Below are positions 1-64,000 of a DNA stretch of 64,000 bases, piece after piece (the stretch's first letter is position 1; each line of letters begins with the position of its first letter). The stretch covers positions 7,497,586-7,561,585 of the forward strand of contig JARUPZ010000007.1 of the NCBI GenBank assembly GCA_031213475.1. The letters run 5' to 3'. The position numbers and the translations under genes were made by a program. The notes under the pieces are model-generated. The model had not been told where the DNA came from, did not search any database, and saw only the letters and a list, made by a program, of their open reading frames with translations. This DNA is from Nereocystis luetkeana (lineage: Eukaryota > Sar > Phaeophyceae > Laminariales > Laminariaceae).

Positions 1-417
1 GAAAGTAGGAAGGAGATGGCAGACAGGGTAGCAAGGCACCAAGTCGACTAGAAAGTAGAACATGACCATACTATTACTAGTGCTACCAACCGGTGCAGCT
101 GGTTCGAACGTGGTCTTCCCTTGTCTTCTCTTCTTGTTTTTGTTTTTTTCTTTCTTGCGCTGAGTCTCCGTGATTTTCATATTATTTTTTCTCTTCCTCT
201 TCCTTTTCTGATTGATAAGCCGTACTGAAGGAGCCGTGTGGCGTGGTTGGAAGACGAACCTGCTCTGCTCGTTTCGTATTGTCTGACGCCAAGGGGCCGG
301 GCATAGTTGACGAACGCAGGGCGGAGACGGCAGTCTGGGTAGCAAGGTACCAGGCGGATTAGCAGGGAGAACCTGGCTATACTACTCGTACCACAAGCTG
401 CTGCCGCCACCTGGAAG
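1..417. other. no gene seen
   Basis: AT/T-rich sequence with two similar blocks (20-60 and 320-365, sharing GGTAGCAAGG-type text around a CCAAGTCGAC/CCAGGCGGAT variant), apparently an internal duplication of about 45 bp. No convincing coding frame. Confidence 0.4.
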
Positions 418-760
418 GTGCTTTGGGCTTCGGTCTGCCTGTTATTTCCCCTTTTTTCCCCTTTGTTATTTTTTCTTGTTACTTTTTTCCTTGGTTCTTT
501 GTCTTACTCTGTTTACAAGCAGTGGTGTTTTTTTCTTATTTTGTTTTACTTTTCTTTCTTTTCTCCAGCTCGTTCTTTTTCAAGTGTTGGCCACCTCGCC
601 TGCGGGGGGGGGGCACGACAGATTGTTTCTCTTAGATTTTGCTTTCGTTTTTCTTCTTTTTCTCTTTCGATTTGTCTACCTTGTTTTTGTTTTCTCTTTG
701 ATTGTTTCTTTTCGTTTCACTATTTCATAGATTGCGTATGTCGTGCCTGTCGTATCTAGT
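418..760 (+). repeat. T-rich dispersed repeat with G-run, copy 1
   Basis: Pyrimidine-rich repeat carrying GTTGGCCACCTCGCCTGC then a G-run then GCACGACAGATTG. An inverted copy is at 7030-7235, and fragments of its T-rich arm recur at 4560-4640 and 4985-5065. Open frames here are pyrimidine-bias shadows. Confidence 0.6.
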
Positions 761-779
761 ACCAGGTATCTAGTATGAT

Positions 780-958
780 GACATGGCTTTGCATTGCCCA
801 CTGCAGTGCACACTGCACACGTGGCAACGTAGTATCTCTGTGGCGTAGCTTTGTGACCACAGAACTTGTATCTCTTCTAGGATTGAAGAATCGGCACGGA
901 CACTGGTTGTGCTGGATGTCGACGGGTAGAAAGAACGGTTTAATGTTAAGAACACACA
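780..958 (+). repeat. ~170-bp dispersed repeat (GGATGTCGACGGGTAG family)
   Basis: Shares TTTGTGACCACAGAACTTGT, ATTGAAGAATCGGCACGGAC and GCTGGATGTCGACGGGTAG with copies near 1880-1997, 4035-4145, 4795-4935 (inverted), 5090-5315 and 6560-6672 (inverted). It ends in a CA run here. Class unknown. Confidence 0.65.
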
Positions 959-1418
959 CACACAATAGGAGTGTACGTACAAATAAATCTAGTTAATAAT
1001 TTTAATAATATCAATATTAATATGACACTATCAAGGCTTCGATTCCGCTTTTAGTGCTGCACTGCGCAGAAATCTTAAGTTGACTCTAATTCCAAGTAGT
1101 ACGTTCCCATAGAGCGAGTGCTTTCCTAAAAGAAAAAGAAGAAAAATCAACACAGGAGTTGGGAGCAAAAGAAACGCAAGTTCAAAAAGTAAGACACCGA
1201 CGATATACAGACGAAAAATTCAACTAAAAAACAGGAAACGCCACCTCGAAGTCCCCCCCACCGCCCACACCATCCACCACTAGCCCGCGACATCGTTCGT
1301 GCACATGGCACTCGGTATCGGGTACGCAGTCCCGCTCTGGGGGCAAACAAACTACTTGAAATTTGGATGGTTTATCCCGAAAACGGGACTGTAGAGCACT
1401 GGGCACTTCAGATGGCAG

Positions 1419-1507
1419 ATGCCCCGGATCTGAGTTACGAGTTGGAAGGAGAGAGAGAAGAAGATGTGCGAAGATAATGAATGGGATAAAAAAATAAATA
1501 AAAAATG
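1419..1507 (+). repeat. tRNA-headed SINE, 3' fragment
   Basis: 3' end of the family described at 34127-34462: GGATCTGAGTTACGAGTTGG through GAATGGGAT and an A-rich tail. Confidence 0.65.
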
Positions 1508-2020
1508 CCAGGCCACGTGTGTTTTGGCAGCAAATCTCGCGCTATGTACATACATACGACAGTACGTAAACCCAGTCTGAAGCACTGGGCACTTTATATG
1601 CCAGGCCACGTGTGTTTCGGCAGCAAGTCTCACACTATGTGGGACAGCAGTACGTACACCCAGTCTTCTTTCCCGGGCGACGACGACGAAACAAAATCCG
1701 TGTCCTCGAGAGGTTGAAAACTGCATGCATAGCGCACACAGGAGTGGTCTGACGGGCAGGACACGAAGCCGTCCTCCGCATGGCGTGTGGTTTATCGCGT
1801 CCATAGGCGCGTCGCTCGGTGTTAGCGGCTCGGTTGCCCTAAAAAGTCAGCGCTGAAATTCGTCCCACAGGTGGTGTGCGTCTTCTGCGGCGGTGTCTCT
1901 GTCTTACCTGGTATGGTTTTGTGGCCGTAGAGCTTGTATCTACTGCTGTAGGATGGCACGGACACTGGACTGGGTGTGCTGGATGTCGACGGGTATCATG
2001 CCCCCATAGAGAGGTTTTCG

Positions 2021-2114
2021 ACCCTTTCATCAGGACCGCAGTCCCGTTTCCGACAAACGACTTGGACTTTGACTGGCTTATCCCCAAAACGGGACTGCGG
2101 TTCTGAAAGGGTTA
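2021..2114 (+). mobile_element. TTAA-type palindromic MITE (family M2)
   Basis: Inverted ends CCCTTT...GACCGCAGTCCCGTTT and AACGGGACTGCGG...AAAGGG; slightly diverged. A half copy follows at 2174-2265 and remnants are at 1341-1400 and 4368-4400. Confidence 0.65.
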
Positions 2115-2804
2115 TATCGTGATATCCCTTTCAGGGCTTGTATTATTAAAAATAGTCATATTATTAAAAATAGTCAGTCCCGTTTCGGGGACAATCTACG
2201 TACACGTTATGTACAATTTGGATGGCCCCCAAAACAGGAGACTGCGTTTTCAAAAGCAGTGCGCATACGACGTATATTCCATACAGGTGGCGTTCATCTT
2301 TTCTTTTATTTTTCTCCGACGAGCACGAAAATTTCTGTCTCGTTGTTGTTTTGTTGCCCGTTTGTTGTGATGAAGTCATTCGGACTTGTGCAAGTGTACA
2401 GCCTGTACATACGCATGACGTATCGTACGTAGGGCGTATCTGTGCATCTGGGCCCGGGGATGGCCGTGGATATGCTGTATCGAATAATTGGTCTTGTTGC
2501 CTGTCCTGGTCTGTCCTCCTTCGCCCTTCTGCCGTCTGGTCTCGTGTTCGTTTCTTTCGCGGGCGGCGTCGGCCAAACGCCGCAACAGCATTCGTTTTTC
2601 GTTTTTCTTTCCCACGTGTACGGTACCGTCCGTAGTTCTTACGTACGTCCCGAGTTCTGAAAGCGAGCAGTTGCAGCGGGGAAATAAAAAAGCTGAACGT
2701 TCCACCAACATGGAAGGATCGAAGATATATAGAACGCGTCATGTACGTACGTACGCGGATGGATCGGACAGCGTATTAACAATATTTTACACCAAAAGAT
2801 GAGG

Positions 2805-2890
2805 ACTACTGGGATTGTTTTGATTGAACATTTATTTACAAGCGTTCGCTACACTCAACTCGTAGTTTGCGACAGAGTGGTATACCGTCA
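2805..2890 (-). mobile_element. small MITE, ACCACTCTGTC ends (M5)
   Basis: Shares TTTTGATTGAACAT and TTGCGACAGAGTGGTAT with the inverted copy at 5815-5898. Confidence 0.5.
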
Positions 2891-3648
2891 GGTATCATAC
2901 ATCTCGGTTATGAGTACACACGGTAGGTTTGTTTGATGGATGTTGGCGTTCTGGCTGCTGGTGTTTTTTCCTACTGTAGTTATGTTGGATGTTGGATACA
3001 AAAACAGCACACCTGGTGGGCTGACTGTATGGAGGTCGCCATATATATACTGCTGTAGATTCTTTATTTTTCAGATTTTCTGGGCCATGGATTATTGCTA
3101 CCCCTCCCCTCCCCTGCCTTCCCCCCCCCCCCCCCCGCGACGGTTTCTGTTTTTCTCACCGCCCTCGTGTTGTTGATGCTTCCATTAGTTCAGCAGTATT
3201 GTTAGTCTTGACTGCTGCGTTGTTTCTTCTCGGGTTTTATCGGCAGCCAACAAAAAAACACCAGAATCTCGCCAGGTACCAGGTACTGGTAAGCTTTTAT
3301 TAATACTGTACCTGGTAGTTGGTAAATTAAATATATATATATATATATATATATACCTTGTGTTCTACTGGTGCCTATTAATAGTACCAGTATATGTTAC
3401 CCGTACCTGGTACCTGCTGGGCATGCACGTATATCATTACTCGGCGGACAGCGCCACCGCACGCTGTGTCGTCAGTTCGCCACTACCTGGTACACTTTAC
3501 TGGTAACCTTCAAGTCTCCGACCTTCGACAACAACCTTTTTCAACTTTCCTTTTGCTTGCGCCGTGCCACGACCGACGGATTGACGAACCGACGGACGGA
3601 ACGGAACGGAACGGAACGGAACGGAACGGAACGGCGACGTTTACACAG

Positions 3649-3755
3649 GGCTGTGAGGCGCACTTCTGCGCCAAGCACGACCAGCGGCGCCATCGCTTCC
3701 TGATCCGAAAGAAGCTTCACCAGCACGAGACGCTCCCGGGTATATCCTATTTCAG
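3649..3755 (+). CDS. orphan exon with Cys/His pattern
   Basis: Between acceptor TTTACACAG and donor CAG/GTGAGA, one open frame reads GCEAHFCAKHDQRRHRFLIR and ends LHQHETLPGISYF. GC content rises sharply against its surroundings. The C-x4-C-x2-H-x4-H spacing looks zinc-binding but fits no family I can name. Partner exons were not found. A GGAAC pentamer array lies just upstream (3596-3634). Confidence 0.5.
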
Positions 3756-4138
3756 GTGAGAGATGGTAGCCGTGCTATGATACCTGGTATATACCAGCTA
3801 TGTACTCTAGTATATACCAGGTATTTATATATTTATATACATCCCTGGTATATTTTATGTATTTTCTGGTATACTAATATCAGGTACGAGCGCACGGAGT
3901 ATATGCGAAGATCCCTGGTATTTTACATGTAAACGTACCGGTATATAATACGAATACTGGTACCAGGTACGTGTTTCCCTATTTGGCTGAGCTATGTAAA
4001 TTACTCACACTATATAGTTTATTTTTGGTCTTCCTCTGTCTCAGTCTGTGACCACAGAATCAGTATCTCTCTAGGATAGGGAATCAGGACGGACACTGGG
4101 TGTACTGATGAAGCTGGGTAGAAAGGACGATTCAATGT

Positions 4139-4150
4139 GAAGACAACAGC

Positions 4151-4194
<44 letters not shown>

Positions 4195-4198
4195 CTAT
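4139..4198 (+). repeat. ACA/CAA trinucleotide array
   Basis: About 17 CAA units. The reverse-strand Cys/Val frames are shadows. Confidence 0.9.
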
Positions 4199-5089
4199 TA
4201 ATAGTAATAGCCTGGCGTTGTCGTGCAACTCGTACGCAGTACCTGGTATTGGTTTGATGCAATGCGTATGATTTCAGTCATGCGTATACTACCTGGTCAC
4301 AAGGAGTTTGGATTTATGTTGTAGTGAGGAATTTGCGTGCACTTTTAACCCTAATTCTCAGTGTTTTGTACCCCAAACGGGACTGCAGTCCTAAAAAGAT
4401 TATAACGTCGAACTGTAACGTTGTACCTGGTATACATTGCTGGTGGGAGAAGGGAGAGCAAGCGCGTGGCGCGCTCGCGAAAAAGGACGGTATGCGTACG
4501 TAGGACGTGGAGTTCTGTTTACCGTACGACAGAATGGTTTTGGTCGTGATTTTGGTTATTTAATGTTTTTTATGTATCACGTTCTGTATGTTTTTGTTTT
4601 GTATTTTTGGTTTCAGCTCGTTCGCTCTTGTGACGTCTGTTGCCGCTCGCTGTGGATTTTTGACTGCGTTTTCTTTGCTTGGGCGTATGCGTGCCTGTAG
4701 TTGTGATACTCGTAGCGATTATGCACGTGGGTGCGACGGCAGCGCTTGTTGCTCGTTGTGGTCATGGGCTTGCGCTTGCTCTCGCGTGTGTTTATGTGTG
4801 TGTGTTGATCACAATAAACCGTTCTTTCCAGCCGGCGACACCCAGCACACGCAGTGTTCCGTGCCGATTCTTTGTTCTGGACAGACACAAGCTCTCTATG
4901 TAGCCACAAAACCACGACACAGCAGAGATGTATACTGCCGTATTGCAGCAACAGGAGAGTAAACACTACCAGGTACCTGTTATGATACAGCAGTTTGTTT
5001 TTTTCGCTTTCCTTTTACTCTGTTTTTCTATATTTTGTAGATTGTGTATGTAGTGCTTGTCGTATCGACTACCAGGTATAATATTCATA

Positions 5090-5315
5090 TGGTAACATGG
5101 CATTGCCTTGTCTACTCTGCTTACTGCATACCCGAGGGTATCAGGTACTTGGTAACAATCTATTCAAAAAGTACCTCTCGCTTAGTTTTGTGACCACAAA
5201 ACTTGTACTGGTATCTCTCTAGGATTGAAGAATCGGCACTGACACTACATATAGTCGTGCTGGATGTCGACGAGTTGAGAGAACGGTTTGATTTGAAGAA
5301 CACGCACGACGCACT
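5090..5315 (+). repeat. ~170-bp dispersed repeat copy with TA microinsertion
   Basis: Copy of the 780-958 family. Where the sibling reads TTGTATCTCT this copy reads TTGTACTGGTATCTCT, an added CTGGTA after TA. Confidence 0.65.
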
Positions 5316-5814
5316 GCCATGCCATCATACTGGACAAAAAAGGCACTACAACAGCAGTATGTACACACGCCATCAATCCAGATACATGGCTGGCAGGGTG
5401 TACGTGTCCTCTGTGTTTCACAGCGGCGCAGGCGAGTACCGGTGTTGCTGCTGCTATGTCTGTTTCGACGAGGGCTGCGCTTGCTATTCTACAGTAGATA
5501 CCGCTGTTCCTATAGACAGTAGAGGCAACTCCGTGTCTGCTGTAGGTGACCTTTTTTGGCGTCTCCTGTACGTACGTAGGCGGCTCGATGATAACGATGT
5601 TCTCACGTTAGCTCACTTCTCCGAATTCCTGCCTGTGCTCACAAAAGGCTGCACGTGGTAAAAACGCATCTCGACGGGAAAAAACAATCACGTATCTGGT
5701 ACGAAATAGTGTGCACGGCAGTACCATACCAGCCCGTGAGGGAACCGGTACTAATTAATAAGGAGATGTGGGCGAGTCGAATAACCGCCTGGCTCTGTGT
5801 GATATATACCAGGT

Positions 5815-5898
5815 ATACCAACCACTCTGTCGCAAATATGAGGACTGGTTGTCCACTAATGTTCAATCAAAATGCCCCCTATATTTAGGGACGGAGTG
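5815..5898 (+). mobile_element. small MITE, ACCACTCTGTC ends (M5)
   Basis: Inverted ends ACCACTCTGTCGCAAATAT and ATATTTAGGGACGGAGTGGT around 45 bp. A related element with ends CTCTGTCCGGA/TCCGGACAGGGTGG is at 15780-15862. Lone GACAGAGTGGTA ends occur at 7331, 16731 and 27439. Confidence 0.55.
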
Positions 5899-6036
5899 GT
5901 ACCTTGTAGGGGTGTACTTACTGCCTGTAACAGTCTAACTACTATTAATACTATTATTATAAGAACTGCTGCACGTAGAATTGCTGCAAACGAGGAGATC
6001 TCCGTTCTCTGACTACGTTCGTTTTTTTATTCGTAG

Positions 6037-6146
6037 CCGGTCGGTTGTCCGGCCGAGGCGTCTCGCACAAGCAAGTTGGACAAGCAAGTGGGGCAGGGGC
6101 AGCTCAGCCGCGAGGAGGCCGTGCGACGTGCGACCTTCTTGTGTAT
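6037..6146 (+). CDS. possible exon fragment
   Basis: A T-rich tract ending TTCGTAG precedes a GC-rich stretch. One frame reads LDKQVGQGQLSREEAVRRAT, which looks coding, but the two other frames are also open. No clear donor is visible. Confidence 0.25.
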
Positions 6147-6663
6147 TTCACGTGTTTCGCAACGTCGTGTTCGCTTTTTTTTGTTCTTCTCTTTTTTGGC
6201 AGAATCGATCTCCGCCTCCCAACTCTTGATATCAAAGATAGATGAAAGGGGTACTATTATTAAGTACGATCGTATTAATAGTAGTCTGTGACCTCATATT
6301 TGGAGCCTACGTACGTATACACCGCAGATTTGCGCCTTTGCTGTATGAGCTACATATACCTGTGGTGATATTTTTGTTCCTGTCATGTATCATGCTTCGA
6401 AGGACAGAGTATGCACTGCAGATTTGCGCTTTTAATGCATGAGCTACATGTACCTGTAGTATTTTTTTTATTCCTGCGACGATATGTATCATGCTGCGAT
6501 GGACAGGGCATGTGTCCGCACTCCCAATCCACGGGTACTATTATTAATAATATTATACCTGTGTGTGTTCTTTCTACCCGTCGACATCCAGCACAACCAG
6601 TGTCCGTGCCGATTCTTCAATCCTAGAAGATATAAAAGTTCTGTGGTCACAAAGCTACGCCAC

Positions 6664-6965
6664 AGAGATACTTCTTTTTTTTTCTCTCATCCCATTCATT
6701 ATCTTTGCACATCTTCTTCTCTCTCTCCTTCCAACTCGTAACTCAGATCCGGGGTCACATAGCAGGCTCTTCTACCCCCTTCCCGCTACGGTACGTGCCT
6801 TCATTTTTTATCGCGAGAAGATTTCAGCCTTTTCTTCCCTCGTCGACCCGCATCGACCCACGCTGCAAGGCGCTCTCAACAATTGAATCCCTTTTTTTTA
6901 TTTTTGCAAATAAAGTCAAAGTCCGACCCTCCTGGGGCTCGAACCCAGGACTCAAACACTACGTT
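6664..6965 (-). repeat. tRNA-headed SINE copy
   Basis: Antisense copy: T-run tail, CCTTCCAACTCGTAACTCAG, TTGCAAATAAAGTCAAA, and the B-box end GGGGCTCGAACCCAGGACTC. The A-box end is replaced by TACCAGGTACCTGGTA text. Confidence 0.75.
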
Positions 6966-7377
6966 GCCACGTACCAGGTACCTGGTATTCAGTAAGCACA
7001 GCAGTGGGCAATGCAATGCCATGTCATTATACTATTTATAGATACGACATACACATTCTATGAAATAGAGAAACGAAAGGAACCAGTCAAAGATAAAACA
7101 AAAACAAAGAACACATATCGAAAGAGAAAAAGAAAAAAGAAAGAAGAAAAACTAGAAGAAATCTGTCGTGCCCCCCCCCCCCGCAGGCGAGGTGGCCAAC
7201 ACTTGAAAAAGAACGAGCTGGAAAAAAAATAACAAAACTAACAAAAAACATGTACCAGGTGTTTTTATGTCGTACTTCGAAGTATGTTTCCAATCTGTGA
7301 ACATTTTTTTCTTGTAGCGTACTTCAAAGCACCACTCTGTCACGGAGCGGGACCAAAGTAAATACCTGGTACTATTA

Positions 7378-7491
7378 TTACGGGGGGCCATAGTAAATAC
7401 GACCAAATACGATTGGTGTTGTTAGTATAAATAAGGAAATATATAGGTTTTTGTGTGTACCGTAGGTCCTGTTTACCTCGGTCCCCCGTAA
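7378..7491 (+). mobile_element. TA-flanked MITE (family M1)
   Basis: Inverted ends TTACGGGGGGCCATAGTAAA and GTCCCCCGTAA with TA on each side. Family length is 105-140 bp, nearly a perfect hairpin, with no coding capacity. Confidence 0.75.
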
Positions 7492-8609
7492 TACCAATCA
7501 AACCAAACAGTAGTTATACTTCGGGAACAGACTGATCTGTATACATGTGTCTATTGTAGGTCTAGAAATACCCTTTACGAGTTTTTGTTTCTTTCGTTTC
7601 GTTCATTTTTCTGTCTTGTAATCTTGCCGAAATAAATTAAGAATTTCTTGAAGGAATCGAACCCCGAACGGCGGCGCCTTGTTGTGCCCTGGGGCTGGAA
7701 AACTGCTGGTGTTATTTGGTGTGATTGTTGTGCCTGTTGTTGCTGCTGTTGTGTTCTTGGTTGTCGAGTGGGCTCGCGGCGTTGCGACTTTTTTTTCGTG
7801 TGTGTGTGTGTGTTTTTTTGCACGTCTTTTTTTTCGATCTAACATTGCTTTTACTCGTAGTGAATGTATTATACACAGGAGACGACACGACCTTTCATGT
7901 TGGTATACAGCCATCAAGCCCGCACACCCCCCACCTCGCGCCGTGAACCTGTACGGACACTGGATTTGCTATTAATAAATGTCAATGGGTATGGTACGTG
8001 TCTGGAACTTGAAACTATATGAAAAGAACAACACACCTATAGTACACCGGGTGTGAGTGGGTATGGTGAATGAATACCATGGTATACCACGGAAGAACGG
8101 TTACATGTGAAGGAACACACACGCCCAATCACTGGTGTACATTGTACATGTAGCAAGAGTCCGTTACGGACTCGCTTGGGTGCGCGCGCCTTGTACTCGC
8201 GGCGGTGCACGAAAAATAAGTACGAGCAGCACGTGGTGCACGGCGTACCGAGACGTTCCGTTGTCCCATCTGTGTGCTATTAATAGCAGCAGTACCTGGT
8301 ATATGTTGTTAGGAAGACTTTTTCGACGGGATGGAATCCGACGCCAACGCCAAACAACGCGGTAGAACGAGCGACAAATGCCTTACCGGATGTTGGCCCG
8401 CCTTCAGAAATGTACACAGCAGTAGGAAGAAATATATAGGAAGCGAAGGCGAAGCGGTGGAGGGGGGATATTTATTGTGCCAGGTATTACCTGAAAACAA
8501 GAAGTAGAGAAAAAAAAGTATCGCTGGCCTGTACGTACTGGTGTCGTGGTGGTGCTACTCTTCTTGCCTGTGTCGTCTTCTTTTTTTTTCGGTTTTTGTG
8601 GGGCCTGAG

Positions 8610-8765
8610 GCGCACTGCTGGAAGAGCGACGGCGCGGTGGTGGCGGTGGCGACGGTACCGGTCGTTGCGAAATCGAGCGTGCGCGTATTGCGTCTGGAGT
8701 GTGGCCCCGTGCCGACCGGTTCTCTGGGGGTGTCGTCTGTGTCGTCGCCTGAGGCTCTGCTCGCC
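8610..8765 (+). CDS. GC-rich coding-like patch, frame undecided
   Basis: Follows a T-rich tract and an AG at 8609. Three + frames and one - frame are open for most of it (one + frame reads CEIERARIASGVWPRADRF). Probably an exon of a gene that also includes 9106-9525, but phase cannot be settled. Confidence 0.25.
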
Positions 8766-8915
8766 CGCGTCGGTGCGCCTGCGTGCATACTATTACCATG
8801 CTACTTGTACTGCTGCTACTGCTACTGCTGCTGCTGCTGCTGCTACTTTTTGTAGTAGTAATACGATGCTCATCTACTACCACTACCTACTACTACAGTA
8901 CTACTACTTCTACTA

Positions 8916-9037
8916 TTACGGGGGACCATAGTTAATAGGACCTGTCGTACGTATACATAAAAACCTACCAGGTATATATTTAACCATTTCTACTATTAAT
9001 AACAATATTTGGTCCTATTAACTATGGCCCCCCGTAA
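8916..9037 (+). mobile_element. M1 MITE with microinsertions
   Basis: TTACGGGGGACCATAGTTAA and inverted end. Compared with the sibling at 46396-46500 it carries an extra CCAGGTA and an extra TTAATA, each next to TA. Confidence 0.85.
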
Positions 9038-9105
9038 ATACTACGGCTAATCTAGTGCTGCCGCGACCCCTGCCCTCATGCCCTCGCCTCTCTCGCCGCT
9101 CGCAG

Positions 9106-9525
9106 AATACCCCTGCCGAACGCCCAGTCTCAGGGCTCGGAGACGCCCAACTCGGACGACGGAGGGTCGGAGGTGTCGACCGACAACACGCCGCCGAGAA
9201 GCGACATCGAGTTCACGTCGAGGAGTGTCAGTGAGGGCGGGCCCGAAGTCGCCGGTAGCGGTAGCGGTAGCGGTAGCGGTAGCGGTGGCGGTGGCGACAG
9301 CGGTACGATCGGGGGGAGCGAAAAAGTTTCAGTGAGGCAGGGTCTTGGGCCGGGGGCGGGGGCGGTGGGGAAGATATCGGTGGACGGTGGGGTGGCGAGA
9401 ACCAGGGGGGCGACGGCGGCAGCGACGGCGGCGACGGGGGCGGGGGTGCTTGCGGGAGGAGTTGGAAGAGGCGGCCGCGGTAGTGGCGTCGGGGGAGGGA
9501 AGGGGTGGGGCGGCGAGATGGCGAG
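9106..9525 (+). CDS. Ser/Gly-rich exon, gene unassigned
   Basis: Acceptor CCGCTCGCAG and donor GCGAG/GTGAGT enclose 420 nt of one open frame: LPNAQSQGSETPNSDDGGSE, STDNTPPRSDIEFTSRS, then a Gly/Ser repeat and Gly/Ala-rich end. No domain is visible; probably a disordered segment. It ends in phase 2, which also fits hydrolase exon 2 at 12112, so it may be an alternative 5' exon of that gene or part of a separate upstream gene. Confidence 0.5.
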
Positions 9526-9688
9526 GTGAGTGTGGGCGGGGGGCGGGGTGTTGCTGTGTTGGTGATCCTGTGCTGGAGGGGGAGGGGTACGCGTGACATG
9601 TTGTTTGGGCCCCACCAACAAAACAAGAAAACAAGACCAGACTGCCGAATGTGCTGTGTTGGTGGTTGGTTCTGTGTGTGTCGGGGGA

Positions 9689-10050
9689 GGGGGGGGGGGG
9701 GGGGGGGGGGGGGCGTGCTTATTTATTGCTTACCTTAGTCATTTGACCATTGGCCACGCATGCCTTTCGAGACGGGGCACCGTTCCCACTCCTAACAGAG
9801 ACACCTCCAACAATTGGGCGCTCATTGCGTTGTTTCCATATATTGCATTGAAAAAATTGCTATTAATAGTCTCATCCCCTTCCGGTTTGGCCGCTTGTGG
9901 CCACCATCTATCTCCTAGGATAGCGATCGTTTTCTCGCTGCTATCTAGTGTATGAAACTCCTCCATGTCGCATTCGTCTATTTCCCTCATCTCCTCTTCT
10001 AGCAGCATCCCGTTCCTGCTTGTGTGTTTCACATTCTCCTACTACAGTAT
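9689..10050 (-). mobile_element. LINE 3' end fragment with poly(C) tail
   Basis: Minus strand encodes ECDMEEF, then EKTIAILGDRWWPQAAKPEG, the same block as in the larger fragments at 37937-39085 and 47820-48752, then a 3' region ending AAATAAGCACG followed by 25 C. Strongly 5'-truncated. Confidence 0.75.
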
Positions 10051-10824
10051 GTGAGTTCTCCTCTCTATTGCTTTGCCACACGGGCACACCTGGGGGAAGG
10101 GGTTGCGAGCGTGATCGTGTACGTGCCCTCGGCCTGTCCATTCGGCCCGGCAAGTAACACGTACTCGTAGCTAGGTGTGTTGAACAAGAACGTCGAAAAC
10201 ACGACTGCGTACAACAACAAAGTTGAAGAACGCCAACTATTCAGATGCAACGTGTCGACACGGTGAACAACAGCAACGGTTTTGGGCGATAACGGTAACA
10301 AACGCGACCGTGACAACATTCAACAAAATACACGAACGATGGATGACGATGCCAACGATAACAAGGAGATAGCCGAAAAAAACGCTGAGCAATGGACCGC
10401 TCGTGCGCCATCGCCGTCTTCCGCGGCAGCGCTCCGAGGACCCATGGACAGCAGATTTTCCCTTGAGGATATTTGACGATTGGCGAGATGTTTATTTTAC
10501 GCACGCTCGCACATGGGCTGTGATGTGGTGGGTGGCCCGGTATAGCGATACCCTGAGCAGCGACACCAAAATCGCTTGGCACCAATGCGCCCCGATACAG
10601 CGACGGTGTGTCCCTACATCGGATCCAATTCCGATATAGCGACAGCAGTAGCGTGCCGCTACATCGGATCCCAGTCCGATATACGTAGCTGTACCGGGTT
10701 TGTACTCTCGCTACTTGCGGAGCCCCCCCGCATCTGTCAGCCTGCGGTAGACTCGCTCAAAAACACCAACACGCAAATATACATCACGTGCTGCCACATA
10801 CCACCTCCTTATTACATACACACC

Positions 10825-10934
10825 ATGCCTTGTGCGAGTGGAGAAATGTGCCTGCTTCCAAACGCGGAGAAGAAGATGAACGGCACGGACAAGGATGAGG
10901 ACAACCCTTTCGACGATGAAAAGCTTGACTTGCA
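10825..10934 (+). CDS. hydrolase exon 1 (putative start exon)
   Basis: ATG at 10825 opens an acidic 36-codon stretch ending in EDNPFDDEKLDL, followed by a GTGAGG donor at 10935. It leaves two bases, which the next exon completes exactly. It has no homology support. The exon at 9106-9525 ends in the same phase and could be an alternative upstream exon, so the true 5' end is open. Confidence 0.5.
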
Positions 10935-13300
10935 GTGAGGCACAACCGCCAGCTGTATCATCGAAGTTTTTTTTTTTTCGTTCTCAACAGGTGTTTTGGA
11001 TGTTTTGAATTGCTTCTGAAGCGACATCACTTGTCTGGGGTCGTCTGCACCCCGCAACGCTGCTGTGCTGTAGTAAATGTGTATCGTAAGCTGTACGGTA
11101 CTGCTGTAGTTTGTAATTTTTTTGTCTGTTTTTTTCTACTGTACGGCGCGATGAACGCAAAAAGATGCGCTGCTGTGTTCTTCTGGATTTGTTTTTCTTT
11201 GAAAAAAAACTGTTTGGCGTGTGTGTAATATCTCGGGGTTCTCTTTTGTTTCTGAAGTACCAGGTATTTGTTTTGTCGGAAAGCTTTCACCTACACTCTC
11301 GGGTCGTGGACTAATACGGGGGACCATAGTTAATAGGACCTATGGTACACATAAAAACCCATATATTTAACCATTTTTATCAACAGTGTTTGGTCCTATT
11401 AACTATGGTCCCCCGTAATAGCAGCATGCGCATGAGAAGGTACCGTACAGCGATACCAATACTGCTGTACGTGATGCTGCACAGCACAGCAATACAGTTA
11501 TAATAGTAGTGATGAAAGAGAGTTGAACGGTTTTTGATGCAAAGAGGACACACACACTAATCCTGCTGCTTGTGCACAAGTAAGCACATCATACAAAGGG
11601 ACACGCTGCTGAGTACTTGATGACTTTACCCTGCTGTATGGCACTCACCCGATATAGCGTCATGCTGTCGCTTTTGAAAGGGATAGCGACGAGTCCCTGA
11701 ATATCGACATAATTGGCTCTTGTCACTACCTGCGCTACATCAGGTTACCTACTATTGGGGGGGGGACCATAGTTAATAGGACCAAATATTGATGGTAAAA
11801 ATGGGTAAATATATAGGTTATTGTGTATACCATAGGTCCTATTAACTATGGTCCTTCGTAATAATAACTGTTATCGATAAATTTATTTCAGAAGTCATCT
11901 CCGTTTATTCATGATTTTACAGCCATACTTTTTTGCATCCTGGCATGAATGAATATGTTTGTGTTGTTTTTTTCGTTCTTGTATTAAACAATGAGTTGGT
12001 TCTCTCCTCTTCTTTTCTTTCTCGCTCTGCCTTTTCGGTTGTTTCCGTGTTTTGTTTTCGTTTTTTCGTTTTGTGTTTTTTTTGTCGCTCTTTTCTTGGT
12101 TGTTTTCCCAGCAGTTCCGTCGGTCGCAGGAGGGTGCCGTCGAGACGAGGCAAGTCCGCAATAGATCTCGCTAGATCCGGCTGGTATGAGAAGATCGTGA
12201 TGGCGATCGTCAGGCCGCCGAGATGCAAGTACACGCTGGGGGACCTTGGCCCGGAGCTGACCCCCCTCCGGAGGTGCGTGTGTGTCGGTGTGTGTTTTTT
12301 CGTTATTCCGGATGTTTTTCCCTGCCTTGAACCGGTCGACTCGTACAACCTACTACTATTGATGACAACCTACTACTATTGATGGACTATTTTTACACGG
12401 TACTGCTCACGTTGATGGCCTACGTACAACTACGCACACATGCTGCTTTTGTTTCCTTTTTGTACTACACCAGGTACCAGGTATACTACCACGAGGTCAT
12501 ACTACTACGACTAGTATCGCTAGTATTGGGGGGGACCACAGTAAAAAGGACCAAATGTTGTTAGTAAAAATAGGGAAATATATAGGTTTTTGTGTCTATC
12601 GCAGGTCCTATTTACTATGGTCCCCCGTAATATGAACACCTGGTATTCCGTTTTCTACCAAACGATGTCTACGTCTCGTCATTCTTCGTTTCGACTGTAT
12701 AATTTTCAAGCACAAGTACCGGGGGGGGAGAAGGGACGACACCTGTGACCACGTCTTGTCCATAAGATCGCTGAGGGTAAAACCTCCTATTAAATACGAG
12801 TTAGGCTGAAAAGTAAAAAAATGATGATTTAAAAAAAAAAAAAAAAAGTACCTGCAGCGGGGAGCGCCGTGCAGAGTCTTCGAGACTCCTGCTGTCCTCA
12901 ATTCTGCGACACCTGCACTATCGTTGCGCGATTTTTCTCCGCCTCGAGTTTGTGTTTTTTCTTGGTTCATTGAATTCCTCGCCCCCCATATACACCGGCT
13001 CAGAAAATTAGTCTGTCCGCCACATGCACCGACTCATGCTCGTAGCAGCAGCCGTTGGAAAAGCCTCGGTATAAATAGCCCGGCACGGCCGCGAAATGAG
13101 GAAATAGCCCACTTCCGAAATTTAGGAAGTAGGAATGTACTTTTTATTACCTTTTACTACTGCTGTGTACTGGTAAAATAGGGATTGCGAAGTTCCGGCC
13201 CCTCTCTTCCGCCGCTCACTTTTTTTTGTGTGTGGTGTTGGCCTCCTTGCCTCCCCCGCTTGATATCCGTGCGTACTGGCACGAAGTACCGTACGTAGGA

Positions 13301-13332
<32 letters not shown>

Positions 13333-16300
13333 TACTTTCGTAGCCTCTCTCCCTCTCTCTCTCTCTCTCTGATAGCCTCTAGAATTTTCGTCGCCATCGT
13401 TACAGTTTACTTGTGGTGGCGTTTTCATCGCACAGACAGAATAACGAAACCCGAACATATTTGTGAGTGACCTTTAACCCCTTTAGAACCGCAGTCCCGT
13501 TTTGGGGACAAACGAGTCAAAATTCAAGTAGTTTGACCCCAAAACGGGACGGCGGGCCTAAAAGGGTCAACAATCTGGGAGAAGGGATCTTTAGCTTGGT
13601 AGGCTGTTCGGGTGTTTTGGTTCCTGTTGGGATCAAGGTACGGGCAAAGACCCAACCCAACCCCTGACTCTAACCCTGACCCCAAACCGCAGACAAAACG
13701 GGCCAAAACTCGCCTTAAACGCGGCTGCGCCGCGTTTGCATCGAACCAGGAAATTTCTCAGTTGCGGACGACGATTCCGAAGTGCAGACCACGCTACGCA
13801 TTTTTTATGTCAAAAATATCCCTAAAGAGCCCTTCTCCCAGATTGCTAAACCTACTCAGACCAACCCCCCCAACACTATAGTAATCAGGACCCGTCGTAC
13901 ACACAAGACGTATATCTTCTGTACAATAGTAGTTTTACCCAGCATGTTCGACACTACCTGGTACAGTATAGTAGTTGTCAGGACCCGTCGTACGCACAAG
14001 AACGTATATCTTCCACAGTATATTGGTACCCAGCATCTTCGGCACTATAGTTATCAGGACCCGTCGTACGCACAAGAAGGTATAACTTCTATTAATAGTA
14101 TTTTTACCCAGCATGTTCGGTTCTAACTACTATGTTCCCCCGTGATATATGTGACGTTAACCCTTTTAGGACCGCAGTCCCGTTTCGGGCACAGACTACT
14201 TGGGATTTGAGTGGTTCGTCCCCACAACGGGACTGAAGTACTATAGGGGTTAACACCAACTAACAACAACACTGTTGATAGCAGCAGGACCAACATCCAG
14301 CAAGGGAACAACGAGCACCAACACTAGCAGCAGGACCAACACTCCCATCCAACACCGACGCCGACAACAGGCCCACCGCCGACACAAAGACCAACAACCG
14401 TGGCAAGCAAACACAGCCACCGCCAATAAATACTATACTACTGCTGTAGCATCCAACAACAACACCAACGCTGACTTGACACCAACAACATCGTCGTCCC
14501 CCCCCCCCCCCCAACCAAACCGCCAATGTCAACGCCAACGAAACAGCCACCGCCGGCATCATCACCGACGATGATCACCAACAGCATTACTACACTAGCA
14601 ACACCGACAGCATTACTACACTACACTAGCAACACTAGCCAATATCACCACGCTACAACCACCAATGCCAACACACCCCATCAACACCAACACTAACGCC
14701 TACATCCCCAACAAAAACCACCGCCGCTACCACTACCACCGACACCAACACTACCACCGACAAAAACTCGCAAAAACATCTGAAAACGAACGCAACGCAT
14801 GCAGTGGGCTGTCGATGAAGCGAAGAGACTTCATTGTGACCAACCGGCGAGGCTTGAAGCTGGTGTGCAGCCAGTGGAGGCCTTCCTTCGTCGAGGACAC
14901 TTCCAGCCTCCCGTGCGTGGTCTACCTCCATGGGAACAGCTCGGCGCGAGTGGACGTGGTCAAGACCAGGTCGCTGACGGTGCGCTTTACTTGCCGCTGC
15001 TGTTGGGGTAGGGGGTTGGGGGTGGTCGGCGGGTGGGGGGGGGGGGGTGTACTCGATAGGAGAGATGTACTCGATCTCATGCATGGCCGTATGGGGGGGG
15101 GGGGGGGGGGGTTGGCGGGTGTGGTTGTTGGAGGCGGTTGTGGTGTTGGCGGTGGTGGGCGTGTGTCGGCGGCGGTGAGGGTGTTGTCGTTGGTGTTGGT
15201 GCTGTCGGTGTTATTTCTGATGCTGCTGTTGTGGCTGTTGTTGTTTCTGCTGCTGCTGACGTTGCATCAAACGAAGGATTATATCGAAATGCTTTGGGTG
15301 TTTTCTTACAAGTATACCGGGTATACGAGTGTCGGTCGTTCTTTTTTTTGCTGCCGTTTTCTACAGAGTGTGCGTATACACTTTCGTTATATCGTAGATG
15401 AAGGCACCATACAGCAGTGGCATGAGGTTTCAATTTTTGTCGTACGTACGAGTACTGCTATAGTTGAATGTTCCTTGTTTTTGTTTTTATGACCTCAGCA
15501 ATGGAATGGATAATTTCGTCAAAAAAAAATTGACGATTTTTCTTCTTTTTTTTTTCAAGAATGTTTTGTGGATGTAAATGCGAAAGGTCTCCCATTTTTT
15601 CATAAACTCATCCTCAACGGTTCGTGCGCGACGCTGCAATCGTTTCGTCTTTTCGTATGCTTCTGGCTTCCCTTTTCTTTTTTTTTTGCAATTGTACCGG
15701 TAGCATTTTTTGTCCGTTTGTGTCTTTATATAACTTCGGTATGTATAAATGGAAGTATGTGTGCATGTGCCAGGTATGATGCACCGCTCTGTCCGGATAT
15801 GTAATGACCGATTGGGTGTTAATGTGGATACCCAAACGGTCCCTACTTTTCCGGACAGGGTGGTTACACAGTAGTAATGGTGTTTTTTTTTTTGGCCCGT
15901 CTCTCAACCCTTTCAGGACTGCATTCCCGTTTTGGGAGCAAACCACTCAAATTCTGAGTATTACGGGGGACCATAGTTTGTAGCACCCATGGTATACCTA
16001 AAAACCTATATATTTAACCATTTTTACCAACAATATTTGGTCCTATTAACTATGGTCCCCCATAAATGTCATCCTCCGAAACGGGACTGCAGTCGTGCAA
16101 TGGTTAAGAACTGCGCGCACCTTTTTTGAGGGAAAAATCCGAGGAATTTGTGTGGGATGAAATATGGGTTGGGAGTGACAGCATTACGGGGGACTAGTAA
16201 ATAGGACCTATGGCACACACAAAACCTATATATCTACCTATTTTTTACCGACTCTTTTTGGTCCTGTTTACTATGGTCCCCCGTAAAAGTAGTAAGCGGC

Positions 16301-19300
16301 AAAATAAAGTCGGTGCGATTTAGACACGCTTTGTTCGTGGTTGATACCCTTGAAGTTTATGGTTTGGTGGATCTGCTTCCAAAATACTCCTCTCCCTTCC
16401 GTCCCTCACTGGTGTGAGTCGAGAGCGTGTATGGTAAGATGCCTGGGGATGGGACTCCAAACGCATTCGATGGGATTTATCGGGAATTTCAAGTTTTAAT
16501 AATAATTACGGCCTGTTCCTGCATCGAAACTTTCGGTACCAAACAAGTACCGAGGAGGACAACTGATGACTCGTGGGACGGATGCCACCCGCGCGGGCTC
16601 TCTTCATTATGGACGCGTGATTGTGCACGAGGGGGTGTATGCGTGTTCCTCACCTCGTACATAAAGGTGTTCCTCATACATACTACTCTTGTTCATAGTT
16701 ATTTAGGACATTTTGATCAAATTATATTGTGACAGAGTGGTACCTGGTAACATTATCACATTTTTGCAGTTCGACGAAATCCTCGATATCGAAAGCTGAT
16801 ATTTTAAAAAATGAATAAGATATATGCGCACCAGGCACAACTCACATACGCGTCTTTATTTTTTCAATTGTATCCCTGTTTTGTTTTGTTTTTGAATGGT
16901 GTAAAAAGTGTATTTTTTTGTTCCTGGTGTGTGTGTTTTGTTTTTTTTCAGGTTCTGGGAGCGGCGGCGTGCACGGTGGTCTCGTTCGATTTTTCTGGTT
17001 CGGGCATGTCGGAGGGGGACTGGGTGACCTTGGGCTACTTCGAGCAGCACGACGTGGCCGATGTCCTGGCGTACCTGCGCAGCAACGGTAAGCAAACCAC
17101 CGCACGCACCAACCACCCGCCTCGGAAAAAATCTGGCAGGTGACCTGGCTGCACTGCACGGCGCCGCCGCCTCTGTACCGTATGTACTCCATGGAATAGA
17201 ATAAACCATTGCGCTCGTACGTACGATTCATGCTGTGTTATTGTTTTTGTCAGAGACACAATGGTTTGGTCTGGGGGGGGGGGGGTTCGGGGTGCGGGGT
17301 GGGGGGGTCTGTGTAGCTCTGTCGCGAAAAATAGTCGTTGGTCGCAATGGCTTTGTTCTAACGAACCAGACTCCTTTCCGTGAGTTGTACGCTCGGGTAC
17401 CTACGGTATCTGGTTTTCATGCGTATGATGTTGTGGCTTGAATCATACGAAGACCTGATTTTGTTGCGAAGGTTCTCGGACCGAAAGAGTAGGTGAATTA
17501 TTGGAGCTAAAAACTTGAAAGCAACATCGTATATGAACGAGTTTCGGGCGAATTTTTCGGTCTCACGGCAGTTTTTTTTTGTTTTTTCTTTTGTTCTTCC
17601 GTATTTTCTGTACGAGCATGTTCTCACTTTTTCGCGTCAATGGGGTGGGTGTGCTTGGTATATATACCGGGCATGTATTGAACGAGGCTCTTTACGTTTT
17701 TTTGTGTGTTTCTTCGCTGATTTTTTCGCTGATTTTTTTTTTGTTCTTGACGGGCAGGGATGGCCAACCGGTACCTCCTGTGGGGGCGAAGCATGGGGGC
17801 GGCGTCCGCTCTCCTGTACGCCGGGTGCTACCCCAACAGCGACCTGTGCGGGCTAATCCTGGACAGCCCGTTTTGCAGCTTCGGGCGTCTCGCGAAGGAC
17901 TTGGTCACGGAGGGCCAGGCAAGTTCTCAGTTTGCAGCACTAGTGTACGTACAGCAGTAGTGCTCTCGGCATGGCCAAGCTTGGACGAAGTGGTGGGCAT
18001 TGTATAGCCCACCCTTACCCCTCATTGCAGCGGTCGCTCGGTATTGGGGGTACGGGTAGGAGTTAGTGGGCTTTATTCACGGGAGGCCAGGCAAGTTTCC
18101 GGTGGTGTTCGACGACGTCGGGCGTTCCCCGACTTGAACCAAAACTTGATGGTGGTCGATATTTATCATGTTCGTGTATATGTATGTACTACTCCTATGA
18201 ATAAATTCGTTTTAGTTCGTAACAACTCCTCGTTACGTGTTCATTCCGAGTATTTTCCTCGGGGTTTTTTTAGGCGCTGGAGTTAGGGTTTAAGGTCGAG
18301 TCGATGATGGTCGGTGCGTGCAGTTTTTTTACTGGTGTACCTGGTGCCCAGGGAAATGTGTGCAGACAGCAGTAGTTTGTACGGCAGCAAGTATCATGTC
18401 TGCGTCTTAGAAGCTGACGGGGACGGTAGTACCCTTTCTGTATTTTCGGCTACCTTTTTTAGTCAAGGCAGCGTTCCGCGTGTCTGCCAGTAGTCTCGCC
18501 GCGTCTTTCGCCGCGTGCTGTGCTGATCGCACCCCCCATATAAACTCCCTCCCCTCCTCCCCCTTCCTTTCCCCCCCTCCCCATCCTCCCTCCCCCGTCC
18601 TCCCCCTTTCCCTCCCCCCCCCCCCCCCATCCTCCCCATTCCCCTCCTGCCCCGCCCCCTCTCCCCCCATTCGTTCCGTTCGCACAGGTCAACGTTCCTG
18701 GGTTCCTGGTGAGCGGGGCTTTGAAGATGCTCCGGCACAGCGTGAAGAAGCAGACGCGGTGTGACCTGAAGACCGTCGCTCCGATCGCCAGGGCGGAGCA
18801 GATACGATGCCCCTCCCTGTTCATCGCGGCTCGGAAGGACGTGATGGTGAGACCCAGCCATGGGGCGGACCTTTCGGAGAAGGTGGGAGGGGCGAGCCTG
18901 TTCGTGACGTGCAGGGGGACGCACAACACTTCGAGGCCTGGGTGAGTTGAGGGTGGGAGGGGGAAGCAGGGAGGGAGGGGGGAAAGGAGGAGCGGGGGTG
19001 AGGGGAGGGTACTCATTTGCTGCTTTCCTCCGTCCTTTCATCATTGACCACGCATCCCTTCCGAGACGAAGCAGGGGGGTGTACTCGATGGGAGAGATGT
19101 ACTCGATGTCATTCATGACCGTAGTCGTATGACCGTAGACCCTCGCATCCCTACAATGTCGGGACGGAGCATGTCGGGCTTTTCACCGACCAGGCAAACA
19201 ATGCTTGCACCAAGCGCGAAGCGCCGTGAGGTGTCCGGCGAGTCGCATGGAGGGTGAGCTGCATCCTACTAAGAACCACTTTTGAGGTGGACTTGCATAT

Positions 19301-22300
19301 GGATGACAGTTTCAACGAGACGGAGCAGGGGGGGGTTACTCGATAGGAGCTATGTACTCGATCTCATGCATGGCCGCAGTCGGGCGAGAGAGGGGGGGGG
19401 GGGGGAAGAAAGGTGTGATGGGTGGGGGAGGGAGAAATGCAGTGATGGCGCTTTCAGAGGTAAACGTTTGGATAAGAGGGGGTGAGCTATGTACAGGTAT
19501 GATGCACTTTTTCGGTGTCGACATTCACTCACAGACGCTAAACCTCTCTCTCCCCTCCCCTCCTCCGCTACACTCCCCCCCTTCCTGCCCCCTGCCCTCC
19601 CCCCCCCCCCCCCCCCGCGACGCCCCCACGCCCCCGTCGTCCGTCACACATGCCCACCGCGGTATCATCACCACCACAAATAAAACAAAAAAACAGGGTG
19701 GTGCTCCAGGCTATCGGGACGTTCGTGAAGGGCTGCTTCCGGGCCCGAGAGGTCCCGATCGCGGACACGTTTGCCACGATACAGCAGACGCTGGTCCAGG
19801 CGCAGGCAACCGCGCACGCGCTAAGGGCGAGCCGGATCGCGGCCGCCAACCCCGCCCCCCCCCCCCCCCTCCTCCTCCTCCTCCTCCTCCGCCACCGCGG
19901 CCGCCTCCGCTTCCGCCTCCTCCCGCGCTGTTGCCGCCGCCGCCGCCACGGCTGCTGCCGCCCGCGCCGACGCGGCCGCCACGGCCGCCGGAGCGGTCGC
20001 GGATGTTATAGCCAAGCCTGTAGTCAGGCCCGTGTCGATGTCTTTGGTTGCCATCCCGAAAGGCCCCCGAGGAACCAGGCAGCGGAGCGGGGGAGGGGAG
20101 GGACCTGGAAGGGCTGGACTCGCTCGGAGCGCTGGAAGTGGGTTTGGGGCTGGGGCTGGGGCAGCGGGGGGGGCGGCGCCTCGTCGTCCGCTGACCGCGC
20201 TAGAGACGGAGACGGCTCGGGAAATTAGGATTTCCAGCTTTACGGAGGCGAAAGCCAGGTTTGTGGGATGGGGGGAGGTGGGGGGGGGGGTGTACTTGGT
20301 AGGAGATATGTACTCGATGTAACGCATGGCCGTAGTCGTTAGACCATAGACCCTTGCATCCCTACAATGCCGGGACGGAGCATGACGGGTTTTCACCGAC
20401 CGGGCAGACCCTCGCATCCCTACAATGCCGAGACGGAGCATGACGGGTTTTACCCACCAGGCAGACATTTCTTGTACCTAGCGCGAAGCGCCGTGAGGTG
20501 TTGAGCGAGTCGCAGGAAGGGTGAGGGAGGTCGGCGGGGGGGGGGGGTTAAGAACCGGACCCTGCCGGATTAGGAACCAGACACTACTAATAGTAGGTTT
20601 TGGGTAGGAACCCGACGCTGCTACGTAGGTTATTTAACCGTTTTAGGACCGCAGTTTTGTTTTCGGCGCCAATCTACCTACAATTTGAGTGGTTCGTCCC
20701 AAAAACGGGGATGTTGGCTGAAGTTTGCGCTTTTACAGGCGGACCATAGTAAATAGGACCAATTATTGTTAGTAAAACTATGTAAATATGAAGGTTTTTG
20801 TGTGTACCGTAGGTCCTATTTACTAGGGCCCTCCGTAATAATAGGGTTAGGGTAGGGGGTGTTGCATTTTTTACTCGATAAGGGGGCGGGGGGTAGTTCT
20901 CATGCCACGCATGGCCGTAGTCGTTTGACCATAGACCCTCCCACCCTTACGATGACGGGACGGAGCACGCCGCATTGGCGTAGCCGTGTGACCAAACGAG
21001 TAGACCCTCGCATCCCTACCATGCCGACCCTACCAGAGGCGGGGAGGGGGGTGAGAGGTGTACTCGATATCGATATCATGCATAGCCGTAGTCGTATGAC
21101 CATAATAGACCCTGGTATCCCTGCAATGCCGGGACGGAGCACGTCGGGTTTTCGCCGACCAGGCAGATGCTGCTTGCTCCGAGCACGAGGCACCGATTTA
21201 GATGTCAATTACGCCCGTGCCCATCTCGAGACGTACGGCACGCAGGTTGATATTATTACGGTAAGGCACCCAAGAGGCAGTTACATAGTACTCCCATTGC
21301 TGTCTCTGGAAGTGGCTACACCGGAAATTATCTTGACTCATTGAAGCTGTCATCCATATGCAAGCCCGCCTTACAAGCGGTTCTTAGTAGGACGCAGCTC
21401 ACCCTTCATGCGACTCGCCGGACACCTACCTCACGGCGCTTTGCGCTTGGTGCAAATGTCTGCCTGGTCGGTGAAACCCGACGTGCTCTGTCCCGGCATT
21501 GTAGGGATGCGAGCATCTATGGCCATGCGACTACGGCCATGCATGAGATCGAGTACATCTCTCCTATCGAGTACACCTCCCTCCCCCCCCCCCCCCCTCT
21601 CTCTTCATTCCTCCCTCGCCCCTTACTCGTTCGGTTCGGTTCGGTTCGGTTCCTTTTCTGGCATTGTTGGCTTTGGTTTTTGATGTGCACGTTTTTCAAA
21701 CCCGCGCCTTTATCACGTTGTTCTTGTTTTGAACCGCAGGCGGACGTCGCTTTCGAGATCAGACCCGCTCGGCAGCGACGGCGGTAGCACCGGCGGCGGT
21801 TCTGACAGCGGGAGCACCGGCGGCGGTAGGCGCAGCGGCAACATCAGCGGCAACCGATCGATCTCCGACTTGCGAACCAACTACCCGCGACCCAGAGCAA
21901 GGTCCCACACCGACACACCCGACGTGAACAAGCGGGGCGCCAGCGATCAGAGAGACGTGTTGTCGGGCAGGAGCAAGGTTCTGCTTGCGGGGGAGGCCGA
22001 GTTCGAAGCCATGGTCGCGGAAGGGGAAGCGCTCGACCACGGAGTTCGTGTGGGAGGCGTTCGTACCGGCGAGGGCGGCGATGGAAGCGGTAACGGTGGC
22101 GCTAGCGGGGCGGGGGGAGGGGTTGTCGGAGGGGGGGAGTCGTCGGCCGCGGCGTCGGCCGCGGCGGCGCTGGGATCGCCTGGGTCGAGGGGAGTGAAGG
22201 AGCACCACGTTAACCCGCAGCGGCGCCCCAGCTGGAGGAGGATGGTTTCGGCCAAGAGCAGGCGGCGAGGCTCTTGGGACGAGCGTCGGGGAGGCACCGG

Positions 22301-23531
22301 GGAGATGTCGCCTTCGCTGTCGCCGCCGCTGCCGCCACCCCCGCCGCGGTGGCAACTGCCGATCGAGGGGCAGAGGCAGGAGCAGGTGTCCCAGGGGGTG
22401 GATGCAGCGGGCGCCGTTGCGGCTAACGGTTGCTTTCGCGCGGGAGAGGGTGGGGACGGAGGACCGGGGGAGGGGCGAGATGGAGGAGGAAAAGGAGAGG
22501 GGTGTAGTGTTGGGGCGGCGGCGGGCGCCGCGTCCGCGGCTGCGGCCGCCCCAGTTGCCGGCGGTTCGGGCGGGACTGTCGCGACGGGAGAGCCGCTGAG
22601 GGGGTTGCAAAGGCAGCCCAGCGGGAAGCGACCTCGACCTTCGGCGGCGGCCTCCTTGTTCCCTCGACAGCACCTGCAGCCGGGGGCGGGGATGGTAGGA
22701 GGGGTAAACAGGGGTATAGTTAGAACTGGAGTGGAGGTTGGGGCTGGGGCTACGGTGGGGGTGGAGGGCGGAGTCAGAGCTGTTGGTAGGGCGAGCGAGG
22801 GACTAAAGTCCCCCGCGCTTGGTAACAACGCTACTGGTGATGCCGATGTTGCTGGTGCTGTTGCTGCCGCTGCTGAGTTGGGGCCGCTGCGGGAGGTGAG
22901 TGAATCGAGCTTGCAAGGCAATCCTACCGGTTTTGCGATGTCAGACGGCGGCTCCGGCGACCGGCCGCGGGAGCGGCCCCTAACCGAGGGCGGCGCGCTT
23001 GGGCAAGGGCGGGGTCGGAGCGGCGACTGGTCCAAAGGAAGGGGCGTAGGTGAACAGAGGGATGTCGGCGCCGGGGGTGGGGGTAGGGGTGGCAGCGCAG
23101 GCGGTGGCGGCGCAAGGAGTGACGGTGGGAGCGGGCCGACAGCGGCGGCGTCGAGAAGAGGCAGCCGTAGCGGCGTTGGTGCTGCGCCGGGTCGGGGGGG
23201 GGGGTGGTGGGGTCGGATACGCTTGAAAGCTCCGGCCCTGTCCGCGTTCCGGCCAGGGGGAAGAGACCGTAGCGGGCGAAAGGGTTTGAAAGGCGGAAGG
23301 GGGTCGTTCGTGGAGGCGGGGGCGGAGGGGGAGCAGGCGTGGGGGTCGGGGGCTTCCGGGTCTGGCGGGGTGGCCTTGGATGGTACGACGTCGTCGGTGT
23401 GTTCGGTGTGCGACAAGGCGACTTCCGAGTGCTTCTGCCGCGCGGTGCAACAGCCGAGGACGAATTTCAGCAGAGATCCGCAGCGTCGGCCGAGCGCGTT
23501 GCGTACGGAATCCGGCAAGCTTAAGATGTGA
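10825..23531 (+). CDS. alpha/beta-hydrolase superfamily serine hydrolase, eight exons, long C-terminal extension
   Basis: Predicted soluble serine hydrolase of the plant/protist alpha/beta-hydrolase group whose N-terminus carries an IRPPR-type motif (KOG1552-like); the substrate is unknown. Exons: 10825-10934, 12112-12273, 14805-14979, 16952-17087, 17758-17918, 18688-18941, 19697-20258, 21740-23531. Visible in order: VRPPR motif, oxyanion-side LHGNS, FDFSGSG, nucleophile elbow GRSMG, acid residue in ARKDVMVRP, and His in GTHNTSRP, so the catalytic Ser-Asp-His set is complete. Every exon junction agrees in phase. The total is 3352 nt, one more than a multiple of three, and the excess falls in a C15 run at 19855-19869; with one C fewer the product would be 1116 residues. 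About 300 residues are hydrolase and the rest is Ser/Ala/Gly-rich. The introns hold MITEs and poly(C) retroposons. The start codon is the least certain part. Confidence 0.88.
11313..11420 (+). mobile_element. M1 MITE
   Basis: ATACGGGGGACCATAGTTAA and inverted GGTCCCCCGTAATA, 108 bp, in hydrolase intron 1. Confidence 0.8.
11754..11862 (+). mobile_element. M1 MITE
   Basis: ATTGGGGGGGGGACCATAG and inverted GGTCCTTCGTAATA; in hydrolase intron 1. Confidence 0.8.
12112..12273 (+). CDS. hydrolase exon 2, IVRPPR motif, NAGNAG acceptor
   Basis: Encodes GWYEKIVMAIVRPPRCKY and the following residues. The VRPPR-x-x-Y segment is the family signature just before the hydrolase core. The acceptor is CCCAGCAG, a tandem NAGNAG: starts at 12112 or 12115 both keep the frame and differ by one Ser codon. 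Donor GTGCGT at 12274 leaves two bases. Confidence 0.82.
12525..12632 (+). mobile_element. M1 MITE
   Basis: TATTGGGGGGGACCACAGTA and inverted GGTCCCCCGTAATA; in hydrolase intron 2. Confidence 0.8.
13293..13372 (+). repeat. TG and TC dinucleotide arrays
   Basis: TG run at 13298-13327 and TC run at 13345-13371. Confidence 0.9.
13478..13571 (+). mobile_element. TTAA-type palindromic MITE (M2)
   Basis: TTAACCCCTTTAGAACCGCA at one end and inverted CGGGCCTAAAAGGG at the other. A copy of the TIR family M4 directly abuts it at 13568. Confidence 0.7.
13568..13862 (+). mobile_element. TIR element with TTAGGG-like tract (M4)
   Basis: Ends AATCTGGGAGAAGGGATCTT and its inverted form CCCTTCTCCCAGATTGC. 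The inside has TTGGTTCCTGTTGGGATCAA, a CTAACCCTGACCCCAAAC tract and CGCGGCTGCGCCGCG. Copies at 30969-31270 and 32605-32925; an end fragment at 28594-28632. Confidence 0.72.
14157..14253 (+). mobile_element. TTAA-type palindromic MITE (M2)
   Basis: Bounded by TTAA on both sides; termini CCCTTTTAGGACCGCAGTCC and inverted ...AGGGG. Lies in hydrolase intron 2. Confidence 0.75.
14805..14979 (+). CDS. hydrolase exon 3, beta strands and LHGNS oxyanion region
   Basis: Encodes KRRDFIVTNRRGLKL followed by LPCVVYLHGNSSARVDVV. The HGNS motif lies after the third beta strand, where the family places its oxyanion hole. Acceptor GCATGCAG at 14804 and donor GTGCGC at 14980; incoming phase 1, outgoing phase 0, both matching the neighbours. 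A weaker ACC-rich intron precedes it. Confidence 0.9.
15035..15110 (-). repeat. poly(C) retroposon 3' fragment
   Basis: GGTGTACTCGATAGGAGAGA through CATGCATGGCCGT between two G-runs. In hydrolase intron 3, just after exon 3. Confidence 0.7.
15906..16107 (+). mobile_element. M2 MITE split by an M1 MITE
   Basis: Left arm AACCCTTTCAGGACTGCATT runs to 15960 and right arm GAAACGGGACTGCAGTC resumes at 16076. The 105-bp M1 element at 15961-16065 sits between them. In hydrolase intron 3. Confidence 0.8.
15961..16065 (+). mobile_element. M1 MITE nested in M2
   Basis: TTACGGGGGACCATAGTTTG to GGTCCCCCATAA, inside the M2 copy at 15906-16107. Confidence 0.82.
16184..16286 (+). mobile_element. M1 MITE
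   Basis: TTACGGGGGACTAGTAAATA and inverted GGTCCCCCGTAA; in hydrolase intron 3. Confidence 0.8.
16952..17087 (+). CDS. hydrolase exon 4, FDFSGSG segment
   Basis: Long T-rich tract and TTCAG acceptor, then VLGAAACTVV and SFDFSGSGMSEGDWVTLGYF, a highly recognisable family block (turn after beta 4, with the S-G-x-S-E-G-D pattern), then the helix DVADVLAYLRSNG. Donor GTAAGC. The exon ends after the first base of a Gly codon. Confidence 0.93.
17758..17918 (+). CDS. hydrolase exon 5, nucleophile elbow GRSMG, GC donor
   Basis: Encodes YLLWGRSMGAASALLYAG, holding the catalytic serine in G-x-S-x-G, then LCGLILDSPFCSFGRLA, the next core strand. It ends at CAG followed by GCAAGT. A GC-AG intron is required to reach the next homologous block in frame, and CAG/GCAAGT fits the usual strong GC donor consensus. 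Confidence 0.92.
18688..18941 (+). CDS. hydrolase exon 6, catalytic Asp and His
   Basis: Begins VNVPGFLVSGALKMLRHSV (cap/helix region), continues through IRCPSLFIAARKDVMVRP, whose Asp is the predicted acid, and ends with GTHNTSRPG, whose His is the predicted base. Acceptor CGCACAG, donor GGTGAGTT. The exon ends two bases into a Gly codon. A C/T-rich stretch at 18535-18670 forms the upstream polypyrimidine region. Confidence 0.92.
19008..19310 (-). repeat. poly(C) retroposon joined to a LINE 3' tail
   Basis: 19008-19072 matches the LINE 3' end (TTGACCACGCATCCCTTCCG in reverse sense), and 19073-19310 is a copy of the poly(C) short retroposon beginning at the G-run side GGTGTACTCGAT. In hydrolase intron 6; a further partial copy is at 19329-19400. 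Confidence 0.72.
19697..20258 (+). CDS. hydrolase exon 7, end of core plus Ala/Ser-rich region; frameshift at C15
   Basis: Starts VVLQAIGTFVKGCF, the final helix of the hydrolase. The same frame runs to a pure C15 run at 19855-19869. Beyond it the coding-like frame is shifted by +1: a Ser/Ala-rich tract, then KPVVRPVSMSLVAIPKGPRG and ETETAREIRISSFTEAKA. Only that second frame joins the next exon in phase (donor CCAG/GTTTGT at 20259). This suggests a homopolymer length error or a real indel in the run. Confidence 0.72.
20281..20530 (-). repeat. poly(C) retroposon copies
   Basis: G-run, GTGTACTTGGTAGGAGATAT, CATGGCCGTAGTCG, then a locally doubled CCTACAATGC-GGGACGGAGCATG segment and GCGCGAAGCGCCGTGAGGTG. 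Confidence 0.72.
20634..20725 (+). mobile_element. M2 MITE, decayed
   Basis: TTAACCGTTTTAGGACCGCA at the left; right arm AAAAACGGGG then loses similarity. In hydrolase intron 7. Confidence 0.6.
20733..20838 (+). mobile_element. M1 MITE, decayed ends
   Basis: TTACAGGCGGACCATAGTAA and GGGCCCTCCGTAA; in hydrolase intron 7. Confidence 0.7.
20865..21190 (-). repeat. poly(C) retroposon, rearranged copies
   Basis: Three partial copies of CATGGCCGTAGTCGT...GGGACGGAGCA in a row with G-rich breaks. In hydrolase intron 7. Confidence 0.65.
21259..21600 (+). repeat. near full-length poly(C) short retroposon (~340 bp)
   Basis: Sense orientation: starts GTAAGGCACCCAAGAGGCAG, passes GACTCATTGAAGCTGTCATC, CGGCGCTTTGCGCTTGGTGC, CGACGTGCTCTGTCCCGGCA and GGCCATGCATGAGATCGAGT, and ends CTCCTATCGAGTACACCTCC then C14. 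No coding capacity. No clear tRNA box pair, so the promoter type is unknown. Confidence 0.8.
21740..23531 (+). CDS. hydrolase terminal exon, 596-residue low-complexity extension
   Basis: Acceptor AACCGCAG at 21739 and an uninterrupted frame to TGA at 23529-23531. Gly/Ser/Ala/Arg-rich and probably disordered. Repeated basic-Ser sites RRTSLS, RRPSW and RRGSW resemble basophilic kinase targets. A Cys cluster near the end (VCSVCDKATSECFCRAV) breaks the low-complexity pattern. A 587-codon open frame on the opposite strand is a GC-bias shadow. Confidence 0.8.
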
Positions 23532-24068
23532 AACCGCAAAAAACAAAAACAAAAAAAAACGGACAAGCGAGCGACGCGAGCGAGCGAGTGTGGATGCGAG
23601 AGAGGGGTATTCGCACAGCAGTTACAGCGAAAACAAAGGAAGCCGTTTTTGTTTTTTTTGGGGGGGGGGGGGAGGAGGGGCAGCCCACAGCATGTTCTGT
23701 CGCAGCCCATGTTTTGTGTGATTATTCCGTCCTCTTCCGCAGAGTGCCATGGTTGTTTTTTTTAGTGTAGAGAACGAAACCGAGGATTTTTCCCGTGTTT
23801 TTTTCATATACCTGCGATGTTTTACCGTGATATTTTACATGGTTGGTGGTTTGGATGGAGTGAAATGAGTTGGAATGGGATGATGAGATATAGGATGGAA
23901 TGGGCGCAAGAGTTTTGTTCTCTTTGCACGGATGAAAGTTTGCACGGAGGAAAAAGAAACACAGGCATCCACCGTTGTGTTAACGGGGCTAGTTGTTGGT
24001 TTCACGCCTTGTGTGCAGTGAGTGCATGGGCCGCGACCACACGGCGGCGGCAGCATAAGATGGCCTGG

Positions 24069-24220
24069 AGGGGGGGGGGTTGGGGTGTACTCGATATCAT
24101 GCATGGCCGTAGTCGTATATGACCATAGACCCTCGCATCCCTACAATGCCGGGACGGAGCACGTCGGGTTTTCACCGACCAGGCAGACAATGCTTGCACC
24201 AAGCGCGAAGCGCTGTGAGG
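24069..24220 (-). repeat. poly(C) retroposon, short copy
   Basis: G-run, GTGTACTCGATATCATGCAT to GCGCGAAGCGCTGTGAG, then another G-run. Confidence 0.72.
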
Positions 24221-24654
24221 GGGGGGGGATAAAGTGGGGCGGGGTGGGGCTGTGTGGGGACCAGGGGGGGGGGTAGGGGGGAAGGGGAGGGGGAGGGGGG
24301 GCGGATCCATGCGGCGGAGGGGGCGTAGACATTCTGTTGGACGAAAGGGGAGGGGTGGAGACTCTGGCCTGGCTTTGTGGGCGCAGTGGAGGCGAAGGCA
24401 AAGGCAAGCAGGTAGCCCTCTGCCTTGTATCTTAACTCGCCTAGCCGGTATCATTAGCTGCTAGCCGCCCGCCTGCCTGCAACCGCCGGCGACTCGGAGT
24501 TAAGAGCGAGCTGGGGTTGTTGTTCGCACGTACATATTTAAAGTATGATGAAAACTGCTGTACGTGGTTCAGCGGCAAATTTTGTACTGTACGGAGAAGA
24601 AGTCGTTCTTGAAAGGAAATCATGTGAGTGGCCGAAAAAGACCCCATGGTCGAT

Positions 24655-24712
24655 GTCGCGATGACGTCATGCCATCCGTGGCGAGATGACGTCATCCGCG
24701 TCAAAATGACGT
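24655..24712 (+). promoter_or_regulatory. three TGACGTCA (CRE-type) sites in 50 bp
   Basis: ATGACGTCAT at 24661 and 24685 and ATGACGTCAC at 24705, spaced about 20-24 bp. TGACGTCA is the classic bZIP/CREB palindrome. No gene start is recognised next to it, so a regulatory role is only possible. Confidence 0.4.
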
Positions 24713-25394
24713 CACCCTTTCAAAAATGGGTTTCGACCCTTGGAAGCATAAAAGCTTGCGGCTATACTGTCTTTACGTGCTGCTGTGCTGCTTTTACTAC
24801 GAAACCCTCGCTGTTTAATAGTACCGCTATGTCCGTAAACATAAGAACCGTTTAGACATTAATATGAAGAAAAACAGTTCCTTATATTTGCGTCCAGAGG
24901 AGTACCTGGTAGTCTATCTGGTAGTCTATTCCAGTACCATTTATATCATACTGGTAACGTGTTTATTTATATTAATAGTTTAACAATAGTGTATAGTCCA
25001 CGACAGGCGAAGGAGAGCGTGCACGCGTGCGTGCCGGCTTTCTTGCGCTTGGGTGCTTGCGTGTATGTGTGTGTGCGGTGGGCATTGTGTTGGTTGGGCG
25101 GCTTACTCACTTGAGGACCACACGTGTTTCCTTTGCTTGCTTTTCTTCGCTTGCTTTGCTTTGCTTTGCTTGCGGGGGGGGGGGAAAGGGAGTACGATTT
25201 GCGAGGGAGGGGGATACGGAAGGTGATTACGTACTGTAGGCACACCGCACCCCGCACGAGTTTTACGATAAGCCAGCGTGGCTTCGGTTGGAACGATTGA
25301 GGGAGGGAAGGAAGGAGGGAGGCCTTGAGCGGCGCTGGGGTGGGCTGCATTCGCCCGCCTGCCGTCGGAAGGGCACGTGTCTGCTGGGAAAACA

Positions 25395-25630
25395 CACACG
25401 TTGATTCGATTTTGATTTGATTTGGCTTTGGGTTCGTCGATTTTTGATCTGGTTTTATCGGGTCTGATATGTATCCGGCCTGATTCTATCCGATTTGATT
25501 CTGTTTTTATTCGATTCAATTTGGTCTGTGTGTGGTCTTCGTATGGTCCGATTTGACTTTGATGTTTGATTTGGTTCCTGTTTATTTTTGATCCGATTTG
25601 GATTGGTCCGGTTTGATGCGTCCGAATTAA
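25395..25630 (+). repeat. degenerate GATTTGATTT repeat
   Basis: TTGATTCGATTTTGATTTGA-type text throughout; long open frames on the minus strand are an artefact of it. The nearby stretch 26180-26400 is similarly rich in CTGCCTG. Confidence 0.7.
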
Positions 25631-27206
25631 TTTGCTGTACAGCACCCACTCCTCCTTCTTGTCCTGCGGTTATTTTTATTCATTTCTCTTTTTATTTTCC
25701 CTCAATTGTTTTATTTTCCTTTCGTGACTTTGCTCGCTGTCTTGTTTTTCTCTGTGACCTAGTGTCCTTGTCGTCCAGAGCGCAATCGAGCAAGAGCTGA
25801 GTGCCTGGGTAATTGATTGGTGGATCGGTTGTGATTTTGTTTGATGGAGAAGGAGGAGGGAAGATTGTGGTCGATGAAAAGGTGAAATGTTTTAACCCAA
25901 ACGGTCGAAGGCGTTAAAAATAGAGAAGATATATAAAGAGAGAGGAGGCGGTGCTTGGCAAGGCCTTATCTATTCCCAGGGCTCTTGTCGCCACGAAAAC
26001 AAAAACACTTCACTACAGTATTGCTTACCAGTTACCAGATCCCTGGTATTTTATATTTCATCAGATACGTTTTTGCCCGCGCGGTCATCCCGGGGTAAAT
26101 ATACGTACGAAACATGAACGAAAACTCCAAGATTCCCCCAAGTGAAGCTGGGGTGTCTGAAACGCAAGTTCAGTTTGTGTCTGTTTGGCTTGCCTACCTG
26201 CCTGCCTGTTTGCCGGTCTGTCTCTTTTGTCTGCCTGTTTGCCCTGTCCACCTTCGCGCCTGCCTGTCTTTTTGCCTATATAGTGTGTGTCTACCTGCCT
26301 GTTCGTACAGCAGTGTCTGGCGGCCTTCCTGCCTGCCTGAGAGTCTGCCTGCGCGCCGGAGAGAGCCTTGTCTAATACCTGCTCACCCGCTTGTCTGGCG
26401 GCTGTCCGACCCCTCTCACGCGTCAAAATCGTCTTCCACCTCAACTCGCAGGAGCATTTACATTCGAACCACTCTGTGGACAACAAGCCGTGGTCACCGA
26501 GTGAGAAGGAAAAAAAATGTAGAAAAAAGTACGGGTCCGCATATCTCAGGCAAGGTGCAGGAAACGTTTTTTTCAGGACGCAAAAAGTCTGCCTGCCAAG
26601 TCTCACGTCTATAGGTCGGAGGATACAGGGGGTACACTTTGGTAGGAATACGAGTATGATAACAGTTCGTGATAGTGGCCGTTTTTTTTTAGGCTGAAGT
26701 GATGAACGCCAGCCGCGCACAGTGCAACTCGAAACCCTTGGACCAATGAAGGCCACAAAATAATAAGCTATAAATACGTGTTGATATACATCTCGTATGA
26801 TCAAAGAAGACAAAGCTCCCTTCACACTTACTGAATGTACTGTACGTAGAACACGACAGCGATATGCGCCGCCGTGCTGTTCTGTAGGTGTGACCTTACG
26901 TGTATGTATCGTGATCAGGGAGGTGGTGGTATGTGTTAGCTTTGTTTACAATTCGGGTTAGGGGTCATGGCCTTGTTTACGAGTCGGAACATTGGCCCAG
27001 ACCGCGTGTATCTGTATCGGCTATCGATTCCCGCTGCGTGCGGTATGCGCGTCAACGTTGGGAGCCGTTTGGGGGGAAAAATGCCGTCGTTTTGGAGCCT
27101 CTGGATGGTGGGGGACAGACAGACAGACGGACAGACAGACGGGTTTGGAGCTTCCGCCATAGATGCCCTAGGATAAACCTACGTAGGAAATTGTCATTGC
27201 CCTCGA

Positions 27207-27606
27207 TGAAATGCATTCGAGCGCTGTTCTCAGTTTCCTTGTCTTATTTTTTGCGAAGTCGCAATTGGAGTTGGTGCGAGTTTGGAGAGAGACCAGTCGG
27301 CACCAGTACAGACGGCACCCCAGCAGGCGAGGTTTGGCTCAGACTGAACATCTGTTTTTTTCCCTTGGAAAACCAAGAACAAAAGGCACGCGCTTCGCGC
27401 TCGCGCGCCTCATTGTTAAATACGATTGCTATATTATGGGACAGAGTGGTATGCCAGTACAGCAGTACGATAGCTCGGCGGGAGCAGGACGCCCCACCCC
27501 CCAACAGCCATCAATAGGTTGTGGTTTGCCTGGTCCATACGGCGGTAGTGTTCACGGGAAAGCACGTCTGCCGATATCTGTATATCGTAGCATGTCTCCC
27601 CTCGCC
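27207..27606 (+). repeat. ~400-bp direct duplication, copy A
   Basis: ATGAAATGCATTCGAG, GAAGTCGCAATTGGAGTTGG and CCCCACCCCCCAACAGCCAT recur in order at 28634-29048. Open frames differ between copies, so it is not treated as coding. A GACA run precedes copy A (27115-27150). Confidence 0.7.
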
Positions 27607-27880
27607 TCTAAGCAAAGCCCACGGCTCACGGCTCCGGTTCCGAGCGACAATGGAAGCCGGAAGCCTGCCCGCCCCTACGTACGGAAAGACACCCCCTCCT
27701 TTTACGAAGCATGCTATTATAACGTCATGTAGAGTCCAGGCGGTCGTGGATCAGTAGGTACAGTTTGCAAGAAATAATATATTGAGTACCTGGTACGTCG
27801 TATTGAGCAGGTATTTATAGTCTGAAATCGGGGAGACAAAATACACGACGACGGTAACAAAGTGATCGGCTGACGATTAG

Positions 27881-28130
27881 AGACAGAACATACATTTTTT
27901 TCAGGTTTGGGAGGATACCGTAGGACGCAGGAAATGTTTTTTTTTCAGGTTTGGGAGGATATCGTAGGACGCCGCCGGCAAGCTCTTGCCCCCTAGAGCA
28001 TGCATCCACCTCATTTCTTCGAGCCCGTCATCTATACCAGTTGATCTTGCCCGCCACAGAGCGGGTTGGCCGTGGGCTGAGTCTCTGTCGAGATCGAGCG
28101 TCTATCGTATATCGTCGGACGAGCTGAAAG
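27881..28130 (+). repeat. dispersed repeat (GGTTTGGGAGGATA family)
   Basis: Marked by GGTTTGGGAGGATACCGTAG, GCCGGCAAGCTCTTGCCCCC and CGAGATCGAGCGTCTATCGT. Inverted copies at 31840-32222, 32266-32547 and 34770-35090; a small piece at 33671-33735. The 27900-27975 portion is itself tandemly doubled. Confidence 0.65.
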
Positions 28131-28633
28131 AAAACGTTTGTGTATTTCGCGTTTCCATTCGCATACTATGGCAGGTCTTTTACAGTGCAACAACAGGATG
28201 GCAGGTCTTTCACAGTACAACAACAGGGTAGGAGTGGATTACTTCTTGTTCCACAGCAAAATTATCTACGGGTACTGCTGTATCCGTCTCGAATAGCAAA
28301 AAAAACGCATACTATAATAGGTCTTTTACCACAGCAGATGATTACTTTCTACTTTTCGCCTTTATTTGTATTTTGCGATCCTCGTCGTATGTATGTGTGT
28401 CGGTACTCGCTAATAATAACCCGGCAGTTGAAAATACATGTCAATCTGTCGAATGTGTAACAACCCACAAAATGTTTTTCATTCAATTTGGCCAACAAAG
28501 CGTCGGTCGTCAGCTCTCGGACCGCTTGTTGGGGATCTAAAATATTTTATCTCTATCGTTATTGCCCTCGCTACACATTTTTCAAGTAAAAAACATCCCT
28601 AAAGATCCCTTCTCCCAGACTGCTAAACCTACT

Positions 28634-29048
28634 CATGAAATGCATTCGAGTGCTGTTCTCAGTTTGCTTGTCTTCTTTTTTGCGAAGTCGCAGTTGGAGT
28701 TGGTGCGAGTGTGGAAAGAGACCAGTCGGCACCGGCACAGACGGCACCCCAGCAGGCCGGGTTTGGCTCTCAGACTGAACGTCTGTTTTTCTTCCTTGGA
28801 AAACCAAGAACAAAAGGCTCGCGCTTCGCGCTCGCGTGCCTCATTGTAAAATACGGTTACTATATTACGGGAAGAGTTGTATGCCAGGACAGCAGTACTA
28901 TAGCACGGCGGGAGCAGGACGCCCCACCCCCCAACAGCCATCAATAGGTTGTGGTTTGCCTGGTTCATACGGCGGTGATCTATACGGGAAAGCACGTCTG
29001 CCGGTATCTGTATATCGCGGAATGTCTCCCCTCGCCTCTAAGAAAAAC
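28634..29048 (+). repeat. ~400-bp direct duplication, copy B
   Basis: Counterpart of 27207-27606. Its left edge abuts an end fragment of the M4 element (28594-28632). Confidence 0.7.
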
Positions 29049-29229
29049 CCACATGGTTCAACAGTTTGAACGTGACAGGCACACCAAGACACTGAAAAAT
29101 GTTTGAAATACTCCCTGTAAATGTTGCAGCAGATCTTGACGTTCCAGCACATGAGTACGTACGTACGTACGTACGTACGTACGTATGTGGTTGGTGGTGA
29201 GTCTCACTACTGCTGTATAATAATCGTAC

Positions 29230-30355
29230 ATACAAGGCGCTTCGCTCCGCGGGCGGCCTACGCCGCCCGCTACGCTCGCTCAGGAAGGAAAAAAGTACAT
29301 CAAATTATGCGAAGCGAACAGAGGTCCACGATTGAATTTAGTTTTTAGGATCGTAATTGCAAACCGGCGACTTGATAATGCCAAGAGTCCCGCCGCCATG
29401 CTTCAGGAAAAAACAGCTCCGACGTCAGCTTGGATGCCACATATACGCTTCGCGTCGCGGATGTCGCACGTAAGTACATACACCCCAGGTAGGGTACTTC
29501 TGTCTGTACTTATTTTCTTCTTTCGATATGCTCTTTGTCTGTATTGTATTTACGAAGAAAGCGAAAGCACAGCACGGCACAGCAGCAAAAACAATGAAAA
29601 TGAAACTGAAAACTCGGAATGGAAAAAAAAATCCCCGTCCCCTCTCGTGTAATATTTTTCTGCCTGATTGGAACACGTTACACCCGGTCGAAAAGAAGAA
29701 AAGAAAAAATCGCACAGAAGAGCTCTCTCAGCCTCGTACGCCGCCCGCCCCTCTCGCGACCACCTCGCTACCGATTCGGTCCGGGTAAAGCTTTTATCAC
29801 TCCCTGCTACAATCAGCCCCGTCGCCCACCCCGCGTGAAGCCCGGTGCTCACCGTGGCCGTCGTTCGCCAGCTCGATAACGTTGGTGTTCAAACTGCACA
29901 CCTCCCTCTTTCAACTTCAGCGTGGTCGCAAAAATAAGCACCGCTTGAATATTATGTTGCCCTCCCGAACGACGTTTATAAACTCGTACATACTCTATCA
30001 ACAATCATAAATCGAAGCCAGACAAAGCCCGTTCATGCATCCCTCGTGTCTCGAGGCACACGCGACGCCTAGGCACGAAAGCGGCGACCGCGCTCCTTGC
30101 AACCCCCCCTCTACCTGCCAGCACCCGCTGACACCCGCGACGGTGCCGGGTCCTCCCGCGATGCCGTGCTCGGAGAACACGCACGCACACGAAACGAAAG
30201 AAGAAAAAAGGAAGAAAATGGCTGAGAAAACAAAGAACTGCTGGAAAGGTCCGGCAAGTAATGAAAGGAGGCGGTTTGGAAGTGGGAGCTCTGAGAGGCC
30301 AGGGATGCACCAACCGAGCACGCTCAGGGGTTGTGATCTAAGTATGTAGTTCTAT
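29230..30355 (+). repeat. ~1.1-kb dispersed element, copy A
   Basis: Matched along its length by the inverted copy at 53528-54652. Shared landmarks: GCTACGCTCGCTCAGGAAGG, AATGCCAAGAGTCCCGCCGC, CGAGGCACACGCGACGCCTA, and GTAGTTCTAT at the far end. No intact shared protein is visible; class unknown. Confidence 0.75.
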
Positions 30356-30968
30356 TCTATATTGGCCCCTTCTGCTCTTTATATATGAAAAACACAGTAT
30401 ATATTTAATTGCTTCGGTCAGATTGCAACTCTTGAATCGAAACATAAAAAATTAAAGCAAGACCCTCAAATATTTTATTATATTTGTTTGAAACGAGGGT
30501 CTTATGCGGGTCAATCCGTCAAAAACACAAAAACACGAACAACAGCATGTAAAAACACGCTCGAAAACAAACAAATAATGTGTCGACTTTATCGGGGTCA
30601 AACCACTGTGTTCGCGGGCGAATATACCTGTTGAAAAGGGCCACAGCTTGGAAAATGGTAGAACGTCCCGGCTATATCGTTGGTTTTGCCCAATCAATGA
30701 GCGTGCCCAAATCACACACGGGCGGAGGACACAACTCGCAAGAGAACTATGTGGTACGCATATCATTCTGTGGTTTGTTGTCGAAGCGAGCAAATCTGTA
30801 CCGGGGTCTAAATGGACAGTCTCGGTGCCGTGTGCCAGGCACGAAGGGGCTAATCGACTGAGATCACCAGCACCCCCACCCCCCCCCACTCTTCACAAGT
30901 CTTTTTTCATCTACATACAGCAGTTTTCTTGCCACCATCTTCCCGCACCCAACACCAGTGTCAACAAA

Positions 30969-31270
30969 AGAGTAGGTTTAGCAATCTGGGAGAAGGGATC
31001 TTTGGGGATGTTTTTTACTTGAAAAATGCGTAGCGTGGTCTGCACGTCGGAATCGTCGTCCGCAACTGAGAAATTTCCTGGTTCGATGCAAACGCGGCGC
31101 AGCCGCGTTTATGGCGAGTTTTGGCCCGTTTTGGCTTCAGTTTGGGGTCAGGGTTAGGGTTAGGGTTAGAGTCAGGGGTTGGGTTGGGTCTTCGCCCGTA
31201 CCTTGATCCCAACAGGAACCAAAACACCTGAACAGCCTACCAACCTAAAGATCCTTCTCCCAGATTGTTA
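30969..31270 (-). mobile_element. M4 TIR element with TTAGGG array
   Basis: Same inverted ends. The central tract carries three TTAGGG-type units at 31145-31167. Confidence 0.72.
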
Positions 31271-31310
31271 AAGGTCCTCCAACAAAAACAGCAGCTACAT
31301 GATTGCATTC

Positions 31311-31705
31311 AACAGACAAATCTGAAAAATGGGAACGAAGCCTAAAATGAGAACCAAGCCGTATCTCCAGAACCATGTGGTGTATCAGAGAACCAAAATG
31401 ATCCTGCGAAACCCCTTGGCCAGCCCTGTGAGAGGAGCTCGTCAGAACGGTCATGCTCCATCTCGTGCCTTCGGGTGGGCGCAAAAAGCGATATACGCTG
31501 GCTCTATTGTGATTTCTCTAGATGCTGGCTACCGCGGCGATGCCGAGGACTTCCAGCCTGAGCGACAGCTCATTCGAAGGCTGCTGTACAGCCCCACAGG
31601 ACTGTCAACTTTTTTTCTTGGAGTTGTACACAATTGGTTTGCTTTCTAAAAAAAACCGTCCGTTCCCATTTTTTGTTTCGTTCCCATTTTTCCGTTTTGT
31701 CTGTT
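31311..31705 (+). mobile_element. 395-bp TIR element with 4-bp target duplication (ATTC), ORF-bearing
   Basis: Ends AACAGACAAATCTGAAAAAT and inverted TTCCGTTTTGTCTGTT, flanked by ATTC on each side. A 106-codon frame (31329-31649) fills most of it, and the frame is kept in the second copy at 56241-56635 with very few changes (V/E and V/A seen). No match to a known transposase is recognised. The 4-bp duplication differs from the TTAA and TA families here. Confidence 0.85.
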
Positions 31706-32604
31706 ATTCCCGAATCAGGGTGTAGTACGAGTAGTAAGAATGATTTTGAAGCCGGGCGACGTCCCAGATAAAGGTATCTTGTTGGATAGTTTTAGCTTAC
31801 ACACAAGCAGCCAAATGTTTTTTTATCCTACGAAATGCGCACTTTTCCGACGAAGCACATACAACAAGCAGTAACTCGTGATAATATTAATTGGTAGTCG
31901 TAAAGTTTTTCTGGTTTTTTTTTTTCATACGAGTAGTGCGGGTGCTGTGCCGCAAAAAGTAACCCACTCTGCTGCATGCTGTACTGCTGTAAAAGACCTG
32001 TATAGTATGCGAATGGAAACGCAAAGCACAAAAGTTTTCTTTCAGCTCGTGCGACGATAGACGCTCGATCTCGACATAGACTCAGCCCACGGCCAACCCG
32101 CTTGGTGGCGGGCAAGATCAACAAGTATAAATGACGGGCTCGAAGAAATCTGGTGGATCCATGTTGGAGGGGGCAAGAGCTTGCCGGCGACGTCCTACGG
32201 TATCCTCCCAAACCTGAAAAAAAAACATTTTTGGCCCTTCGAGACGGATGCATTTTTTTTTAATACGTAGTAGTGCCGGGTGCTGTGCCGTAAAAAGTAA
32301 CCCACTGCTGTAGTACTGTAAAAGACCTGCTATAGTATGCGAATGGAAACTCGAAGTACAAAAGTTTTATGTCAGCTCGTGCGACGATAGACGCTCGATC
32401 TCGATAGACTCAGCCTACGGCTAACCCGCTTTGTGGCGGGCAAAATAAACTAGTATAATAGATGACGGGCTCGAAGAAATGAGGTTGACATGTTCTAGCG
32501 GACAAGAGCCTGCCGGCAGCGTCCTACGGTATCCTCCCAAACCTGAAAAAAAAACGTGTTTTGCCATTCGAACGGATACAGCAGTAGTAGTAGTACTCGT
32601 AGAT

Positions 32605-32925
32605 ATTTTTTAGGTTTAGCAGTCTGGGAGAAGGGATCTTTAGGGATTTTTTTTACTTGAAAAATATGTAGCGTGGTCTGCACTTCGGAATCGTCGTCGG
32701 CATCAGAGAAATTGCCTGGTTCGATGCAAACTCGGCGTAGCCTCGTTTATGGCGAGTTTCGGCCCGTTTCGGCTGCGGTTTGGGGTCAGGGTTAGGGTTA
32801 GGGTTAGGGTTAGAGTAAGGGGTTGGGTCGGGTCTTCGCCCGTGCCTTGATCCCAACAGGAACCAAAACATCCGAACAGCCTATCAGCCTGAAGATCCCT
32901 TCTCCCAGATTGTTAAAGGTCCTCG
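32605..32925 (-). mobile_element. M4 TIR element with TTAGGG array
   Basis: Same inverted ends. Four successive TTAGGG units at 32788-32812 suggest array length varies between copies. Confidence 0.75.
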
Positions 32926-32932
32926 ATTTTTT

Positions 32933-33590
32933 GTTCATCTATTTTGTGCACACCAGCAGCCAATGCGCTGCACTGAGCGTAGGACCCAAGCGTCCGAGTC
33001 AACTCTGACTGCCTTTCTTTGGTCTGGCGGCGGAGAGACGTGCCGAGTCAACTCGTCTTGGTATTTTGTACTTTACAATGTGACTACTGCTGCTGCTGCT
33101 GGTGATGTTGCTGCAGTGCCGCTGCTGTAGTCTATACGAGTACGTATCCACCCAGAGATGCGCACCGAGTACGCTTCTCTTCGTCTCCAGGCCAAAACCC
33201 ATACGGTGGTATGGGATATGGGATATGTTGGTGGTATGGTATATGGGAATATGGGGAAACCACCGTATGTGTTATGGTATGTGTTGACGGTATGGTACGG
33301 GAAAAACACACAGTATATGGTATGGTACGTTTGCGGTATGGTACCGTGGTACCATGTCGTGGATGTATTCTATGGATAAATTTGCCTGCTGGTATGGTAT
33401 GTTTCAGTATATAAGGTCCGTAAGAAGGGTCGAATACGTCGTACGAATATCATCTGTAACGAGCTTATATATCGGCCATTGGAAAGTGTCCGAAAACATA
33501 AGCATTGCGGACAGACAGGCAGACAGACAGACAGATTTGCACTTACCAAAACAGAGACTCAGTTCGACAAACTGAGAATAATAACCTCGC
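32933..33590 (+). repeat. ~650-bp direct duplication, copy A, with TATGGGATATG minisatellite
   Basis: From CTATTTTGTGCACACC through the minisatellite (33208-33345) to GACAGACAGACAG and CAAAACAGAGACTCAGTTC. Recurs at 35147-35765 with a longer minisatellite. Confidence 0.7.
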
Positions 33591-34126
33591 TGTTTTGAAT
33601 TCGCTTTCATGTTGCGATCTTCGTGTCGTTTTTCGGTACTCTCTCTTGTCAACCTGTTCTTTTTTCCCCATAGAGCATGCATCCACCTCATTTCTTCGAG
33701 CCCGTCGTCATCTATACTAGTCGATCTTGCTGTGTGCTGTATGCTGTACGGCGTGCCACACTATGAAAATGAAATGCCAGGAAAACCTTTACTATACCCA
33801 ATATCAATATTACGAGCATACTGCTGTACGTGCTTGCCGGGAAAGTTCCCATATACACATTTTGGGAAAACCATATTTCACGTTGGTCGTTGCATATTTT
33901 GGCATTGTGTAGACTCGATTGATGTTTTTTTCTCTAATAACCAATACCCAAATAAAGTACACATATTATTTAATTCGTATGATAGTACGACCACGGGTAT
34001 AGTGTTGATTACTTTGTAACCGTCGTGCGTACAAGCGCAATACCTGGTACATGTCAAGAAACCCCGCGGCAGACCACTGCTTGCTGTGTGCCACAGTAGA
34101 TCTATCACTTTCGTCATTATCACACT

Positions 34127-34462
34127 TTTTTTTTTTGCTCATCCCATTTATTATTTTCGCACATCTTCTCTCTCTCCTTCCAACTCGTAACTCAGATCCG
34201 GGGTCATATAGCAGGCTCTTCTACCCCCTTCCTTCCCGCTACGGTACGTGCCTTCATTTTTATCGCGAGAAGAGTTCAGCCTTTTCTTCCCTCGTCGACT
34301 CGCATCGAAGTGTGCCTACCCACGCTGCAAGGCGCTCTCAACAATTGAATCCTTTTTTTATTTTTGCAAATAAAGTCAAATGTCCGACCCACCTGGGGCT
34401 CGAACCCAGGACTCAAACACAAGTAGAATTCGAGGTTAACCACTTGAACCACCGGGGCGACC
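34127..34462 (-). repeat. full-length tRNA-headed SINE (~335 bp)
   Basis: Read on the minus strand it starts with a tRNA-like region: A-box-like TGGTTCAAGTGG and B-box GGTTCGAGCCC with a matching T-stem. A ~250-bp body follows, ending GAATGGGAT/AATGGGAT and an A-rich tail. Pol III transcription and LINE-dependent mobility are inferred from this structure. A full set of tRNA stems was not verified, so it is called a SINE, not a tRNA gene. Confidence 0.75.
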
Positions 34463-34480
34463 GTCTCTTCATTTATAATA

Positions 34481-34600
34481 TTACGGGGGGCCATACATAG
34501 TAAATAGGACCTACGGTAAACACAAAAACACACCAGGGGTATATATTTACCTATTTTTACTATAACATCAATTGGTCCTATTTACTACAGTCCCCCGTAA
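34481..34600 (+). mobile_element. M1 MITE with microinsertions
   Basis: TA/TTACGGGGGGCCATACATAG; an extra CATA and an ACCAGGGGTA segment replace the family's direct CCTATATA junction. Confidence 0.78.
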
Positions 34601-35146
34601 TATTAATATTAATAGTGAGCTGTGACAGAGTCTGGTGCATCACTACTTTCACTATACTATTAATAACAGCACGAAAAAGTCTAATTCGCATCAACTTCAA
34701 GAAGAAAAGTCATTCGCTTTTACTTTACAATCCTCTGTGTGGTACAGACAGCCCATTTTTTGCCGTTTGAGACGGATACAGAAGTAGTACTAGTGGATAA
34801 TTTTGATGTCGCACAAGAAGTAATCCACTCCTTCCTGTTGTACTGTAAAATACCTGCTATAGTATGCGAATGGAAACGCGAAGTAAGTACACAAAACTAT
34901 TATTTCAGCTCGTGCGACGATAGACGATAGACGCTCGATCTCGAGAGAGACTCAGCCCACGGCCAACCCGCTCGGTGGAGTCAAGATCAACTAGTATAGA
35001 ATACGGGCTCGAAGGAATGAGGTGGATGCATGCTCTAGGGGGCAAGAGCTTGCCGGCGGCGTCCTACGGTATCCTCCCAAACCTGAAAAAAAAAAACTTT
35101 TTTGCCATTCGAGACGGATACAGCACTAGTACTCGTAGATAATGTT

Positions 35147-35765
35147 TTATCTATTTTGTGCACACCACCGGCCAATGCGCTGCACTGAGCGTAGGACCCA
35201 AGCGTCTGAGCCAACTCTGACTGCCTTTCTTTGGTCTGGCGAACAGCAGTGCTCGACGTACATACTCTGTATTCATCGCCACCCTTGCACAACAACACGG
35301 CACTACAGCAGTAGCAGGCACCTGGTCTGGTGTATAGACGTCTCCCCAACCCTGACTGCCTTACACGGTATGGGATATGGGATATGTTGGTGGTATGGTA
35401 TATGGGAATATGGGATATGTTGGTGGTATGGTATATGGGATATGGGAATACCACCGTATGTGGTATGGTATGCGTTGACGGTATGGTACGGGAAAAACAC
35501 ACAGTATATGGTATGGTACGTTTGCGGTATGGTACCATGGTACCATGTCGTGGATGTATATATTATATGGATACATTTGCCTGGTGGTATGGTATGCTTC
35601 AGTATATAAGGCCCGTAAGGGTCGAATACGTCGTGCGAATATCATCTGTAACGAGCTTATATATCGGCCATTGGAAAGTGTTCGAAAATATAAACCTTGC
35701 GGACAGACAGACAGACAGACAGATTTGCATATACCAAAACAGAGACTCAGTTCTACAAACTGATA
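35147..35765 (+). repeat. ~650-bp direct duplication, copy B
   Basis: Counterpart of 32933-33590. The TATGGGATATG/GTTGGTGGTATGG array has one extra ~35-bp unit (35370-35460), showing array growth between copies. Confidence 0.7.
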
Positions 35766-36223
35766 ATAAAGTTTCCTTCGACGAAATAAACGAGCTTACA
35801 TTTTCGTTTTAAGTATAAAGCCGCAAAACGTGTCATCATATCCGTCCGACTTTCGCTGTGCTGCAAAAAGTACCTGCTCTAATTTCGAGTACTACAGCAG
35901 TAGCAGCTACAATCTCGAACAAGTGTGGGGGGGGGGGCAAATGAACAAAACTACTACGTACGGCACGTAATTGTGTATCGGTAGTAACTCCGAATTCCGA
36001 GCACGCAAAAACGCGTTTTATCTCCAAACGACACTGGCGTATTACAACATTACCTCAGCACACACCTCTGCACGGTAGTATAACGCCCGTCTGGAATACA
36101 ATACGATACGAGTATAAAACGGGTATCATATTACCGGCCGCTCTAGTGGTATGCTACATACAGTGCGCGCCCGCCAACAGAAGAAAAAAAAAAACACCCG
36201 ATCTGAGCAAGCCTCAGAACCTG

Positions 36224-36322
36224 AACCCTTCCAGCACTGCAGTCCCGTTCTGGGGACGAACTACGTACTAAGAATGAGTGGTTTGTCCCCAAAACGGGAC
36301 TGCAGCACTAAAAGGGGGTTAA
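36224..36322 (+). mobile_element. M2 MITE
   Basis: AACCCTTCCAGCACTGCAGT at the left, GGGACTGCAGCACTAAAAGG and TTAA at the right. Confidence 0.7.
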
Positions 36323-36989
36323 GGTGACACCATCCTTGAACATATTTGGGCACAGCCCATCACACATACCAAGTATAGGATTTCACGTAGCGCTCGCCGT
36401 TGAGCCAGATGCCTTGCAATTTTCTTGGCGTCTCCCAAAAAGTGTTAGGCTTACCTGGTATTTTCTCATCGGGTTACGTTCTTCTTCGTAGGCCTGTACT
36501 ACTAGTGTAACTCGTACCAGGTAGTTATCTACCAGGTAGGGGACGACCAAGCACGGTGCGGAGTAGCAGTAGCCGGTACCGCCTCCCCCTACGTCGCCTC
36601 TTTCTCTCCGCGGCGGCGGGACTGCTCCCACTGCCAGAAACAAAAGCCAAGCAGACTATATTTCTCCCATATTTCTCCCCAATGACCTCGACAGCGCTAA
36701 GTTCCCACACAGAAGCTATTGATAAGCCACTTCCCATGTAAAAACAAAAGGGGGCCGTTTGGTTGTTCCGTTCCATTCCGCCGCTAACCCCCCCCCATCT
36801 CCCTCCCGGTAGTTTGGGGGGAAATTTGGGGAACCCCCCCCAACCCCCGGTGGTTTGGGAACCCCGCCTCCCCTCCCCCCCCCCGTGTTGGTTTCTGAGG
36901 GGGCCCTTCTCTCCCCTCCCTATACTCCCCCCGACCGCCGCCCGATACCATTTCGTATGTTCAACCTAATTGCCTTGTTTGCCGTAGGT

Positions 36990-37080
36990 TGATCCTTTCA
37001 GAAGTGCAGTCCCGTTATGGGGACACACCACGCAAATTTTAAGTACATTGTCCCAAAAACGGGACTGCAGTCCTATTTTC
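36990..37080 (+). mobile_element. M2 MITE
   Basis: CCTTTCAGAAGTGCAGTCCC at the left and inverted GGGACTGCAGTCCTA at the right. Confidence 0.65.
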
Positions 37081-37251
37081 CAAGCTATACGCCAATGAAC
37101 CAAAAAACAATTTATTGTCCCTCATCACCAAAGCAGCGCGAAGTCAGCGTGTGTATGTATTCAAAAGATGTGGGATGCTGTCTTCGCCCCGATTCTCCCG
37201 TCGTCGATCATCGTCCATCGTTTTGCAGCGTTGATCGTCATCCATCGTCGA

Positions 37252-37355
37252 TCAGGCTACGGCGACCTCGGACAGGTCTCGCTCGAGCTCGGTGCGGAGC
37301 TTTCCCCCCGCAGACAGGCTCGCCTTCGGCCGGCCCACCAGTCGAACCCATTCAC
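37252..37355 (-). CDS. PrmA-like last exon, EWVRLVGR C-terminus
   Basis: Acceptor GATATCAG; two bases complete the Gly of the previous exon, then EWVRLVGRPKASLSAGGKL and a short charged helix to TGA at 37254-37252. EWVRLVGR matches the W-x-R-x-x-G-R ending known from bacterial PrmA. It is separated from exon 6 by a 3.3-kb intron full of retroposon debris, so the assignment rests on motif and phase. Confidence 0.68.
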
Positions 37356-40300
37356 CTGATATCGTTGTTGGTTGCTGTTGTTGTTGTTGTTGTTACTGAT
37401 ATGGTATTTGTTGTCGATACCGGCATCGGTATCGCTATCGTTAATGTTGTCGTTATCGGTAACATTATCGGTATTGTTGTCGTTATTGGTATCGTTATCG
37501 GTATCGCTATCGGTATCGCTATCGGTATCGCTATCGTTGTCGCTATTGTTATTGTTGTGTGCAGGCGTTGCTGTTGCTGCTGCTGTGTCTGTTGTTGTCG
37601 AGAAAAACTCAAATTCACGGCGGGAAACAACAACATTAACTTCACCTGCTCTGTTAAACACTAGATCTATTGAAATGGTACAGCTCTAAGTGGTACCTGG
37701 TATATGTGTTGTTGCACCGCCACTGCATAATTGCACATGTTTGCGTTGTTTGCTACCCCGCCCCCCCCCCCAGACAAGCGGTTTTTAGTAGCATGCAGCT
37801 CACCCTTCATGCGACTCACCGAACACCTCACGGCGCTTCGCGCTTGGTGCAAGCAATGTCTGCCTCGTCGGTGACCACCCGACATGCTCCGTCCCGGCAT
37901 TGTAGGGATGCGAGGGTCTATCGCCATACGACTACGGCCATGCATGAGCGCTTGGGATACACATATAGCAAAAGTAACAGGAAAGGGTAAAGCACACGTA
38001 GGCGAGATGGATGCGATCCTAACAGACTCGCACCGGAACACTAGGATTAAGAGATGTATCCTGATGAATGTGATAGTACCAAAGCTAGAATATGCAGGAG
38101 ATGTATGGGAAGGGAACGCGAAGCTGATGAAACAGTCGGAAACAGTACAGATGACAGCAGCTAAACAAATCCTGAGATGCTCAAGTACGACTAGTAATAC
38201 AGTATTGAGAGCAGAACTGGGAATGTACTAAGTCAAGACAAATAGATATATGAGAAAGTTGAAATGGCAATATGAAGCAAGGAACATGCCAAGAAAGAGG
38301 TTGCCAGCCATAGTTGATGGAGCTGTATGGGAGAAAGTAACCAAAGGGCGAGCTGGAATAAGGTGGGATAGCGTAGTTGAGAAAGTATGGAAGAATTGAG
38401 GAGGAAACCGGGAAGACATGATGTCCCCAGAGAAGTTTGGGCGGTACAAGGCAGAAGTCGAAGAAAGGATGGTCGCGAAGAAGGGAAAGGCTACTTAGCG
38501 CTAAGAAACAAGGTGGAATCGGAGAAAACACATAAGAGATATACGGGGGACTGAGAGAAGGAATAGGAATGAAAAAGTATTTGCACGGCCCAACGCACTT
38601 CGCGAAAACGCTGAAAATGCGATTTCGTGTAGGTGACCTGGACCTGCCAGAAAGAAGAAAGAGGTATACCAGTAGCCCGGAGGAGGAAGAAGCAGATGAA
38701 CAGGTGTGTGTGCCCGTGTGGCGAAGCAATAGAGAGTAGAATCCAAATAGTAGAAGAATGTGAAATGTACACGGAGGAACGGGATGTATTAGGAGAGGAG
38801 ATGAGGGAAACATACAAATGTGACATGGAGGAGTTTGGTACACTAGAAAGCAGCGAGAAAACGATCGCTATCCTAGGAGATAGATGGTGGCCACAGGCGG
38901 CCAAACAGGAAGGGGACAAGATTCGCAAAAAAAAACTACCAGGTATACCATATATGGAAACAACGTTATGAACGCCCACCTGCTGTAGGTGTCTCTTTTA
39001 GGAGTAGGAATGGTGCTCCGTCTCGAAATGGATGCGTGGTCAATGGTCAAATGGTTAAGGCAAGCAACAAACGAGTGCCCCCTTCCCCCCCCCCCGCGAC
39101 GACTACGACCATGCATGATAATAAGTATCCAACCCCCGATTGTGCCTTTGGGCGGGAGCTTTCCCCCCCCCCTTCGCTTATCCCCCCCCCTTGTCTCTTG
39201 TTTCGTCACCGTGACCATGAAAATATAGGCAGACCCACTTACTCACCCGACACGGAGCACGTTCGCGTTGCCTCCAGCCCACCGTCCCAATCCAAATACT
39301 TGCCAAACTCGCTGCAAAACAACGCCAGCACCGGAGAAGACGTTGGTGATGGTAGCGGCGGCGGTGGTGGGTTTGGTAGTGGTAGCAGCGGCGGTGGCAG
39401 GGGTGATGGCGGCGGTGGGGGCGTCGGTGGAGGCGGTGGTGAGCAGCAAAGGCAGAAAGAGCAGCAAAAAAAGAGAGGGCAGAGCAAAGAGAGGGCGACG
39501 TCGTTACCAGAGGGTGTGCAGCATGGACAGATAAAAAACGCGGGAGGAAGGCGGGGGATAGGGGAGGAGAGGAGGGTGGGAGGGGGGGGAGGAAGGGGGA
39601 GGGGGTAGGAGAGAGGAGAAGAGGGGGGGGGTGTACTCGATAGGAGAGATGTACTCGATCTCGTGCATGGCCGTAGTCGTACGACCATAGACCCTCGCAT
39701 CCCTACAATGCCGGGACGGAGCATGTCGGGTCTTCACCGACCAGGAGAGGAGGGGGGGGGGGGGGGGGGGGGGGGTACTCGATATCATGCATGGCCGTCG
39801 TCGTATGACCATAGACCCTTGCATACCTGCCATGCCGGGACGGAGCACGTCGGGTTTTCACCGACCAGGCAGACATTGCTTGCACCAAGCCCGACCAAGC
39901 AGGGGCGGGGGGGATAAGAGGGGAGGAGCGGGGGGGGGGGGGGGCAGTCGACCATTTCAAAAGGTGCCACAGAGGCTTGCTTGCTTCGAATTCGATCGCT
40001 TTCGGCCGGGCCGACTCGTCTCTGATGGCTCGAAAACGTCATCTGCTGTCGCGGTCGGTCGGTTTGTCGGCCCGTCGGTTTAGCTGACGGCTGCCGTGGG
40101 CTCTTCGGGCCAAATTAAGGGCCCTCTACAGCAGCACCGTAGCCTTTGCGCCATCCCCCCCCCCCCCCCCCCCGCCCGCCCGCTTCACCCTCCCTGCAAG
40201 GACTGGATACCTCTTTGGCAAACGCTCAGCACAATTGGCTCCAAGGCACAGACATATTCTTATTTTGCTATTGGACTACCCGACCCGGCCGAACCTTAAC

Positions 40301-43300
40301 CCTAACCCCGACCACGGCCCGCCTAGCACCATCGCATACAGGCTGCCGGGGCGGAAATTTGCATCTTCGGCGCCGACCATTGGGAAAACATGTGATACAG
40401 TATTCCTGGGCTTCTTTGTAAAGTTGGGAAAAGGCGTTCTGCGATAGAGATATCACATTCGGGCAAAAAAACTTTTTGAGTCACCAAGGCGTCCTTACCG
40501 GGCGGTAGTTGAAGGATGAGTATGTAACCTGTGCTCTACATTGTTGGGGCATAATGCGTACGTACACGTACGAGATGCGTGCAGCATCAGTCGTATTCTC
40601 ACGTGTGTCCCCGTTATACCTTGGGGGGACATAGGAGCCTCAGCAGAGTTAGGGTAAAACCTCTATCGCAGGACGCCTCGGAAGTTCCCGCGATCAAGCT
40701 CGTGATGCAGAGGTGTGTGTGTGCATCCATCAGCCACTACCGCTGACCCCTCCCCGACCACCCCCCCACCACCACCACTCCCACCACCTGCCATCCTACC
40801 TCTCCCTTGCTCCACTACTCCACTCCCAACCGCCCCTCCTTCCCAACCCCCCCACACACACACATCTCCGCCTTACCCCCCCCCCCCCCCTAACCTACCC
40901 CCCCCCCCCCCCCCCTCCCCCGTCCCGATCCCCCAGCCCCCCGTCGCGCGAAGCAACCGCGTACCGCTTGATCAGCGGCGCATCCGACGCTCGCAGCCCG
41001 GAGAGGCAGAGCAAGCCGTCCCCCTTGATGGCCAGCACGAGCACCGCCATCTGGCGCCGCATGGGCCCGGCCATCATGTTCGACACCACCACCTGGTGCG
41101 GGGTTGAGAAATTGTTTCGGGGAGGGTTGGGATGATTATGGAGGGAAATGGGTAGTTCTGTTCGTAGACGAGGTAACGGTCTCCGCATGCAGACACGCCT
41201 GATTAATGGGAGAGCATGAGGCGTGTCTCTATCGGGGACTGGGATATAGTTCATGGGTGGCGTGGGATCTCAACGCTGCAAACGTTCCTTTCGAGGAAGG
41301 CATCCCGTGGAGGTAAGCATTTCCACGTCGGGCACGAGCAAGCACGAGGTCCCACTACGAGTACGAGCAGACGCGAGGTAGTCACCGGGTTGTCCAGCCA
41401 TGCCTGGGATTTTGTGCCTTTTTGTTTTTAGTTGAAGCAATTAAACTTAAAACTAAAGTAGAGGTGGGAACTCTTATCAATGAAACTATAACTCGTAATT
41501 AAAGGAGGGTTGGACAGAAAAAAAGTTTTGGGGAGGAATATCCAATCCTTGAAATTGAGAATCAACTGTTTTACTGTACAGATATAACAGGAATGTTTTC
41601 GCTCAGCAGGGAGGGACCCCCAACGCTTAAAAACGAGATTTCAACTCATCGTTGAAAGGAGAGTTGATATAATTTTTGGGGGAGGAATGCCCGAGTCTTT
41701 AAAATCGACTTTCAGCTGGTACGGGGAGGGGTTGGCAGAATTGGGGGGGGAAGAGATATCCAACACACAAAACAAAAAACAATGCAGTTTCAACTCTTTT
41801 ACAACAAAAAACAGCGATTTTTTGCTGTTTCCCTCTCTTGTGAGCGTGGGCGCGGAGAGCAGTTGCGTGTACCACTTTGGCCGTAAATACCAGAAACGTT
41901 TCGAGCATTCATCATAAAATACATACCCAGACATCCCTTACGTTTTGTGGACAAGAGGGTACATACCTATTATACCACAATAAAATGCATGAAACCGGCC
42001 GATGGCCACCCACCTCTCCCGCGAGATCTCCTATCGAAACCTCGCGCGTGTGCAGCGCCAGCACCTCTTCTTCGACCCCGTTCAGCTACAAGGAAAGGGA
42101 TAAAACCGGCGCATCGGCCACAGCGGGGGGGAGGGGGAGGGGGGGGGGATGATGAGCCATATTGCCGTGGGGGGGGGGTAGGATGGGGTGGGTTTTACGT
42201 AGTGTGCACGGTGATAAACTGCGGACCGTCAACGGCAGGGATAGGGGGGGGGAGGGGGAGACCGGGGTCAAGGCGGGGGGGGGGGGGGGGGGGGGTTCTC
42301 GAGATCATGCAGGGGCGTAGTCGTATGACCCTATATTGCCGGGACGGAGCACGTTGTGTTTTCACCGACCAAGCAGACATTGCTTGCACCAAGCGAAGCG
42401 CCGTGAGGTGTTTGACATGAAGGGCGTGCAGCATCCTCGACTAGGTATGGCGACTGGCGTGTGTACCAGCTCGTAGCTGATGTGTACGCCTAGACTCGAT
42501 TGCCGATGGCCGGTCAATACACAGTCGATGTTCGAGGCAACGTATAGCCACTGTCAAGTGACTTGTGCGAGAAGCTCCAACAGAAGAGAAGAAGATGGTG
42601 GTGGCGACCCCAGCCCGATGTGTTGATTGATCTGCTCAGCTGGAAGCTGATGATGGTGAGCAAAAGCGGAGTGAGCTGCGGTGCGCGTGTGCGCTCACAG
42701 CTCGCAGCAAAGGACGACCCTTGGACTTCGTTCGAACCAAAACAAAAAATAGGGAAATACACTTGTAGCCAGTTCAATAAAACACAACACGGAGACCCCC
42801 CAGGTTTACTGCAACAATCAATATATCTTGGGTTGCGTACTCGTGACCCCCGTATAATATAGTCTATATTGTTACTTCAAGCACTATAAAAACTATGCTA
42901 CTGGTCCAGGAGGGATACTGGAGATATCATTTCCATGATTTACCAGTGCGCACGTACTGCATGTGCAGCCGTAGATTCTGTACGTACGTACTACAGTACA
43001 TCTACGATGCTACTATTTCGGGGGGGCATAGTTAATAGGACCAAATATTGTTAGTGAAAATGGTTAAATATATAGGTTTTTATGTATACTATAGCTCCTA
43101 TTAACTATGGTCCCCCGTAATAGTTATCGATACTTATTCTGCGATGTGTACGAGTGCACAGCGGTAGATAGTGTAAGACAGCTGCTGCTGCTGCTGTATA
43201 CTGCCGTATTCAACAAACTTTAACCCACAGACTGGAAAACCGTCTGTTGTACCTAGAAACGCGTAAATGTACACCAGATGGCCTAAGTGTTGTCGAGCAA

Positions 43301-46300
43301 CGACAATGACGGCTACGGACAAGTATCATCTGCTAATATCCTCTACTGAGAACCTCTTGTAAGGCGGACTTGCTTATGGATGACGGTATCGAATTGATTG
43401 ATTTTGTTTTTTGCTAGACAGGGGGGGTGTACTCGATAGGAGAGATGTACTCGATCTCATGCATGGCCGTAGCCGTATGACTATGGACCCTCGCATCCCT
43501 ACAATGCCGGGACGGAGCACGTCGGATTTTCACCGACCAGGGCAGACATTGCTTGCACCAAGCGCGAAGCGCCGTGACGTAGGTGTCCGGCGAGTCGCAT
43601 GAAGGGTGAGCTGCATCCTACTAAAAACCACTTGTGAGGCGGACTTGCATATGGATGACAGCTTCAATGAGTTGATTTAAATTTCCGGTGTAGCCACTTC
43701 CAGAGATAGCAATGGGAGTACTATGTAACTGCTTCTTGGGTGCCTTACCTGGAACACTACGTGATACGATAAATTTCCTTGTCCGGAGTAAAGGGGGTAG
43801 CGTGGAATTACGTCGCGCACGAAAAAAAGTTGTACCGCAATTAATGGGGTTGTGGGGAACAGGTGAATGGGCGCCGTCCGTCGGACGCCGACCGTAACTA
43901 AGGTCGGGTTGGTCGGGTAGGGTAGGGTAAGGTAGGGGAGGAGAGGAGAGGAGAGGAGAGGAGAGGAGAGGAGAGGAGAGGAGAGGAGAGGAGAGGAGAG
44001 GAGAGGGGAGGGGGGTGGAGGGGAGGGGAGGGGAGGGGAGGGGAGGGGAGGGAAGGGGAGGGATGGGTAGGTAGGGTAGGTAGGGTAGGGTAGGGTAGGG
44101 TAGGGTAGGGTAGGCTAGGCTAGGCTAGGGTAGGCTTGATATAAAAAGTTAAAATGTCCATCATACGTACAAAAAAGTTTTGCTTGGCGTGAGCGAGGAT
44201 GTCGATGTCAACGTCCACGGCCGTAACGTGTTTGGCCCCAAGCAGCGCCGCCGCTGCCGCCAGCACGCCCGAACCGGTCCCGTAGTCGACCACCTCCTCT
44301 TCTCCGCCTGCGCAACAGCCGTAGGGGAGGGAAGAGGGGGGGGGGGGGTGGGGTGGAGTGGTGTGGGGGAGGGATATACATATTTTTTTCGGTTTTCAGG
44401 AGGAATTCGAAGGCATAGCGTGGGGTTGGGTGAGGCAGGGTGTGGTGTGGTTTGGTGTGGTGTGGTGTGGTGGGATGGGGTGGGATGAAGTGGAGTGGAG
44501 TGGGGTGGGGAGGGAGAGGGGAGGGGTGGCGGTGGCGGAGGGAAGGGGTGGGGGTGGGGTGAGGGGCGGGATTGTCGACTTCTGTTTTAAGAGTCGGAAG
44601 CGTAGTGTGCGGTGCGGTGCGGTGCGGTGCGGTGGAGTGGGGCAGGGTGGGGTGGGGAGGCAAGGGGAGTAGAGACAAGCCGGCCTAAAGCGGAGGGCGG
44701 CGCCGACGTAAGAGGAGCGCAAGCCAGAACCCCGTTAAGCGTCGTGATCAAATATTTTACAATCGCACGGTTTACGAAAACAAACGGGGAAAATCGGAAA
44801 AACGCTTCCACCCGCAGGACATTGAAACGCAAGGCGGACAACCTTCCCAGCCCGGCCGATACCCCAAACGCTCGTTCACCAATCCCTTAGGATGACGGTC
44901 CACCCTCCCCCCTCCCTTTCCCCAACCTCCAACTCAATTCGACGCCATCATCCCTATTCAACAAAGTCCGCCTCGCAGGCGGTTCTCAGTAGGATGCAGC
45001 TCGCTCCTCTATGCGACTCGGCAAACACCTCACGGCGCTCCGCGCTTGGTGGAAGTAATGCCTACCTGGTCGGTGAAAACCCGACGTTGCTGCGTCCCGG
45101 CATTGTAGGGATAACAGTGTCTATGGCCATACGACGACAGCCATGCGAGACATAAGTACACCCTCCCCCTCCCCCCCCCCTCCCCCCTCCCCCCCCCCTC
45201 CCCCCCCCCTCCCCCCCTACCAAGCCCTCCGTTCACTTCGACACCCTCGCCTTTGATAACTTCGTCGAGGAAGTCCAAGCACAGCCACGTGCTGGGGTGC
45301 TGGCCGTCCCCCCACCCCTGCCCTTCGAGCAGCTTCACTTGTTGGAAACCCAGTGACGTTTCTTCGTCGCGCTGTACGGGCAGCACCCTTAGCTTTCCTG
45401 CGGTGACGGTTTCGAAGCCGTCGGAGGTTCTCGTGGCCTCCCAGCTCTCTAGGCACTCCACCGGATCCTCCTCCCAGTCCAAGGCCCCTTTCGTTTTTAG
45501 GTCGACGGGCGTTATGATAGGCAGCTAAACAACAACACCGGTATGGTATTCGACATTCATCAGCGTGTTGTCTTGACAGTAAAAACGTTTTTTTTCTACC
45601 TAACGGCATCAGTACACTCAAGTGCCCGTCATGACTCTTCAGAGATACTGGTACTAATTACTGTAGCCATAAACTACTGTGAGGTGGAGAAACCTAAAAA
45701 TATATATCGCACGTTCATCTGGGTATAGGTATATATATGGGCACATGAAATGCCAACAACGTACCGGGTACAAAAATCGCAACAAAAAACAAGCTGAAAC
45801 AAGAAAAAGAGAAATAAAAATATAAATAAGAAAATGAGCCAAAAAAAGGGAACCCTGACATACATGCGACGATCATACAAATGACGCAGGCAGATCAACA
45901 TACTATTCTTGTAGGTACAGGATCTCCGGAATCGCTCCAGGTCGAAAAACAAGCAATTTCAGCTCGAAAGATATGCGTCACTCCAGCTCCCAAAAGGCTT
46001 GACTCCAGCTTGAAGGAGGCTTCGCGCCAGCTCGAAAGAGAGCACCATATACCTTAGGCGGGCGTGTAACTGAGCAACTCGTAAAAATAGAGTAAGCCAT
46101 GGAGAGGTAAACAATAAAATCGGAGATAGAATTTCGGAGACAGAATAACGGAGATAAAGTATCGGATATATAGTCAATAATAGACGTAATATCGGAGATA
46201 GAGTATCGTATCCGAGATATCATATTGGATGTCGGAGACACAATATTGGATTTCGGAGATACAGCATGGAGCATCAAGGATCAAGTATCAGAGACAGCAT

Positions 46301-46918
46301 ATGGGAGAGAGAACCTTAACATATAGCGTATCAAGAGACAGGGTATCGGAGGTACAATCGTCAGAGACAGCAGAGCCTTCTTCGACAATGCACTATTACG
46401 AGAGACCATAGTTACCAGGACCTATGGTATACATGAAAACCTATATATTTAACCATTTCTACTAACAATATTTGGTCCTATTAACTATGGTCCCCCGTAA
46501 TAGATGAAAATGACAAACCACACACATTATTACCGTCACGCATAGAGAGGAAACGCGAAACGCTAGACTTGCTTTCCGAACATCGCGTCTCCATCATTTT
46601 TTAGCTCACTGTCATGGAGAGGCGAGAGCGATAGTGTCGGCGGTGGAGCGCAAGCACAAGCGTCCCTCCATCTCTCCCCACACATCTCCCCACACAACAA
46701 CGCCTAGCGGGTGGTGCAAACCTCACCAAAGCAGCCGTCGGTGGTGGTGGTGGTGGTGGTATCGGCCATCTCGCACGCCATCTCAAGCGCAGCCGCAACG
46801 TCCCGCCCCCCTTCCACCGTAAACGTTAGAGGCACCGCCCTTGGTCGAGTCTCCTCCCACCACCCTCCCGCCTCCTTCTCCAACTCCTCCTCCTCCACCA
46901 CCGCTTCTGCTACTGCTG
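37252..46918 (-). CDS. ribosomal protein L11 methyltransferase-like (PrmA family), at least seven exons
   Basis: SAM-dependent methyltransferase of the PrmA family, which trimethylates ribosomal protein L11; in an alga it would probably act in the plastid or mitochondrion, but no transit peptide can be assigned. Exons in transcript order: ~46918-46727, 45524-45245, 44307-44171, 42085-42014, 41092-40958, 40736 (or 40698)-40661, 37355-37252. Visible family marks: GDGQHPSTWLCLDFLDEV in the place of the usual GTGTHPTT block, SAM motif I DYGTGSGVLAAAAALLGAKH, acidic motif AVDVDIDI, NMMAGP (the N-x-x-x-x-P active loop), LLCLSG, and C-terminal EWVRLVGRP. Exons 2-5 and 6-7 agree in phase. The link between exons 1 and 2 is missing: phase does not match and some 20-30 residues expected there were not found, so another small exon is likely. 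Confidence 0.85.
37372..37556 (+). repeat. GTT and GGTATC/GCTATC repeat array
   Basis: GTT units then alternating ATCGGT/ATCGCT units. Directly upstream of the last PrmA-like exon on its transcribed strand, in the intron. Confidence 0.85.
37771..37946 (+). repeat. poly(C) retroposon joined to LINE fragment
   Basis: Sense copy from AAGCGGTTTTTAGTAG to GGCCATGCATGAG, where it passes directly into the LINE fragment at 37937 with no poly(C) tail. Confidence 0.68.
37937..39085 (+). pseudogene. decayed LINE ORF2 C-terminal fragment, poly(C) end
   Basis: Pieces of one protein in shifting frames: NVIVPKLEYAGDVWEGNAK (end of reverse transcriptase/thumb), IVDGAVWEKVTKGRAGIRWD, MRFRVGDLDLPERRK, the C-x-C-x8-x5-C cluster CPCGEAIESRIQIVEEC and ILGDRWWPQAAKQEGD. 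Frameshifts and stops inactivate it. The 3' part (GGTGCTCCGTCTCGAAATGG, GGTCAATGGTCAAATG) ends in a C-rich tract at 39077-39093. Lies in the last PrmA-like intron. Confidence 0.8.
39229..39508 (+). CDS. orphan + strand exon-like patch inside the PrmA intron
   Basis: After GAAAATATAG an open frame reads RPTYSPDTEHVRVASSPPSQ, SKYLPNSLQNNASTGEDV, then a Gly/Ser tract and a Gln/Lys-rich tail; GTGTGC near 39513 could be a donor. It lies antisense to the methyltransferase, between a LINE fragment and poly(C) retroposons. It could be a captured exon or a nested gene. Confidence 0.3.
39626..39905 (-). repeat. two poly(C) retroposon copies in tandem
   Basis: 39626-39745 and 39774-39905, each beginning at a G-run followed by GTACTCGAT. 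The second G-run is 26 bases (39749-39774). In the last PrmA-like intron. Confidence 0.75.
40661..40736 (-). CDS. PrmA-like exon 6, boundary uncertain
   Basis: Frame reading ITSLIAGTSEASCDR, ending one base into Gly at donor GTTTTA. Start 40736 pairs in phase with donor 40958. Start 40698 pairs with donor 40965 and gives a spacing to EWVRLVGR closer to bacterial PrmA. Another frame here reads to a stop (HELDRGNFRGVLR) and would be an alternative C-terminus. Confidence 0.5.
40742..40925 (+). repeat. C-rich low-complexity tract
   Basis: C/A/T tract with C-runs at 40877-40890 and 40899-40914; intron between PrmA-like exons 5 and 6. Confidence 0.8.
40958..41092 (-). CDS. PrmA-like exon 5, NMMAGP active loop
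   Basis: Acceptor CGCACCAG, then VVVSNMMAGPMRRQMAVL, GDGLLCLSGLRAS and LIKRYA. NMMAGP corresponds to the N-I-L-A-G-P motif of PrmA, and LLCLSG to its conserved LxLSG strand. Donor choice is open: 40958 (GTTGCT, phase 0) or 40965 (GTACGC, phase 2). Confidence 0.9.
42014..42085 (-). CDS. PrmA-like exon 4, 24 codons
   Basis: Short exon: acceptor CTTGTAG, 24 codons starting LNGVEEEVLALH and ending SIGDLAGE, donor GTGGGT. Both ends are phase 0. LNGV matches the N-x-N/L-N-G pattern that follows motif post-I in this family. It was located because the flanking exons left exactly this segment missing. Confidence 0.86.
42276..42420 (-). repeat. poly(C) retroposon, deleted copy
   Basis: 18-base G-run, TTCTCGAGATCATGCAGGGG to AAGCGAAGCGCCGTGAGGTG, with an internal deletion. 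Confidence 0.68.
43016..43120 (+). mobile_element. M1 MITE
   Basis: TTTCGGGGGGGCATAGTTAA and inverted GGTCCCCCGTAA; in the PrmA-like intron 3. Confidence 0.78.
43420..43765 (-). repeat. near full-length poly(C) retroposon
   Basis: GGGGGGTGTACTCGATAGGA through to GGTGCCTTACC at 43740-43750. Serves as the reference for the insertion seen in the 50731 copy. Confidence 0.78.
43920..44125 (+). repeat. GGAGA / GGGTA purine minisatellite
   Basis: About 16 GGAGA units, then GGGGA and GGTAG units. Intron of the PrmA-like gene, 45 bp from exon 3. Confidence 0.9.
44171..44307 (-). CDS. PrmA-like exon 3, SAM-binding motif I
   Basis: Acceptor TTGCGCAG, then GEEEVVDYGTGSGVLAAAAA, LLGAKHVTAVDVDIDILA and HAKQNFF. 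Motif I (D-x-G-T-G-S-G) and the acidic residue pair at the end of beta 2 are intact, so SAM binding is expected. Donor GTACGT at 44170. The flanking introns contain G-rich minisatellites. Confidence 0.93.
44960..45225 (+). repeat. poly(C) retroposon with long C-rich tail
   Basis: GTCCGCCTCGCAGGCGGTTC to ATAAGTACACC then C-rich sequence (CCCCCCCTCC units) at 45158-45225. In PrmA-like intron 2, just past exon 2. Confidence 0.72.
45245..45524 (-). CDS. PrmA-like exon 2, substrate loop and GDGQHPST block
   Basis: Acceptor TTGTTTAG; reads LPIITPVDLKTKGALDW, then GKLRVLPVQRDEETSL and GQGWGDGQHPSTWLCLDFL. The last block aligns with the PrmA GTGTHPTT loop, though the first Thr-containing turn is altered to GDGQH. 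The exon ends one base into a Gly codon before GTGTCG, which the next exon completes. Confidence 0.88.
46105..46375 (+). repeat. degenerate ATCGGAGATAGA repeat
   Basis: Loose 15-20-bp units around TCGGAGATA and TCGGAGACA. Between PrmA-like exons 1 and 2, where a small exon is expected but not seen. Confidence 0.65.
46396..46500 (+). mobile_element. M1 MITE, reference-like copy without microinsertions
   Basis: TTACGAGAGACCATAGTTAC to GGTCCCCCGTAA. Reads CCTATATATTTAACC and CTACTAACAATATTT, the uninterrupted forms of sites altered in the 8916 copy. Confidence 0.8.
46727..46918 (-). CDS. PrmA-like exon 1 (N-terminal domain, 5' boundary uncertain)
   Basis: On the minus strand it reads through AAVAEAVVEEEELEKEAG and RAVPLTFTVEGGRDVAAALE to DGCFG, resembling the ferredoxin-like N-terminal part of plant PrmA proteins. 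Donor GTGAGG lies at 46726. The upstream limit is a C-rich tract with GATAG at 46919; whether this is an acceptor or the exon begins further out is undecided. Confidence 0.55.
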
Positions 46919-47221
46919 CTATCGGGGGGGGGTGGGGGTAGGAAAGCGGGGGGCGGGAGGGAAAATATCAAAGCCGGGTGTGCTCGATATTGGTACCTGC
47001 AACGTCAACCATTGGGCTGGCTAAATCTGAGCCGTTTGTTTGCAGTACTAACATAAAAATACCATTGCGCGCAAATACCTCCTCCGTCGATACCAACAGC
47101 AACAACAGGATTCATTATGTCACTCGAGACACGTCGTTCTTGTAGTACCCCCCCGTCACGCCTCGCCATCCCCTCCCCCCCCCCCCCCCCCCCCCCTATT
47201 TATTCCTTGCTCCTTCCCGCT

Positions 47222-47325
47222 GAAAACCCCACGTGCTCCGTCCCGGCATTGTAGGGGTGCGAGGGTCTACGGAAATACGATTACGGCCATGCATGACATG
47301 AGCACCCCCCCCCCCCCCTCCCCTC
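47222..47325 (+). repeat. poly(C) retroposon 3' fragment
   Basis: CACGTGCTCCGTCCCGGCAT to CATGACATGAGCACC and C14, then CTCCC repeats. Confidence 0.68.
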
Positions 47326-47819
47326 CCCTCCCCTCCCCTCCCCTCTTCCCTTCCTTCGTCCCTTCCCTCCCCCATCCCCTCCATCCTCCCCGCCCTCCTC
47401 TCATCCCCCCCCCCCCCCCACCAATTTTTTATGATGCCATTCCTAGTGCTTTCGTTATCGCTATTGCTTTTCCTACTGCTATTGCTCTTTTGCTGTTCCT
47501 ATATACTCCCAATTTCCCTTTCCAAATATAAGTTCCTGTTCCTATTCCTAGTACTAATCGCACTCCAAGTACTGATCCTATGAATATCCCTAGAATATAA
47601 TCCCTCCGTCCGCGGAATATATTATATTCCCCGCGTTTGCTCTTTCTTGCCTTGTTTCACCGAAACTGCGCAAGCTGCTCCCATCTCGAAAAGCGCATCT
47701 CCTAACGCCTGCCAAGGAACATCGACCGCTGAACCTTCATAACGCCATGCCGTTACTACCTTATACTCCTGACGTCACAAACCACAACACATGATGGGGC
47801 GGGCGGAGCGGGGGGGGGA

Positions 47820-48752
47820 GGGGGGGGGGGGGGGCGTACTTATTTTTTGCTTGCTTTAGTCGTTTGACCATTGACCACGCATCACTTTCGAGACGGAGCA
47901 CTGTTCCTACTCCTAATAGAGACACCTCCAACAGTTGGGCGCTCATTACGTTGTTTACATATATTACATAGAAACGTTTTGCTCATCGTATCCCCTTCCT
48001 GTTTGGCCGCCTGTGGCCACCATCTATCTCCTAGGATAGCGATCGTTTTTTCGCTGCTTTCTAGTGTACCAAACTCCTCCATGTCACATTCTTCTATTTC
48101 CCTCATCTCCTCTTCTAACACATTCCGTCCCTCCTTGTACATTTCACATTCTCCGTCTATGTGAGTTCTACTCTCTATTGCTCTGCCACACGGACACACC
48201 CGTGCTTCTACTTCCTCCTCCTCCAGGCTACTGGTATACCTCTTTCTTCTTTCTGGCAGGTCCAGGTCACCTACACGAAATCGCATTTTTAACGTTTTCG
48301 CGAAGTCCGTTGGGTCGTGCAAATACTTTTTCATTCCTGTTCCTTCTCTCAATCCCCCGTATATCTCCAAGTGTTTTTCCGAATCCACCTTGTTTCTTAG
48401 CGCCAGCCTCCTTTTCTTTCTTTCTACCCTTCCTTCTACTTCTGCCTTGTACCTCCCAAACTTCCCGGCGGATATCACCTCTTCTTGGTTCCCCCCTATA
48501 TCGTTCCATACTTTCTCAACTACGCTATCCCACCTTATTCCAGCTCGCCCTTTTGTTACTTTCTCCCATACAGCTCTATCAACTATGCCTGGCAACCTCT
48601 TTTTCGGCATGTTCCTTACTTTATATTGTCATTTCAACTTTATCATGTCTATATTTATCTTGAGTGGGTGCCTTCCCAGTTCTGCTCTTAATACTGTATT
48701 GCAGGTGTATTTTAGCGCCTTCTCTATTATTTTCTGCAACCCTTCGGGCGTT
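47820..48752 (-). pseudogene. 5'-truncated LINE ORF2 fragment, poly(C) tail
   Basis: A 242-codon minus-strand frame (48610-47882) carries VWEKVTKGRAGIRWDSVVE, KMRFRVGDLDLPERRKRY, zinc knuckle CPCGRAIESRTHIDGEC and ILGDRWWPQAAKQEGD. A further stretch upstream to 48752 reads VLRAELGRHP. The 3' end AAATAAGTACG runs into C-rich tail at 47833-47820. Better preserved than the 37937 copy, but no reverse-transcriptase core remains. Confidence 0.82.
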
Positions 48753-48756
48753 TCTG

Positions 48757-48895
48757 GGGGGGGGGAGGGGGTACTCAACATCATGCATGGCCGTAGTCGT
48801 ATGACCATAGACCCTTGCATCCCTGCAATGCCGGGACGGAGCACGTCGGGTTTTCACCGACCAGGCAGACATTAGGCGGGGGGGGGGGGGGCGGG
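48757..48895 (-). repeat. poly(C) retroposon abutting the truncated LINE 5' end
   Basis: G-rich GGGGGTACTCAACATCATGC to GACCAGGCAGACATTAG, then a G-run at 48879. Its tail side touches the LINE truncation point. Confidence 0.7.
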
Positions 48896-49371
48896 AGGTA
48901 GGGACAGCAGGGAGGTGGAAGGGGGGGGAAGGGGATCATGGCCGGGAAGGCAGAGGGAGGGAGAGGAGGGGGAGCGGGGGAGGGGGCGTGGAGGGGGGCA
49001 TACGATGTAGGTTGTGCGTCGATGCGATACAGCGACGAACAAAGTACCGTACGAAAACATACTATATCACGACGCACGCTCTTCGTACTCAACGCTCAGC
49101 TCCGCGACAGAGCGGTCGGTCGATTCACGCACGCATGTAGAAAATCGTTCGGTTCGCAACAACCTCAACGGGCATCATACGTGTTGCGTGCAATTTAACT
49201 GTTTCTCATTTCGACGTCTCAACAAGAAAGTGCATGACAGATTTAAAAACCATGCGCGGCAAAAACATAAACAACTAAAACCACAAAAGCACAAAACAGA
49301 AAAACACAAGAACACAAGAACACAAGAAAAAAGAATACCTAAAACGAACGGAACCAAGGCAGAGGTCCTCG

Positions 49372-49760
49372 TGTCACCTGCTCGTTCAGCGGTAACGCCT
49401 TCGCGTCGCTCCGTTGAACTCCGGCAATATCAGCACCACCGCTGTCGCCCCCGGCGCTAACCGCAGCACCAGCAGCATCAGCAATACCAGCACAAGCAAT
49501 GCCAGCACGAGCAGTACGGGCAACAGCAGCGCCAGTAGCCGCAGCCATAGCGCCGGATGGCTGACTTCTTCGCCCGCTCGCCCGTCTCAGGCAGCGCTCA
49601 AGGCCGCGAGGGCGTGGGCACGCTACCGCTGCCGCTGCCACCGTCGCCGTAGCAGCACCAGCACCAGCAGAATTGTCGGCAGCCGGGGAGCCGTTTGCCG
49701 TTGGCGGCGACAAGAAAAAGGCGTCGGCGCTGCTACTGCTGCTACCCTGCAGTAGTAGCA
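49372..49760 (+). other. GC-rich Ala/Ser-coding-like patch
   Basis: CAG/AGC/GCA-rich stretch with long open frames on both strands (one + frame: PAELSAAGEPFAVGGDKKKA). No domain is visible and the frame cannot be chosen. A CAG run follows at 49790-49812. It may be an exon or simple repeat. Confidence 0.25.
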
Positions 49761-50525
49761 GTGGCAGTGGCAGCAGTGCGTAACAATACTGCAGCAGCAG
49801 CAGCAGCAGCAGGTAGTGTCATGTTTTACGTATGTACGTGCCGGTTGAGTGCGGCAATTCAGCAGCGGTAGCAGCAGCAACAGCGGTCGTTGTTGAAGAG
49901 ACATGGGGAGCGAGCGAGCGAGCGAGCAAGCAAAGCGAGGAGAGGGGCGGAAGGAGGGCAAGAAAGGAGGGATGCGGTCAGAGGATGTTGCGGTTATGGA
50001 ATCCTTGGGTTAGCTGGCGGTAGAGCATACGTACCAGGTACATCTACACGATAGTATTACGAGTACAGCATTGGCTGGTGCCGTGCATATGCCGTATAAC
50101 ACACCGGGTGATAAGATAACACACCCCCCTCGGACGATTTTCAAGGCTGGGTTTCTCGACAACGGGGAAGGCGTACTGAGTACGACGAGCGATGCGTTTA
50201 TGCAACCTACTCGACGAACTCTTTCCAAAGCCACCATTTTCGTTGTGTGTGCCCCTTAAGGCATGTTTTCGAGGAAACCGGGTCTGAAATTAGCCCCAGA
50301 GGGTGTGTTATCTCAAGTGTAACACATAGAGCATAGGTATTTCGGATATATACACCGCGGTAGTGAAAACCAAGACAGTTTTTTTTTTTACATCAATTCG
50401 ACTTTGAGCCCCAATCATGGACTGACTCTCCACCCGACCAAACAAATCCCGTGGGGGGTGAGTAAGCAACGAAACAAAATCGCCAAACACAAAGAATCCC
50501 AGCGATATAGGGCCCAAACGTATAC

Positions 50526-50692
50526 CTCTACCGCACTGTGGAGGCATGTTTCTTCTACCGCACTGTGGAGGCATACCTCCTCTACCGCACTGTGGAGGCG
50601 TAACTCCTCTACCGCACTGTAGAGGCATGGCTCCTCTATCGCACTGTAGAGGCATGCCTCCTCTACCGCACTATAGAGGCATGCTAAGGTAC
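50526..50692 (+). repeat. 30-bp minisatellite, about six units
   Basis: CTACCGCACTGTGGAGGCAT unit with variants. Unit length is divisible by three, so frames stay open. Each unit holds GAGGCATGCCTC-like palindromes. Confidence 0.9.
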
Positions 50693-50730
50693 ATAGAGGT
50701 TCGCACTTTGATCGCAAACTCTCACTGACG

Positions 50731-51090
50731 GGGGGGGGGGGGGGGGGGTGTACTCGATAGGAGAGATGTACACGATCTCATGCATGGCCGTAGTCGTATG
50801 ACCATAGACCCACGCATCCCTGCAATGCCGGGACGGAGCATGTCGGGTTTTCACCGACCAGGCAGACATTGCTTATTTCACCAAGCGCGAAGCGCCGTGA
50901 GGTGTCCGGCGACTCGCATGAAGGGAGAGCTGCATCCTACTAACAACCGCTTGTGAGGCGGACTTGCATATAGATAACAGCTTCAATGAGTCAATTTTAA
51001 TTTCCGGTGTAGGCTATTCCAGATTCAGCAGTGGGAGTACTCTGTAACTGCCTCTTGGGTGCCTTACCTTGAACGCTACCTGGTACGTGA
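50731..51090 (-). repeat. near full-length poly(C) retroposon with TA microinsertion
   Basis: 18-base G-run, TGTACTCGATAGGAGAGATG to GGGTGCCTTACCTTGAACGC. Reads CGCTACCTGGTACGTGATA where the 43420 copy reads CACTACGTGATA. Confidence 0.8.
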
Positions 51091-52261
51091 TAAGATCATT
51101 CCCACTTATGCGGAGTAAAGGTTCTTCACCTCGCACGAATGATCTGACTCGACAACCAGTTGTGGGCGACCGCCAAAAAAAAACAAAAAACGGTACCCTG
51201 GACGGGGGGGGGGGGCTCTCCGACTGGGGAGGTACTCAATATATTCGGACCCGATGCATACCTTGCACAACTTTTCGACGAATGCCATAACCCGTGGTAT
51301 CGCGTATGATACGGTATCGGGGAGAGTAGCCTACATTTTATATCAAAATGGGTCGTTGGGTGAGAGGTTCGGACACGGGGGCTGCTGTAGGGGTAGCATC
51401 TAACTCTTCGGAGGGCTCCTCGCTTGGGGAGGTCCATAGCACTCGTACCTCAAAAACTTATTTTTAATAAAAACTACCCGTATTACCGGCGGGAATGATA
51501 CGTTTCCACAACCCACGACAAAACAATGGCAAAAAAAATGAAAAAATGAAAAAAAATGGACGAACAGCAGTTCCAATATCGGGAATCGAACTCTCGACCT
51601 AAAATTCAAAGAAAGGTACTGAGCGACAATATACAACCTCTTGCTGCTGGTGGTAAAAAATGCAACCCGAAGGACAATCCCAAAGGATGCGTGCTGCGAT
51701 ATGCAGAGGCGCACCGATAATTTTGCTGAGCCTCCATACGCGAGGAGATCTTAACATCGCCCAAAAAGAAGCGATTAGTAAAAAACTAACATATACCCTA
51801 GGTGTACGTCGCACGAACTAATAGCGTGAAACACTTCTCGCAAACGGTATTCCGACGATTTGATTGGGTTGAGAAGCCAGTTGACTCAGAAACATTTTTG
51901 GCAAAAAATGCTTCTCCTATCGTAGCACGCGCCAAAGCCTAGCTATATCGCGAAGCATATCGTAAAGCATTGCTGGCGTTCCGACGGTAATAGGTTGAGG
52001 AGCCCGGTCGGTAAACAAATATCTCAGCCGAAGAGTGTTGTCCCCATCGTACCATGCCTCTTTCGCATAGAGCTCCGCAAGGCAGGAGCGCCATAAAAGT
52101 GAGGCGCGATATGCTTACCCCCACCGCACCAAGCGTCTCTAGTGTAAAGTAGTTTGTGGCCACTGAAGTTGTATGTGCACCTCTTTGAGAGCGGAAAAAT
52201 ATGTGCGGGTCTATATGGGGCGGCGGCTCTGCATGTCTTTGGGTGAGAAGAAACAATGGCT

Positions 52262-52325
52262 CAACGTTAAAACAACAGCAGCATCAACAACAACAATAAG
52301 AACAACAACAGCAGAAACGACGACG

Positions 52326-52364
<39 letters not shown>

Positions 52365-52435
52365 GAAAAGCTGTGGCACTCGTCAGGCCGACAACAAAAA
52401 CAACAACACCAACAGCAGCAGCAGCAGCAGCACTG
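52262..52435 (+). repeat. AAC/CAG trinucleotide arrays
   Basis: AAC runs (52325-52365), CAACAGC text and a CAG run (52413-52432). Confidence 0.9.
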
Positions 52436-53047
52436 ATGTACGAACAGTATGTACCTGGTACTGTCGTGTCATATGGAACTACCCTACTTGCTCTGTAGGG
52501 CTGTTTTGGGTGCTTGGGTTAATCATTCTGACCGGCGAGAGCGAAAAATTATGGGGGAAAAGCGGCCGCAGAGAGGACAGGCAAGGGCTGGAGAGGGGCG
52601 AGGCGAGACAGACCAGACGACAAAACCGCCTACTGTTAGTGGTGCGAGGAAAAAACCGCGGCATGAACAGTACGAGGCAAGGCAATAGCAGGATTGAATA
52701 TATTCACACGTCGTACAGATAGATCGCTGACCCTCACTGGATGATCTAGATATTTCCGGGCAGCTAGATAGATAGATTCCTTACCTGTATGATCTGTGTG
52801 ACCTAGCTCATGTTGCCGGGTGGGAGCTGCAGCGTCTGCATGATCTACAATAGCATAAGTTTCCTGAGTTGGATATGTACTATACAAAGCCTGCACAGCG
52901 TTTCATCGCGGCGGGTAGGGATCTACTGTACCTGGTAGATGGTTTAGAGCATGCTCTGTCCGATGTGTGACTGTACTGATGGTGGCGGCATTTTGAATCC
53001 TACCGACGGCGAGGCAGGTATGCCCTCTGAATTGCCTTTGGATTGCC

Positions 53048-53125
53048 GTGTACTCGTACTCGTACTCGTACTCGTACTCGTACGATTTTCTCTCTCTCTC
53101 TCTCTCTCTCGTTCCCTCTCTTGTT
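53048..53125 (+). repeat. GTACTC hexamer array and TC run
   Basis: Six GTACTC units (53050-53083) followed by a TC run. Confidence 0.9.
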
Positions 53126-53527
53126 CTCTCTCGCTTTCTGATATATAGATTGTCTCGCGCTCATGCTGCTCCCATGAAAGCCAATTACCCATCTTGCGAC
53201 AAACGTGTCAACCAAGCAGGGCTCTCTTTCGACCCCCTGGCAGTTCGGCAGCATGATGCAGCAGCAGCAGCAGCAACATGCGGTAGATACGACCCGCCGT
53301 CCCTGGGCGGTTCGTCTTCTTGAAGACCTGTGCAAACCCGGCGTGTTGCTGCCAACCGAGACCCACAGGGTGTCCCATGTCACACGAGGACAGACGGAGT
53401 CAGTCTACGTACTAACAACTTGAAAGATATCTACCTGGTACCCAAGTCTCCGTATATTGTAATCTACCGCTGTAAGCTTGTATTATCAAGACTCGCCAAC
53501 GTTGACACGCCCACCAGGATTGTCAGC

Positions 53528-54652
53528 ATAGAACTACTTACAGATATCTATATTTCACTCTCTGAGCGTGCTCGGTTGGTACATCCCTGGCCTCTCAGAG
53601 CTCCCACTTGGAAATCGCCTCCCTTTAATACTTGCCGGACCTTTCCAGCGGTTCTTTTTGTTTTCTTCATTTCTCTTGGCTCTCTCGGTTTTTTTTTTCC
53701 TTTTTTCTTTATCGTTTCGAGTGCGTGCGTGCACTCGGAGCACGGCACCGCGGGCGAGCCCGGCGCCGTCGCGGGTGTCAGCGGGTGCTCGCGGGTAGAG
53801 AGGGGGTTACAAGGAGCGCGGTCGCCGTTTTCGTGGCTAGGCGTTGCGTGTGCCTCGAGACACGAGGGATGCATGAATGGGCTCTGTCTGGCCTATATTT
53901 GTGATTTTGGATAGAGTATGTACGTGTTATAAGGGTCGTTCTGGATGGGAAGATCATATTCAAGCGGTGCTTATTTTGCGACCAGGCGGAAGTTCAAAGA
54001 GAGACCTGCGCGGCCTGAGCACCAACATTGTCAAGGGTAAGCACCGGGCTTCACGCGAGGCGGACGACGGGCCTTACTTTGGCAGAGAGTGAGGAAAGCT
54101 TTACCCGGACCGAATCGGTGGCGAGGTGGTCACGGGAGGGGCGGGCGGCATACGAGGCTGCGAGAGAAGCTCTGCTATTCATTTTTCTTCTCCTTCGACC
54201 GGTGCATGGTGTTCACATCAGGCAGAAAATGATTACATGAGGGGACGGGGATTTTTCTTGTCTTTCTAAAAAATTCGGTTTCATTTTCATTGTTTTTGCG
54301 GTGCTGCTGTGCCGTGCTGTACTTTCTCTTGGTACATACAGCAAGCATATCAAAAGAAGAAATATGTACCCTACCTGGGGTATGTAAGTACGTATGGTAT
54401 GTGAGCGAGCGTAGCGGGCGGAACCGCCCGCGACGCGAAGCGTATGTAGCGTCCGAGCTCTTTTTTCCTGGAGCATGGCGGCGGGACTCTTGGCATTATC
54501 AACTCACCAGTTTGCAGCTACAAGTAATCATTAAAAAAAACTATATTCAATCATGGACCTCTGTCCGCTTCGCATAGTAACTTGATGTACTTTTCCTTCC
54601 TGAGCGAGCGTAGCGGGCGCCGCAGGCCGCCCGCGGAGCGAAGCGACTTGTA
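53528..54652 (-). repeat. ~1.1-kb dispersed element, copy B (inverted)
   Basis: Inverted counterpart of 29230-30355, with scattered substitutions and small indels. 23 kb separates the two. Confidence 0.75.
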
Positions 54653-55046
54653 GCCCATACTGGTACGTACCAGGTACCAGGCACACCATAATTTCTGCGA
54701 CGGGAGTGTTCCTGCCCAGCACTCCTCACACCGATGCGTTTTCTGAATGCCGTTGGGTTCACCAACCACCCACATCCTACGCAGCTTTCATCTGCCTCCC
54801 TGCCTCACAATCGGAGACCACCCTGCAATGATACTCACAGCTGGAGACACGCTGAGCCTCTCGACCCCTCGAGACGGTTGTATCATGATTCGTCGGTTAG
54901 CGTGACACCTGTAGCATGTACAGCAGTGCTACTGACGTGTACCTGGTACTGTAGTTTATGTTGCACCAAAAGCTACTAAAGCTACCATTATTACGTCCGG
55001 AAATTTAAGGATCATTGTTATGTTCACGCTGATGACCAAAATACTC

Positions 55047-55143
55047 TTAACCCTTTTAGAACCGCAGTCACGTTTTGGGGACAAACGACTCGAATTTCAA
55101 GTAGTTTGTCCTAAAAACGGGACTGCGGTCCTAGAAGGGTTAA
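55047..55143 (+). mobile_element. M2 MITE inserted at TTAA of a small hairpin element
   Basis: TTAA on both sides, termini CCCTTTTAGAACCGCAGTCA and inverted. It interrupts a palindrome whose arms are TACGTCCGGAAATTTAA (54992-55008) and its exact complement (55140-55156). Confidence 0.8.
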
Positions 55144-55156
55144 ATTTCCGGACGTA

Positions 55157-56240
55157 GTGGTACATGTCGTCGAACATGAACGACAAAGGAGCCTTGTGAT
55201 AGTGCAAAACATTGTGCCAAGTACACGGTATCTGCTTGACAATCGATGGAGACTAACAAGCACACAGCTTACCTCCAACGATTTCATGGCAGAATTGCCT
55301 CGCCCCAGGTTGCCCATGGCGAGGTTTAGCGTTGGAGAGTGGGTGTAAACATTCTTCAAATGGCGACTCGAGGTTTCCAACCAGCCGCATAGCATGTTCT
55401 ATTCGGGGATGTCTTCTCTATTTAAACATTTAAACGGTAGAGCTCACCGCCAGCACGCACGACAGACAAGCAACTCTCGCCAGATACCCCAACCTCCGGG
55501 CTCCAGGCCCCAGGCTTCAGGCCCCAGGCTCCCTGCCTCAGGCTCACAAAGATAGAGCTCGGGCTCACTAAGATAGAGCTCTAGTGGCTCATGTGACCAG
55601 CACACCCTCGCCCGAGTCCTTCTGTCAGGGTGCACACTCCTCCTGTGCATCCTGATGATGTAAGATCCAGCCTGATGCCAGGACACCACAAGCCCGAAAG
55701 GCGAGTTGCGATGGGGATTTTCAAATTCAAAGGGACGGCCCCTGGAAAAAGTAGTGTGCTGTAGGTGTAGGTATGTATGATGGCGAAAAGAACGGTCCTA
55801 CGTGGCGAGCAGAATAACAGCTGGGCTGCTTGGCTCGAAGAGAGCTTGCCAACCAACTGCACAGTTGTTCACGAGAAGTAAACAGCTACATACACGTTCT
55901 TATCTTGTACGTACCTACTACTCTGTTGTGTAATATTGATAGTGGGGAGTGCGAAAATAGTTATTTTTTCCACAATTTCCATGTTTTTTTCGCGCAATTT
56001 TTTCATCATCCAGATTTTCCTGATGATGGTTTTCCCAAATAATAGGTGAAATACCCTGTTTGTTATGGCTCAAGAATTATGGATTAACATTTCACACATA
56101 CATGTAGACCTCTATCATCGTGCAGATTCAATACCTCCGAAACTATGATACGAACGACCACCCCGTCATATGTCCCTCGTTCTTATTTCCCCTTCTACCC
56201 CTTATGGAAAACCCTCCTACGTTTAATGAATCAGGCTAAC
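55157..56240. other. no gene recognised
   Basis: Contains a 94-codon minus-strand frame (55395-55111) without recognisable motif and a CAGGCTCC/CAGGCTTC short repeat at 55495-55570. Confidence 0.35.
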
Positions 56241-56635
56241 AACAGACAAAACGGAAAAATGAGAACGAAACAAAAAATGGGAACGGACGTTTTTTTTTAG
56301 AAAGCAAACCAATTGTGTACAACTCCAAGAAAAAAAGTTGACAGTCCTGTGGGGCTGTACAGCAGCCTTCGAATGAGCTGTCGCTCAGGCTGGAAGTCCT
56401 CGGCATCGCCGCGGTAGCCAGCATCTAGAGAAATCACAATAGAGCCAGCGTATATCGCTTTTTGCGCCCACCCGAAGGCACGAGATGGAGCATGACCGTT
56501 CTGACGAGCTCCTCTCGCAGGGCTGGCCAAGGGGTTTCGCAGGATCATTTTGGTTCTCTGATACACCTCATGGTTCTGGAGATACGGCTTGGTTCTCATT
56601 TTAGGCTTCGTTCCCATTTTTCCGATTTGTCTGTT
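56241..56635 (-). mobile_element. 395-bp TIR element, second copy, target duplication TAAC
   Basis: Near-identical inverted copy of 31311-31705, flanked by TAAC on both sides. Carries the same 106-codon frame on the minus strand (56297-56617). Confidence 0.85.
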
Positions 56636-57335
56636 TAACCCGAACTCTGATGGCCCCGCTGCAATCTCTGCGAGGCTCTCTACTACTCACAACCAACACC
56701 CAAACAATAACACCGACTTGTTGCAACCTGATTCCCCCCTCTTGATCGACAGGGCGGGCGGGCGGGTGGGAAAGTCGATCAATTCTTTGTCTGGGCGCAC
56801 TACTTACGAGATTTTGCTACGAGCTCTCGTTGTTACCGCCGCTGCCGTCTAAGCCCGAGCACAGCTAGCTCTTAGACTATAGTGACTAGACGCTTTCGAC
56901 TGTCGTCTGATCTCGCCTCATCTCACGATTCTGCAAGCTTCTTACAATAATTCCAAAACGCCCCCACAAATTCCACCTCCCTAAGGGAAGTTACATTTTT
57001 TTTTCTTCTTCTTCTGGAGAAGTTCACGAATATAATTTCATAGTGACAGAACGCGTCCGTATCTTAGTTCAACCAACTAGTTACTGCAGCCCGTCATCAA
57101 CTCCATGAACCTCTTGCCCATCCCCTCTGTTCACGCATGCCAACGATTCAATACGTCTCCACACACCCCAGATTCCTCCTTTCCGTTATTCTTCTACACG
57201 TATCTCCAATTATTTCCAAACTTTGGAAATTCTGGAAAATAAAGCTCTCCGAAAAGAATGGGCCAAAAGTCGAAAAACCACAGGGAATCTCTATTATTTT
57301 CGGAGATACCTGGTTACCTGGTATATGATAGCTAA

Positions 57336-58618
57336 ATGGGAGATGATAATAAAAGTGCCCCCTGGGCCCCTGGGGCACTATAGTTATCGACACCCCCCGG
57401 GGAACTTTAGTTAACGACGCCCCCGGGGGCACTTTTTCTTGTTGTGCCCCGGGGATTGGGGGCACATTGAGCTGAACTGAAGTGCCCCCAGAAACAAAAA
57501 ACCTGATACCGCGCGCGATGGCAGCGACCGCAGGATAGTAGACCTCTGGGGGTTGTCCACCGCCTTTGCTGCCGTGGTCTGTGCAGTAGTGCCGCCGGTC
57601 ATTTCTCCTCGCCCAAATACGCAGACGAATTCGCGTTTCAACTCATAATCTCTCCAGTTTTTGTTCTGGGGGCATATTATTAGTCAAAAAGGGCCTCCGG
57701 AAATAGACATCTTGAAGCACACACGACCACGAGCGGTCACGAGTGGGGATCTGCGTCTTCGGGGTTGTCACGGGATGAAATTCGAGCAAACTAGACCAAT
57801 TAATTATTATTGCTGTATCTGGCGGCCCGTTACCTTGTATTTGCATCTAAGATCTATTATTCATGTATGTGCTCGTGAATCTCGTACAAGTGTTTTTTTA
57901 GCAGATAGATATCATGACTGTTGAGAATACTATAACGTACGAATGTATATCGGGCGAGAGAGATAAACCACCGGAACCACTGCAACCCCGCGGCAGTAAA
58001 TACCATAGACGACCCCCAGACAGCAGTTCTATTACGGAGGGGACCATACATACAAGGTAGTAAATAGGACCACATATTCTTATTAATAGTAAAAATAGGT
58101 AATTATACTTACAAGGTATAGGTTTTTGTGGGTACCGTAGGTCCTCTACTTGCTTGGTATGATCCCCCGTAACAGGGTATCCTGCGGCCGTCGTGATCGT
58201 TCGTGGTGCCGTGGTTCAGGTTATCTATGATGTTGAAGGCACTTATTTTACCTCGAAGCGCCCCCAAAGAATCCTGGCGACACGATGATGAGTTATGAGT
58301 ATTGAGAACACGAACCCGTCTGTCTGTATAATATTGGGCAAAGAGCGATGACCGCCGTAACTACTACTGCACAGACCACGAGCAGCGGCGGAACTACTGC
58401 ACACACCGCTACCAGGTATGTAGATTGACGTAGATGTCGTAGGCAGCAATGACGCAGGTCTGGAATCCCGCGGTCTCTGTCATCGCGCGCGGTACCATCT
58501 CGTTTCTATATTCGGGGGCATTTTTTCTTATTTTCCCCCAATACCGGGGGTAGCTAAAATACCACCGGGGACGTCGTTAAACTAACATGCCCCCGGGTAT
58601 ATTTCTATCATCTCCCAT
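57336..58618. mobile_element. 1.28-kb element with ~200-bp inverted ends
   Basis: ATGGGAGATGATA at 57336 and its complement at 58606-58618 start two imperfect inverted arms that share AACGACG-CCCC and TGCCCCC tracts and ACCGCGCGCGATG (57508 region versus complement near 58485). The arms contain their own GGGGGCAC hairpins. No transposase is seen inside; an M1 MITE sits at 58032-58172. Confidence 0.65.
58032..58172 (+). mobile_element. M1 MITE with four TA microinsertions
   Basis: Same ends as the family but 141 bp. The extra length comes from four short TA-bounded additions (CATACAAGGTA, TTAATA, CTTACAAGGTA, CTTGCTTGGTA). Confidence 0.8.
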
Positions 58619-59183
58619 CTATTTTTCGTTGTTGATCAACGGAAGTACTACGTACTTGGCCTGAGATGGCTCTTCACCGATGTATGTATTATTAATAGTG
58701 TTGAAGGCTGAGTTTTACAGCAGAATTTTTCTGAAGAGGAAGGATTGCTCATTCGTTTGCAACAAGCTTCACAGCTGCGCGAGTATAGCAGAGGTAGACG
58801 AACAGACGGCACGACACTACTTGTTGTTGTGTCGATAGGCCTACAAGTACCAGGCTTGGAATATTGTTGCAGCGTGCGAAACACTGTTGTTGCTGCTTTT
58901 TTTGTTCAATCAGCTTTTGGCTCGTATTGTACCTGGTACCTGGTAGCTTTTAGGCGGGAGTGAGTACGCGTACGTGGACGTAGCACAACTGTGGTACGTA
59001 CTTGGTACGGCTGTGTTGTTCTTTCTTCAAGCACCGCGCGTGGCAAGTGGCTAGACAAGTACAACACCAACCACCGCCCAGGGTGGGAACCTTCGTATCA
59101 ATTGGAGGCAAGCAAGAGACGAGTGCTGGACGAATCCAACAAAGGATGATCTACGTAAATAACATATACCTGGTATATGATAT

Positions 59184-59447
59184 TGACTTTATTTGCAAAA
59201 ATAAAAAAAGGGATTCAATTGTTGAGAGCGCCTTGCAGCGTGGGTAGGCACAATTCGATGCGAGTCGACGAGGGAAGAAAAGGCTGAAATCTTCTCGCGA
59301 TAAAAATGAAGGCACGTACCGTAGCGGGAAGGGGGGAGAAGAGCCTGCTATGTGACCCCGGATCTGAGTTACGAGTTGGAAGGAGAGAGAGAAGAAGATG
59401 TGCGAAGATAATGAATGGGATGGAAAAATAAAATAAAATAAATATAT
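59184..59447 (+). repeat. tRNA-headed SINE, 5'-truncated copy
   Basis: Body and A-rich tail of the SINE at 34127-34462 without the tRNA-like head; begins in TTGACTTTATTTGCAAAAAT. Confidence 0.75.
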
Positions 59448-59899
59448 ATAGAAGCTATGCCGAGAGAAAAATGTAGGACGGATCTATATCTGTCTGTCAT
59501 AATGCCGACCTGCATGCACACATGCACACGCATGTGAGCTGTTCGGACGGTTTTACCCCTCAAGAGAAGGAGCAAGTATTGATCGCCATGCTTGAAATAC
59601 TCCCGGTCGCTTGGAGCACCAACACCATACACACCCACGAACTAACCCAGTCGCCCACCAGCCAGTCATTTAACCTTCACGCCTGGTGTCTGGCCCAGCA
59701 GCAGCAGCGAAAACAAGCGAAACACACATAAAAAACAACAAAAAACATTTCGGCGGGTGGGCATTGTTGCCTACCTGGTACATGCATCGATCGGTCGTTA
59801 TCAAAACGCATCCCGAAGAACCAACAGGTGGTGATGTGACGATCGATCATGACTATGTTGGTGTGATATCTCTTGACGTAAATAAAAGCAAACCGCGTT

Positions 59900-60064
59900 T
59901 CAATCGGCGGTGACACCGTTGATGGTGATGACGATGTCGCGCGCGAATCCACCGCCCCATCCGCCGGTATCTCGGTGCTCGCAAAGGTAGACGCCCTGCC
60001 ACGTTCCCAGCGCGAGGCAGCCGTTCGAGACGGGGATATTGAGCGAGGCCCCGACGATCGTGCT
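59900..60064 (-). CDS. YjbQ terminal exon
   Basis: Begins STIVGASLNIPVS immediately after HVK, as in the family's H-I-K-A-S-L-L-G-x-S-L order, then GTWQGVYLCEHRD and IVITINGVTAD, TGA at 59902-59900. The acceptor ATGAAAG is weak in pyrimidines but is the only one giving the family spacing. Confidence 0.9.
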   Translation of the reverse strand, partial: STIVGASLNIPVSNGCLALGTWQGVYLCEHRDTGGWGGGFARDIVITINGVTAD

Positions 60065-62470
60065 CTTTCATACGGAGAGACGTCCCAGCCGCAGCGGCCA
60101 GCGATCGAGCGTGGGGCAGAGGCGGGAGGGGACAGGGTGGGGGGGGCGGGCGGCGGGCGGCACACCAACGCGAGCCGTCGCGTCAGATCTATAAGTTTCG
60201 CGCCAAAGCTACACCGTTGATTTTTGTACTTGGTACCTGGTATACAATATTTTCCTCAGCCAAATTGCAAGGTATACAAGAATGGCCAACACCACGATTG
60301 ATGCTCAATAAGTGCAATGGAAATCAGTACAGGGACGGGTGCGCGAGGGTCTCTCATGTTGAGGTTGTACAGCAGCAGATACTGCCACTTTGTGGCGACG
60401 CATTCGTTTGGGCACTCGAAGGGGGCGGGCAACAAACGCCTAACAGGTATTGCCCTGGTGTTGGACAAACGCAAGAGGTTCGAATTTGTGGCTACTTTCA
60501 CGAGTCAACGCCCAAGCATTTACAAAGATGCCCGGAAACTCGAACCAAGTACTCGCGAATCAGCCAATGGAGGAGGCGACGGAGCCCGATTGTTCTCCGT
60601 TTTCTCATAAAAAAATCCCAACGTCATCACCGCGACGAACGCCTCCCCGCCTTAGAAACCAACTATCCAAGCAAATATGAATACCAGGTATCAACTAACT
60701 GACGAACCGAGCAATTAACCAGCAACCGAACAACCGAACAACCAATAATCCAATTAATTAACACATAATTCACCCAGCTCCGCGCCATGACCCCCCCCAC
60801 CCCCCCTCTTGTGTCCTCCGCTTGTCACCCCACGAAACTAACCTTGACGTGTCCTGTCATGTCGTCCGGCCCTTCGAGCGTGTGTCGGAACATCGTGTCG
60901 TGCCACTTGACGGGAACGATTTCTGGAGCAGGCAAATGATAGGAGGGGCGCGAGCAACACATCGAAACAACGAGAAACAGCCAGCAGATCAGTGGCGATG
61001 ATTGTCTGGTACGCAAGATCGACCAATGAAACCGCAAGTTTGATCGATTGACCTCAACCAATGAAATCGCAAGCTCAAATTCGACCAATTTAACCGCAAG
61101 CTCGATCTCGGCCCATTAAACCACGGACTCGGCTAACGAAACCGCAAGCTCGACCACTGAAACCCTAAGCCTCATTGTCCTCGCATTCCGCCGAAAATGT
61201 GGAAGCGTCTCCGGCGGATCGGTGGATGGTCAAAACACAGGCACTTGGGGGAGCTGTCGCGCGAATAATCGAAGCAGGAAAGCAAAACCGACGAGTTTCG
61301 GGCGTTACCATCCGCCAACGCCTGCAGCGCGGAAAACTGTCACCAAGCCGCGCGGGAGGCAGGCTAAAGCTCACTCACGGTTAAGCGCCGCCTCCATATC
61401 CGTGCGAACGTCTGGGTCCGCCTAGGGACGAACGGCCGAGAGCAACGATTTCATGCACGCATGCACGCACGCCGAGCGAGTGCATGAGGGTACACGAGCG
61501 AACCGCACCGAAGTTGGAGGCGGGGGGGGGGGGGGGGGGCGGTGCGAGAAAGAGTGTCAACGACGCGAGACGCGATTGAGGTGTTTAGGTTGCAAAACGA
61601 CACGCGCCGACTCCATTTAAACGCTGTTTTAAACAAGTGTTGACCCACACTGGACTGTTGACTGAAAAACAATTGGTGATTTGAAATCAACTAAAACAGG
61701 AAGTGTTGGCTAAAACAAAAGCAGTCACTATTTACCATCACTATTAATAGCACGTACTATTAATAGTACATAAAAACAAAGGGTTCGCTTCTGCCGTAGA
61801 ACATAACTGATTTGATACTAGGAAACTTTTGTAGCTTATTTTCGCCCCGCTCCATTCCCCCCCGACCCAAATATGGCTGTGTTTACGACCGGTGGAGCAT
61901 GCAGAAAAGACAACTGGCTAAAAACACGTACCGGTACCAGGTATGCATTTCGACTCTACGTCGATGGCTGACGGCTGATGTCCTGTTTCAGTAAAAATAA
62001 ATAGGCTGTCACCACCCCAAATGTTATCCTACTACAATTCCAAGTAGATTGAGAAAGGAGCGTGTAGTTCTATTCATAGGTACAGGGGTTAAACTTAAAA
62101 CCTCTCGTGCTATGAATAGACTACGACCATCTGCAGTTTTACTTTATTTCACAAGCTCCGACCCGAAGGAAGGCAAGAAGACAAGCACCGCACGCAGCGG
62201 GGGGGTGTACCCACTAGTATGAATGGCCGTAGTCGTATGGGGGGGGGGGGGGGGGGGGATCGGTCGACCTCAAAAACCGACGCAACGCACATTCTCGTTG
62301 ATGGTGAGGGACGCGGACGTGTGCTTGAGAAATATGTTGGCCATTCCCACCCGGAATGACTGGAGCTCGGGCACTTGCTTGCGGATCTCCGACGTGATGA
62401 GGTGGCACCCCCTGGACGGGGCGGTGACGGTGATGGTGCGTTGGGCCCATCCGGCCGTCCCCGTCTTGAT
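59900..62470 (-). CDS. YjbQ / UPF0047 family protein, four exons
   Basis: YjbQ-type small enzyme-like protein (UPF0047; weak thiamine-phosphate synthase activity is reported for bacterial members, while the true role is unsettled). Exons: 62470-62291, 61421-61379, 60922-60843, 60064-59900. All three junctions agree in phase (0, 1, 0), giving 155 residues plus stop, close to the usual ~140. Motifs in order: AGWAQRTITVTAPSRGCHLI, FLKHTSASLTINEN, ADPDVRTDMEAAL, HDTMFRHTLEGPDDMTGHVK, NIPVSNGCLALGTWQGVYL, IVITINGVTAD. Conserved His and Glu/Asn positions are present. The initiator codon is not certain: it may lie in an upstream exon or in-frame at 62517. Confidence 0.92.
60843..60922 (-). CDS. YjbQ exon with EGPDDMTGHVK
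   Basis: Acceptor TGCTCCAG; completes a Gln codon, then IVPVKWHDTMFRHT and LEGPDDMTGHVK. Donor GTTAGT at 60842. The R-H-x-x-E-G-P-D-D-M core motif of the family is intact. Confidence 0.92.
61018..61168 (+). repeat. ~30-bp degenerate repeat in YjbQ intron
   Basis: Units around CGACCAATGAAACCGCAAGC repeated five to six times, between YjbQ exons 2 and 3. Confidence 0.65.
61379..61421 (-). CDS. YjbQ micro-exon ADPDVRTDMEAALN
   Basis: 43-nt exon between a CCCTAG acceptor and a GTGAGT donor. It encodes the conserved A-D-P-D-V-R-x-D-M-E run that directly follows NEN in the family, which fixes its identity despite its size. Confidence 0.9.
62291..62470 (-). CDS. YjbQ exon with HTSASLTINEN
   Basis: Acceptor CGCCGCAG, 60 codons including RGCHLITSEIRKQV and FLKHTSASLTINEN, donor GTGCGT. 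Both ends are phase 0. The family fold's first half is here, including the H-T-S/T-A-x-L-T-I-N-E-N signature. Confidence 0.92.
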
Positions 62471-62599
62471 CTGCGGCGTTTCAAAACAAACGAAAAACGC
62501 CAAAACATTCACGGCCATGTATGAGGCCAAGAGTGACACGTAGCAGAAGCAATGGACAAATACAGTGGTGCTGGTAACTTCCCCGGGGGAGTCGCTTGA

Positions 62600-62726
62600 A
62601 ATTCGTACGTGGTCGGTACGTGTATCTGGTGGTGCTCGCGTTGCGGACGATCGGCCGAAAATCCTTCTCCGACTGCAGCAGCAGCTCGAATACGCTGGGG
62701 GGGGTGACGTTGCTATGTTCCTCTGA
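62600..62726 (-). CDS. exon-like segment upstream of YjbQ, unassigned
   Basis: After TTGTTGTCAG the minus strand reads EHSNVTPPSVFELLLQSEKD and FRPIVRNASTTRY with codon use like the nearby exons. I do not recognise it. It could be a 5' exon of the YjbQ gene or of another minus-strand gene. The 3' limit is arbitrary. Confidence 0.3.
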
Positions 62727-63475
62727 CAACAAAATCAAGTTCAAGACGGACCCATACGGTCAGAGAAAGAGTGCCGAGGGTTTTCGTGGGCCAACACGTA
62801 GCCCTAGCTGCAGTATACTGGGTCCTGCACTGTTGTCCTGGCGGGGGGGGCGTGAAGGTGTGGTGTCCATAGGCCTCGGTGACACATAAAAAACATCCGC
62901 CAGTAGGCGGTAAGCGGGTGACAGTTATTACTACATACCCCAGTCTAGCGGCAGAGTCAAGCGCGACGACACCACAACAACCAAGCGCCGATGCGGGTCT
63001 CCTCGCGCAGCTTAGGGGCACTGCTGTTTGTTGAGATTTGGTACCTAGTATATATCATGAAGCCGCCTGCACGCGCCTAAACAATTACTGGTGTGTGTGT
63101 CAGTCAGCATGAGAAACGGTGTTGTCGCTATGATACATCGAATCGAACGAGAGCCGAGCAAAGCTTTGCCGGTTTTGCCAAGAAGGTGAGCAGAGACCGC
63201 ACTTTGATTAAAAAAAAAACACGGGGTCCGCTCAAGTCAAGTTGGAGCGGCAGGCAGCAGCAGCAGCAGACCACCATTAATATTTGCATACGCGTACCGG
63301 ATGCTGGACCTCGTATTATTAGCAACCTTTCATTTTTATGAACAAGCTCGTAGAGCGTGTTTCGTCTCGCCAATAAATCTGGATAAATATGGCGAGGGGT
63401 GAGAGCAGGCGGGCAAGGTCTGGCACAAAGTTCCGCCAGGTCAATGTTGATAGTATTCCCTAGGTTCACCTAGGG

Positions 63476-63572
63476 CTTCTGTTGCGGAAATTCGAGTTTG
63501 TCTGTATGTCTGTCTGTCTCCTCTCAAAAGGAAACTCCAACCCTCGCAAAACTTCTGTTGCGGAAATTCGAA

Positions 63573-63604
<32 letters not shown>

Positions 63605-63632
63605 CTCTCAAAAGGAAACTCCAACCCTCGCA
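63476..63632 (+). repeat. ~76-bp tandem duplication with TCTG array
   Basis: CTTCTGTTGCGGAAATTCGA, TCTG units and AAAGGAAACTCCAACCCTCG occur twice in a row; the TCTG array is longer in the second copy. Same TCTG/GACA theme as 27115, 33510 and 35702. Confidence 0.85.
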
Positions 63633-64000
63633 AAATCTGATCCCAAACCGCCCCCGACGTTGACGTGCATACCTCGAGAATCGGTAGCAGACACGAATAC
63701 AAGCAGTCTGGGCCAACTTTCGGATTCAACGGAGCCCTGTGTCTTGAGCTACGCGTCCCAGCCCCACCCGCGGGACAATCGCTTGTAGACAATCGCTTGT
63801 GCCAGAGTCGGTACGAGTAGCGAAGTATTTCGCAAATTCGCTACAGCGCATCGATCGTAACAAAAGTGAGATCAGGCACAGTCTGCCTCCGACTACTCGG
63901 AGAGTCGGATTTCGTTAGATAGAACTCAAAAAACAAAAACCGTTTGATATTTTACGACTTACAACCGCACCAGCACGAGAAGATTTCGTGTATGTGTGTG

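Follow-up and report, generated by a model that had tools for sequence, protein, structure and literature searches.

Among mariner-type transposons, Mos1 leaves CCA or TGG, the central mismatch at Sleeping Beauty excision sites is resolved either way to give CAG or CTG, and Stowaway elements have the terminal consensus CTCCCTCCGT, the first bases of which are CTC. The transposases of Sleeping Beauty and mariner place their nick three bases within the element and leave the flanks with 3-base 3′ overhangs, which in somatic mammalian cells are joined mainly by NHEJ, according to the accounts in PMC7827188 and PMC8151067; the latter gives the Sleeping Beauty footprint as CAG between TAs. Plant mariner/Stowaway elements (Osmar5, Ppmar2) are described as leaving footprints of 1–4 terminal bases between TAs (PMC1925063; PMC9632168). 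For rice, one account of putative natural excisions of DNA transposons from several superfamilies lists 8 of 94 as perfect and the others as carrying deletions and/or filler (PMC4423477).

We analyzed a window of 64,000 nucleotides from the brown alga Nereocystis luetkeana (contig JARUPZ010000007.1), together with further sequence from the same genome, and found short insertions bounded by TA, the most common of which is CCWGG. Very probably, these micro-insertions are excision footprints of TA-targeting Tc1/mariner-type cut-and-paste elements, and the parent of the main class is a MITE that we call M3. As far as the sources cited above portray it, Sleeping Beauty would share with this system its TA target and target duplication, a staggered cut, and an end-joined scar of terminal bases; unlike in Sleeping Beauty, the main scar here is five bases long, which we read as the product of a one-base overlap, and scars number of the order of 100,000 in a natural genome. 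Short elements with terminal inverted repeats at TA and footprints of terminal bases also recall Stowaway, Osmar5, and Ppmar2 as those plant studies present them, and, unlike the mostly untidy rice excisions of PMC4423477, the product here is uniform. An initial annotation of this DNA had named no described system that matches, which the Sleeping Beauty and plant mariner/Stowaway footprints contradict; the mechanism is already known, and what is new is its scale and uniformity. A limited search of open-access literature found no uniform scars in six-figure number, including for Stowaway elements in algae, and the papers returned by a full-text search for the 9-mer scar word were unrelated, judged by titles among the matches listed.

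The 9-mer TACCTGGTA/TACCAGGTA, which the initial annotation had reported to recur across the window, occurs there 47 times, compared with a mean of 0.48 and a maximum of 3 over 100 shuffles, and by eye these 47 scars sit in differing surroundings. Genome-wide (465 Mb, 1,987 contigs), the two forms occur 91,155 and 91,240 times, or 182,395 times altogether, versus 883 and 861 times (1,744) for a control word read backwards, and the density of intact CCWGG scars is ~1 per 2.5 kb. An unbiased sample, consisting of the window and 20 other stretches (L009–L028; 264 kb including 2,500 N), contains 113 CCWGG words between TAs compared with 2.5 expected, with a central A in 50 and a central T in 63, versus just 8 CCSGG words in all. 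Also in excess between TAs in this sample are TTAA (59 versus 5.1 expected), CAG/CTG (91 versus 36), CGAG/CTCG (51 versus 10.6), CAGCAG/CTGCTG (32 versus 1.25), CG (147 versus 60), and simple-repeat words such as TATA and CTAC; CCATGG occurs 5 times and CCTAGG, TACCAGGCCTGGTA, and TACCTGGCCAGGTA not once. The excess of words between TAs grows with self-complementarity, from 1.26 through 1.88 to 3.10 for 4-mers and from 1.19 through 1.38 to 4.52 for 5-mers, the top 5-mer class being mostly CCWGG (113 of 196), and the trend is weak for 7- and 8-mers. Words one mismatch away from the scar number 125 versus 55.7 expected in the same sample, and with the intact words they form a decay series, as in neutral decay, that reflects neither a fresh burst nor a conserved motif. 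Tandem words occur in the window as follows:

Window 6972–6987, no strand assigned: tandem pair of putative footprints, TACCAGGTACCTGGTA.
Window 58930–58945, no strand assigned: tandem pair of putative footprints, TACCTGGTACCTGGTA.
Window 34601–34614, no strand assigned: tandem TTAA words, TATTAATATTAATA, adjoining a copy of the MITE M1.

Rfam gave no matches in the window at gathering scores, and Pfam searches with ten window ORFs gave nothing informative, one PrmA match lying barely above the cut-off. The window also holds many copies (19000–24000 and 37900–50800) of a repeat with CAATGCCGGGACGGAGCA and CGGCCATGCATGA, in long inverted and direct arrangement and with poly-G/C runs, as well as two reading frames that are related to each other and may belong to a retroelement, at 38184–38997 and 47885–48660; the frames at 38184–38867 and 47885–48628 (minus strand) matched no Pfam family above the cut-off.

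The insertions become visible when sibling copies of M1 are compared:

Window 8916–9037, plus strand: M1 copy with end TTACGGGGGACCATAG and, from sibling-copy comparison, two inferred excision footprints.
Window 8966–8974, no strand assigned: TACCAGGTA footprint at M1 site A (insert CCAGGTA, 8968–8974), a putative M3 scar.
Window 8994–9001, no strand assigned: TATTAATA footprint at M1 site B (insert TTAATA, 8996–9001), a putative scar of a nested M1.
Window 46396–46500, plus strand: comparison M1 copy in which sites A and B are both empty.
Window 58037–58169, minus strand: M1 copy holding several inserts bounded by TA (CCTTGTAAG, TTAA, and CCTTGTATG).

The M1 copies quoted in the initial annotation agree letter for letter with the sequence, and the copy at 8916–9037 adds CCAGGTA and TTAATA relative to the copy at 46396–46500. 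Its left TA lies at 8914–8915; on the right, the flank after GTAA reads ATA, and the TA is not in place. An M1 end searched against viral contigs, a set from which the window's own genome records may be excluded, gave no exact matches. When repeats were compared with one another, TA bounded 7 of 11 indels of seven bases (3 CCWGG, 2 TTAAA, 2 others), 5 of 17 of six bases (3 TTAA), 4 of 5 of 14 bases, and 2 of 4 of 12 bases, and just 15 of 159 of the remaining lengths from 2 to 14, all of these being small raw counts. TA-bounded inserts are a distinct class, although indels generally are not confined to TA.

At site A, the pattern AAAACCTA-N(2–14)-TATATTTAACCATTTT has 663 genomic matches, and the reversed control pattern has none. 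Among the 100 matches listed of these 663, 66 inserts hold an intact TACCWGGTA: CCAGG is found 35 times and CCTGG 18 times, CCWGG stands at the next TA in three more, and ten are compound inserts that include TACCWGGTA. Trimmed or related forms in the same 100 are CCGG (6), CTGG (3), and CCAG, CCCTGG, CCAGGG, and CTTCGAAG (2 each); CTCCGGAG, CTCCGAG, CCTAGG, CCATGG, and CG occur once each, and each leftover insert is an altered form found once, two being nothing more than 2-base insertions. The joining of short self-complementary ends should yield palindromes and trimmed forms, and the variants among these 100 are those that end joining predicts. The 663 inserts are not all independent, since an M1 copy that already held a scar could have multiplied, and because the proposed joining should give CCAGG and CCTGG equally, the ratio of 35 to 18 counts against it. 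The scar lies between two TAs where the empty site has a single TA, and the empty state of site A is the more common in the sample, which makes the insert the derived state rather than the ancestral one. One ~270-bp insert at site A (L041) was considered as a parent and rejected; it proved to be a SINE-like repeat, ending in an (AC)n tail, that had inserted into a CCTGG scar. SINE-like repeats with (GT/AC)n tails are also found at window 845–934 and 6569–6667 and in L003, L014, and L027.

M3 is a TA-flanked, Stowaway-like MITE with ends CCACTCTGTCCC...GGGACAGAGTGG, and in 10 of 12 matches to its terminal sequence CCACTCTGTCCCATAATA, TA stands before the match. Occurrences in the window include the following:

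Window 5822–5899, minus strand: 78-bp M3 MITE, CCACTCCGTCCC...GCGACAGAGTGG, with TA beside the 5899 end and TTGGTA at the other end.
Window 2863–2880, minus strand: M3 terminal sequence, with TA before it.
Window 16723–16740, minus strand: M3 terminal sequence abutting a TACCTGGTA footprint at 16741–16749.
Window 27432–27449, minus strand: M3 terminal sequence inside a ~260-bp repeat, of which another copy lies near 28877.

The six measurable copies (two in L019, one each in L047, L056, L057, and at window 5822–5899, where one side is without TA) are 77, 78, 78, 79, 79, and 80 bp long. M3 has a TA target duplication, terminal inverted repeats, short length, and no coding frame of note, as Stowaway-type elements do, and the inner part of its end, CTCTGTCCCATAATA, resembles Stowaway ends. 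Unlike Stowaway, it starts with CCA rather than CTC, and since its first bases depart from the consensus given above, we call M3 Stowaway-like only. It shares its terminal CCA with Mos1, and its putative scar differs from that of Mos1 in being CCWGG rather than CCA or TGG. A nick three bases inside M3 would likewise match the one given for mariner transposases in PMC7827188. The ~260-bp repeat with an M3 end occurs at window 27449 and 28877 and at L012:2924, each time on the minus strand; TACTGCTGTA adjoins the M3 end in the copies read (27449 and L012), and part of the CTGCTG class may therefore derive from that repeat.

A search for M1 site A followed by an M3 end gave 263 matches with ≤2 mismatches, compared with 27 for the control, although many of the 100 matches listed vary before the TA and need not be M1. 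We read the junction contexts of the two exact matches. In one (L057), site A of an M1 copy is occupied by a 79-bp M3 that lies between two TAs and has ends identical over the first 12 bases; in the other (L056), the sequence to the right of M3 is not M1. Empty, occupied, and scarred states were thus all observed at one M1 site, the occupied state in the single copy L057, and in that copy the element occupying the site has the terminal bases of which the CCWGG scar is made. From these sequence relationships, M3 is the likely parent of the CCWGG scar. The initial annotation had suggested looking for a full-length element whose ends match CCTGG; those of M3 agree as far as CCA/TGG and no further, and the remaining bases would come from the overlap of two ends. 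Other leads to a parent gave less. In fetched sequence, no repeated word follows TACCWGG beyond TA itself, and scans for TA-flanked terminal inverted repeats, which returned M1 and other repeats, found no CCWGG-ended family; a CCT-ended repeat near L015:8307–8584 was dropped, having few copies and several matches not at TA.

In the model that we propose, an element would insert at TA and duplicate it; at excision, the 5′ ends would be cut inside the element, a few terminal bases would stay on the flanks as 3′ overhangs, and end joining would fuse both flanks. We infer the overhang length and the joining steps from the footprints and the element ends. For M3, TA-CCA flanks on both strands would meet with a one-base A:A mismatch overlap, and fill-in and mismatch resolution would give TA-CCAGG-TA or TA-CCTGG-TA; joining without overlap would give CCATGG, and loss of the A would give CCGG, both as minor products, whereas CCTAGG would require a CCT end. 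CCTGG and CCAGG are reverse complements, as the initial annotation stated; rather than one sequence in two orientations, they would be two strand outcomes of one scar. For M1, with ends TTACGGGGG, TTA overhangs would overlap by complementary TA to leave TTAA, and one base of overlap would leave TTAAA, a word found twice among the indels. A pogo-like element with CAG ends would pair fully except for A:A and leave CAG or CTG. A 3-base overhang, assumed for all families, places CAG/CTG, TTAA, and CCAGG/CCTGG under one rule; CAGCAG/CTGCTG and the 9-base CCTTGTAAG class, to which both 9-base inserts of the M1 copy at 58037–58169 belong, fall outside it.

Target sites carry a further mark. Of the 113 CCWGG sites in the sample, 97 were used, the 16 left out having another CCWGG in the flank or a position at an end. 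The reconstituted sites show a two-fold symmetric preference that reaches ~7 bases, with R favored before the TA, A at −3, −5, and −6, T at −7, and the mirror image opposite (sides pooled), whereas TAs at large show little preference beyond the neighboring base. We read such symmetry as the imprint of a symmetric enzyme complex choosing its target. A putative mariner-like transposase would act on M3. A profile search gave 28 matches to DDE_1 (PF03184, pogo-like) transposases, without a link to M3, and no DDE_3 (PF13358) match among the 30 candidates scored. One DDE_1 match lies in a ~2.6-kb pogo-like element (L053:1952–4563) between identical 22-base terminal inverted repeats, CAGTGGGGGGCCCTATATAGTG, beside TA, and this element is a plausible source of the CAG/CTG scars; comparable TA-flanked repeats were absent at four other transposase loci (L051, L052, L054, and L055).

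The TTAA word is probably M1's own scar, to judge from sequence at site B. M1 has TA-TTACGGGGG (TATTA) at its left border in 23 of 26 copies and CCCCCGTAA-TA (TAATA) at its right border in 14 of 26 (29 aligned rows, less two unrelated and one duplicate), and the simplest reading of these counts is that it is a TA element whose ends are TTACGGGGG. Site B reads ACTA-ACAAT when empty, holds TTAA at window 8994, in the copy at 58037, and in L036, and is occupied by a nested M1 in seven places (L029, L031, L033, L037, L040 twice, and L048), with the right junction GTAA-TA-ACAA (GTAATAACAA) in five of the seven and altered forms in L029 and L033. The element whose ends would yield TTAA therefore occupies the same site, although less confidence attaches to the register of the M1 ends, and hence to reading TTAA as a scar: flanks on the right differ among copies, and comparison of L009:6305–6406 with its L010 counterpart, a pair from a comparison of interrupted repeat matches that yielded mostly spurious pairs, fits a right border CCCCCG-TA. 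These same observations, and the layout TATTA-CGGGGG...CCCCCG-TAATA, would also suit an M1 with ends CGGGGG that targets TATTAATA/TTAA, with TTAATA there first and TTAA a preferred target rather than a scar. We regard this as unlikely, as it leaves the origin of TTAATA at an otherwise empty site B unexplained, whereas the scar reading covers nested M1 and TTAA in one step.

For the CCWGG class, a larger autonomous element that truly ends in CCWGG and leaves a 5-base overhang would be compatible with the footprints alone: CCWGG is self-complementary save at its center, like a full overhang of that length, and CCAGGG and CCCTGG variants exist. The M3 at site A would then be a coincidence, which seems to us quite improbable given that fetched sequence holds no such repeat and that CCATGG, the no-overlap product of CCA ends, appears 5 times in 264 kb and TACCAGGCCTGGTA and TACCTGGCCAGGTA never. 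The initial annotation had offered three readings without choosing, namely an excision footprint, a minimal mobile sequence, and a repair product, and is partly supported. The second of these, a unit of 5–7 bases itself copied or templated into TA by some enzyme, draws on the great uniformity of 182,395 copies and on the lack, in fetched sequence, of any abundant repeat starting with TACCWGG other than footprints followed by TA. It is nevertheless hard to credit when the genome contains a MITE whose ends the insert matches, that MITE occupies the very site in one copy, trimmed and extended forms at this one site vary as joining products do, and M1 and the TTAA word behave likewise. Simple repeats are plentiful in the genome, and slippage may partly produce the CTGCTG and CGTACG words; that sequence bias, microsatellite slippage, or a selected protein-binding site could account for CCWGG in place of insertion is scarcely conceivable, since exact TA-X-TA insertions separate sibling copies and the one-mismatch neighbors follow neutral decay rather than marking a kept motif. 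The repair-product reading stands insofar as a scar is what end joining leaves, and the footprint of a Tc1/mariner-like element is favored by the occupied copy of the same site, the product spectrum, and the symmetric target preference.

Seven M3 ends in the 264-kb sample stand after TA; scaled up to the whole genome, this would correspond to elements numbering on the order of 10,000, and on this rough scaling scars perhaps exceed surviving M3 elements ~20-fold. As neutral scars accumulate with the product of copy number and excision rate, no extreme rate would be required. More tentatively, and with rather less than even confidence, we suggest that this is an excision-dominated genome, in which a reproducibly end-joined, Stowaway-like MITE has left scars that outnumber the elements many-fold and form a leading micro-repeat; each scar would turn one TA target into two, and sites would thereby renew themselves as hot spots, accumulating scars in tandem. 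If the scar reading is right, the ~180,000 copies of the commonest scar are a fossil record of transposon excision, the normally invisible half of cut-and-paste transposition. In genomes of this sort, micro-indels bounded by TA differ from ordinary indels and call for caution, and a genome so rich in scars would allow direct measurement over evolutionary time, even in families of which few copies survive, of how often elements excise, how faithfully ends are joined, how mismatches are resolved, and which targets are preferred.
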